This document shows, in pieces, positions 1-44,960 of a stretch of DNA of 44,960 bases. Position numbers and translations under genes: made by a program. The stretch's first letter is position 1; each line of letters begins with the position of its first letter. This stretch comes from Deltaproteobacteria bacterium YD0425bin50 (GTDB lineage: Bacteria; Desulfobacterota; Desulfobacteria; Desulfobacterales; YD0425bin50), in NCBI GenBank assembly GCA_002753105.1, contig PDZT01000008.1, positions 1 through 44,960 of the forward strand, read 5' to 3'. Below the pieces are notes generated by a model. The model was not told where the DNA came from. It made no database searches and saw only the letters and a list, made by a program, of their open reading frames with translations.

Positions 1-251
1 AGCGAATACTTAAAAAAAAATGTAACTTGCTGAGATGATGTTGCTATGATAACATCATAATATGACAATATTTTTTCATCTAATTCATGCTCTTGAATAA
101 AAGGGATCTGTTTGTCAAACCATAACGGCTATGATTCCTTAGAAAAAATGACAACCTTGTGACCTCTTTTTAATAATGAATGTGCTTGATGGAAAACAAC
201 TTTTACACCTCCGCAAAGACAAACAGATTCAAGTAAATAAGCGATATGCAT
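1..251 (-). pseudogene. Glycosyltransferase (GT4-like) N-terminus interrupted by in-frame TAG; runs off window edge
   Basis: Starting at the ATG at 251, which has an AGAGGA ribosome binding site 5 bases upstream, 40 codons encode a Rossmann-type N-terminus (MHIAYLLES...CGGVKVVFHQA) typical of GT4 sugar transferases. This includes the Gly-Gly acceptor/donor loop near residues 14-15. Codon 41 (131-129) is TAG. The same frame then stays open for 42 more codons to the window edge and still reads like the family: PLWFDKQIPF, then DVIIATSSQQV, the expected second beta strand. The start lies 7 bases after the stop of the preceding 823-aa glycosyltransferase, so it is the next gene of that operon. 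Either this is a recent nonsense mutation, a sequencing error, or amber readthrough; the remainder lies outside the window. Confidence 0.7.
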
Positions 252-258
252 ATTTCCT

Positions 259-2730
259 CTATTCTCTCCCGGATTTCAGATTCACCAAATCTGATAGCAT
301 CTTTAAGATTTTTGGGGCAATCGCACTAAAAGAATACGTTGAATGAACATATAAACGTCCAAAAGATGACATTTGTGTCCATATAGATTCTGAAGTATAA
401 AGATATACCATTTGTCGTACAAAATCGCTTGGGTTATCTGCAACAAGTATCTCTTTACCTTCCACAAGCCCCATCCCTTCTGCTGCAATGTTTGTTGCAA
501 CAACAGGGACACCATAACTTAAACTGCTCACTATTTTCCCTTTGGTACCTGCACCATATCGTAAAGGAGCTACGGACAATCTCACAGTGTTAAATAACTC
601 TTCCAAGTCCGGAATAAATCCCTTTATAATTACACTTCCACCAGCCAAATCCAAGATAGATTTGGGAATATTTGAGCCAGCTATAATAAAGTGACATTGA
701 GGAATTTTTTTTACTACTAAAGGCCAGATTGTAGATAAGAAAAACTGAATAGCATCGACATTAGGGGGATGACCAAACCCCCCAATAAAACAAATATCTT
801 TTCGATTTTCATAAGGAATAAGTTTTGGTTCGCTAAACTCTCTTATCATAGGAATAGTTGTCAGCTTAGCATCTGTAACCATAGAACGAATTAATTCTTC
901 TTCCGTTTTACTAATCGTAATAGTCATATCACTTGAACGAATCATTCGCAATTCAGTCAACCTTGTTTTCATTGCCTGCTTCATTATATCAGAATTTTTC
1001 TTAATTTCAGCTTCTCTTTGTTCGCGCAAAAAATGAATATCTACCGTATTGAAAACTAGTTTAGCACGGGGAGAATATCGCTTAACAAGATTCATCACTT
1101 TTTCTGCAACACTAACTCGAGAAAGAACGACGATATCAAATCGATCACCTTTGGCACGCAGATAGTCATCAATTGATAATGTATATGGTGCATAAATACA
1201 TTCAATTCCTAATCTCTGAAGAGATTCGGTATATTTGCCACAATATGAAAGATTAAATGGCAGAAAGGTAACTGCCCATTTATTTTTTACAATAACCTTT
1301 AAAAAGTTAAAACAATCTAACGAACCGGAATCTTGATCTGGCGTTGGTATTGTGGCATCAATCCATAGCAGACAATGATTCGCATATTTTTTGTATGTGA
1401 CGTATTCTTGAGGTTGGGGTTCAGAATGCGAAGCTAATGTTTCTTGCCAAAGATTAAAAAATTTATTCTGATTCACTAACTGATAACTTTTAACACCAGC
1501 ATTCACATCTGTACCTGATGAAATACCTTCAAAATGGACAATTTTAGAAAAAGGATTGTAAATACATTTCAAGCCAGCTTTTCGAACACGAAATGCCAGA
1601 TCTGTATCTTCATAATATGCAGGCTCGAACATTTGGTTGAACCCTTTTAATTGGCGCCACAATTCTATCGGAATGGCTATTGATGCGCCTGAACAATAAT
1701 CGACTTCTCGGCGATAATTATATTCGCATAAGTTCGGATTTTTTAAACGGCCAATATTATGTCCCGTGCCATCATTCCATATCATTGCCCCAGCTTCCTG
1801 GAGTCTTCCATCAGGATATAGCAGCATTGATCCGACCATTCCAATATCTGTATCCTCTATCATGGGTTTGATCAACTCATCTAACCAATGCGGTAAGGGT
1901 AAAGTGTCATTATTTAAAAAGCAGATATATTTACCTGAAGTCTCTTTGGCAGCAAGATTACATGATCTTAAAAAGCCATAGTTTTGATCATTACAAAGAT
2001 AAATTATACCCTGAATACTTTTCAGTTGTTCAGCAGTTTCATCGGTTGAGCAATCATTAATTATGATGACCTCAAAAGTGAATGAAGATGATTGGAGAAA
2101 TAGCCCTTTTAAACAATTCTGAGTATATTGCCAATTATTATATACAGGTATTATAATGCTGACATCAGGTTTTGCATTGTTAGAAAAAAAAATTTTCTTA
2201 ACATCTTGGATACGCTGCATTGTATCGGTAATAAGTAATAGGTGAGGATTGATACCAAGTTTGAATATATTAGGATTTTTTTGCAGATAGACCGACAAGT
2301 CAGTAATAGGAGGATATGAACGGCAACCTAATTTATAACCTATAAAAAGAAAATGAGTTAAAGGATTTAAGCCTGAATTCGCTACATCTGGATAGGAGTT
2401 CAGGTAATACATCGTATCAAAGAGAGGATGCGGATTATACCCCTTTTTCCAACCGATAGTTATATAGTGAAATAGAGGATTAATCGGTTTATCTGAAGTA
2501 TATTGTTTTTGATAAAATACTGTATCAAAAAGAGGATTTGGCTTTCTGCCCTGTTGCCAGCCAAACGAGATAAAATGTGAGAGAGGGTCAATACCTGAAA
2601 GCTTAACATCTGGATATTTTCGCATATAGTATTCTTGATCAAACAATCTGCTCTGAATAATCTCAATATTAATTCGATGCCAACTCAAATTATAACTATC
2701 CACAACTAACGCCCAATCCAAATACCACAA
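259..2730 (-). CDS. Bifunctional GT2-GT4 glycosyltransferase with N-terminal repeats
   Basis: This is an 823-aa, probably cytoplasmic, protein that should add sugars to a surface polysaccharide or glycoprotein glycan. Residues ~28-165 hold three to four ~38-aa repeats (LFDxxYY..YPDV....NPLxHF...GxxxGRxP), seen in large glycan-biosynthesis proteins. Residues ~189-440 are a GT2 domain: VSIIIPVYNN, the acidic IIINDCSTDE, the NND nucleotide-sugar motif near 272, and the late EDTDLAFR acceptor motif near 380. Residues ~461-823 are a GT4 domain with FIGGFGHPPN near 654 and VAPLRYGAGTKGK near 724. The start is a TTG two bases after the upstream gene's stop; a stop lies just upstream in frame, so TTG is the earliest possible start. 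The first ATG is at residue 36, inside the first repeat. Substrates cannot be read from sequence. Confidence 0.88.
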   Translation of the reverse strand: MWYLDWALVVDSYNLSWHRINIEIIQSRLFDQEYYMRKYPDVKLSGIDPLSHFISFGWQQGRKPNPLFDTVFYQKQYTSDKPINPLFHYITIGWKKGYNPHPLFDTMYYLNSYPDVANSGLNPLTHFLFIGYKLGCRSYPPITDLSVYLQKNPNIFKLGINPHLLLITDTMQRIQDVKKIFFSNNAKPDVSIIIPVYNNWQYTQNCLKGLFLQSSSFTFEVIIINDCSTDETAEQLKSIQGIIYLCNDQNYGFLRSCNLAAKETSGKYICFLNNDTLPLPHWLDELIKPMIEDTDIGMVGSMLLYPDGRLQEAGAMIWNDGTGHNIGRLKNPNLCEYNYRREVDYCSGASIAIPIELWRQLKGFNQMFEPAYYEDTDLAFRVRKAGLKCIYNPFSKIVHFEGISSGTDVNAGVKSYQLVNQNKFFNLWQETLASHSEPQPQEYVTYKKYANHCLLWIDATIPTPDQDSGSLDCFNFLKVIVKNKWAVTFLPFNLSYCGKYTESLQRLGIECIYAPYTLSIDDYLRAKGDRFDIVVLSRVSVAEKVMNLVKRYSPRAKLVFNTVDIHFLREQREAEIKKNSDIMKQAMKTRLTELRMIRSSDMTITISKTEEELIRSMVTDAKLTTIPMIREFSEPKLIPYENRKDICFIGGFGHPPNVDAIQFFLSTIWPLVVKKIPQCHFIIAGSNIPKSILDLAGGSVIIKGFIPDLEELFNTVRLSVAPLRYGAGTKGKIVSSLSYGVPVVATNIAAEGMGLVEGKEILVADNPSDFVRQMVYLYTSESIWTQMSSFGRLYVHSTYSFSAIAPKILKMLSDLVNLKSGRE

Positions 2731-2732
2731 TT

Positions 2733-5700
2733 TTACTTGATATTAAACTGTATAGTTTTTGTTAATTTATTCCATCTATAATAATATTTCTCAATGAGGT
2801 AATCGTTCCATTTATCGCGCATATATTCAATTTCCGAAGCTTCGGGATTCCGTTGCTTCTTTTCATAGCTTACAATCGCATTGGTATCTGCAGATAATAA
2901 AGTTCGCCACCCTCTTTTTTGCGCCGCAAGACAAAAATCAACATCACTAAAATAGTTAGGAAGGCTTTCATCAAATCCCCCAATTTCTCTAAAAATTTCT
3001 CTGCGCACTACCATACATTCACCAGATACAGCCGATACGTTACGAGTTACAATAAGTTCATTGCAATCACCACTCGTTTGGATTGCATAGGCAATATGGT
3101 CTGGATCAACAACAAAACCGTTATGATAAATAGTATTGTTAGTTTTTAAGAGTAGTGCGCCAATAATCCCAATATTTTCAAAACTGAACTGATTAACTAT
3201 AGTCTGGATACTGTCGGGTGATGAAAAAATGATCTCAGGATTTAAAAACATATAGATATCTGCCGTACTCTTCGTTTCTGCAATATTATTTAATAGTGAC
3301 CAATTATCTTCTGCATTGGGCTCATAACATATTGAAATTCCTTCTTTTTGGAACCGATTGAGTAAAATTTTCTTTAATTTGTATTCACTGGAGTTGTCTA
3401 TGATGGTAATTTCTTTGCAAGGATAATTACTTAAAGTTAAAGATTTCAAGCAGTTGTATAATGAATTTGTGTCATCTTTTGCGATGATAAAGATATGAAT
3501 AGATGGAGAAATATGAGTCTGGGGACGAATAATAAACCCCACACCATTAGGTCTGGCTTGAATATCCAAAATAACATTATCCTTTTTTTGAGCCTTAGCA
3601 TGAAATCGAGAATGATATTCCTGCAAGATATCTAAGCACTTGTCTTTGATCCAAGGTTTGGCTTCAATACTAAATGCCACAGAATCTTGAATAGCTCTCC
3701 AGCCATAAAGTTGTTGTTTAATATGGTGAACATCTTTTTCAGAAACTTCAGCAGCGATTCGCAGGCATAAATCCCAATCTTGAACCCCATTAAGTATAGA
3801 TCGCATTCCTCCCAGTTTTTTCCATAAACTATGCTCAATAATGGATAAGTGATTAATATAATTCCAAAATAAAAGCGTTTCAGGTGACCAATCAGGTTTA
3901 TTATGATAATATAAAGGTTTCCCATCAGGATCAATAGTTTGAGAGTCTGTATATATAAATTTATAATTTGTGTCTGATAGCGCAAGTGCAGTAGCACAAA
4001 GTGCATCTGGATATAACCAGTCATCATGGTCCATTAATGCCAAGTACTCACCAGTTGCTAATGCAGCAGCTTGATTGATAGCCTCTGAAATACCGATATT
4101 ATCGTCAAAACGTTTATATTTAATTTTACCTTCCTCGTTCAGTATGATAAAGATATCTTCGATAATTTGTTTTACTTCGATGGACGAAGAGGCATCATCC
4201 ACAATACATAATTCCCAATAGGGATAGATTTGAGCTTGAATCGATTGCAGAGCTTCAATTAATATTTCTGGTGGCGGGTTATGCACAGCCATCACAATTG
4301 AAAAAATAGGCTTCACCTTGAGACTATAAGCTGCGAGGGTTGAAATGATTGTATCTAAGTCATTGCTTACAATACCAATTTTTTTGGGCAGTTCTAATAA
4401 TCGTTTCTCCAAATAGTTAAATCTGGTTTTTACATTTTCAAGTTCTTTGACTCTTGATTGAAGATTCTCAATATCTTGATGGTGTTGGCTTAACTGAAGC
4501 GATTGATCAGAGAGGTTCTTACGCATTTCAACTCGTAACAAATTCAATTGGTTGAGATGTTCGGGGGTTATTTTTTGAAGAATTTTTTGATAAACAGCAA
4601 TTGATGTAATATGGTACTCTTTACGAATGTGACTCGTCTTGATGTCTTGGTCAAAATATCTATATTCAGCAGTCACATTATCAATATGCCCAAAAGAAAA
4701 TCCGGAAAATTGAGCACAAAGCAAAAAATACCAGTCTTCGTATGCGATCAAATCTTCATCAAATGAAACCGCTTTAAATACTTGACGCCGAATTAAGAGG
4801 GTATTTAATGGGATATAATTTTCCAATAGAAGTAAAGATGGTTCATATTCCTCGTTATAGACCATCTCTTCCTTGATTCTCTGAATTGAATCATTTCCTC
4901 TTACGCATTGAACTAAACTAGCTCCACAGTACGCAATATCAATATGACGTTCTGCATGAAGAAATTCAAGTAATCCCTCATAATGTTCAGGTAAAACAAT
5001 ATCATCTTCATCTAAAAAAGCGATAGAAGGCAAGATTACAATAGAAAATCCTAAATTCAGGTTTGCACCGCGACTTCCCTTAACACCTTGTATAATCTTC
5101 ACATCAAGATAGTTAAACTCATCTCTTAAGATCAAGGCTGTATCAGAAAACCAAACAATAATCACTTCTATCTGAGTATATGTTTGATGAACAAGAGATT
5201 CTAACGCATGATTTAACAATAATTGATCATCGGATCTCACCAAGACACTAATTAGAGGGCGCTGTTCGAAAAAATTTTCTCGACTTCCATTCCATGGAAA
5301 AACCAAAAAACCTTCACCATATCTGCAGTTCGCAACACTGCCTCTAAACATCGCTAACGTTTCAGCATGTCTTAAATAATTATATTCAGAGAATATATGT
5401 TTATAACAAATCGTTGCTTTCTGTTTCAAAAAAAATGTTTCGGAAATATTTTCTATATGGTTAATTTGCTGAGGCGAATCCACTTCATAGAAGTGGAGCT
5501 TGGTTTCTATTGTAATCTTGCCTTCTATCGCTTTAATAAATCCTCGTGTCACTCTACGCCTCGTATCATCTGCATCATTTGGAGAAGGTAACAAGACAAT
5601 ATTGGGGCGAAGATCAATCATAACACGCCGGTAATCTCCAATGATATTGCCACTCAGAGGTATAGATTGAGTTTGATAAGGCCAAAACTCAACATTTTCT

Positions 5701-8048
5701 TTCCCAATTCCCAAAACAGATAATCCTGAATAAACTTTTTCAATGTCAAGCTTTGTTTTATCCCCACCCACTATGATCACTTTAAGATAGCATTGGGTAA
5801 ACTTAAGCGATAATGCCATAAAACCACCTGCACCAAGTAACTCATCACCTGCTTGAGCAGCAAAAATAACCATTCGGGTTTTAAGCATACCAAGAATACC
5901 CTTGGATACTACAGGCTTGTGGTCATTTCTTAAAGATTCAACTTGAATATTTTTGTTTTTTTGAAAATATCCTAAACCGAACTTGGCAAAAACATCCTTT
6001 AAATTAATAATTTTTTCCCATTTACCATAGATAAAATTCTGTTGATCAAGTAAATTACCAAGGGATTTATAGACCTGATCATAATAATTTTCAGGATTGT
6101 TCCCTTTATATTTAAGGGCATTTTCTCTATATTTATTTAGAATTGATCTATCAATGATGATTTTTTTTAATTCATCGAGAATTGCATTTGCTGTGATTGG
6201 ATGTGGTAAAATAAGACCAGCCTCCGATTCTTCAACGCGTTCACGGAATGCACCGATGTCAGGAACAATAACCGGTCGTCCCATAAACATAGTTTCGGAA
6301 AGTACATAACTAAAGGTTTCAGGCCATAGTGCTGGAATAACTACAATATCTATGTTATATTTTATGAATAATTCTGGTAGTTCATTGTAATCATAGCTGC
6401 CTGTGATAATAAAATTTTCTTCTTGATTAAGAATGGTAGGTTGAAGATCGTGATATCCTATTAAAATCCATCGGATGGCAAGCGATTCTTTTCTGGACTG
6501 ATCGACACATTGTTTTACAATTTTACTGCCTTTTTTCTGAGCTAATGCACCGATAAACGCAACATTTAAAACTTTATCTTGATTATTGATTTCGGGTATT
6601 GATTTGAAAGAATTATATTCCGGGTGTGGATGTATATCTATATCAATCGTAGGGAAATAAGTATTAAAATATTCTTTTGAAGCATATGAAGGAGTAATCA
6701 CTTTTCTGGCGGATTTAAGAAAACTTAAATTATCTTTACGGAATAAATCGATCACCGGGATATCATTACTAAAAAATAATTTACCATATTTCGTAATACA
6801 CCCTTGGCAGTTAAAATGCGGATCAAAACCGCAGAACTGATTTTTTTCTTCAATAAACCCTGACCAGTTAGGGCAGAACATAAAATAATCATGAAGTGTG
6901 ACATCATAGGTAAGCTCTGCGGCTTGGGCAAGCCGATAAATGTCATTTGAGTAGCCGCCAATGTGATGAAAATGAATATGAACGACATACAGGTATTTTA
7001 AAAGTTCAACCAGATCGGTTAACCATTCTTTTGAGTTAAGAACAATTGAGAATTCTTCTTCATCCGATGATATCAGACAAACTCCCTGTGTATCATTGGG
7101 TTTCAAAATAAATATTTTCAATGTATGATCTGCTAAAAGCCCACTAAGATCATCAATATGTTTAGCAATTCCACCTCCAAATTTATGTGTAACTAACACT
7201 ATACTTTTTTGGTAGAACCTATTCAATCTTAATAAATCAACCCGTCGTCTAAATATCCAAAGAGGATCGGACTTAATAAATTGATCGATTTTTTCATTGT
7301 AATCAGGATACAAACGGTTAATATCTTCAAGTGCCTGTTGAAGTCTTTCTTTTTTTTCTTCTGCATCAAAGGAAACTCCCTCTTTATGATAAATAAAGGT
7401 ATTGACAGCTACCAAATGCCGCCCCCCTATTTTAAGACACATCATACAGAAATCGTTTTCCTCACCATAGCCTCTTTTGAAAAGAACGTCATCATAACCG
7501 CCAATTTGTTCAAGATATTTACGCTTGATATAAAGACAAAATCCTACACCAGTTGGTATTTCAACAGTATTGTCTTCGTCCTGAAAATATATTTCTTCAA
7601 AAAAAGAATTGATTTGATCAACTGAAAAACCTTTATACAAATCGTTATGTTTGCATATGACAGGATAACTACATATGGTAGCCGCGTTTGACATGGGTGT
7701 AACAGTAGCTATATTATCTGAGGAATATGCCATCGATTGAAGTTTTTCAACCCAGCCATTAGTTACACAGGTATCACTATTTAGAAGTATTACATCTTTT
7801 TGTTTATCAAATTCAAAACCTATATTTACGCTTCTTACATATCCGAAATTTTCTTCATTTTCGATGAGAAACATGTTTGCGTGTTTATTAATGGTGTCAT
7901 CAAAATATTCTTTGAATTCTACTAGAGGAGAAGCATCATTAATAATCAATATTTTGAATTTTTCAGAATATTTTATAACAGATTCTACACAAATTTTTGT
8001 TTCTGCAAATCCCTTATACACTGGAATAATGATATAAACCTCTTTCAT
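2733..8048 (-). CDS. Giant multi-domain glycosyltransferase (GT2-GT4-degenerate PIG-L-GT2-coiled coil-GT2-GT2)
   Basis: This 1,771-aa protein has several sugar-transfer modules. In order: GT2 (~1-260; YIIIPVYKG, LIINDASP, LLNSDT); GT4 (~280-670; THKFGGGIAKH, the LALRW-like middle and ALWPETFSYVLSE); a PIG-L/LmbE-like domain (~725-900); GT2 (~930-1150; FLDEDD near 1011); a coiled coil (~1185-1225); GT2 (~1250-1490; MDHDDW near 1338); GT2 (~1513-1770; FLNPE near 1600, GGFDESLPNYFSDVDFC near 1697). The PIG-L domain has AQAGDE where active deacetylases have HPDDE, and DADDT in place of the second His-containing motif, so its metal site is probably lost. It lies directly upstream of the GT2-GT4 gene in one operon, which suggests they build the same glycan. 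Start ATG at 8048, with only a weak GGTTGAG upstream. Confidence 0.88.
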   Translation of the reverse strand: MKEVYIIIPVYKGFAETKICVESVIKYSEKFKILIINDASPLVEFKEYFDDTINKHANMFLIENEENFGYVRSVNIGFEFDKQKDVILLNSDTCVTNGWVEKLQSMAYSSDNIATVTPMSNAATICSYPVICKHNDLYKGFSVDQINSFFEEIYFQDEDNTVEIPTGVGFCLYIKRKYLEQIGGYDDVLFKRGYGEENDFCMMCLKIGGRHLVAVNTFIYHKEGVSFDAEEKKERLQQALEDINRLYPDYNEKIDQFIKSDPLWIFRRRVDLLRLNRFYQKSIVLVTHKFGGGIAKHIDDLSGLLADHTLKIFILKPNDTQGVCLISSDEEEFSIVLNSKEWLTDLVELLKYLYVVHIHFHHIGGYSNDIYRLAQAAELTYDVTLHDYFMFCPNWSGFIEEKNQFCGFDPHFNCQGCITKYGKLFFSNDIPVIDLFRKDNLSFLKSARKVITPSYASKEYFNTYFPTIDIDIHPHPEYNSFKSIPEINNQDKVLNVAFIGALAQKKGSKIVKQCVDQSRKESLAIRWILIGYHDLQPTILNQEENFIITGSYDYNELPELFIKYNIDIVVIPALWPETFSYVLSETMFMGRPVIVPDIGAFRERVEESEAGLILPHPITANAILDELKKIIIDRSILNKYRENALKYKGNNPENYYDQVYKSLGNLLDQQNFIYGKWEKIINLKDVFAKFGLGYFQKNKNIQVESLRNDHKPVVSKGILGMLKTRMVIFAAQAGDELLGAGGFMALSLKFTQCYLKVIIVGGDKTKLDIEKVYSGLSVLGIGKENVEFWPYQTQSIPLSGNIIGDYRRVMIDLRPNIVLLPSPNDADDTRRRVTRGFIKAIEGKITIETKLHFYEVDSPQQINHIENISETFFLKQKATICYKHIFSEYNYLRHAETLAMFRGSVANCRYGEGFLVFPWNGSRENFFEQRPLISVLVRSDDQLLLNHALESLVHQTYTQIEVIIVWFSDTALILRDEFNYLDVKIIQGVKGSRGANLNLGFSIVILPSIAFLDEDDIVLPEHYEGLLEFLHAERHIDIAYCGASLVQCVRGNDSIQRIKEEMVYNEEYEPSLLLLENYIPLNTLLIRRQVFKAVSFDEDLIAYEDWYFLLCAQFSGFSFGHIDNVTAEYRYFDQDIKTSHIRKEYHITSIAVYQKILQKITPEHLNQLNLLRVEMRKNLSDQSLQLSQHHQDIENLQSRVKELENVKTRFNYLEKRLLELPKKIGIVSNDLDTIISTLAAYSLKVKPIFSIVMAVHNPPPEILIEALQSIQAQIYPYWELCIVDDASSSIEVKQIIEDIFIILNEEGKIKYKRFDDNIGISEAINQAAALATGEYLALMDHDDWLYPDALCATALALSDTNYKFIYTDSQTIDPDGKPLYYHNKPDWSPETLLFWNYINHLSIIEHSLWKKLGGMRSILNGVQDWDLCLRIAAEVSEKDVHHIKQQLYGWRAIQDSVAFSIEAKPWIKDKCLDILQEYHSRFHAKAQKKDNVILDIQARPNGVGFIIRPQTHISPSIHIFIIAKDDTNSLYNCLKSLTLSNYPCKEITIIDNSSEYKLKKILLNRFQKEGISICYEPNAEDNWSLLNNIAETKSTADIYMFLNPEIIFSSPDSIQTIVNQFSFENIGIIGALLLKTNNTIYHNGFVVDPDHIAYAIQTSGDCNELIVTRNVSAVSGECMVVRREIFREIGGFDESLPNYFSDVDFCLAAQKRGWRTLLSADTNAIVSYEKKQRNPEASEIEYMRDKWNDYLIEKYYYRWNKLTKTIQFNIK

Positions 8049-8100
8049 CTCAACCCATTTTCTTTTTGATTATGTTCAAGATAAGGAACTTAAACTAACA

Positions 8101-8700
8101 TTAAACCACTTTTATACATCTTTTAATGTCTTTCCAAAAAGACATATTCAAATCTTCTGGAAATATTGAAAAACGATATACATCTACCCTTTGTTGGCCA
8201 TCAATCAAAATTTCTTTCATTAGTACAGCCTCAGGTTTCCAATCTCTTTTTTTTAAACTATCAAGGAACCTCGTATTATTACCAATAACATAAAAGTAAA
8301 GCTTTTCTAAATGAAGCTCATTAAATGAAAATGAAACAGCTTTCCAGATCACTTCAAAACATAATCGATAGAAGCCTTGTTGAATAACTACAAAACTAAG
8401 TTCTGCTTTTTTATTATAATAATCAATTGATTGTAAACTCACTAGACCAATTGGTTGTTTATTCGGTTTCGTTAAAATTAAACATTCAATTTCAATAGGT
8501 GGATCGATCTCATTTTTAAATATGATATATTCTTTTAACTTTTGCTCTGTAGGGCATAAATAGGCTAAGTAAGGCTTATAAGAAAACAAAAGTTTGTTTT
8601 TTAACCATGTAAACATTAACTCAACATCGCTACTTTGAATTATATGAAGATAGGAGTATCGCCCCTCATGCAAACTATACTCGTGATCGACACTGTTCAT
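8101..8700 (-). CDS. GNAT-family N-acetyltransferase (RimJ-like)
   Basis: The 199-aa product looks like an acetyltransferase of the Acetyltransf_3/RimJ type, which uses acetyl-CoA to modify an amino group on a sugar nucleotide, peptide or protein. Visible features are the N-terminal LHIIQSSDVELMFTWLKNK segment, the PIGLVSLQSIDYYNKKAELSF strand pair, a degenerate acetyl-CoA loop (VIQQGFYRLCFEVI), and the C-terminal LHLEKLYFYVIGNNTR...LKKRDWKPEAV typical of this family. I chose the ATG at 8700 because AAGGAT lies about 9 bases upstream; an in-frame ATG at 8766 would add 22 residues but has no ribosome binding site. It sits 52 bases upstream of the giant glycosyltransferase gene on the same strand, so a role in making an N-acetylated sugar for the glycan is plausible but unproven. 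Confidence 0.75.
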   Translation of the reverse strand: MNSVDHEYSLHEGRYSYLHIIQSSDVELMFTWLKNKLLFSYKPYLAYLCPTEQKLKEYIIFKNEIDPPIEIECLILTKPNKQPIGLVSLQSIDYYNKKAELSFVVIQQGFYRLCFEVIWKAVSFSFNELHLEKLYFYVIGNNTRFLDSLKKRDWKPEAVLMKEILIDGQQRVDVYRFSIFPEDLNMSFWKDIKRCIKVV

Positions 8701-8938
8701 TTTAAAACTATCCTTTACGAAACTGCTTTTCCAATACACAGAGCCTTTCCCAAAAAAGGGTATCATTCAATAGGCAGTGCATAACAAGTAATGCTGATGA
8801 CAAATTTATGACGCAAAAAAAATTCGTCATATTTGATGTACATGTTGGGAGATTGATCATCAATTCAGCCATTGATTTATTTTGATCAACAACAAAAAAA
8901 ATGGACACAAAGATGCTCAACTCCCATATTTATTATCT

Positions 8939-9382
8939 TTAGACCAACATCCATTCAGTCAACATGTTATGCAGGTTGGAAATATTTGTAGGTATACCTA
9001 TTACTGAAACATCAGAATTATTAAACACTGTCGGTGTTACATCCGATGGTGTTGTACCTATACTTGAGCCTCCAAGTGTAGCTGAGTTCATCGCGGTCAG
9101 AGACAATGTTGCTGAACCATCTGCAAACCTTAATGTACAATCTTGATTTAAACTCGCGAACGTAACCGTATATGCCCCATTGGTCACAGTAATTTTCGTT
9201 CCTTCAACCATAAAGTCATAATCTGAAATATTTCCTTCAAAGTCCACTTCTTCCAGACTTGCATCCAAATTAATATTTGGAGTACCACTAATCAGAATAT
9301 GCTCAAAACCTGAGGCTCCGTAAACAGTTGCATTATTTGTAAGTGCAAAAGTTTCATTTGCATTAAGATATATTTGTGCCAT
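8939..9382 (-). CDS. Small beta-rich protein resembling an isolated RTX/S-layer-type domain
   Basis: This is a 147-aa protein with no signal peptide and no predicted membrane segment. It is made mostly of short beta strands: NNATVYGASGFEHILISG, LDASLEEVDFEGNISDY, VTNGAYTVTF and LRFADGSATLSLT. That pattern matches a domain commonly found in the C-terminal part of RTX or S-layer-like exported proteins (GTAGNE...VDQNVE..F.G...Y...FADGTA), but here it stands almost alone. The ATG at 9382 is preceded by AAGGAGG at ideal spacing; an in-frame ATG at 9418 lacks such a site. The C-terminus (HNMLTEWMLV) is mildly hydrophobic and could be a type I secretion signal, which is a guess. It lies between glycosyltransferases and large secreted proteins, so a cell-surface role fits. 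No function can be assigned. Confidence 0.7.
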   Translation of the reverse strand: MAQIYLNANETFALTNNATVYGASGFEHILISGTPNINLDASLEEVDFEGNISDYDFMVEGTKITVTNGAYTVTFASLNQDCTLRFADGSATLSLTAMNSATLGGSSIGTTPSDVTPTVFNNSDVSVIGIPTNISNLHNMLTEWMLV

Positions 9383-9431
9383 GTTAAACCTCCTTATCAT
9401 GTTAGATATTAACCACAACCATAAAAAAAAT

Positions 9432-10202
9432 TTAGTTACAATAAGGGTTAGAAGATGGATCGCAACAATCCTTCTCTGTTACCATAATTTTTTGAAGCTC
9501 TGATACCCTTAATTTTATAACACTTGCTTCATGGTTCGGAAAAGACAACACCTGCATATACATATTATTTCCTATGAGAGATGTTAGATCTGGTAATTGT
9601 ATTTTCACTTTCACAGGTGCTACTGATTCTGAGGGATTAATACTAAGTATCGTACTTCGTGGAAATTCTAAGTTATAAGTATTGGTATGAATTACTTCTA
9701 ACAGAATAAAATCACTACTCAAACGAACCTTGTTTTCAGTGAGATTTAATATCTCTGGGTCATCAAAAGATCCTGATAATCCAAGATATACTGAATCGTT
9801 CGTCGTGATACCCGTTAGCACAATATTTATATATGAAGGAGCAGTATAAGTACAATCTCTACCGGGTAAATTGATAAGAGCAGATGTTTCAATTCCATAA
9901 GGGTTTGCACAACTGGTGGCTTCCATTTGATCAATAATACCATCTCGGTTTACATCACATAGTGTTGATGATATTTCACTTGTGTCAGTTTCAATTCCAT
10001 AAGGGTTCAGATTGTTATTAACCTGCTGGATGCTCAAATTGCTACTAAAAAGATCATTTTGGACTAAAGCAACACAATCATTTGAACATCCAGCATAGTC
10101 AGAAGCAAAAGCATCCCTGCAAATATTTCCTATTGGAGTGACTAATGTATTAATTGCTAATTTACCTGAAATTAAAAAACTTGCAAATTTTTTTTTCTTC
10201 AT
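9432..10202 (-). CDS. Secreted protein with EF-hand/dockerin-like calcium site
   Basis: This is a 256-aa protein I do not recognise as a whole. The N-terminus has a lysine cluster and a hydrophobic stretch (FASFLISGKLAINTLV) that could be an export signal. Around residues 82-94 is CDVNRDGIIDQMEA, a canonical EF-hand/dockerin-type calcium loop. It is flanked by two copies of NPYGIET (~65-72 and ~99-106). The rest (~115-240) is beta-rich (NIVLTGITTNDSVYLGLSG, VKVKIQLPDL), and there is a Cys-rich tail (KDCCDPSSNPYCN). The start has AGGAGG 5 bases upstream. It lies in the same orientation as, and 48 bases downstream of, the beta-propeller gene. A surface-anchored or matrix role is inferred from the EF-hand and neighbours only. 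Confidence 0.7.
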   Translation of the reverse strand: MKKKKFASFLISGKLAINTLVTPIGNICRDAFASDYAGCSNDCVALVQNDLFSSNLSIQQVNNNLNPYGIETDTSEISSTLCDVNRDGIIDQMEATSCANPYGIETSALINLPGRDCTYTAPSYINIVLTGITTNDSVYLGLSGSFDDPEILNLTENKVRLSSDFILLEVIHTNTYNLEFPRSTILSINPSESVAPVKVKIQLPDLTSLIGNNMYMQVLSFPNHEASVIKLRVSELQKIMVTEKDCCDPSSNPYCN

Positions 10203-10250
10203 CTGTTCCTCCTATACCTGAATTTTTTTTGAAAGTAATTATTACATATT

Positions 10251-13061
10251 TTATTTGACAGTAAACTCAACATTATTAAGTACTCCTGAGCCATTTGCAA
10301 ATGCTTCGAAAAGATTCTGACCAGATGGCACGATCGCTGCGTAAACCGAATACATCCCGAGTGGCAAACTTTGAGTTTCCTTAGGCAAATCCATTTCTAT
10401 CAAATTTTGCCATACTCCATTGGTTACAAGATTAGATGGCCATTGCTGTAATTGTCCAAAAGGCTGCACAAAATAATTTAAACCCGGACCGGCAAAACAA
10501 ATAAGCGTATCATCAGGAAGAACAATAGCCGTATAAATATCCCAAGATCCGGGTCCAGCATAACGAACGTTCAAAAGCAGCTTATCCCCTGCCGTATATG
10601 TTTCTTTGAGGCTATTCAGCCCAATAACAGATGTATCTCTTGGCAGTATGGTTATCAACGATTCCGCACTTGATCCACTACTGTCTTCCACACGGACAAA
10701 AACAGGCTCTTGTGGAAGCCATTCCGGAGCAGTCCAAGAAACCAGAGAACCTTCTGTAGCAGATAATGTTCCAGCTTCAGCATTCCATGTATAAGACCCT
10801 GAACCTCCACTAACTTTTAAAACAAACGTTTCTCCTTGAGCTAAATTATGATTAACTGGTGTAATTGTTAAAAATTCGCTCACAACTTTGATTACAGACT
10901 GAACAGTCTGACCTTTGGCATCACTTGCCCATACATAATAAGTACCAATCTGATCAGGCGCTTTCCAAGTTACTTGCTGTGTTTCTTGACTGATGAAACT
11001 ACCGTTGGTACATCCCCAGGTCATTTCTCCGACACCTCCAGAGAGCGAAAACATCAGGGTTTCACCTTTTAATAAAACCGGTGATGTCGGGCTTATGCGT
11101 AAATCCTTACCAATCTCAAGAACGCTAATCGCTTCTCGTCCTCCCACATCTCTTACACGGAGCCGGGTTTTACAAGAAACTGAAGGCGCTGTGTAAACCA
11201 CCATTTCACCTTGCGTAAAATGCAGGTCACCCTGTTCTGCAGTCCATAAATACGGCCCTTTTCCTCCCACCACATAAAAAGTCTGGGTTTCTCCTCTGGA
11301 TAAATCAGAAAAAGCTGGCGTAATCTCAAGACTAGTTGATACTACATAAATTATTGACTGTGCGGTCTGTCCAGTCAAGGTTTCAGTCAAGATAATAGGA
11401 TACTGTCCTGTTTCCTTAGGAGCTTTAAAATGAATGCTTTCTCCATAAGGATTATCTATAACACCACCTAGCGGAGAATCCCATAAATACTGCGTACCTC
11501 CAAAAGCTGTTATGGCTCGTTCTTCGCCGGGTTGCAGAATAACAGTTGCGGGTGAAATTTGAAGACCACTTAAGGTGACATGAACCGGAACTAAAACAGA
11601 TGTTCCACTGCTATCTATTAATTCCACTTGATCTTCACCAGCTATTGACGGTGTATAAACTACATATCTAGCGTTTGTTGAAGATAAATGTCCACGTTGT
11701 GTTATCCAAGAATACGGAGGAAAACCGCCTGTGGCAGTTAATACCGATGAAGCACCTCCAATTTCTAAATGTAGTTCTGCAGGAGTCACTAAAAGTGAAC
11801 TTCCAACCCGCACAAATAAAGTTGACATCTCAGAAGTCGTTTGATCCTCAACATAAATAGACTGAACTCCTTCCAGCTTGGGAGCGGTTATTTGAAAAAT
11901 TCGCCCATTGTATCCGGATTTTTCACTTGCCAACAAACCTCCGCTTCCAGTCACCACAAATGGTCCGCCTCCCCCTTCGATTTTAAGTTCAAATTTTTCC
12001 TCCCTTTGGCAAATCATATCCATTACGCGGTTGAATTCTGAATTATTTGTCCTTTTGACCCATAAACGAATGCCTCCTTCCCAGTAAATGAAATTCACTC
12101 CCTGAGAGTGAACAACATAAAAGACATCTTTATCTGGAATAACAGCAATCTGTGAAGGATACGAACCAATGCCTTGACAAGTTCCTGCTTCAAAATCTTC
12201 GATAGTTACATTGACTTTTACGATTGACGCATTCACACGGTCAAGTACAAATAGATTTTCATTATACCAAACCATATCCACAGGGCCTTTAAGAATATTT
12301 GGATTTTGTAATGTTTTGGTCACGGCTAATGTTTGACGATTAATAATTGAGATGGTACCTGATTGGATGCTGGCAACAAATAAACGATTCCCATTCGGTT
12401 CTTTTAAAAGCGATACCGGCATATTGCTCACGGAAATTTTCTTTTCGATTTCTAGGCTTTCCATATTGTAAACAACTACTATATTATCCGTCTCACAAGA
12501 TACAAAAAGTCGGTCGCCGTCCCATTCTAAATCCGAGGGCAACCGACACGATGTTCCCTGTAACGTTTCTAAATTCGACCCATCCTTTGTATCAAGTATA
12601 TGAATCAGATGATTTGTGGAATCCACTACCGCTAACTTAGTGGTTTGCACAGCAAGATTTCCAAGATAGGCCCCCGGGCTAATTTCCACCTGTTTGGAAA
12701 TCGTCCAATCTTCTGGATTATCAGCTTCGACATTCAAAAAATATAGCCATCCGCATAGTGTACTTATAAATACAACTGTCTGATCTGATGAAACAGCAAT
12801 CCCGCCTATTTCATCAGAAATTTCTACTATTCTTAAAACCTGATTTTGATCCGTATCAATAATTTTAACATGATTCGTATCGATAACAGCCAAATAGCTT
12901 CCAGATTTAAGAGTCAGTATCGCTTGTGCCATATCAAACAAAAATGGACCTTCGTTTACAAAATTAACGCTGCATACCGATGCAAAAATAATAGATGGCA
13001 GCACCAATAGGCTTAAAAGAACCCATACGATTTGCTTTTTATTAAAAAAATTTTCTTTCAT
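10251..13061 (-). CDS. Secreted beta-propeller protein with six Ig-like repeats and shared C-terminal module
   Basis: The 936-aa product begins with a signal peptide (KKQIVWVLLSLLVLPSIIFAS). Residues ~35-330 are YVTN/NHL-type beta-propeller blades (IDTDQNQVLRIVEIS, IHILDTKDGSNLETL, VVYNMESLEIEKKI, ISIINRQTLAVTKTL). About six ~77-aa repeats follow, each built as ITP...L..GE...F...GG.G.Y.W....G......V.Y.AP...G...V...D..G....S.I.V. The last ~120 residues (YTAGDKLLLNV...WDIYTAIVLPDD...LPLGMYSVYAAIVP) are a module also found in the proteins at 19,447 and 20,063. The ATG at 13,061 follows AAGGTGA; a GTG three codons upstream has no ribosome binding site. It is probably an exported adhesive or scaffold protein; no catalytic residues are seen. 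Confidence 0.85.
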   Translation of the reverse strand: MKENFFNKKQIVWVLLSLLVLPSIIFASVCSVNFVNEGPFLFDMAQAILTLKSGSYLAVIDTNHVKIIDTDQNQVLRIVEISDEIGGIAVSSDQTVVFISTLCGWLYFLNVEADNPEDWTISKQVEISPGAYLGNLAVQTTKLAVVDSTNHLIHILDTKDGSNLETLQGTSCRLPSDLEWDGDRLFVSCETDNIVVVYNMESLEIEKKISVSNMPVSLLKEPNGNRLFVASIQSGTISIINRQTLAVTKTLQNPNILKGPVDMVWYNENLFVLDRVNASIVKVNVTIEDFEAGTCQGIGSYPSQIAVIPDKDVFYVVHSQGVNFIYWEGGIRLWVKRTNNSEFNRVMDMICQREEKFELKIEGGGGPFVVTGSGGLLASEKSGYNGRIFQITAPKLEGVQSIYVEDQTTSEMSTLFVRVGSSLLVTPAELHLEIGGASSVLTATGGFPPYSWITQRGHLSSTNARYVVYTPSIAGEDQVELIDSSGTSVLVPVHVTLSGLQISPATVILQPGEERAITAFGGTQYLWDSPLGGVIDNPYGESIHFKAPKETGQYPIILTETLTGQTAQSIIYVVSTSLEITPAFSDLSRGETQTFYVVGGKGPYLWTAEQGDLHFTQGEMVVYTAPSVSCKTRLRVRDVGGREAISVLEIGKDLRISPTSPVLLKGETLMFSLSGGVGEMTWGCTNGSFISQETQQVTWKAPDQIGTYYVWASDAKGQTVQSVIKVVSEFLTITPVNHNLAQGETFVLKVSGGSGSYTWNAEAGTLSATEGSLVSWTAPEWLPQEPVFVRVEDSSGSSAESLITILPRDTSVIGLNSLKETYTAGDKLLLNVRYAGPGSWDIYTAIVLPDDTLICFAGPGLNYFVQPFGQLQQWPSNLVTNGVWQNLIEMDLPKETQSLPLGMYSVYAAIVPSGQNLFEAFANGSGVLNNVEFTVK

Positions 13062-13142
13062 CTTTCTCACCTTTTCATTGGTTTATTAAGAAATAACAAC
13101 GAAATAAGTTAGCATAACGCACAGCACTACTACCTATAATAA

Positions 13143-13724
13143 CTATTGCTTTTTTTCTATGTTGAGTTTCCCATAGACCTCAATCTTCAAGTCAACGATC
13201 TCCTTCGTGTGTAAATCCTGAACTTGAATTTGAGTATTCTTTAGCTCCCGAATAGGTTTTAAAGTGAATTGATGCTGGTTTGTTTCTTGCTGAATCTGAA
13301 ACCCATCATGGGGCATTACCTTCCATTGACCACTCCCGCCGGAAACTCTAAAAACGCCTTTGTCATTAATAAAAAGGCTTGTGTTATATGGAGATATCGT
13401 TAATGGACGTAGCACATTCACTTCCATTTTAGCTTGTTGTCCTGATCGGTCTTCAAATAAAATCCAATCCATGCCATAATGTCGAGGCGCTTGATACATA
13501 TAATGTTCCTGATCTATTGAGGTTATGGAACCAGTATAACATTGCCATCGATAGGGAGCAATTCCACCGGTTACTTCCAGTGCATGTTTTTGTTGAGGAG
13601 CGCTCCAAAAAAGAAAGGGTTTTATTTCAAATCCATCAACAGACTTGTCAATACATACAAAAGCGAATACGCAAGTTAAGGTCAATGCAGCCCTAAGCCC
13701 AATTGTTAACATAGATTTTATCAT
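13143..13724 (-). CDS. Small secreted protein with two Ig-like repeats
   Basis: This is a 193-aa protein with an N-terminal signal peptide (MIKSMLTIGLRAALTLTCVFAFVC). It has two repeats of the same ~77-aa type that builds the large neighbours. The first carries ALEVTGGIAPYRWQCYTGSI...YQAPRHYGMDWI; the second ITISPYNTS...FRVSGGSGQW. The second lacks the usual YxAP strand. I chose the ATG at 13,724 because AAGGAT precedes it; an upstream in-frame ATG at 13,754 falls next to the hairpin that ends the upstream gene's transcript. It looks like a short paralogue or a split-off piece of the VWA or propeller protein. There is no enzymatic motif; a surface structural role is inferred. Confidence 0.75.
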   Translation of the reverse strand: MIKSMLTIGLRAALTLTCVFAFVCIDKSVDGFEIKPFLFWSAPQQKHALEVTGGIAPYRWQCYTGSITSIDQEHYMYQAPRHYGMDWILFEDRSGQQAKMEVNVLRPLTISPYNTSLFINDKGVFRVSGGSGQWKVMPHDGFQIQQETNQHQFTLKPIRELKNTQIQVQDLHTKEIVDLKIEVYGKLNIEKKQ

Positions 13725-13755
13725 AATAATCCTTATTACATAGGCATAGTACAAG

Positions 13756-13790
13756 AAAAGGAACCCGAAGATTATCTCCGGGTTCCTTTT
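13756..13790 (-). terminator. Strong hairpin terminator after VWA repeat protein gene
   Basis: A perfect 12-bp stem (AAAAGGAACCCG with CGGGTTCCTTTT) encloses an 11-base loop. Read on the minus strand it ends in TTTTC and lies between the stop of the 1,849-aa gene at 13,878 and the start of the next minus-strand gene at 13,724. It should end transcription of the large gene and separate the two units. Confidence 0.7.
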
Positions 13791-13822
13791 TATATATTAT
13801 TTTTATCTTACCATAATCAATC

Positions 13823-13860
13823 AAGTAGGGAAGGATATTTGCCGTTCCCTACTTTTTTTC
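13823..13860. terminator. Second hairpin with T-tract on the plus strand
   Basis: A perfect 10-bp stem (AAGTAGGGAA with TTCCCTACTT) encloses a 12-base loop and is followed on the plus strand by a run of T. On the minus strand it lies directly after the large gene's stop but lacks a downstream T-run. It may act bidirectionally, or as a 3' end stabiliser in tandem with the hairpin at 13,756. Confidence 0.5.
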
Positions 13861-13877
13861 GGACTACCAGTTTGTTA

Positions 13878-16800
13878 TTATTGAGAGATATAGGCGTCAA
13901 GGTGTTGATACATTAAAATATTATTGATGATCGTTCCTTGAACAGGAGTTTCATTTAAAAAGTGATCAATGGTTCCATCTAATTCAGGATCACTGATGAC
14001 TCCATTTTGATCCACATCGCCGGGTAAAGAACTTAAGACAATGCTCATTGTTTCTTTTGAGCCAACACTGTCCATGCAAATGACTTCATATTTTGTACCC
14101 AAAAGTACATCTGTTCGAGGTTTAACGACAACATAATTTTTCTCTATATAGACCTCTTCCAAATCATTCAATATCCACTCATACGGCGGGGTACCTCCAA
14201 CAGCTTTTACCTTGATCAAAACATCTTTTTCGCTTTTATAGACTGTCGCTGTAGTGGGAGAGACACTCAATGGTTGATAAATTTCAACAGATGCTTCAGC
14301 CGTATTGCCAGCATTGTCTTCAGTCAATAGCTTGAAAGTTCCGGATTGTATTGTTGCAGTTACTTCCACCATGCTGCATTGGGTATTTAAACATTTAGGA
14401 ATACCGCCTTCAAAACTCCATTCAAAAGGCCCTGTTCCCATGGTTGCCATAAAAGTTACGGACTCGCCAACACCTAATTTTACAATTGATGGAGAAATTT
14501 TGGGTAGCATCCGTTCTACTTTGACGGTAATGATTAGCGTATTCTCTGAAGAATCATAGACTGTCATGGTGTATTCACCGTATCGATTCGGTGCGGTATA
14601 TGTTCCTTTTCCGGTTTCTTCATCGACTTCTGCATAACCTGAAGTGGCATCCACATCATAGCCGCCTGTTCCACCGCTTACTTTAAAATTAGCGGTAGCA
14701 TTTTTATCTACATATAAAATTGCTGGACTCACCTTTAACCGAGATTCCACATAGGCATACACCATAAATTTTTGTCCCGCCTTATCAGTGAATTCAATCT
14801 TGACATCCTTATCTGCCTGATCAGGAGCAGTATATTTAAAAACGGTTTCACTTTGTTGATCAATATCACCGCCACCGTCTAACACTATCACTGTATAAGG
14901 AGGAACTCCTGCTGCAACGGTAAAGAGATTACTTTCATTCCGTTTCATATAACGCACATTTGGTGTAACCGCTAATCGTTGGATGACATTCACTTTAACA
15001 GTTGTGGTTTTTCCTTCCTGATCCCTGATTGTAATCGTATCTGTTCCTGTAATAATTGGAGAGGTGTACATATTAAAGCCATCCCGTTCTGTCCTAGCTT
15101 TTTCAAACTGTCCTCCAATTGCTGTATTCCATTCAAAAGGAGGAATACCGCCACTAACAGAGATATTGGCTGTTTGACGAGGTTCCAAAAAGATTTCTTC
15201 AGTAGTTGGCATCAACGGTTGGTCAACATAAATAATCGCTGTTGATTGCTGATTCAAATTATCTGTAACTGTTACAGTCACCTCTGTTGCAACTTTTGGA
15301 GCCTTATAGGTTACAGAATTTCCAGAAAGCTGTATGTCACCAGTACTCGTTGTCCACGTATAAGGAGGTGTACCACCGACCACATTCAACGTAGTACTTT
15401 CTTCTTGTTTTAACCAAGAAAAAGCTGGCGTGATAATAGGTATATTCGCAACTGTTACAATGGCTGAGGCTTCATCAGCACCATCTTTAGCAGTTATGGT
15501 GTAAACTCCAATTTCTAACGGCGCCACATATTGTCCTGTTTGTTCCATAACACCTTGATCAGCTTTCCAGTATGGAACTCCAGATCCACCATAAATCGTA
15601 AATTTCAAATTACCTCCCGGAGGTAAATTGACCGCACTTGGAGTGATCAGCAATGAACCTTGAATTGAAATACTTGCTTCGGCAGTAGTTCCAGTATCAT
15701 CCATAACAATCAATTTAGCTGATCCGGCTTTGGAATCAGAACTAAAGGTCACATTGTCTCCCGTTTTGACATCTAAAGTTCCATCACCGATCAATTGCCA
15801 CGTATATGGTGAAACGCCGCCGCTAACTGAAAAAAGTTTTGATGAATTTGTATTCATCGAAACAGTTAATGGCGTAAGCAACAGGGTTCGTTTGACTGTT
15901 ACAGAAGCTGTTGCATTCAATCCACGTGAGGTTTCGACTAAGCTAATAGTTGCCGAACCCGGATTTGCCGGAGCCGTATAGGTTCCATCACTTGTAATGG
16001 TTCCAATAGAAGCAGACCATTGCACTGCGCCCTGTACATTTTGGACTGTAAAACGTGTCGTTTCATTGGGAGCTATGATCACATGAGCCGGTGAGATTAC
16101 AGGCACTTCAAAAGTTCCTACAGTAATAATAGCTTCTGCTTTTAACCCGTTGGATGTATCGACTACAATTACTTTATCGTTGCCGGGTGTAGAAGGTGCA
16201 GTATATTTAACCGTTTTTCCTGATTCGGGAAATATCCATGAAAGGAATGGTATTCCTGCGCCTGAACTGATTTCTGCTTTACCTTTTTCTACAGATACGT
16301 CAAATGGGCCTGAGCCTCCGATAATGGAAAAATTGAACGTTTTTCCTAAGCCAACTTCAGCTATAGCAGGGGATATTTTAAAATTTGCTGGTAAGCTTAT
16401 AGTAATTACGGCTTTTGCTTCTAATCCAGTAGTATGATCTATGGCTGTGATTGTATCTGTTCCCTTTGTAGAAGGCGCAGTATAAGTAAAAGCAGTAGCG
16501 CTTTGCATTGCAATTTGGCCTTTTTCTGCCTTTACATCAAAGGACCCAGAACCGCCTACAATAGTAAAATTTTTTGTTTCATTGATCAATATTGCGGCAG
16601 TAGCAGGTGAAATGGCGGGAGGATAATTGCCAACTTCTACATCTACAGTCAATCGTGATCCGCTAGCATCGGTAACAGCAAGTTGATACAACCCGCTAGC
16701 CAACGGTGGTGTATAGCTAATGAGTTGACCTGAAAGGGTTGATTTACCTTCAGTTGCAATTACGATGAATGGACCGATACCATTAATAATTTCAAAAGTT

Positions 16801-19427
16801 GCGGTTTCGCCACTAGCAATTTTAGCTCTTTGCGGTGTGATTTGCATTGGAGTGCCTACATGTAAGCTTAATGTAGAAGCATTTCCATCAGCATCTTGTA
16901 CTTGAAGATGGTACAGGCCGGCTAACGATGGCGACTTATACGTTACAGCATCGCCAGTGAACACATCTAAATCTCCTCCAATAACTGTCCAATTATAGGG
17001 TGGTTGACCTCCAGTTACCTGAAAAGAGTGCTGAGCATCCAAAGCTAATTGCACATCACAACAAGGATCAACCTTCATTAACCCGTTGTTGGTAAAAGAT
17101 GTGGTCAGCGTTCTACCTTTTGCATCCGTTAATATTACCTCTACTGTAACAGAATTCGCATCCAAGGTGATTTCTATCACTTCATTGAATGTGCCTGACG
17201 CATTACTTGTAGCATTAGATACATTCCAAATATAAGGAGATTCTCCGCCTACTGCATTGAGTGTGATCGTTGATGACGGTGAAAATCGTTTTCCATTGAT
17301 ATCTGGATCAATAGCAAGAGCAGGTAAGACATTAATATTTGCACTTAAGCTATAGCCTTTTGCGTCTTGCATTGTAAGACTATCTAAACCACTCAGGACT
17401 GCTGTATAACTCGTTTTATCACCCGATACTTGGGAAAGTGATCCGTTCACAGTATTCCATTGATAAGAACCATGCCCTCCTGATGCTGTAAAATGGATTG
17501 TTTCACCTAGGGTTAGTACTGCTGACATTGGTGATAAAGCAAGCGGATCTGCAGGAGCTAAAATGGCAAAACAATTATCTGGAGACACTGCTGATGTTGT
17601 CGGATTGTTAGCTTCCACACGATAGCATATTTTATCACTTATTTGAAAAGCCGGTAGTTCAGCAACTAAAAGAAGTGTATTAGCCTGAACGGCAGTGTTT
17701 GTTCCAGTATTAGTTTGAACCATTGGCAGAGTATGTGACATCCCACCAACCGTATAGACCAAATTGGCTACACCGCCGTTAGATAAATCAATGCCTGCAA
17801 TAACAGAACGCACAGTAAAAGGTCCAAAATCAAGCGTATCGTTTAATTGAGTGACTTCCACAATCGTTACTGGAACAGCACTCACATGAATAACTTTGGC
17901 GGAGGTGCTTGCTGCGCCATAGCTATCCGTAGCCTCAATTTCCAACTCAATATCTACAAAACCTGCTTCAGTTTCAGGAATAACTGCATTAAATGCCGAA
18001 ACACTGTTCGTCATTGGAAGAGTTTGCCAAACTGCTGCTCCACGTTGTTTATATTTCAACACAACCGTGACTGCATGACCATCCTGATCTGTTACATCAG
18101 CAATCACATCAATAGGTTGTTGATAAACATAATTATCAGGCATGATTGAAGAGATCACCGGTGCATGATTCATTACAGAAATTTTGGATGGATTAATAAT
18201 CGTCGAACGTCCTTCGTTATCCACAGCCTGAATATAAAATTCAACATAATCACCCACATTTGGTGGACCTGTGATATCAAACGTGTATAATAACCCGCCC
18301 GCAGCATTCATATCGGAAGTTTTCGTATTCCCATTGATCGTAACGATAATTTTAGCTTGGGCAATACTTCCATCGTCCTGAATGTCTGCTTCTATTTTAA
18401 TTGGATCATTAGGCATTATGCCTGTCTGAATCAGATTTTGAGTGGCTTGACTTAACGAAATCAGTGGATTTGCACCAATTTTATAGGAGCTCACACAAGC
18501 TTGTCCTGTCTGTACCACTTCAATTTTCATCTCATGAGTTCCGGGTGCTGCTGAACTTAAGTATGAAGCTTGACAGGTATTAACAATATTAGCTGCTATT
18601 TTATCAAGTATAGAATCAAACGGATCTTTGATGTTGAATAACTCACCGCCTGTTTCTTTAGCTACTCTAACTGCCGTTGCAAGATTACTCAATGAAACTG
18701 AAAAGACTTTTGCCGCATTATTTTGAATCACTGGAATTGCCGTATCAATTGTATATTTCAATTTATCGCCAGGTTCATCTGTAATCAGTATTAGGACTTT
18801 AGATGCGCCCGGACGAAATGGATATTGAGACCCCCAAACCAAGGCATCAAACCATTCCTCAGTCCCTCCATTGGCGCTCAGCTTGTTTACGTCATTGAGA
18901 AAATCCTGAACTGATGCGTAAAATTGTCCATTATTGCGTTTTTTGAGATAAGGTGAGCTGTTTTCTCCAAAAGTAATCAAGCCAAGCTGAACATCATAAT
19001 TTCCAGTACTTAACTTATTAACAAATTTCTGCGTATTGGCTTTAACTGCGGTGATTTTATCACTCATACTTCCGGAAATATCCATACAAAAGACAATGTC
19101 AGCCAATTTTTTAGAAGGTGCGTTGGAACATGTGATATTACCTAAAACCGGTTGATTGTCTTCATAGACTTGAAAATCGCTGGGTAACAGGTCCTGAGTT
19201 GGAGAAGAACCATTGAATTTTTTAAACGTGCCAATGATCGTGTTCGTGCCATCAGGGTTGGGTATTACAGTATTACCGGGGTCACACTGAACATTGTATC
19301 CGGATGTTGTTGCAATAACTGGGATAGGCGCTGTTACTAAAAGCAGAGTCAATGCCATTCCAATTCCAAAACAGAAAATTCCAAAGGTCTTTGAAACAAA
19401 GCCATTCAATTTTTGATTTTTTATCAT
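13878..19427 (-). CDS. Secreted VWA protein with 15 Ig-like repeats and C-terminal dockerin-like domain
   Basis: The 1,849-aa product has a signal peptide (FGIFCFGIGMALTLLLVTAPIPVIA). A von Willebrand A domain spans ~108-290 with an intact MIDAS motif DISGSMS near residue 112 and the later LITDEPGD, so it should bind a metal ion and a protein or matrix ligand. Residues ~300-620 are further beta-sandwich segments (VGDYVEFYIQAVDNEGR; APVISSIMPD...DQDGHAV). I count 15 tandem ~77-aa repeats with the signature ISP....L..GE...F...GG.G...........YTAP...G...I...D..G....A.I.V. The last ~50 residues (GDVDQNGVISDPELDGTIDHFL) form a dockerin-like calcium loop. The ATG at 19,427 follows AGGAGG by ~10 bases. 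It is likely a long surface filament or adhesin anchored through the dockerin-like end; no cohesin partner is in the window. Confidence 0.88.
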   Translation of the reverse strand: MIKNQKLNGFVSKTFGIFCFGIGMALTLLLVTAPIPVIATTSGYNVQCDPGNTVIPNPDGTNTIIGTFKKFNGSSPTQDLLPSDFQVYEDNQPVLGNITCSNAPSKKLADIVFCMDISGSMSDKITAVKANTQKFVNKLSTGNYDVQLGLITFGENSSPYLKKRNNGQFYASVQDFLNDVNKLSANGGTEEWFDALVWGSQYPFRPGASKVLILITDEPGDKLKYTIDTAIPVIQNNAAKVFSVSLSNLATAVRVAKETGGELFNIKDPFDSILDKIAANIVNTCQASYLSSAAPGTHEMKIEVVQTGQACVSSYKIGANPLISLSQATQNLIQTGIMPNDPIKIEADIQDDGSIAQAKIIVTINGNTKTSDMNAAGGLLYTFDITGPPNVGDYVEFYIQAVDNEGRSTIINPSKISVMNHAPVISSIMPDNYVYQQPIDVIADVTDQDGHAVTVVLKYKQRGAAVWQTLPMTNSVSAFNAVIPETEAGFVDIELEIEATDSYGAASTSAKVIHVSAVPVTIVEVTQLNDTLDFGPFTVRSVIAGIDLSNGGVANLVYTVGGMSHTLPMVQTNTGTNTAVQANTLLLVAELPAFQISDKICYRVEANNPTTSAVSPDNCFAILAPADPLALSPMSAVLTLGETIHFTASGGHGSYQWNTVNGSLSQVSGDKTSYTAVLSGLDSLTMQDAKGYSLSANINVLPALAIDPDINGKRFSPSSTITLNAVGGESPYIWNVSNATSNASGTFNEVIEITLDANSVTVEVILTDAKGRTLTTSFTNNGLMKVDPCCDVQLALDAQHSFQVTGGQPPYNWTVIGGDLDVFTGDAVTYKSPSLAGLYHLQVQDADGNASTLSLHVGTPMQITPQRAKIASGETATFEIINGIGPFIVIATEGKSTLSGQLISYTPPLASGLYQLAVTDASGSRLTVDVEVGNYPPAISPATAAILINETKNFTIVGGSGSFDVKAEKGQIAMQSATAFTYTAPSTKGTDTITAIDHTTGLEAKAVITISLPANFKISPAIAEVGLGKTFNFSIIGGSGPFDVSVEKGKAEISSGAGIPFLSWIFPESGKTVKYTAPSTPGNDKVIVVDTSNGLKAEAIITVGTFEVPVISPAHVIIAPNETTRFTVQNVQGAVQWSASIGTITSDGTYTAPANPGSATISLVETSRGLNATASVTVKRTLLLTPLTVSMNTNSSKLFSVSGGVSPYTWQLIGDGTLDVKTGDNVTFSSDSKAGSAKLIVMDDTGTTAEASISIQGSLLITPSAVNLPPGGNLKFTIYGGSGVPYWKADQGVMEQTGQYVAPLEIGVYTITAKDGADEASAIVTVANIPIITPAFSWLKQEESTTLNVVGGTPPYTWTTSTGDIQLSGNSVTYKAPKVATEVTVTVTDNLNQQSTAIIYVDQPLMPTTEEIFLEPRQTANISVSGGIPPFEWNTAIGGQFEKARTERDGFNMYTSPIITGTDTITIRDQEGKTTTVKVNVIQRLAVTPNVRYMKRNESNLFTVAAGVPPYTVIVLDGGGDIDQQSETVFKYTAPDQADKDVKIEFTDKAGQKFMVYAYVESRLKVSPAILYVDKNATANFKVSGGTGGYDVDATSGYAEVDEETGKGTYTAPNRYGEYTMTVYDSSENTLIITVKVERMLPKISPSIVKLGVGESVTFMATMGTGPFEWSFEGGIPKCLNTQCSMVEVTATIQSGTFKLLTEDNAGNTAEASVEIYQPLSVSPTTATVYKSEKDVLIKVKAVGGTPPYEWILNDLEEVYIEKNYVVVKPRTDVLLGTKYEVICMDSVGSKETMSIVLSSLPGDVDQNGVISDPELDGTIDHFLNETPVQGTIINNILMYQHLDAYISQ

Positions 19428-19446
19428 ACGTGTTTATCCTCCTATT

Positions 19447-19902
19447 CTATTGAATATCTATGGTAATGGATTCAAATTTTACAAAATCCAACTGCCCGGG
19501 TGTACAAAGCGCAACAAAAAACAAATAGTTTCCTTTAAAATCCTTAGTATTCATGAACTGGAGCTTGGGAAGCAAATGAATAACCTTGTCTTTTGCAAAC
19601 AAATTGCTCATGTTTAAATTCTCTCTAAGTTTTGGTAAACTAGCAAAATCTATAAAAGGAACAAGTCCTCCATCATTCGTAAAAAGAAAATACTGCTGTT
19701 TAATAATGCCACCCGTCAAACCAGCATAAACATCGTAAAAACCACTACCAGACATCAGTAAGCTTACGCCAAGCGCCTCGCCGTTTTCAACCAGCGTCGT
19801 ATTCGCAACTAATTTAATCTGACCATCAGCATACGCAAAGCTAACACCGATAGTTAATACCATTACCCCTAGCAAGAACCCCCGTAGGCCTCGTTTTTTC
19901 AT
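19447..19902 (-). CDS. Secreted single-domain protein with the shared C-terminal module
   Basis: This 151-aa protein has a clear signal peptide (GLRGFLLGVMVLTIGVSFAYA) and a mature part that is a single copy of the ~120-aa module ending the proteins at 10,251 and 20,063. The shared features are G-rich MSGSGFYDVYAGLTGG, then VPFIDF...LPKL, then KGNYLFFVALCTPG. AGGAGG precedes the ATG. It sits 19 bases upstream of the VWA gene start on the same strand and is almost certainly co-transcribed with it. The function of the module is unknown to me; its recurrence at the C-termini of neighbouring exported proteins suggests a sorting, anchoring or interaction role. Confidence 0.75.
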   Translation of the reverse strand: MKKRGLRGFLLGVMVLTIGVSFAYADGQIKLVANTTLVENGEALGVSLLMSGSGFYDVYAGLTGGIIKQQYFLFTNDGGLVPFIDFASLPKLRENLNMSNLFAKDKVIHLLPKLQFMNTKDFKGNYLFFVALCTPGQLDFVKFESITIDIQ

Positions 19903-20062
19903 GGTTGCCTCCTAAAAAATTGAAAATTGAGTTAATTTTTATGTTTTTCTAACATTACCAATTACATTGCCATCTTGTTACCATCAATGGTCAACAATTT
20001 TTTTCTTTTGTTTACCACCTTATTATCTTTAACTTGTCATGCCCCCATATGAATATATTATA

Positions 20063-23000
20063 TTATTGAATCTTAAACGGCTTACAATCAAAATGAATCC
20101 AATTAGCGGCATCCCAAGGATCAGTTCCGGGTTGTGTCACCACACCACAGGCCGTATAATCTCCTGTTTGAATCTTCGGAAGCGGAACTTCAAAGATGAT
20201 AAATTCAGCTTTATCAGTCAAGGGTTGAGCATGCAAATAAGGAATAATCTGAGTTGGCATACTGAATGACAGGGGATAAGCTATAGTCATGAAAAAACCA
20301 CCAGGAAAAACAAGCGCTGCATACATATCCACAGTGCCATTGCCAATCAAGTCCATCGTAAAACTAAACACATCGCCAATCATATATATGGACTTATTCA
20401 ATCCAACGACAACATTTACAGACGCACAACCACCAACTGCAATCACCTGACTTTCTTTGGTTTCTGAGACTTCTCCGTCTGAACCTTCAGCCTGATACAA
20501 AATACGCCATGTTCCTGCTGTATTGAAGCGATTGATCACGTTTTCCCAACGATCTTGAGCTGCATTATAGATCAAGTCAATTTCTTCAATCTTTAAAAAA
20601 CCAGTAGAAACATCTTCTGGGTTATATTCCTGTCCGCTAAAATCCGGCGGGATCAGAAAAACGCTGACCTTTTTCATTGTGCCTTCGAGCGTTGTTGCTT
20701 TTGTCCAGATGGTTGCCGTGCAATGATTTTCGCCAGTCAATGTAATAACAGATTCATACCGCGTAATTTCAGGAGAACTTGCCGCTGCTATCCCCTCTTT
20801 GCCTATATACATATTCGAAGCTAAAACACGGCCATCAGAAGTTTGAGAATATATCCCATCGCCAGTGTCATCCATCCATGGAGTTTGTCCATTAAACAAT
20901 TTGTCTGCTTTCATCTTATCCATCGCAGCCTGAAAACTCTCAAAAATCGATTTTCCACGCCGTAAAGAATCACTCAATAATTTGGTAAACGATTCGGCTT
21001 TATGACCATTCCACGCACGGCTTTGATTATCAGAGCTTGAAATAATGACCCGATTGGGCCCGTTTAATTTTTCTAATAATGAGCCTGAATAACAGCAATC
21101 TATAATGATCAACTTTGGATTTTCTGCAGGTAAGGAATCCAGAAGACCTTTTAAGACATCACCGTCAATACTTGCAGTTTGATTTAACTGCAATTTATTC
21201 ACATACCCATGTCCATGAAAATAAAACACAAATTGCTCACCGGATTTCAAATTGTCATGTGCCCAGTTAAATGCTGCTTGCATATCTGGAACCCCATTCA
21301 CCAATTGATTATCGGTTACTTTTTCTGGAATATTCTCAATGATATTTTCTGAATAAGGATTCAGATAAAACAGATCACTGTCTGTATAACCGCGTTTTCT
21401 AAGCAACTGGTACATTCGATTACTTAGATCACGCGTCACATCAAACAGCGTATTTTGAATATATGCACCGCCGCCTGCCACAATAATGGCTTTGCCTATA
21501 CCTTGAGATGCTTCATCAACACGCATGATCAGTTCTTTGGTTGCGGTTTGAGCATTACTGTCTTTTATAGTTATTTTTACCGTATAAGTACCCGGTGTGG
21601 AATAAATATGACTTGTGGTTTCTCCTTGTAAAAATGTACCATCTCCACAATCCCATGAAGACACATAAGGCGGTTTGCCACCTGTAATGGAAACAGTAAA
21701 CGCAACTGATAAAGGCGCTGCGCCATTTTGAGGCGTTGCCGTAGGTGTCAATCTCAATGACTCTGGAACAGCTTCAAATTGTGCTGTAACGGTTTTATTC
21801 TTATCCATGACCAATGATAATGGATTCGTGGAACCGCTTCCATCGCCACTCCAGCCGATAAATAGATACCCTTCATTTGGATTTGCGGATAAACTGACGG
21901 TTTCATTGCAATTATAAGCAATTTTTTGAGGACTTAACGCCACATTACCGTTAGCTGCATTTACGGTTAAGGTAAATGTTTTCTGGGTACAGTTGGCAAC
22001 CACTGATTTATTGGTGTTCATGCTCAGAGTGAGCTTTGCATTGGTTCCAGACCCGTCACCGCTCCAATTGGCAAAGCTGTAACATGCTGCAGGCGTTACG
22101 GTTAGCGTTATGGTCTCACCCTCTGTATAAAATTCTTTATCGGGTGAAACATCGATCGTGGCACACCCAACCGGGTTTATTGATTTACTCAGGGTAAACA
22201 TCGCGCTGAAATTAGCAGTAACCGTTTTATTACCATTCATCGTGATTGTGGTAGTTGTGTTGGTACCTGCGGCATCGCCAGACCAACTGGTAAATCCATA
22301 ACCTGAACTGGGAGAAGCAGTCAGCGTTACCGTTTCATTGCAGGAATACGTGGTCTTGTTTGGGCTCTTTGTAACGTTTCCGCCGCTGGCTGAAACGTTT
22401 AGGCTGTAGGTTTGTTGACTGAAATTCGCGGTTACCGTTTTGTTACTGTTCATGGTAATGGTGGTGCTGCTGCTGGTACCTGAAGCGTCTCCACTCCAGC
22501 TTGAAAAATTATAGCATGTATCTGGGATTGCAGTCAGGGTTACCGTTTCATTGCAGGAATATGTGTTTTTGTTTGGATTTTTAGTAACTGTCCCACCGAT
22601 CGCTGTGACATTTAAACTGTAGCTCGATTGGCTAAAATTGGCTGTGACAGTTTTATTCCCGTTTATGGTAATCGTGGTACTGCTGCTGGTACCTGAAGCA
22701 TCTCCAGACCAGCTTGAAAAACTATAACAACTATTTGGCATCGCAGTCAATGTTACTATTTCATTACAGGAATACGTGGTTTTGTTCGGGCTTTTTGTAA
22801 CGGTTCCACCACTGGCTGAAACGTTTAGGCTGTAAGTTTGTTGGCTGAAATTTGCGGTTACCGTTTTGTTACTGTTCATGGTGATAGTGATACTGCTGCT
22901 GGTACCTGAAGCATCTCCACTCCAGTTTGAAAAGCTATAGCAGGTATTTGGCGATGCTGTCAGTGTTACCGTTTCATTGCAGGAATATGTGGTTTTGTTT

Positions 23001-23932
23001 GGGCTCTTTGTAACGGTTCCACCACTGGCTGAAACGTTTAGGCTGTACGTTTTTAGGCTAAAATTCGCAGTTACCGTTTTGTTACTGTTCATGGTAATCG
23101 TGGTACTGCTGCTTGTACCTAAAGCATCTCCGCTCCAGCTTGAAAAGCTATAGCAGCTATTTGGCGTCGCAGTCAATGTTACTATTTCATTACAGGAATA
23201 CGTGGTTTTGTTTGGATTTTTACTGACTGACCCTCCAATGGCTGAAACGTTTAAACTATAGCTCGATTGACTAAAATTAGCTGTGACAGTTTTATTGCCG
23301 TTCATAGTGATGGTAGTCGTTATCGATGCACCACTCACATCACCAGACCAGCTTAAAAACGTGTAGCATGTGTTGGGAATGGCTGTAAGAGTTACTACTT
23401 CTCCACTGGAATAATTTGTTTTATCTGGACTTTTCATAACCGTCCCACCCGTTGTGGGTGAAATATTCAAGTTATACAATACCACAGATGGTGGAGTACG
23501 AACGGCCCTGACATAGTAACTATTGGTTATTTTGCCACTAATATCGTTGCCATTGTTGAAATCTACGTACCATGCGTTATCTGCAGAAAGTACAAGTGTA
23601 CTACTTGACCAATACCCAGCAGAAAGGCATATAAATATTGGATCGATAGCTGGGTTATATCTCGTATCAGAAATACTTAGTAATTCGTTAACGTTAGGAA
23701 GACGCCAATCTGAATACCCAGCAAAACTTAAATTTTCACAATACACTAAAGCATCATTTAATGATCTTGACGTACCATCATCAGTCTTTTGCCACATTAA
23801 TCCCGTTGTTTCATCTGTAATTGTACCGTTTCCATTATCCGTATAAGGTCCATTAGCAAAAACAATGGAAGCTTGTAAAATAAATAAACCAAACAACAAT
23901 ACACACAATAGTCTTTGTCTTTGATGAATCAT
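20063..23932 (-). CDS. Secreted DUF1566-InlB repeat-PKD-C13 (caspase-like) peptidase with shared C-terminal module
   Basis: The 1,289-aa product has a signal peptide (LLCVLLFGLFILQASIVFA). A DUF1566/Lcl-type domain spans ~28-150 (TGLMWQKTDDG, YSDWRLPNVNEL, YWSSS, YVRAVR). Eight InlB/Listeria-type repeats follow (~155-740; YSLNVSASGG.V.K.PNKTTYSCNE.VTLTA...YSFS.WSGDASG...TI.MN.NKTVTANF). Next is a PKD domain (~745-825; SWDCGDGTF...STPGTYTVKI). Then comes a clan CD cysteine peptidase domain, with catalytic His in YFHGHGYV (~906) and Cys in IIDCCYSGS (~945), as in C13/legumain-like enzymes. The last ~120 residues are the module shared with two neighbours. The ATG at 23,932 follows AAGGAGG; an in-frame ATG 11 codons earlier has none. 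It is probably an exported protease acting on surface or matrix proteins; cleavage specificity cannot be read. Confidence 0.87.
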   Translation of the reverse strand: MIHQRQRLLCVLLFGLFILQASIVFANGPYTDNGNGTITDETTGLMWQKTDDGTSRSLNDALVYCENLSFAGYSDWRLPNVNELLSISDTRYNPAIDPIFICLSAGYWSSSTLVLSADNAWYVDFNNGNDISGKITNSYYVRAVRTPPSVVLYNLNISPTTGGTVMKSPDKTNYSSGEVVTLTAIPNTCYTFLSWSGDVSGASITTTITMNGNKTVTANFSQSSYSLNVSAIGGSVSKNPNKTTYSCNEIVTLTATPNSCYSFSSWSGDALGTSSSTTITMNSNKTVTANFSLKTYSLNVSASGGTVTKSPNKTTYSCNETVTLTASPNTCYSFSNWSGDASGTSSSITITMNSNKTVTANFSQQTYSLNVSASGGTVTKSPNKTTYSCNEIVTLTAMPNSCYSFSSWSGDASGTSSSTTITINGNKTVTANFSQSSYSLNVTAIGGTVTKNPNKNTYSCNETVTLTAIPDTCYNFSSWSGDASGTSSSTTITMNSNKTVTANFSQQTYSLNVSASGGNVTKSPNKTTYSCNETVTLTASPSSGYGFTSWSGDAAGTNTTTTITMNGNKTVTANFSAMFTLSKSINPVGCATIDVSPDKEFYTEGETITLTVTPAACYSFANWSGDGSGTNAKLTLSMNTNKSVVANCTQKTFTLTVNAANGNVALSPQKIAYNCNETVSLSANPNEGYLFIGWSGDGSGSTNPLSLVMDKNKTVTAQFEAVPESLRLTPTATPQNGAAPLSVAFTVSITGGKPPYVSSWDCGDGTFLQGETTSHIYSTPGTYTVKITIKDSNAQTATKELIMRVDEASQGIGKAIIVAGGGAYIQNTLFDVTRDLSNRMYQLLRKRGYTDSDLFYLNPYSENIIENIPEKVTDNQLVNGVPDMQAAFNWAHDNLKSGEQFVFYFHGHGYVNKLQLNQTASIDGDVLKGLLDSLPAENPKLIIIDCCYSGSLLEKLNGPNRVIISSSDNQSRAWNGHKAESFTKLLSDSLRRGKSIFESFQAAMDKMKADKLFNGQTPWMDDTGDGIYSQTSDGRVLASNMYIGKEGIAAASSPEITRYESVITLTGENHCTATIWTKATTLEGTMKKVSVFLIPPDFSGQEYNPEDVSTGFLKIEEIDLIYNAAQDRWENVINRFNTAGTWRILYQAEGSDGEVSETKESQVIAVGGCASVNVVVGLNKSIYMIGDVFSFTMDLIGNGTVDMYAALVFPGGFFMTIAYPLSFSMPTQIIPYLHAQPLTDKAEFIIFEVPLPKIQTGDYTACGVVTQPGTDPWDAANWIHFDCKPFKIQ
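22195..23470 (-). repeat. Tandem ~213-bp repeats encoding InlB-type domains
   Basis: Six repeats of about 71 codons inside the C13 protein gene are highly similar at the DNA level. The stretch encoding NKTVTANFS recurs with almost the same codons each time, and neighbouring units such as the third and fourth differ at only a few residues. Two more divergent repeats follow downstream in the protein. The block is a likely site of unequal recombination and length variation. Confidence 0.75.
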
Positions 23933-23972
23933 ATTCTCCTCCTTAAAATTTATAATACCCTGCAAAAAAAAC

Positions 23973-24083
23973 CTTAGTACATGAAACGTTAAATACGCAT
24001 CGAGTAGGTAATCGTATAACGTAGGGGCAAATTTAAAACTGCCCTTACAAATTAGATGTGAAATAACCGTTTCGTGTACTTAG
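23973..24083. mobile_element. MITE-like element, family B, copy 1
   Basis: This 111-bp element is bounded by inverted termini CTTAGTACATGAAACG and CGTTTCGTGTACTTAG, which match at nearly all of 16 positions. The left end continues TTAAATACGCATC, which recurs in the copy at 40,632. There is no coding capacity. It lies just upstream of the C13 protease gene start, so it could influence that promoter. Confidence 0.65.
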
Positions 24084-24105
24084 AAATTAATATCTTTATG
24101 GAATT

Positions 24106-24298
24106 AATAGGGTTTGGCGACTTTCTCTACAGTTTTATCCCTAATATATCAATGATGTTGAAAAAGCGATGGTAGAATATAGTAAAATCAATATCGATAT
24201 TCATATTCGATATTCTCTTTTTTGTGGATTGACTCAGTATTGCATATTATATTTTAGTATTTTTGTAAGATAATCTACTAAAATGAAGCTGGCTGAAA
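24106..24298 (+). pseudogene. Decayed fragment duplicated from the P-type ATPase gene
   Basis: The sequence aligns clearly with 33,331-33,527 inside the ATPase gene. Shared blocks include GGTTTGGCGACTT, CTCTACAGTTTTAT, GATGTTGAAAAA, CTCAGTATT, TTTTAGTATTTTTGT and GGCTGAA, in the same order and spacing. The fragment has small indels and stops and cannot be translated. It covers only the segment for the N-terminal membrane helices. Intact and decayed copies point the same way and flank the PKS gene. Confidence 0.75.
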
Positions 24299-24522
24299 AC
24301 AAATACATTATAAATGTATATTTAAAAACTATAACCTGTCAATAATTATTTTTTATTTTTCTAAGAAAATTATCAGCAAATCATAAAAATAGATAATGCG
24401 ATTTTAGAGTTAATCGGTTTGATTTTATTGGGAATTATATTAACAGGGAAACTGATACTTCAGGAAGATTAAAAACAAAGGTTGAGAGTAAACAATTATC
24501 AGGTGACACTACTTTTTTACCG

Positions 24523-24819
24523 CGTCCGGTTTGTCGTTGGCCTTGATTATCGTTTCGGTCATTTGTCCTGAACACGATTAAAGGATTAAAGGATAAACAG
24601 GATTTAAGAACTTGATTTTTTAGCTAATCATGGCAATTATAGACGTTCAGATAAATAATTTCACGGCGTTATCGGTCGGAGATATACTAAAATGTATTAT
24701 CTCCTCCCTCTAGCCTTGTGAAATTAATTATCTGAAAGTCTATATGTAATCAGATAAATTGTGTTCAGACAATTAACTGGCCGAAACGAGAATCAAGGCA
24801 CCATCGTTTCGGCCGGACA
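24523..24819. repeat. Long imperfect inverted repeat enclosing a MITE-like element
   Basis: The left arm (CGTCCGGT...GGCCTTGATTATCGTTTCGGTC..TGTCCTGAACACGATTA, 24,523-24,580) is mirrored on the right (TGTGTTCAGACAATTAACTGGCCGAAACGAGAATCAAGGC...CCGGAC, 24,758-24,819). The element at 24,639 sits in the loop. This looks like one repeat inserted into another. Confidence 0.5.
24639..24743 (+). mobile_element. MITE-like element, family A, copy 1
   Basis: This 105-bp element has ~26-bp inverted termini (ATAGACGTTCAGATAAATAA..., ...TTATCTGAAAGTCTAT) and an inner dyad GGAGATA...TATCTCC. It differs from the copy at 41,751 at about four positions, and the core CGTTATCGGTCG also occurs in the copy at 38,875. 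There is no coding capacity. Confidence 0.8.
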
Positions 24820-24919
24820 TTATCGTTGCCGTGACAGAATTGTAGAGGCGAACCTTGTATTATTGCCTCTCCCCCAACCTTTAGATAGGCCCGTTATCGT
24901 TGTTTGCCCTCAATTATAA

Positions 24920-27900
24920 TCAATTACTCAATTCCGCTGCTAAGAGTTCAGCCAAGGCCTCATCTGATAATTCTTCGAGTTCTTTTATATGGTTTTCATG
25001 GTCGGTTTTGGTTTTGTTCTCCTCGGCACTGCTTTCAATCGAGGAAGCAATTTCAAGTACATCGCGCTCAAGATGCTCCATTAAAGCGGATATCGTTGGA
25101 AAATCAAAAAGCAACGTGGAACGCAGGTTGATTCCAATAGAAGCTGCCAGTCTGTTTTTTAACTCTACGGCGCCAAGTGAATCTAACCCAAGTTCAAATA
25201 ACCTCTGTTTTGGAGCAATTCGTTGTGATTTAGGCAATCCTAAAGCCTTTGTTACAAGTTCGCGCACATGTTTTTCAAGCAGGGCTGAGGCTTCTTTAGG
25301 AGCTAGCGCTTTTAAAATTTTTCCTAATCCACCTGTCTCAGTTAGAGATTTTGTAACGGCCAACTCAGATTCAGGCTGCAATATACTGAATAACGGTGGT
25401 ATAGACGTTCCAAAAAGGCGTTTGAGAAATAAATCCCATTTGATCGGCAATATAGCCAACGTATGCTGTTTAACCGTCAACATTTGATCCAATAGCGCCA
25501 TAGCATCTGCAGGAATGATAGGATCAATGCCATAGCTTGTAAAACGCTGTTGATCACGGTCTTCAAGGGATGCAGCCATACCCGTATTCGCCCAAGGCCC
25601 CCATTGAATACTTAAACCATGCAAACCTTGCGCTTGACGCCAAGCCATTAATGCATCCATAGCAGCATTAGCAGCCGCATAATTGCTTTGTCCCATTGAA
25701 CCGATCAATCCGGCCACAGATGAAAAACAGACAAAGAAATCCGGTTCGCGTTCAGCCATTATTTGATGTAAGTTCCAGGCTCCAGCTAATTTGGGATTCA
25801 TTACTGTTTTGAGCCGTAAAACATCTTGCTGAACCAAGACACCATCGTCTAAAACACCAGCCAGATGAAATACACCGCAAATTATCGGAAGTTGTAACAT
25901 GGCATCATTTAACGCACTAGTAAGACTTAACATATCAGCCACGTCAGCAGATTGTGTCAGTACCTTCACTCCAATTGCTGCCAGTTGTGAGATGCGTTCA
26001 TTTAGTTCAATATCAGCTTTATGGCGTCCCAAAAGCAGCACATGTTTTGCCCCCTTGTTGACTAACCACTCCATCAAACTACGACCTAAAGCTCCCAACC
26101 CACCAGTTATAAGGTAAGTGGCGTCTGATCGTATAATTTTGGGCTTATTGTCATTTTTAGGCAAGTTATATTTGGTCAGCAGTGCCTGCATCGTATTCTT
26201 GCCACGAATGGCAAGATCAGTGTTCGTATGATCAATCGCTAATAATAATGATAATTGCGTTTCTTCATCTCCGGCTGGTTTTGCTTCCAAATCTATACAT
26301 CGGCACATAAAAGACGGATGTTCTAACCTTAATACACGCGATAATCCCCATAAAGCAGCCTGAGAAGCCTGAATCCATTCACTTTTTTGCAATAAATCAC
26401 CATCTAAAACAGCCTGTGAGCCTCGAGTTACGATGGTTAAACGAGGCGTTCCCAATGTTGATGATACTATTTGCTTCAGAATAGTCACTAAAATACCACA
26501 AATATTCAGAGCATGATCAAGTGGCGTTCCATTATCACCATCAGTAATATGACAGAAAGAATCCGCCTGAAATACTATTGAATCAATATGGTTAACGTCT
26601 TGGCCAAGTTCATTAAGTAGCTGGGCTATATGTTCAGAACAGTTCAGATCAAGCTCAACATGGAAATGGGAGATGCGTCTATAATGTTGAGCATGTATTG
26701 CACAGCAGACACTGATGCCATGATTATCGAGATTTCTGAGCAATTCTGGTGTTGGGGATGATCCAGAGATGATAAGCCAATTTCTCGTTTTGGCCATAGC
26801 TGACGTTTGATACATTGATGTATCGGTATTATTATAATTGACTTCCTCCCAACGCACATAATATCCAGAGTTAGCTAAAAGATGTTCAGAAGTATTTCTC
26901 AGTAAAACCTCACGTTGAACACGGCGAGTTCTAAATCCAAGCGCCTCAGCAAGCAAACGTCCATCTTCCGTAAACAAATGCACGTCGCTGACAATATCAT
27001 CTGCAGATGAATGTTGAGCAGAAGAGGTTCCTGATGCTTCAACGTTCGTATGAAGTTTGATATGACTCCATAGCTCGTTTGTATGTTCAAGACCATACCA
27101 ATTAAAAGCTTGCACGCCAAAAGGTACAACTGCTTCATTCGGAGAAATGGTGATTATGGCTGAAATAATCTGAAGCATCGAATCAATTAGACCCGGCCCT
27201 AGATGATATTTAGGGTATCCCATTTTCTCTTTGGGTTGAACCAGACGTGCTATTACATTGTTATCACCCTGCCACAATTCTTTAACCCAACAAAATTGCG
27301 GGCCTAAAGTTATTGCCGACTGCCACATAGCGCGATAAAAGTCACGCTCAATACGCGCCAGACAAGTAATACGAAGAGAATCCAGTTCAGGTTTTTCTTC
27401 TTTATCCATATTGGCTATTGTAGAGATATTTCCTGTGGCGTGCTCTTGCCACGAAGTATGAGCACTTTCTGTATTTTCATGGGGCAGACTAATCAAGCTA
27501 AATGATCTTGCTGGAGTTTTATCTATAACAAGCTGAACTTTACGTTTCCCTTTTTCATGGATAACCAGTGGTTGCGGGAAAATAATATCTTTATAAGTAC
27601 AAGGCGTATTGCCATACAGTTCAGCAGTTGCCTCAATCAATAAAGCAATATGAGCTGCTGCCGGCAAAACAATTTGACCGAAAACGCGATGATCTTCAAT
27701 CCAAGACATAGATTGTGTTGAATACTCATTTTCAAACACCATCTTGTCTATCAATGGCGAGTCAATTTTTATTCCCGGAAAACGGTTAATGGTCTGAACT
27801 TTGGCCATCTGAGTATTGGCAGGAGTTGGAAGCCAGTAACTTTTACGAGCAAAAGGATACAGTGGTATATCCACTTTCTTATGGGTATGATTGGGATGCA

Positions 27901-30900
27901 TACTCTGATACAGAGCTTTCCAGTCTATTTGCACACCCAACTTAAACATTGTACCTAAACTTTTTAGAACTTGCTGCCAATCATCAATTTTTGGGCGTAG
28001 GCTAGGCAAAAAGATATCTTGGGCTTTATTTAGAATTTGCTGTGCCAAAGCGACAAGAACGGGTTTAGGCCCAATTTCAAGACATAAATCAACGCCATGA
28101 CTAAATAGCGACTGTACATTCGTTTGAAATTGTACTGGTGAACGGAGATGTTTTACCCAGTAATCAGGTCTGGCAATATCTTTGCCAATAAGATTTCCCG
28201 TTACATTGGAGTATATGGGGATCATCGGTAAATTGTACTTAATGCTATCTGTTATTTGGGCGAATTGATCAAGGATCGGTTCCATCATAGGCGAATGAAA
28301 TGCATGAGAAACAGGAAGCACCCGCGTTTCAATTCCATCTTTGGTCAACATAGTTTCAAGTTGTTCTAGTACACCCTGTGAACCCGATAAGACGTAATTA
28401 TTAGGCGCATTATAGCATCCAATCACCACAATATCTCCCGGTTTAACCTTTATATGACCAGAACTGACATATCGATCTATCGCTTCATCCATTTCACAAT
28501 CCGTTGCCATGACTGCAAGCATTTTACCTTTTCCCGGGGCTGAGTTAATCAGTCTTGCTCGTTCAACAATAAGACGTAAACCATCAGCTAAGGAAAACAC
28601 TCCAGCTATGCAGGCGGCAACATATTCACCAACGCTATGCCCAAGCATTGCAGTGGGTTTTACGCCCCAATTCATCCACATTTTTGCCAGAGCATATTCA
28701 ATTGTAAATACCAGCGGCTGGGTTAATTCTGTTTGAGCGAGTTGCTCACTTGAAGCAGGTGTTTCGCCATATAATAGATCAATTACGGAGTGTTGCCAGA
28801 ACAAAGATAGGATTTCATCGCATTCTTTAATAGCATTACGAAAAGTAACTTCAGTTTGGTATAGTTCACGCCCCATACCCACATATTGTGAACCCTGTCC
28901 TGTGAAAAAGAAGGCTACACGGGGTGGAGTTTGAAGTGTTCTAGCTGAATCAGAATTTTTATAGGCAGTTAAAGCCGCAATCATTTCAACTCTGTTTTTA
29001 CCTGTAAAAGTCATACGCTGAGGTAAATGTGCTCGACAAATCGATGCACTGTAACATAAATCAGCCATGCTTAACACCGGGGTTGTCGATCCAGTAGTTT
29101 CTTCTAACGACTTAAGATAAGCGATCCACCGTTTAACAGTCACTCGCAGAACTTCTTCATCTATAGCACTTAGAGGTAAGATATGATTCTGGTTAGGTAA
29201 CGGATCAGGCTGGGCAACCGGTAAATTCGTTAATACATACCTTTCCAATATGATATGTGCATTGGTGCCACCAAAACCAAAAGAACTGATACCGGCGCAA
29301 AGACGACCTGTAGTCCCTGCAGTCCATGGCTGAACGGTAACAGGAATTTGAAACGGAGTTCCGCTGAGTTTAATCATTGGATTGAGTTTATTTAGCTTTG
29401 GTTGAGGCGGGATTTCACCATAATTCATACTCAGAATGGCTTTGATAAGCTCAGCCATTCCAGCGGCAGATTCTAAATGTCCAATATTGGCTTTGACCGC
29501 ACTCAGAAAACAGGTGTTATCCATTGATCGATCATAACCCAGCACAGCTTGCAATGCTTTGACTTCTATAGGGTCGCCAAGCGCTGTCCCAGTACCATGG
29601 GTTCCAATATAAGTGATCTCTGAAGGTTTTACTCCAGAAACGGTTAAGGCATTCCTTAACACCTGTTCCTGAGCGTGTATATTCGGCGCTGTTAGCCCAT
29701 TACTCCGTCCATCCTGATTTACAGCAGTTCCTCTGATTACAGCCAAGATACGATCATTATCTCGTTGAGCATCGGATAGACGTTTTAATAACACTAAGGC
29801 ACAACCTTCGCTTCGCACATACCCATTTGCTTCTGAATCAAAGGTTTTGCAGAGTCCATCAGGTGCAAGAAAACCAGCCTGAGAAAGAGCAATACTCATC
29901 TGGGGTGACAGAATAAGATTGACACCACCAGCCAAAGCCAGTGAGCATTCACCTCGACTTAGGCTATGAAAAGCCTGATGAATCGCAACCAAAGAGGATG
30001 AACATGCTGTATCTAAAGCCATGCTTGGGCCGCGTAGATCAAACTGATATGAAATACGGTTCGCCGCTATGCAAGAGGCCTTACCTGTACCAGTATAAAC
30101 TGATAAATTATTCACATCTCCTAGTTGCCATAAACTGTAATCATCCGTGCTTATACCAATAAACACTCCGGTGTTACTGCTAGCTATATTTTGAGGAGCT
30201 AATCCAGCTCGTTCAAACAATTCCCAAGTCACTTCCAGTAACAAACGCTGCTGCGGGTCCATGATTTCAGCTTCACGAGGCATGATGCCAAACAGGCTTG
30301 AGTCGAACTTATCCACATCATTTAGAAAACCGCCACGTAACGTTGCAATTTTCCCATGTCCAGTCCCCTGTTCAAGGTTATCACGCAGGGGTGCCCATCT
30401 GTTAGACGGTAGGTCTCTGATTGCAATTCGCTTTTCAGTAAGTAATTTCCAAAAATCAGCAGGATTATCCGCTCCGGGAAAACGAAACGCCATCGCGACA
30501 ATAGCAATCTGATTGTCGCAATTTTGAGGCGAATCAATGGTACATACAGGCTCAGATTGGGTATCTAACCCGCTAAGATGTTGGCTAAGCAATTCAATAC
30601 TAGGATATTCCCATAAAATTGTATTAGAAAGTTCTGACGAGAAGTGGTACTCGTTTTTCAACCATGCTTCAAGCTCTCCTACCATCCCCAGACCTGCTCT
30701 TGAACTTAAACCGTGATCTGCAAATGGAGCTTGCGGATTTATGGCAGATTCAGGGAGATCAAGATGTCTGGCCAGAGACGAAATCAACCATGCCTTTAGT
30801 TGTAATACAGATGGCATCTTGACTGAAGTGGATATGTTTTTTGCGGTATTGGTAATATTCTGTAATGGTGCAGTACTTCGGGTTGGCCTTTCCCATATCG

Positions 30901-32647
30901 CCCATGAATCAAGGCGTCCTTGAAGATAAGCATCTCGGCATCCACGGTGTTGTATTTTACCACTAGAAGTTTTATAAACACCACCCTTTTTTAAGGCTAC
31001 GAATGCATGTAGGCTAAGATCATGTTCCTCAGCTATAGATCGCTGGACTGCCGTAAATAAAGGTTCCCAATCATCAAGTGGTTGCTTAACCTCAGCAATG
31101 ACTACTAACTTTTCAGATACATCTGTATCCACTGAAAACGCAACACATTGACCGGGAAGGATAATAGGATGACATTTTTCTACAGTAAATTCAATATCTT
31201 GGGGATAGTGATTAACACCGTCAATAATCACAAGGTCTTTTAATCTGCCGGTAAAATAAAGTTCTCCATCTTTCATAAACCCAATATCACCCGTAGAAAG
31301 AAACGGACCCTGCTCAGGTGCATCGGCCAGACGACATCCAAAAGTTTTCTGAGTCTCTTCAGGACGACGAAAATAACCGATAGCAACACTGGGATCAGAA
31401 ATCCATATTTCACCGACTTCACCGTCGTTGCATCGAGTTTTTGTATTGACGTTGACAATGACAAGCTGTGTATTCGGATGCATCTTCCCACAGCTTACAA
31501 TCCAACGTGTTCCTCGGTCCTGATCAGCATCTACTTCAACTATACGAGATTCATATTCTAATGCCACTGCATCAACATGACATATCTTTAACTCTTGACC
31601 ATGAGGCCTAGTTGAGACAACTAGGGTTGTTTCAGCCATACCATAGGCCGGATATAAAGCCTCGGGTCGAAAACCACATTGCCCAAATGTTGATATAAAA
31701 CGAAGAATAGTTTCTCGGCGAACAGGTTCGGCTGCATTACTGGCTACTCTCATACAACTTAAATCTAATTCTTTTTTCTGTTCATCTGTGATCTTTTCAA
31801 TGCAACGCTCAAAAGCAAAATTAGGGGCTTGGGTATTGGTTCCGCGGTAACGGTCAATTGCTTTAAGCCATACATAAGGATTTTTGATAAATGTTACGGG
31901 GGACATGATATAAGATGGTGTGCCATTATATAAAGGGGTAAGCAGTCCATCAACCAAACCATAATCATGGTAATTTGGCATCCATACGATGGATTTGCTA
32001 TCTTCTTTGTAATACCATAATTGTTTGGTATAGGTAAGATGATATAAAATATTGGCATGCGTCAACATGACACCTTTAGGCGTACCCGTAGAACCTGAAG
32101 TATATTGCAAATATGCCAAGTCATCAGACGTAGGCGTTATAGTAAGCTCTTGCCATAAGTCAGCCTTATCGCTTGTAACAGTATCAGTTGCCAGTCGGTA
32201 AAGGCTATCAAACTCCGAGCCTTTCATCTGATCCGATATGGCCTCAATAGTTAATACCAGAATTGCCCCAGCATCTTTAACTATCGCCATAAGCCTTGGC
32301 AGAGTACGTTTTAGACGAGTTGGTTCAGGCGGTGGTGCTGGAATTGGAACTACACCAGCATAAAGACATCCAAAAAAGCCAATTAGAAAATCTATACCTG
32401 TTGGATAGATGATAAGCGCCCGGTCACCATATGATATCTTATCCCTTATGGAACCTGCGACAGCACGGGAGGCTAAATCAAGCTGTCCATAAGTTATGGT
32501 AACATATTCGTCTATACCATTTTTGAGAAACGAATAAGCGTGTTTGTCGGGTGTTACTTGCGCCCGAAATTTAAGAAGATCACCGACTGAAGCGCAATCA
32601 TCAATTCTTTTAAGCAGACTTTTTTGGGTTGTCTTCATTACATCCAT
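24920..32647 (-). CDS. Type I modular polyketide synthase FAAL-ACP-KS-AT-DH-KR-ACP
   Basis: The 2,575-aa product activates a fatty acid and extends it once. Domains in order: fatty acyl-AMP ligase (~10-600; YTSGSTGTPKG near 186, PNYHDYGLVDG); ACP1 (~635-730; Ser in HGLSSRAG near 646); ketosynthase (~735-1170; active Cys in DTACSSS near 882, His in THGTGT and NIGHLES); acyltransferase (~1255-1560; GHSVGEY near 1338, HAFH near 1450, a malonyl-CoA signature); dehydratase (~1610-1900; HxxxGxxxxP near 1653, DSMLQ near 1821); ketoreductase (~2175-2380; TGGLGALG near 2180, the LDD motif of B-type KRs near 2266, Tyr in SNYAAAN near 2322); and ACP2 (Ser in LGLDSLG near 2491). There is no enoylreductase and no thioesterase, so the expected product is an alpha,beta-unsaturated acyl chain left on ACP2 for a partner to release. 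The divergent FAAL-ACP and ACP-PlsC genes are likely partners. The ATG at 32,647 is the most upstream; Met4 is an alternative. Confidence 0.93.
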   Translation of the reverse strand: MDVMKTTQKSLLKRIDDCASVGDLLKFRAQVTPDKHAYSFLKNGIDEYVTITYGQLDLASRAVAGSIRDKISYGDRALIIYPTGIDFLIGFFGCLYAGVVPIPAPPPEPTRLKRTLPRLMAIVKDAGAILVLTIEAISDQMKGSEFDSLYRLATDTVTSDKADLWQELTITPTSDDLAYLQYTSGSTGTPKGVMLTHANILYHLTYTKQLWYYKEDSKSIVWMPNYHDYGLVDGLLTPLYNGTPSYIMSPVTFIKNPYVWLKAIDRYRGTNTQAPNFAFERCIEKITDEQKKELDLSCMRVASNAAEPVRRETILRFISTFGQCGFRPEALYPAYGMAETTLVVSTRPHGQELKICHVDAVALEYESRIVEVDADQDRGTRWIVSCGKMHPNTQLVIVNVNTKTRCNDGEVGEIWISDPSVAIGYFRRPEETQKTFGCRLADAPEQGPFLSTGDIGFMKDGELYFTGRLKDLVIIDGVNHYPQDIEFTVEKCHPIILPGQCVAFSVDTDVSEKLVVIAEVKQPLDDWEPLFTAVQRSIAEEHDLSLHAFVALKKGGVYKTSSGKIQHRGCRDAYLQGRLDSWAIWERPTRSTAPLQNITNTAKNISTSVKMPSVLQLKAWLISSLARHLDLPESAINPQAPFADHGLSSRAGLGMVGELEAWLKNEYHFSSELSNTILWEYPSIELLSQHLSGLDTQSEPVCTIDSPQNCDNQIAIVAMAFRFPGADNPADFWKLLTEKRIAIRDLPSNRWAPLRDNLEQGTGHGKIATLRGGFLNDVDKFDSSLFGIMPREAEIMDPQQRLLLEVTWELFERAGLAPQNIASSNTGVFIGISTDDYSLWQLGDVNNLSVYTGTGKASCIAANRISYQFDLRGPSMALDTACSSSLVAIHQAFHSLSRGECSLALAGGVNLILSPQMSIALSQAGFLAPDGLCKTFDSEANGYVRSEGCALVLLKRLSDAQRDNDRILAVIRGTAVNQDGRSNGLTAPNIHAQEQVLRNALTVSGVKPSEITYIGTHGTGTALGDPIEVKALQAVLGYDRSMDNTCFLSAVKANIGHLESAAGMAELIKAILSMNYGEIPPQPKLNKLNPMIKLSGTPFQIPVTVQPWTAGTTGRLCAGISSFGFGGTNAHIILERYVLTNLPVAQPDPLPNQNHILPLSAIDEEVLRVTVKRWIAYLKSLEETTGSTTPVLSMADLCYSASICRAHLPQRMTFTGKNRVEMIAALTAYKNSDSARTLQTPPRVAFFFTGQGSQYVGMGRELYQTEVTFRNAIKECDEILSLFWQHSVIDLLYGETPASSEQLAQTELTQPLVFTIEYALAKMWMNWGVKPTAMLGHSVGEYVAACIAGVFSLADGLRLIVERARLINSAPGKGKMLAVMATDCEMDEAIDRYVSSGHIKVKPGDIVVIGCYNAPNNYVLSGSQGVLEQLETMLTKDGIETRVLPVSHAFHSPMMEPILDQFAQITDSIKYNLPMIPIYSNVTGNLIGKDIARPDYWVKHLRSPVQFQTNVQSLFSHGVDLCLEIGPKPVLVALAQQILNKAQDIFLPSLRPKIDDWQQVLKSLGTMFKLGVQIDWKALYQSMHPNHTHKKVDIPLYPFARKSYWLPTPANTQMAKVQTINRFPGIKIDSPLIDKMVFENEYSTQSMSWIEDHRVFGQIVLPAAAHIALLIEATAELYGNTPCTYKDIIFPQPLVIHEKGKRKVQLVIDKTPARSFSLISLPHENTESAHTSWQEHATGNISTIANMDKEEKPELDSLRITCLARIERDFYRAMWQSAITLGPQFCWVKELWQGDNNVIARLVQPKEKMGYPKYHLGPGLIDSMLQIISAIITISPNEAVVPFGVQAFNWYGLEHTNELWSHIKLHTNVEASGTSSAQHSSADDIVSDVHLFTEDGRLLAEALGFRTRRVQREVLLRNTSEHLLANSGYYVRWEEVNYNNTDTSMYQTSAMAKTRNWLIISGSSPTPELLRNLDNHGISVCCAIHAQHYRRISHFHVELDLNCSEHIAQLLNELGQDVNHIDSIVFQADSFCHITDGDNGTPLDHALNICGILVTILKQIVSSTLGTPRLTIVTRGSQAVLDGDLLQKSEWIQASQAALWGLSRVLRLEHPSFMCRCIDLEAKPAGDEETQLSLLLAIDHTNTDLAIRGKNTMQALLTKYNLPKNDNKPKIIRSDATYLITGGLGALGRSLMEWLVNKGAKHVLLLGRHKADIELNERISQLAAIGVKVLTQSADVADMLSLTSALNDAMLQLPIICGVFHLAGVLDDGVLVQQDVLRLKTVMNPKLAGAWNLHQIMAEREPDFFVCFSSVAGLIGSMGQSNYAAANAAMDALMAWRQAQGLHGLSIQWGPWANTGMAASLEDRDQQRFTSYGIDPIIPADAMALLDQMLTVKQHTLAILPIKWDLFLKRLFGTSIPPLFSILQPESELAVTKSLTETGGLGKILKALAPKEASALLEKHVRELVTKALGLPKSQRIAPKQRLFELGLDSLGAVELKNRLAASIGINLRSTLLFDFPTISALMEHLERDVLEIASSIESSAEENKTKTDHENHIKELEELSDEALAELLAAELSN

Positions 32648-32793
32648 AATTATGTTAGCCCCTCATTTTTATTAATATTAAGGAATAGTGTGTTAATATA
32701 AATAAAAATATTTTCTTTTTCTCACGTTTTTTATGCTGAATAAGGAACTGGTAGCACTTAAAAATTGAGATTATAAATTGGTTTTCTTTGAAC

Positions 32794-32808
32794 AGTTAGG
32801 AGCTAACT
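32794..32808. promoter_or_regulatory. Operator-like dyad
   Basis: AGTTAG-GAG-CTAACT is a perfect 6-bp inverted repeat with a 3-base spacer. It overlaps the -10 box of the proposed PKS promoter and the start site just after it, the position where a repressor would block transcription. No regulator gene is seen nearby. Confidence 0.35.
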
Positions 32809-32834
32809 ATATAACTAATCAACTTTCATTGCAA
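32806..32834 (-). promoter_or_regulatory. Candidate sigma70 promoter for the PKS gene
   Basis: On the minus strand, TTGCAA (32,834-32,829) is followed after 17 bases by TATAGT (32,811-32,806). The -35 box matches consensus at 4 of 6 positions and the -10 box at 5 of 6. It would give a ~150-base 5' leader before the ATG at 32,647. In such AT-rich DNA, chance matches are common. Confidence 0.4.
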
Positions 32835-32934
32835 CAAAATTTTTTTATTACACAATAGTTTATACCTCAGTTCTCTTAACACATTTTAATGATTTTTCAA
32901 TAAATTTTTTACCATAAGGCGAGGCATTTTTTAG

Positions 32935-32961
32935 TTGACACGATCAGGAATCTGAAATAAT
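32935..32961 (+). promoter_or_regulatory. Candidate promoter for the ATPase/lipid operon
   Basis: A perfect TTGACA -35 box (32,935-32,940) is followed by AATAAT with a 15-base spacer, or by TAATTT with 17. Spacer or box is imperfect in each case. The position, about 70-90 bases before the first reading frame of the plus-strand genes, is appropriate. Confidence 0.35.
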
Positions 32962-33027
32962 TTTCGCTTGTTAACCAAATTAACTGATAGATTTAATATC
33001 TGAACACCTAATATATTTTATAAGCAA

Positions 33028-35103
33028 TTGTATCATCATGGAGGTTCCCCCATATTTCTGGAAATTATCTTTACAACATATTTAGGGGTAAGACTTTATG
33101 AACATTTCAAAAAAAAGCGTACTGCTGACCTGAAGCCATATAGTAAAAAGGTATGTACTGCTGACCTGCAGGTGAAACACTACAACATCGAAAATCGAAA
33201 ATCGAAAATCGAAAATAAAATGGCATATGCGGATGACAAGCAGGTAAAGCAATATAAACACTATGCCAATACCAGTTTAATATCCATGGGTTTTACCGGA
33301 ATGGGTAAATTCGTTCCCGGTCTAACCTTGATCGGTTTGGCGACTTATCTCTACAGTTTTATTCCCTATATCAAAGATGTTGAAAAAACGTTAGTTGAAG
33401 ATCGTAAAGTCAATGTGGATGTTCTGTTTTTTGTGGGCAATATTTTGACTATTGGCTTGGCTCAGTATTTTACAGCATCTTTTAGTATTTTTGTCAGATA
33501 CGCCGCCAAAATGAAACTGGCTGAAGCCAAGGATACCTCTAAAAAAATTATTACCGATGCCTTTACTCAGCTTCCGCAAACCGTATGGATTTTATCTGAT
33601 CAGGTTGAACTAGAAATCCCTTTAAAGCAGATCAAAACCAATGATGTTGTGGTCGTAAGAACCGGAGAGGTCATTCCTGTTGATGGAATGATCACTCAAG
33701 GCACGGCATGTATTGATCAAAGTGCATTGACTGGAGAATCGCAGCCTGCCGAAAAGGGTCATGGTGAATATGTTTACGCCAATACTGTTATCCTGAGCGG
33801 TCGAATTTATATCCGGGTTGAGAATTCAGGTGAGTCAACTATGGCCGCCAGAATCAGCATGATTCTGCTCCATTCCACAGATTATAAATCCAAAGTTCAA
33901 TTGAAGGGTGAAGAATGGGCAGATAAAGCGATCGTTCCTATGCTTGCGGGGACTGCCGTTATCCTGCCAACTCTTGGGCCAGTAGCGGCCGCTGTTTTCA
34001 TCAACAGTCATATTGGCAATCGTATTCGGCTGTTGGCGCCTTTTGGAACACTTAAACACATTACTCTTGCGACTCAGAAGGGTATTTTAGTCAAGGATGG
34101 CAGGGCACTTGAAAGTTTATGTGAGGTGGATACGATTATTTTTGATAAGACTGGCACCTTGACCACGTTAGAACCTGAAGTCAAGCAGATTATTTCCTGT
34201 AGTTTGTATCAGGAAAATGAAATATTATATTTTGCGGCTATTGCTGAGGCCAAACTGACCCATCCCATTGCCAGAGCCATTATAAATAGGAACAAGCTTG
34301 AAAATTCCGGTTGGACTGAGCATGATGCATTTCATCATTCAAGATACGAGATCGGTCATGGGATTACCGCTTTTATAGGAAATCAGATTGTCAGAGTAGG
34401 CAGCATCCGTTTTATTGAGGGTGAATCAATCCGTATTCCTGAAGAAATCAGAGAGGTTGTGACTGAAGCTCATGAAATAGGCAATACTATAGTTTTAGTT
34501 GCATTGGCTGATCAACTGATCGGTGCCATCGAATTGCATCCCCAAATTCGACCCGAAGTAAAAAATATGATTACCCGACTGCGGACTCAAGGTATCAAGC
34601 ACTTTGCCATTGTATCAGGCGATCATCGTTATCCAACCCAAAAGCTGGCTGAAGAATTGGGTATTGATGAGTTTTATTGCAATATTCTTCCCGAAGGCAA
34701 AGCGAGTATTGTAGAGCAAATGCAGCAAGAAAAGCGAACTGTATGTTTTATTGGAGATGGTATTAATGACGCCATTGCTATGAAAAAAGCCAATGTTTCC
34801 ATTTCATTGGCCGGTTCTGCTACGATTGCAACGGATGCGGCTGAAGTTGTTTTTTTGGACGGTACCCTTTTGCCTTTGTGTGATTTTTTTGATATTGCTC
34901 AACAATTGGATAAGAATCTTCAAAAAAGTCTCAAATTAACTTTAGCGCCGGGTGTCATTAATCTTTGCGGCGCTTTTATTTTTAATTTCAGCATTTTTAC
35001 TTCGCAGATGGTCAGCTCAACTTTCAGTTGGATTGCAATTAAGGATGTGATGAAGCCGCTCCAAGACAGACGAAAACTGATTTCCCATGATAAAACTGCT
35101 TGA
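33028..35103 (+). CDS. P-type ATPase, P1B-like but lacking the CPx metal motif
   Basis: This 691-aa membrane ATPase has the catalytic core of heavy-metal P-type pumps: TGES in the actuator domain (~235), the phosphorylated Asp in DKTGT (~372), the P1B-typical HP motif in LTHPIARAI (~410) and GDGINDAIAM (~576). The helix that in P1B pumps carries CPC (or SPC/TPC) reads RLLAPFGTLKH (~336), so the transport cysteines are gone. There is no N-terminal metal-binding GMTCxxC domain. Transmembrane segments are visible near 85-110, 130-165, 285-315 and 640-675, fewer than usual. The start is uncertain. The frame opens with TTG at 33,028 without a good ribosome binding site (GGAGG lies inside the frame at 33,040). 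An ATG at 33,220 would remove the first 64 residues, including FLEIIFTTYLGVRLYEHF and a 7-bp microsatellite. It leads the plus-strand lipid operon; its substrate is unknown. Confidence 0.82.
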   Translation: MYHHGGSPIFLEIIFTTYLGVRLYEHFKKKRTADLKPYSKKVCTADLQVKHYNIENRKSKIENKMAYADDKQVKQYKHYANTSLISMGFTGMGKFVPGLTLIGLATYLYSFIPYIKDVEKTLVEDRKVNVDVLFFVGNILTIGLAQYFTASFSIFVRYAAKMKLAEAKDTSKKIITDAFTQLPQTVWILSDQVELEIPLKQIKTNDVVVVRTGEVIPVDGMITQGTACIDQSALTGESQPAEKGHGEYVYANTVILSGRIYIRVENSGESTMAARISMILLHSTDYKSKVQLKGEEWADKAIVPMLAGTAVILPTLGPVAAAVFINSHIGNRIRLLAPFGTLKHITLATQKGILVKDGRALESLCEVDTIIFDKTGTLTTLEPEVKQIISCSLYQENEILYFAAIAEAKLTHPIARAIINRNKLENSGWTEHDAFHHSRYEIGHGITAFIGNQIVRVGSIRFIEGESIRIPEEIREVVTEAHEIGNTIVLVALADQLIGAIELHPQIRPEVKNMITRLRTQGIKHFAIVSGDHRYPTQKLAEELGIDEFYCNILPEGKASIVEQMQQEKRTVCFIGDGINDAIAMKKANVSISLAGSATIATDAAEVVFLDGTLLPLCDFFDIAQQLDKNLQKSLKLTLAPGVINLCGAFIFNFSIFTSQMVSSTFSWIAIKDVMKPLQDRRKLISHDKTA
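33187..33214 (+). repeat. 7-bp microsatellite (ATCGAAA x4) within the ATPase frame
   Basis: Four perfect ATCGAAA units lie in the proposed 5' coding part of the ATPase gene, encoding an Asn-Ile-Glu-Asn-Arg-Lys-type linker. Seven is not a multiple of three, so gain or loss of one unit would shift the frame. Just upstream, GTACTGCTGACCTG occurs twice (33,119 and 33,155). Confidence 0.75.
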
Positions 35104-35177
35104 CCATCTATTCTCTTACAAAAACCGGATACAGCAGCAAAAGAAAAGCATCCTTTGTTGGCGTGAAAGGCAACAGC

Positions 35178-36086
35178 ATGCAAGAACCAAAACTGTTTCA
35201 GAAATTGTGCGAAAAACTAACACGATTAACCAATGTCCATGAGTTGAATGAAAACACCCTGTTGGATAATCTGGTGCTCGATTCAATTACCGTGGCAGAA
35301 CTGTCTAATTTCATCCGGTCAACCTATCAACGCAACATTAAACTTAAAGATTATGTAAACAGGGGGAATAGCTTGGCAGAGTTGCATTTGGCGATTCTGA
35401 CATGCACTGAAAATGAACTTGATGCTTGCTCCCGCAGTTTTGAAGGGTATCAGCAAAACATGATGGCATGGTTCCTTGTTCTGATGCTGAATCTGTTCAA
35501 TAGATCATTTTTTCGTATCAAAGTTCATGGCCATCAGATGATAGACCCGACGATGCAATATATTTTTTTTGCAAACCATGAAAGTCATCTTGATCCATTT
35601 TGGATTTATTGCTGTTTGCCACGGCCAATTCAAAAAAAAGTGCGAACCATCGCCAAAAAAGAGCATTGGGATAACTGGACAGGCTCTTTTCTATCTGGAT
35701 TAATTGGAGGAATTCCTATTGATAGAACAGGAGATGTGAGTGAGGTTTTGCACTACACTTTGAAACAGATTCAGCAGGGCAGTTCTATTATTATTTTTCC
35801 TGAAGGAACCCGGACTGGCAATGGAAAAATGCAGCCTTTTAAATCGGGAATCGTCTGGTTAGCCAGAGAAAGCAAAATTCCTTTGCTACCGGTAGGTATT
35901 CAAGGCGCATTTGAGGCCTATCCCCGTTCTCAATCATTACCGAATTTTAAATTTAGGAGAAATCACATTCATTTACAATTTGGCAATCCAATCATCACTG
36001 ATTCCACAGAATTTCAGAATCAGACGGATCAAACCATTCTTCACTTTTTACAAAAAAAGATTGAAGCACTCAGGGGGCTTGAGTAA
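35178..36086 (+). CDS. ACP-PlsC fusion (1-acyl-glycerol-3-phosphate acyltransferase-like)
   Basis: The 302-aa protein joins an acyl carrier domain to a lysophospholipid acyltransferase. Residues ~1-85 are ACP-like, with the phosphopantetheine Ser in LVLDSITVAEL near 35. Residues ~100-302 are a PlsC domain: HX4D motif NHESHLDP near 134, GGIPIDRTG near 178, FPEGTRTG near 207, and LLPVGIQGAF later. Normal PlsC enzymes take acyl-CoA or acyl-ACP in trans; the fusion suggests the acyl chain is delivered on its own carrier. The ATG at 35,178 has GAAAGG 8 bases upstream. An upstream TTG at 35,100 would overlap the ATPase stop and has no such signal. It lies between the ATPase and the FAAL-ACP genes in one operon; its acyl donor is probably made by the FAAL and/or the PKS. 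The product lipid is unknown. Confidence 0.85.
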   Translation: MQEPKLFQKLCEKLTRLTNVHELNENTLLDNLVLDSITVAELSNFIRSTYQRNIKLKDYVNRGNSLAELHLAILTCTENELDACSRSFEGYQQNMMAWFLVLMLNLFNRSFFRIKVHGHQMIDPTMQYIFFANHESHLDPFWIYCCLPRPIQKKVRTIAKKEHWDNWTGSFLSGLIGGIPIDRTGDVSEVLHYTLKQIQQGSSIIIFPEGTRTGNGKMQPFKSGIVWLARESKIPLLPVGIQGAFEAYPRSQSLPNFKFRRNHIHLQFGNPIITDSTEFQNQTDQTILHFLQKKIEALRGLE

Positions 36087-36113
36087 CACTTTGAGCATTT
36101 TTCGGAGAGAACA

Positions 36114-38156
36114 ATGACAGATGTTTTAAGTAAAGTCTTTCAGGATTTTGTTCAACACTACCCTGATAAAATATGTTTTACATGGGTAGATGAGGAAGGT
36201 AAGGATCAGAAACAACTGACTTATCAGGATGTGTGGGAACATGGTTTAACCCTGCTGTATATTCTGCAAACCAAATATAAAGTCACAGCCGGAGATAGAT
36301 TGGTGCTCGCTTTTTTACCGGGAATTGATTTTTTCCTTACCTGTGTTGCCTGTATTCTAGGGGGGATTGTTCTTGTTCCTGTTTATCCGGTGACACCGCA
36401 AAATGCTAAAAGACAGTTGGCTCACATTCACAACATCGCCAGAGCTTTCGGGAGTCATTATATTCTATGCGATCCATTGATCAAAAAACTGGTCAATTTC
36501 ACTCGTATGCTTTCTTTTAATTTTTCAGGCAAATGGCTGGTGCTTCCTTCCAACACCCATAAATTTCAACAAGCCACCTGTTATCATGGCAAACCTGAAG
36601 ACGTGATTTTGTTTCAATATAGCTCAGGCTCAACCGGTGAACCCAAAGCGATTGCTCTGACGAACAAAAATATCATGTCTCAGTTAGACTATAATCGAGA
36701 GGTTTTAAAGCTCAATCATGATTCCCGAGGTGTTTTATGGGTTCCACCGTATCATGATCTGGGATTAATCAGCGGTATGCTGAACTGTCTGGTTGGTCAT
36801 TGTTCTATGTGGATGATGTCGCCCATGACATTTTTAAAAGCGCCACAGATTTGGTTTGAAGTCATGTCGCGCGTCAGAGCTACCCATACTGCGGCTCCGG
36901 ATTTTGCCTTTGCGTACTGTATAAAAAAAATTCCGGTTTCATTAAGAAAAAACTGGGATTTGTCATCACTTGAGGTGTTGATGAGTGCTGCTGAACCTAT
37001 TCGATCAGATATCATGGAAGAATTTTTCAAAGAATTTGCTGAAACACAGCTAAAACGAGACTGTTTTACTCCGGCTTATGGACTTGCTGAGCATTCTGTT
37101 GGGGTTACTGTCGGAAAATTTCAGACGTTAACCATTTCAAAAACTGCTCTTGAAAAGGACAAACGCGCGATACTGATTGATGATGGTTCAGAGAATCACG
37201 ATATTTTGAAAATTGCCGGATGCGGCGAGCCATCAGAGCGTTTTCAGCTTCGGATTGTCAATCCTGAAACCAATGCGGTGTTGTCAGAAGATCAGGTGGG
37301 TGAAATTTGGGTTTCTTCTGACTGTAAGGCGGATTTTTATTTTAATACGCCTGAAACAACACACCAATTATTGCAGGCCTGCCTTGAGCAGGATGATGGA
37401 TATCGTTATCTTCGTACCGGAGATTTAGGTTTTATTCATGAAAAAGTTTTATACGTGACTGGAAGATTAAAGGATATTATCATTATTCGGGGCCGAAATA
37501 TTTATCCTCTGGAAATTGAGGAGACCATCCGTGATTTAGACCCTATGATTCGTTCAGGGGGTATCACTGCCTTCAGCATGATGAATGAAAGCCTAAACGA
37601 AGAAGGAGTTGGCCTTTTTGTTGAGTTGAACCAGAACACAATTGATCAACGCAGAGCAATACCATTGATAGAAAAAATCACTGTTGCAGTACAGCGCGAA
37701 CATAACTGTCCCTGCGTTATGATCGTTTTAGGAAAGCGACATCTGGTCAAAAAAACCTCCAGCGGTAAAGTCAAACGCAATTTATGTCGTGAGATTGCTC
37801 ATCGTGCTAACTTGGATTCACTGCCTGAAGTGCTTTATATCCACAAAAAATCCTCGCTTGCTTCTGTTTCTCATGAACAACCTGTATGTAAGCATATGTT
37901 TAAACAACTATCCTCAGAGGAACACCATATTTTTTCTGTTATAAAAGTAAATATTTGCAGTATTTATCAGCTTGATGATATGGAGATTGATTTGAACTCG
38001 CATCTGTCAGAGTTGGGTATAAGTTCGCTGCAACTTGTTGAATTTACAGACAGAATAAATAAGGCTTTTGTAAAAAAATTGAAACCAGATGATTTGCTAA
38101 AAGCCAAAACTATACGGGAAATTGTTAACATGGTTGCATCCACTCAAAAATTATGA
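36114..38156 (+). CDS. Fatty acyl-AMP ligase with C-terminal ACP
   Basis: This is a 680-aa soluble adenylate-forming enzyme. Residues ~1-570 match FAALs: YSSGSTGEPKA near 169, VPPYHDLGLISGM, MSPMTFLKAP, TPAYGLAEHSVG, YLRTGDLGF and the Lys-bearing KKTSSGKVKR near 550. Residues ~610-680 are an ACP with Ser in LGISSLQLVEF near 636. FAALs make acyl-AMP from free fatty acid and ATP and pass the chain to an ACP rather than CoA. Having its own ACP, it probably loads itself and donates to the adjacent ACP-PlsC or to the divergent PKS. GGAGAG precedes the ATG, and the start lies 27 bases after the acyltransferase stop. The FAAL within the PKS is a distinct paralogue, so the locus has two acyl-activation entry points. 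Confidence 0.92.
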   Translation: MTDVLSKVFQDFVQHYPDKICFTWVDEEGKDQKQLTYQDVWEHGLTLLYILQTKYKVTAGDRLVLAFLPGIDFFLTCVACILGGIVLVPVYPVTPQNAKRQLAHIHNIARAFGSHYILCDPLIKKLVNFTRMLSFNFSGKWLVLPSNTHKFQQATCYHGKPEDVILFQYSSGSTGEPKAIALTNKNIMSQLDYNREVLKLNHDSRGVLWVPPYHDLGLISGMLNCLVGHCSMWMMSPMTFLKAPQIWFEVMSRVRATHTAAPDFAFAYCIKKIPVSLRKNWDLSSLEVLMSAAEPIRSDIMEEFFKEFAETQLKRDCFTPAYGLAEHSVGVTVGKFQTLTISKTALEKDKRAILIDDGSENHDILKIAGCGEPSERFQLRIVNPETNAVLSEDQVGEIWVSSDCKADFYFNTPETTHQLLQACLEQDDGYRYLRTGDLGFIHEKVLYVTGRLKDIIIIRGRNIYPLEIEETIRDLDPMIRSGGITAFSMMNESLNEEGVGLFVELNQNTIDQRRAIPLIEKITVAVQREHNCPCVMIVLGKRHLVKKTSSGKVKRNLCREIAHRANLDSLPEVLYIHKKSSLASVSHEQPVCKHMFKQLSSEEHHIFSVIKVNICSIYQLDDMEIDLNSHLSELGISSLQLVEFTDRINKAFVKKLKPDDLLKAKTIREIVNMVASTQKL

Positions 38157-38182
38157 CGTAACCCTATGAAAAAGAGCAGGTC

Positions 38183-38842
38183 ATGTCGATCAGTTTAATT
38201 ATCAAGGCAAGTTTATGTTGGATTTTAATTTATGCGGTTTTGCTACTTCTATGCCAGTATGCTTTTAAACAGAGCCAAAGTCCGATTTATATTGGTGCAA
38301 TTCTAAAAATTTTGATTATTATCCATAATCTTATCCTGTTGTATCTTATCCTAAAGGGTCCTTCTCCAGTAATCATGTCCGATTTTTTAGGTATATGGTC
38401 TTGTCTGTCGATAGGCTATTATGTGGTTGATACTTTTTTACAAATCATGGGCAAACCGAGTATTAATGATATGGGAGATTCCAAACGGTATAGTCTGATT
38501 CACCACTTTACAGTTGTGCCTGTTTTTGTAATGGTCATCCACTGGTCTGAATTTTTATTGCCCTTTGTATGGCTCCGTTTGCCGGAAATTTCTTCATTAT
38601 GCAAGCATATCAGGGTGTGGGCCTTAAAAAATGCAGAAACCATTCCTTTTCAATTCAGACAACAGCTCAATCAATTCTGTTTGAAGTTGTGGTTGAGTAT
38701 TGAGTTGATCACTGTTCTATTGTTATTGGCTTGGCTTGTATTTCATTTTTCTATTAAGGCGCTTATAGTATTTGCCTTGTGCCTGCCGTTGCTGTTTGAG
38801 ACATGGCGTCTGGCTGCTGACAGAAACAACTCAAGAAGCTGA
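38183..38842 (+). CDS. TLC-like multi-pass membrane protein
   Basis: This is a 219-aa integral membrane protein with about six hydrophobic helices (ASLCWILIYAVLLLLCQYAF, ILKILIIIHNLILLYLIL, FLGIWSCLSIGYYVVDTFL, IHHFTVVPVFVMVIHW, LKLWLSIELITVLLLLAWL, ALIVFALCLPLLF). The GYYVVDTFLQI segment followed ~20 residues later by SLIHHFTVV matches the TRAM/LAG1/CLN8 (TLC) pattern, whose His-His pair is part of the acyl-transfer site in eukaryotic ceramide synthases. Similarity is by motif and topology only. It is the fourth gene of the operon, 27 bases after the FAAL-ACP stop, with an AGCAGG just before its ATG. A role in acyl transfer or in moving the lipid product across the membrane is plausible. Confidence 0.65.
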   Translation: MSISLIIKASLCWILIYAVLLLLCQYAFKQSQSPIYIGAILKILIIIHNLILLYLILKGPSPVIMSDFLGIWSCLSIGYYVVDTFLQIMGKPSINDMGDSKRYSLIHHFTVVPVFVMVIHWSEFLLPFVWLRLPEISSLCKHIRVWALKNAETIPFQFRQQLNQFCLKLWLSIELITVLLLLAWLVFHFSIKALIVFALCLPLLFETWRLAADRNNSRS

Positions 38843-38874
38843 AATGGCGATAAATCATAATCGTTTCAATTTAC

Positions 38875-38980
38875 TATAGTTTTTCAGAAAAGAATTTTGG
38901 CAAGGCAGCAGGGAGGAAGGTGTATATTTTAATACATCGACGACCGATAACGCAGCAAAAAACTTTTCTGGAAAACTATA
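38875..38980 (-). mobile_element. MITE-like element, family A, divergent copy 2
   Basis: This 106-bp element has inverted termini TATAGTTTTTCAGAAAA and TTTTCTGGAAAACTATA (16 of 17 match). On the minus strand its core reads GCGTTATCGGTCG...TATTAAAATATA...CCTCCCT..TGCCTTG, which aligns with the other family A copies although the termini differ. It lies 33 bases after the TLC gene and 31 bases before the AAA-ATPase gene. Confidence 0.65.
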
Positions 38981-39011
38981 TAAATACAAATTATAAAAAT
39001 AAGGGAAATAT

Positions 39012-40595
39012 ATGCGGCGTTTTCATTCCTATGGTCCAGTAAACAGCAAATACCATTTTTGTATTGAGCGTAAAGCAATAATCGAAACATGTTCAGAACA
39101 ACTTGTGGGGATTCAAGAAGAAGGCGGGCATTATTTTACTATATGGGCACCTCGTCAGACAGGCAAAACATGGCTGATGCATCAGGTAAAGAAAACAATT
39201 GAAAAAGAATACCCTGATCGTTTTATTATTGGCATGATGTCAATGCAGGGCGTAATTTTGCAAGACAAAGATTCCCAAAACGAGTTGCTGTCTTGGATGC
39301 CCAAGCTTATGAAGAATGGATTTAATCTTAAAATAAACCCACCCCAAACATGGCAGGAATGGATCAATTATTTTGATAGAAGCGAAAAATTTTTTGAAAA
39401 ACCGGTTCTATTATTTATTGATGAATTTGATGCGCTGCCTTCTCAAATTATTGATCTCTGGATTACCCTCTTTCGGGATATCTATTTGAATAGATCGAAT
39501 TATCTGCTTCACGGTCTTGCACTGATTGGGGTAAGAGCCGTGTTAGGCGTGGAAAGTCTGCGGGGCTCGCCATTTAATATCCAGAGATCCTTGCATGTAC
39601 CGAATTTTACCAGAGCGGAAGTGGTTGATTTATATCAGCAATATCAAACAGAAAGCGGACAAAAAATTGAGTCGCAAGTTGTGAAAACGATTTTTGAGGT
39701 AACTTGCGGTCAACCCGGTCTGGTCTGCTGGTTTGGCGAGCTTCTCACCGAAACCTACAATACAGACAAGACCAAAGCTATTGATTGGGATTTATGGGAA
39801 GAAGTGTATGAAGCCGCACTGCATGTCGAATGGAATAATACCATTTTAAACTTAGTGAAAAAAGTACGGACAGGTTATGTAGAACAGGTTCTGGCTCTAT
39901 TTGCCAGTTCAGAAGTTCAATTTTCTGTAGATGCGGATTGGTGCGCGTACTTGTATTTAAACGGAGTGATCACTTCGCAAACGCTTTTGGACATTTCAGG
40001 TAAAAGACGAACGATTTGCCGTTTTGCATCGCCTTTTATCCAGCTTCGGCTTTATAATGCCCTGACCAACGATTTAATCGTCACCGGTTTCCCAATTTTG
40101 TCTCTGGAGCCTTTAGATCGTCTAACGGATGTATTTGATGCTGCTGAAATAAACCTGCCGGCTCTGTTGGAACGCTATAAAGCCTATCTGAAACGACTAA
40201 AAACTAAGGGCTTAAATCCATGGAAAGCACAGCCACGCCGCAGTGATTTACATTTAACCGAAGCTGTTGGGCATTTCCATTTATACGCATGGATCAGGGA
40301 TGCGATTGGAAGACAGTGCGTGGTCAGTCCCGAATTCCCAACCGGCAATGGACGAGTTGATTTGCACATCAGATGCGGGCATCAAAAAGGAATTATTGAA
40401 GTCAAAAGTTTTACTAACCAATTTGAAATTCAGAAATCCAAAGAACAAGCTGCTCATTATGCCCAACAATTAGGTTTAAACAGCGTAACCCTAGCCCTGT
40501 TTGCGCCATTAGAAGAAGATATCCTGGATCAGCTTTCTTCTGATGAAAGAATAGAAGGCATGAGCGTACATACTGTGGCTATTGGATGGAACTAA
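39012..40595 (+). CDS. AAA-like ATPase with C-terminal PD-(D/E)XK nuclease fold
   Basis: This 527-aa protein belongs to a family of AAA-like ATP-binding proteins that often occur in many copies per genome. Walker A is APRQTGKTW (~46), Walker B VLLFIDEFDALP (~131), and a sensor-like segment is GLALIGVRAV (~172). The middle (~215-390) is helical. The C-terminal region has the PD-(D/E)XK nuclease pattern: Asp in GRVDLHI (~446) and the E-x-K in IIEVKSF (~460), with a later Gln-rich helix (KSKEQAAHYAQQLG). AAGGGA precedes the ATG. It is unrelated to lipid synthesis and is flanked by MITE-like elements on both sides, so it may be a transferred cassette that separated the cdsA-like gene from the rest of the operon. 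Its biological role is not established. Confidence 0.85.
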   Translation: MRRFHSYGPVNSKYHFCIERKAIIETCSEQLVGIQEEGGHYFTIWAPRQTGKTWLMHQVKKTIEKEYPDRFIIGMMSMQGVILQDKDSQNELLSWMPKLMKNGFNLKINPPQTWQEWINYFDRSEKFFEKPVLLFIDEFDALPSQIIDLWITLFRDIYLNRSNYLLHGLALIGVRAVLGVESLRGSPFNIQRSLHVPNFTRAEVVDLYQQYQTESGQKIESQVVKTIFEVTCGQPGLVCWFGELLTETYNTDKTKAIDWDLWEEVYEAALHVEWNNTILNLVKKVRTGYVEQVLALFASSEVQFSVDADWCAYLYLNGVITSQTLLDISGKRRTICRFASPFIQLRLYNALTNDLIVTGFPILSLEPLDRLTDVFDAAEINLPALLERYKAYLKRLKTKGLNPWKAQPRRSDLHLTEAVGHFHLYAWIRDAIGRQCVVSPEFPTGNGRVDLHIRCGHQKGIIEVKSFTNQFEIQKSKEQAAHYAQQLGLNSVTLALFAPLEEDILDQLSSDERIEGMSVHTVAIGWN

Positions 40596-40631
40596 GGAGT
40601 TTCCAGACACGGGCTATCGTTTCGTTAATTG

Positions 40632-40773
40632 CTAAGTACACAGAACGCTAAATACGCATCCGATTTTCTGGATACCGGCTTTCGCCGGTATGACGATTGA
40701 CAGGATCGTCCGATCGTCATGCCGACGAAAGTCGGTATCCAGAAATAGAAACGAATTTGTTTCCTGTACTAAG
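40632..40773. mobile_element. MITE-like element, family B, copy 2
   Basis: This 142-bp element is bounded by CTAAGTACACAGAACG and CTTAGTAC-type inverted termini (right end ...TTTCCTGTACTAAG). TAAATACGCATC next to the left end matches the copy at 23,973. Its interior contains a separate inverted repeat, TTTCTGGATACCGGCTTTCG...CGAAAGTCGGTATCCAGAAA with CGATCGTCATG-type arms, similar to a short palindrome common in bacterial intergenic regions. Confidence 0.65.
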
Positions 40774-40779
40774 TCCAAC

Positions 40780-40858
40780 AGGTAACCTGATATTTCAAAT
40801 TGATTGAAAACAAAGATTGACAAATTATCAGGTAAACTTTTTACGTGACAATCATTTT
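40780..40858. repeat. Short repeat also found at 24,447-24,516
   Basis: The segment AACAGGTAACCTGATA...GATTGAAAACAAAGATTGA...ATTATCAGGTAAACTTTTTACGTGAC resembles 24,447-24,516 along its length and contains the internal inverted pair CCTGATA/TATCAGG. It lies immediately before the cdsA-like gene. Confidence 0.45.
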
Positions 40859-40879
40859 TTATTTGGTTAATATATATAC

Positions 40880-41731
40880 ATGCTGCTTAATTTTTATCTT
40901 TTTTTTATAGTTCTGACCAGTACTGCCCTGTTGATATCATGGATAAAACATTCCCACAATTTTATCAAACGGTCCATTATCCTGCTGGTGTTGTTACACG
41001 TTGTATGCCTTGCGTTGTGGGGTGGAATTTATACATTTTCATTGTTAATCAGCATGATTTTGTTATCAGGGGTTTATGAACTGGCTAAACAATACAGCCC
41101 ATCTCCATTCTTGGGAATCCTATACACTGCTGTTTTTCTGGGAGTGCTTTTTCTTTTTATCCCCTATTTTATCTACCTGATACCTTTGTTTTTATTGGTA
41201 TCAATTTATAGTTTTAGGGGGTCTTCCCGACAAATTTTTCATTACAGTTTTTTTATCCTGTTCTCTTTTTTCATTTTAGGGATCAGTGCTGTGAGTTTGA
41301 TTGAACTATACCGTTTAAATAGTAACCATCTGATTCTTTTGCTGTTGCTGATACAATTAAACGATGCGTTTGCTCTGGTTGGCGGGAGCCTATATGGGAA
41401 ATGGCATATTTTTCCAAAGATTAGCCCAAAAAAAACTCTGGAGGGTTATCTCAGTGGTGGCGTCATGATGATTGTCGGAATCGTCATTCTTCATACGTTC
41501 ATTCCAGTAATAAAGGGAAATGATTTGTGGCAGGATGGAATTCTTTTTCTTTACCTGTTTTTTTTCGCTAACGCAGGTGATCTATTGTTTTCAAGCATTA
41601 AGCGCAAATTGGACATTAAGGATTTTAGTTCATTTTTACCCGGACACGGCGGTATTTTAGATCGATTTGGCAATATTTTTTTTGCAGCGCCCGGTTGGTA
41701 TATCCTGATTGATCGAGGAATTATCTGGTAA
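40880..41731 (+). CDS. cdsA: Phosphatidate cytidylyltransferase (CdsA-like)
   Basis: The 283-aa integral membrane protein has about eight hydrophobic helices. Its C-terminus carries the CDP-diglyceride synthase signature almost intact (residues ~238-265: SSIKRKLDIKDFSSFL, then PGHGGILDR), but the acidic residue that should close it (DRxD) is Gly (DRFGN). The earlier LNDAFALVGGSLYGKW...ISPKKTLEGYLSGG segment also matches. Family members convert phosphatidic acid and CTP to CDP-diacylglycerol. The locus supplies a PlsC-type acyltransferase, so this may activate the phosphatidic acid it makes. The missing acidic residue could mean changed substrate use or lower activity. No ribosome binding site is evident before the ATG. 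A MITE-like element starts 20 bases after the stop. Confidence 0.8.
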   Translation: MLLNFYLFFIVLTSTALLISWIKHSHNFIKRSIILLVLLHVVCLALWGGIYTFSLLISMILLSGVYELAKQYSPSPFLGILYTAVFLGVLFLFIPYFIYLIPLFLLVSIYSFRGSSRQIFHYSFFILFSFFILGISAVSLIELYRLNSNHLILLLLLIQLNDAFALVGGSLYGKWHIFPKISPKKTLEGYLSGGVMMIVGIVILHTFIPVIKGNDLWQDGILFLYLFFFANAGDLLFSSIKRKLDIKDFSSFLPGHGGILDRFGNIFFAAPGWYILIDRGIIW

Positions 41732-41750
41732 ATTATTGTTGCATAGCTCT

Positions 41751-41854
41751 ATAGACTTTCAGATAAATAATTTCACGGCGTTATCGGTCGGAGATATACT
41801 AAAATGTATTATCTCCTGCTCTAGCCTTGTGAAATGAATTATCTGAAAGTCTAT
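41751..41854 (+). mobile_element. MITE-like element, family A, copy 3
   Basis: This 104-bp element is nearly identical to the one at 24,639 (about four differences including one indel), with ~26-bp inverted termini starting ATAGACTTTCAGATAA. It lies 20 bases after the cdsA-like stop and 30 bases before the lipase start; its hairpin could also act on transcript ends. Confidence 0.8.
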
Positions 41855-41884
41855 ATATATATAAGCCTTTAACTTCATGAATTT

Positions 41885-42601
41885 ATGAATATTGTGACGT
41901 ATATAATGATAATGATAAGTTGTATGATGTCATCTGTATCCACTGTAAATGCACAAGATGGAGTTGTGCTTTTACATGGACTTTGTCGGACTAAATCAAG
42001 TATGACAAAAATTGAGGATGCGTTAGTTAAATCTGGCTTTTGTGTTGAGAATGTCGATTATCCGTCTCGTACAGCTACGATTGATCAATTAAGCGATGAT
42101 GCCATTGGTACTGTTCTGAAAAGCCCGACTCTTCAACAATGTCCACAAATTCATTTTGTAACACACTCTCTAGGTGGTATTTTGGTGCGAAGTTATTTTA
42201 AACGACATCCGTTTGATCGGTTAGGTCGGGTTGTTATGCTTGGGCCCCCCAATCAGGGAAGCGAACTTGTTGACAAACTTTCATCATGGTGGCTTTTTAA
42301 AAAATTGAATGGTCCCGCAGGGGATGAGTTAGGCACGTCAATGGATTCAATACCGAATCAATTAGGACCGGTGAATTTTGAATTAGGTGTAGTAGCTGGA
42401 GATCGTTCTATCAACTGGATAAACAGTATAATCATAGATGGGAAAGATGACGGGAAAGTTTCAATTGAGCGTACCAAAGTAGAAGGCATGAAAGAGCATA
42501 TTGTTGTTCATGCGACTCATCCTTTCTTAATGAAAAATAAACGCGTTATTGAGAATATTATTCGGTTTCTGATTACAGGATCATTTAAGAAAAATGGGTA
42601 A
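41885..42601 (+). CDS. Secreted alpha/beta-hydrolase (lipase-like)
   Basis: The 238-aa product begins with a hydrophobic signal-like stretch (IVTYIMIMISCMMSSVSTVNA) ending before GVVLLHGLCRTKSSM, the oxyanion-hole HG motif of lipases. The nucleophile Ser is in THSLGGI (~94), and a late His in HATHPFLM (~210) completes a typical triad; the acid is probably in GKDDGKVSIE. Similar proteins hydrolyse acyl esters in the periplasm or outside. It lies after the cdsA-like gene and a MITE-like element. It may be the last gene of the lipid locus, for example as lipid remodelling enzyme, but an unrelated role is equally possible. There is no clear ribosome binding site. Confidence 0.82.
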   Translation: MNIVTYIMIMISCMMSSVSTVNAQDGVVLLHGLCRTKSSMTKIEDALVKSGFCVENVDYPSRTATIDQLSDDAIGTVLKSPTLQQCPQIHFVTHSLGGILVRSYFKRHPFDRLGRVVMLGPPNQGSELVDKLSSWWLFKKLNGPAGDELGTSMDSIPNQLGPVNFELGVVAGDRSINWINSIIIDGKDDGKVSIERTKVEGMKEHIVVHATHPFLMKNKRVIENIIRFLITGSFKKNG

Positions 42602-42682
42602 TCTTCGGTGGTAGAACACTATGACGTGATAGTATGCCAACAAAACATATTTCGCTGAAAAATGATGATTGTGTCAGGGGCT

Positions 42683-43585
42683 TTATGGTGAAATAATACA
42701 TGTCCAGTGGGGTTGATGAGCCTGATACAATTGAAGTGCTTTTTCAAAATTTTCAGTTGCATAGCAATATTGACATCCAAAACAACAGGTATTGTTTACT
42801 CCAATATCAATGCTTCTGTGACACAAACACCCTTCACGTTGATGGTGCATAGCGTAAGACTGACGATGACCTGACAGGTTTTCCATTAATCCAGCATTTA
42901 CGCATGACCCTGAGTTTATACCTGAACCTGAAACAGATAATATAGATTCACAGCAGGATTGTACGCGAACTCCTTTTTTATGAGAGATATTCACCATCCA
43001 TTGCAGCAACTCGGTATATTCATTCACTTCATATACCAACCCATCCTGTGGCGTACCCAACCTTCGCAGCGTTTTTCGATATGGATCAATAAGACTGACA
43101 ATAACTGTTTCTGTAACATGGCAAAGTGAATTAAGAAGATACACAAAGTTTTCTTTATGCCATGATTCAGAGATGTCAGGCAAGTGATATAAAATCGGAT
43201 CATAACGCCAGATAACTCTTGATTTTCCAATCTGTTTAGACAGCTCTGAAAACACAGCAATAGCTTTATCTGCTGAAGGTGAATGAGGCTCAATGTTTCT
43301 CGGATAATTTACAATGGTATAGAGAAAATAATAGGTATAGCCATACTGGTCAAGTTTTGACAAAAAATCCAACATGGGTTCAGCATGTCTTGTCCAAAAC
43401 ACAAATCCATTGACAGAATTTGGGGTAAGGGAAACCCGATAAAAGGTTTTTGGATAAATCGGATTGGGATACATACAAAAGCCTTCCTCAATCCGATTCA
43501 TAAACCATTTGCTGTAAAAAGCAGGGATATCAGTGCGACGACTTACGCTGATCAATTGGGATATAGTCAATTTGTTCAGGTCCAA
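42683..43585 (-). CDS. DUF1848 protein with C-terminal cysteine cluster
   Basis: The 300-aa protein belongs to the DUF1848 family. The conserved start ISVSRRTDIPAFYS, the FWTRHAEPML and YTIVNYPRNIEP segments, and IWRYDPI are all visible. The C-terminal GCLCHRSIDIGVNNTC...GCQYCYA holds six closely spaced cysteines that likely bind an iron-sulfur cluster; a radical-SAM-like role has been suggested by others only from the fold. The frame begins with TTG at 43,585 and the gene overlaps the end of gltA by 56 bases. Since the conserved ISVSRRTDIP lies inside that overlap, the overlap is real wherever the start is (TTG codons also at residues 6 and 11). Translational coupling to gltA is likely. Biochemical function unknown. 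Confidence 0.85.
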   Translation of the reverse strand: MDLNKLTISQLISVSRRTDIPAFYSKWFMNRIEEGFCMYPNPIYPKTFYRVSLTPNSVNGFVFWTRHAEPMLDFLSKLDQYGYTYYFLYTIVNYPRNIEPHSPSADKAIAVFSELSKQIGKSRVIWRYDPILYHLPDISESWHKENFVYLLNSLCHVTETVIVSLIDPYRKTLRRLGTPQDGLVYEVNEYTELLQWMVNISHKKGVRVQSCCESILSVSGSGINSGSCVNAGLMENLSGHRQSYAMHHQREGCLCHRSIDIGVNNTCCFGCQYCYATENFEKALQLYQAHQPHWTCIISP

Positions 43586-44822
43586 TATAAATTTGTCTTG
43601 GCCGGGCTAATTTCCATGAGGTATCTTCAATGCTTTCTTTCCATTGAGCAATCCATCCGGGTAGTCGTCCAATGGCAAACAACACTGGAAACATATTGGT
43701 TGGAAAACCAATGGCTCGTAATACAATACCACTATAAAAATCAACATTGGGGTACAGGTTTTTCTTAATGAAATATTCATCATTTAATGCAATTTCTTCA
43801 AGTTTCATGGCAATATCTAATAGTGGATCCGTTCTCTTCAGTTTATTCAGTAACGTATAACACATTTGTTTCATTATTATTGCTCTTGGATCATAGGTTT
43901 TATAGACCCGATGACCAAAACCCATCAACCTAAAGGTATCATTTTTGTCTTTTGCGCGCGCTACAACTTTGTGAACGTCTCCGCCATCTTTATGGATATC
44001 CACCAACATTTCAATCACAGCCTGATTAGCGCCGCCATGAAGCGATCCCCATAATGCAGCAATACCTGCTGAAATAGCCGCATATAAATTCACCCGACCA
44101 CTACCCACCATTCTGACCGTAGATGTAGAACAGTTTTGTTCATGATCTGCATGTAAAATCCAGAAAACATCTAACGCTCGAACAATATCCGGATCGATGA
44201 CATAGGGTCTAACAGGGGAATCAAACATCATATTTAAAAAATTTGCAGAGTAACGCAGGTCATGACGCGGATAGACTATACGATGGCCTCGGGATATTTT
44301 ATAAGCCATAGCCGCCATCGTCCTGACTTTGGATATCAGTCTTGCCACAGTGATATTGATTTCTTCTTCAATCCCCTCCAAATACGGATAAAAACCTTTT
44401 AAAGCAGTTACCATCGCTGACAGAATGCCCATTGGATGGGAATCTCTTGGGAAGTGTTGAAAAAAACCGTGCATGTCTTCATGAACCAAGGAATGGTCAT
44501 TCAATAAACGAGAAAAACGGTTTAATTGCTCTTTATTGGGTAAAAATCCATCAATTAATAAATATACAACTTCAACAAATGAAGATTGTTCGGCAAGCTG
44601 TTCAATCGGAATACCTCGATATCTCAATATTCCTTTTTCTCCATCCATAAATGTAATTTCACTTGTACAGCTTCCAGTGTTTGCATATCCAGAATCTAAG
44701 GTTATTAAGCCTGTCTGAGATCGAAGAGTTGAAATATCAATGGCTTTTTCTCCTTCCGTACCTACAACTACTGGTAACGTGTATTCTTTTCCATCAAAAA
44801 TTAAGGTAGCAACATTTTCCAT
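43530..44822 (-). CDS. gltA: Citrate synthase
   Basis: The 430-aa enzyme condenses acetyl-CoA and oxaloacetate to citrate in the cytoplasm. The catalytic residues are present: His in HADHEQNCSTSTVR (~227), His in GFGHRVYKTYDPRA (~305) and Asp in NVDFYSGIVLRAIG (~361). Length and the N-terminal LDSGYANTGSCTS...ILRYRGIPIEQLAE match the hexameric GltA-type enzyme. AAAGGAA lies 6 bases before the ATG. Its 3' end overlaps the DUF1848 gene. It looks like ordinary housekeeping; no regulatory site can be identified in the 29 bases before the neighbouring gene's stop. Confidence 0.96.
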   Translation of the reverse strand: MENVATLIFDGKEYTLPVVVGTEGEKAIDISTLRSQTGLITLDSGYANTGSCTSEITFMDGEKGILRYRGIPIEQLAEQSSFVEVVYLLIDGFLPNKEQLNRFSRLLNDHSLVHEDMHGFFQHFPRDSHPMGILSAMVTALKGFYPYLEGIEEEINITVARLISKVRTMAAMAYKISRGHRIVYPRHDLRYSANFLNMMFDSPVRPYVIDPDIVRALDVFWILHADHEQNCSTSTVRMVGSGRVNLYAAISAGIAALWGSLHGGANQAVIEMLVDIHKDGGDVHKVVARAKDKNDTFRLMGFGHRVYKTYDPRAIIMKQMCYTLLNKLKRTDPLLDIAMKLEEIALNDEYFIKKNLYPNVDFYSGIVLRAIGFPTNMFPVLFAIGRLPGWIAQWKESIEDTSWKLARPRQIYIGPEQIDYIPIDQRKSSH

Positions 44823-44851
44823 TTTTATTTCCTTTTGTGTAAGCTATCTTA

Positions 44852-44960
44852 TTAGAATTGAACAACAATTTCATCATATGTTTTTCGCCATTTTTTAGGC
44901 CCCATCGTCATTGTTGTATTGAAATATCCAACGGCTAACAATACTGGAATCCAGTATTGA
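44852..44960 (-). CDS. Nitroreductase-like protein, C-terminal fragment (partial)
   Basis: Thirty-five codons enter the window from the right and end in TAA at 44,852. The sequence YWIPVLLAVGY...MGPKKWRKTYDEIVVQF matches the C-terminal end of the FMN-dependent nitroreductase family, where IPV.VL.VGY is followed by a basic K.R...DEIV tail. The gene is in the same orientation as gltA and 29 bases upstream of it, so the two may be co-transcribed. Confidence 0.65.
   Translation of the reverse strand, partial: QYWIPVLLAVGYFNTTMTMGPKKWRKTYDEIVVQF

Follow-up and report, generated by a model that had tools for sequence, protein, structure and literature searches.

Aas is an acyl-ACP synthetase/2-acyl-GPE acyltransferase that pairs with LplT. 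A related logic appears in the aryl polyene clusters, in which a lysophospholipid acyltransferase is believed to attach the carrier-bound chain to a lipid anchor (PMC8253772). Here we analyze a locus of Deltaproteobacteria bacterium YD0425bin50 (GCA_002753105.1, contig PDZT01000008.1) that encodes a FAAL-ACP protein next to an ACP-PlsC protein; the whole 44,960-nt stretch that was studied is referred to below as the window. The best reading of its sequence is that acyl chains would pass from acyl-AMP to ACP to PlsC without CoA, in a split version of a type of system already known.

Results

Layout of the locus

A minus-strand PKS gene lies divergent from a plus-strand row that runs in the order P-type ATPase, ACP-PlsC, FAAL-ACP, membrane protein, AAA_35 protein, CdsA-like protein and alpha/beta hydrolase (Table 1), the two units being separated by ~380 bp. 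Open frames are present at the positions given in the original prediction, whose genes, domains, CPx-less ATPase and CdsA-like protein all stood up to analysis; its TLC label for the membrane protein did not. Intergenic gaps are below 80 bases from the ATPase through the membrane protein and 150-290 bases downstream of it. The core catalytic motifs are intact in sequence in the ligases, carriers, acyltransferase and PKS, and promoter and terminator scans of the locus gave chance level only. The AAA_35 gene, which had been regarded as inserted, may or may not belong to the set. A weakly similar AAA_35-like gene adjoins another PKS of the same genome (L234:9468-12713, G000:C75), and since such genes thus stand beside two different PKS genes, the presence of this one may not be accidental.

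Table 1. Coordinates of the genes and domains of the locus, in window positions
Feature	Positions	Strand	Remarks
One-module reducing PKS	24920..32647	-	2575 aa; FAAL-ACP-KS-AT-DH-KR-ACP
PKS FAAL domain	~32647-30848	-	
PKS first ACP	~30790-30548	-	
PKS KS	30514-29396	-	Cys-His-His intact
PKS AT	28912-27962	-	GHSxG with HAFH, malonyl-type
PKS DH	27751-26903	-	HxxxGxxxxP with D
PKS KR	26122-25589	-	KR motifs intact
PKS C-terminal ACP	25267-25070	-	
P1B-like P-type ATPase, clade without CPx cysteine	33028..35103	+	likely start ATA 33052
ACP-PlsC	35100..36086 as open frame, probable start 35178	+	ACP ~35178-35411; PlsC 35514-35900
FAAL-ACP didomain	36114..38156	+	ACP 37944-38135
Membrane protein, 219 aa	38183..38842	+	no detectable homologues; TLC-like by eye only
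AAA_35 ATPase-domain protein	39012..40595	+	domain match
Second, divergent CdsA-like protein	40880..41731	+	CTP_transf_1 match
Small alpha/beta hydrolase	41885..42601	+	weak Palm_thioest match

Elsewhere in the window, 259-8048 encodes two large proteins, both with multiple glycosyltransferase domains (as many as four GT2 stretches in one chain), 10251-13070 a smaller BiPBP_C/beta-propeller protein, 13878-19427 a protein of 1849 aa that combines a VWA domain with BiPBP_C repeats, and 20063-23965 a surface-type protein in which Lcl_C and PKD domains and eight Flg_new_2 (InlB B-like) repeats were found together with a weak Peptidase_C13 match.

The PKS and the FAALs

Domain order and intact motifs agree with the assignment of the minus-strand gene as a one-module reducing PKS with its own FAAL and without a thioesterase. 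The carrier serine is present in both of its ACPs, and domain searches of the protein found no ER, TE or ST domain. FAAL models rank high in NCBIfam for both FAALs of the locus. The proposed identity of the stand-alone FAAL-ACP was borne out by its best solved-structure matches (3kxw, 7r7e-g, FadD32 and FadD23), which are FAALs and not FACLs; it aligns over its full length with 3kxw, as would be compatible with the FAAL-specific insertion that blocks CoA use, and its carrier serine sits in the motif LGISS. A search of 291 order genomes revealed no close relative of this protein; the best match scored 307 bits and the leading FAAL-ACP matches were 29-35% identical.

The ACP-PlsC protein

The fusion of PlsC to an ACP was confirmed by an alignment of its whole length with accepted ACP-PlsC tails and by the fold model. 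The ACP itself falls under the Pfam cut-off (17.6 of 20.8 bits), with its carrier serine in LDS, and the PlsC domain carries the motifs NHESHLD and PEGTR. In both domains the protein can be aligned to the C-terminal part of AMP-ligase-ACP-PlsC proteins, and the carrier DS as well as NHxxxxD and PEGxR are kept; the predicted structure (pLDDT 74.6) has the PlsC 5kym as its first match and ACP folds lower down. To judge from the sequence, translation probably starts at ATG 35178 and not at TTG 35100.

A profile of ACP plus PlsC, run against 326 phylum genomes, detected the tail in 26, the window's genome included. In the other 25 it is part of longer frames of 590-1450 aa, most of them above 800, and the 330-aa frame of the window is the only short one, its ligase being encoded in the next gene instead of fused. 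By architecture, membership in the fused AMP-ligase-ACP-PlsC family was accordingly rejected. The five fused proteins that were inspected (L010, L099, L100, L107 and L227) have an AMP-ligase in front of ACP-PlsC. The best fused homologue, L227, from a gammaproteobacterial-side genome, is an AMP-binding, PP-binding, Acyltransferase protein encoded right after an MFS gene in PKS-free surroundings. Its ligase matches FAALs weakly (32 bits), which suggests that PlsC does not usually have a FAAL as its partner. ACP-PlsC-like matches also came from records of Fusobacterium and Ilyobacter, where two of the matching genes bear the name AMP-binding protein, and a search of IMG/VR with ACP-PlsC gave no match. 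We read the AMP-ligase-ACP-PlsC proteins, from their domain content and the MFS neighbor, as Aas-type enzymes with a built-in carrier. On these alignments, ACP-PlsC itself is not a new idea, a homologous tail occurring fused elsewhere.

The membrane protein and the CdsA-like protein

The claim that the 219-aa membrane protein is TLC-like was unsupported by every search. No Pfam family matched it up to E=10, the TLC profile included; no match was found among PDB sequences or plasmids and no credible homologue in the 291 order genomes; and a single-sequence structure model (mean pLDDT 62) gave no PDB fold match. By eye, the pattern GYxxxD..HH..SExxxPFxxLR makes a TLC-like protein possible. The CdsA-like assignment, on the other hand, held, with a CTP_transf_1 domain at 5.1e-37. 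The aspartates of GDxxxS and of HGGxxDR are retained, and the signature reads HGGILDRFG versus HGGMLDRID in TmCdsA, the last Asp being replaced by Gly. Another CdsA, encoded on contig C143 of the same genome, is the stronger match (204 versus 128 bits), so that the window copy appears to be spare for a special use.

The P-type ATPase

With the P1B heavy-metal ATPases (TIGR01525) the window ATPase shares the actuator and HAD domains and the motifs TGES, DKTGT, HP and GDGxND of the P-type core, and it passes the TIGR01525 model for heavy metal translocating P-type ATPases (369.7 versus a cut-off of 346.25). No HMA domain was found in it. A GGAGGT followed by ATA occupies 33040-33054, the place at which the proteins of relatives start with Met; the true start codon may be ATA 33052, or this ATA may be an ATG that was mutated or misread. 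The absence of a cysteine at the CPx site of M4, as originally proposed, was verified for the window ATPase and 24 relatives, whereas thirteen control ATPases have CPC (five) or DYSC (eight) at this site. The order also contains another P1B-like group (L056-L061, L066 and L067), in which DYSC replaces CPx.

The clade is well set apart, with 29 strong matches above 400 bits in the 291 order genomes versus at most 272 bits for other P1B ATPases; two clade copies cut by contig ends score lower. It is present in 17 genomes of the order. A scan of contigs with the ATPase alignment picked up generic P-type motifs and yielded four clear clade members, and it says little on distribution. Clade neighbors are very mixed. 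A type I KS is found at a distance of up to 10 kb from 5 of 31 copies, versus 0.62 expected (p ~4e-4), and from 4 of 30 when the window is left out, versus 0.60 expected (p ~0.003); these p-values are rough, being computed from rounded genome sizes and the KS rows listed, for copies that are not fully independent. Two copies, one in the source genome itself (L075:1-3954, G000:C207) and one in G175 (L077:9050-15474, G175:C11), are encoded immediately after an NRPS-like A-(MT)-T-reductase gene. The two genomes belong to different families, and the neighbors are 70% and 75% identical between them while 40% is usual in the clade, which suggests that the NRPS-ATPase pair moves together. At a further locus (L082:8985-12239, G251:C4) the CPx-less ATPase is fused to a C-terminal FAD-dependent oxidoreductase-like stretch and is followed by AMP-ligase and PKS genes.

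Conservation of the set

The absence of a conserved neighborhood had been set as the condition that would count against the original interpretation, and as far as 291 order genomes show, the nearest of them from other families, the neighborhood is indeed not conserved. Searches that started from ACP-PlsC found no second copy of the whole set in 116 relatives of the order, 395 genomes of the phylum or 229 genomes of the class of G669, nor did searches that started from the ATPase, the membrane protein or FAAL-ACP in the 291 order genomes each. Because the source genome is the sole member of its family among the genomes searched, the nearest others being of other families, a recent or lineage-bound set could be missed. 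A search of open-licence papers found none joining FAAL and PlsC.

Discussion

The stand-alone FAAL, by its family and motifs, would convert free fatty acid to acyl-AMP and load its own ACP. The chain could then reach the ACP of ACP-PlsC by direct FAAL loading or by transfer from carrier to carrier, and PlsC, if it acts as its fused homologues suggest, would join it, with no need for CoA, to an acceptor of the lyso-phospholipid or glycerophosphate type through an ester bond. The divergent FAAL-PKS may supply a chain one malonate longer, as the enoyl or beta-hydroxy form, making it a plausible second acyl donor. More speculatively, activation of the product may fall to the divergent CdsA, and transport of the product or a precursor to the CPx-less ATPase. 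The CoA-free hand-over to a PlsC acceptor is thus the part of the original interpretation that fared best, as the natural reading of adjacent FAAL-ACP and ACP-PlsC genes when ligase, ACP and PlsC are fused elsewhere. Its novelty, its TLC component and the test for a conserved neighborhood fared worse, and the statement that the locus fits no known pathway is weakened by finding the same logic in Aas and in aryl polyene clusters (PMC8253772).

That all of these genes form one dedicated lipid-acylation locus is a tentative conclusion that could well be correct. The alignment of ACP-PlsC with the AMP-ligase-ACP-PlsC tails, motifs included, argues for it, as do the adjacency of FAAL-ACP and ACP-PlsC on one strand, the closeness of this FAAL to true FAALs, the position of the L227 fused protein after an MFS gene, which resembles the LplT-Aas pair, the spare CdsA and a PKS without TE. 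Against it stand the weak match of the L227 ligase to FAALs and the small alpha/beta hydrolase, on its sequence a possible candidate for the releasing enzyme, which could free the PKS product instead. Moreover, the set occurs in no second genome, so that the argument for a shared function of the two divergent units comes from their adjacency only. They might instead be independent neighbors, with the FAAL-PKS belonging to a secondary-metabolite pathway for a lipid-tailed polyketide whose remaining genes lie elsewhere, and FAAL-ACP and ACP-PlsC constituting an Aas-like unit for fatty-acid salvage or phospholipid repair. The source genome has six further ketosynthase loci and a third FAAL (on contig C127), many PKS/NRPS lines in the order start with a FAAL, which is most like the PKS-borne one, and the L227 fused protein has no PKS nearby. 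However, a one-module PKS that has no release domain must pass its chain to an acceptor, the neighboring unit encodes an acyltransferase equipped with a carrier, and the units face each other across a short gap; we consider independence doubtful, if far from implausible. A still different function, in which the PKS product serves as a pigment or protective acyl group, is put on an outer-membrane lipid anchor and is exported, as in aryl polyene synthesis, seems very improbable. In outline the parts match, i.e. acyl-ACP synthetase, extra ACPs, a lysophospholipid acyltransferase (ApeD) and a transporter (PMC8253772), but genes for type II KS/KR/DH, an RND exporter, LolA/LolB-like proteins and DUF3261 are absent from the window, and a single module extends the chain by just one unit if it does not iterate. 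As cluster types, both aryl polyene and olefin synthase were rejected, the former for parts missing in the window and the latter for missing parts.

For the ATPase, a function alongside carrier-protein pathways is more probable than a metal one. That it is an ordinary metal pump, located here by chance, we regard as unlikely: the CPx-site cysteine is absent in 25 of 25 members, type I KS genes lie nearby in excess of expectation with or without the window, and the NRPS-ATPase pair is kept in two families. On the other side, the protein passes the TIGR01525 cut-off and clade neighbors are very mixed. Furthermore, the miuraenamide cluster contains two genes named heavy metal translocating P-type ATPase, which may or may not be clade members; deleting the region with one of them had no effect on yield, and deleting the region with the other raised it (PMC10051162). 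Because it has many other neighbors, the clade is not specific to the pathway proposed here. The more far-reaching idea that its members pump lipids or carrier-protein-made products, and that the one in the window cooperates with a CoA-independent path from FAAL-ACP to ACP-PlsC by which the PKS-extended chain enters membrane lipids, strikes us as quite unlikely. The CPx-less clade recurring beside PKS/NRPS genes would constitute a testable class of product or lipid pumps. If the joint pathway is right, fatty acids and polyketide-extended chains would enter membrane lipids by carrier hand-over alone, and FAALs would be used where other bacteria use acyl-ACP synthetases.

Comparison with known systems

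The window ATPase and its clade differ from the P1B heavy-metal ATPases, whose core they share, by the lack of the CPx cysteine, by having no HMA domain that was found and by recurring near PKS/NRPS genes. The cyanobacterial OLS likewise has a FAAL-ACP followed by a one-module PKS (PMC11837247), but its module is KS-AT-KR-ACP with a sulfotransferase-thioesterase end, while the window PKS has a DH and neither ST nor TE. In mycobacterial FAAL-PKS lipids, a FAAL loads the PKS and the chain ends on a lipid (PMC11837247); in the window, where no MmpL/Pap-type genes were seen, the proposed acceptor enzyme is a PlsC that carries an ACP of its own. Aryl polyene clusters (ApeD, ApeE/F, ApeH, ApeM) share the logic of lipid-anchor acylation (PMC8253772) and differ in their type II iterative enzymes and RND/Lol-type export, none of which is encoded in the window. 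As in Aas/LplT and the AMP-ligase-ACP-PlsC proteins, the locus combines an acyl-AMP ligase, a carrier and PlsC in one system, and with the latter proteins it shares the fusion of PlsC to its own ACP. Unlike Aas, it is divided over two genes and uses as ligase a FAAL that carries an ACP; it lacks an MFS lyso-lipid flippase and has a PKS and an ATPase as neighbors. The FAAL-ACP and ACP-PlsC pair is most readily understood as an Aas-like system that has been split and re-equipped.
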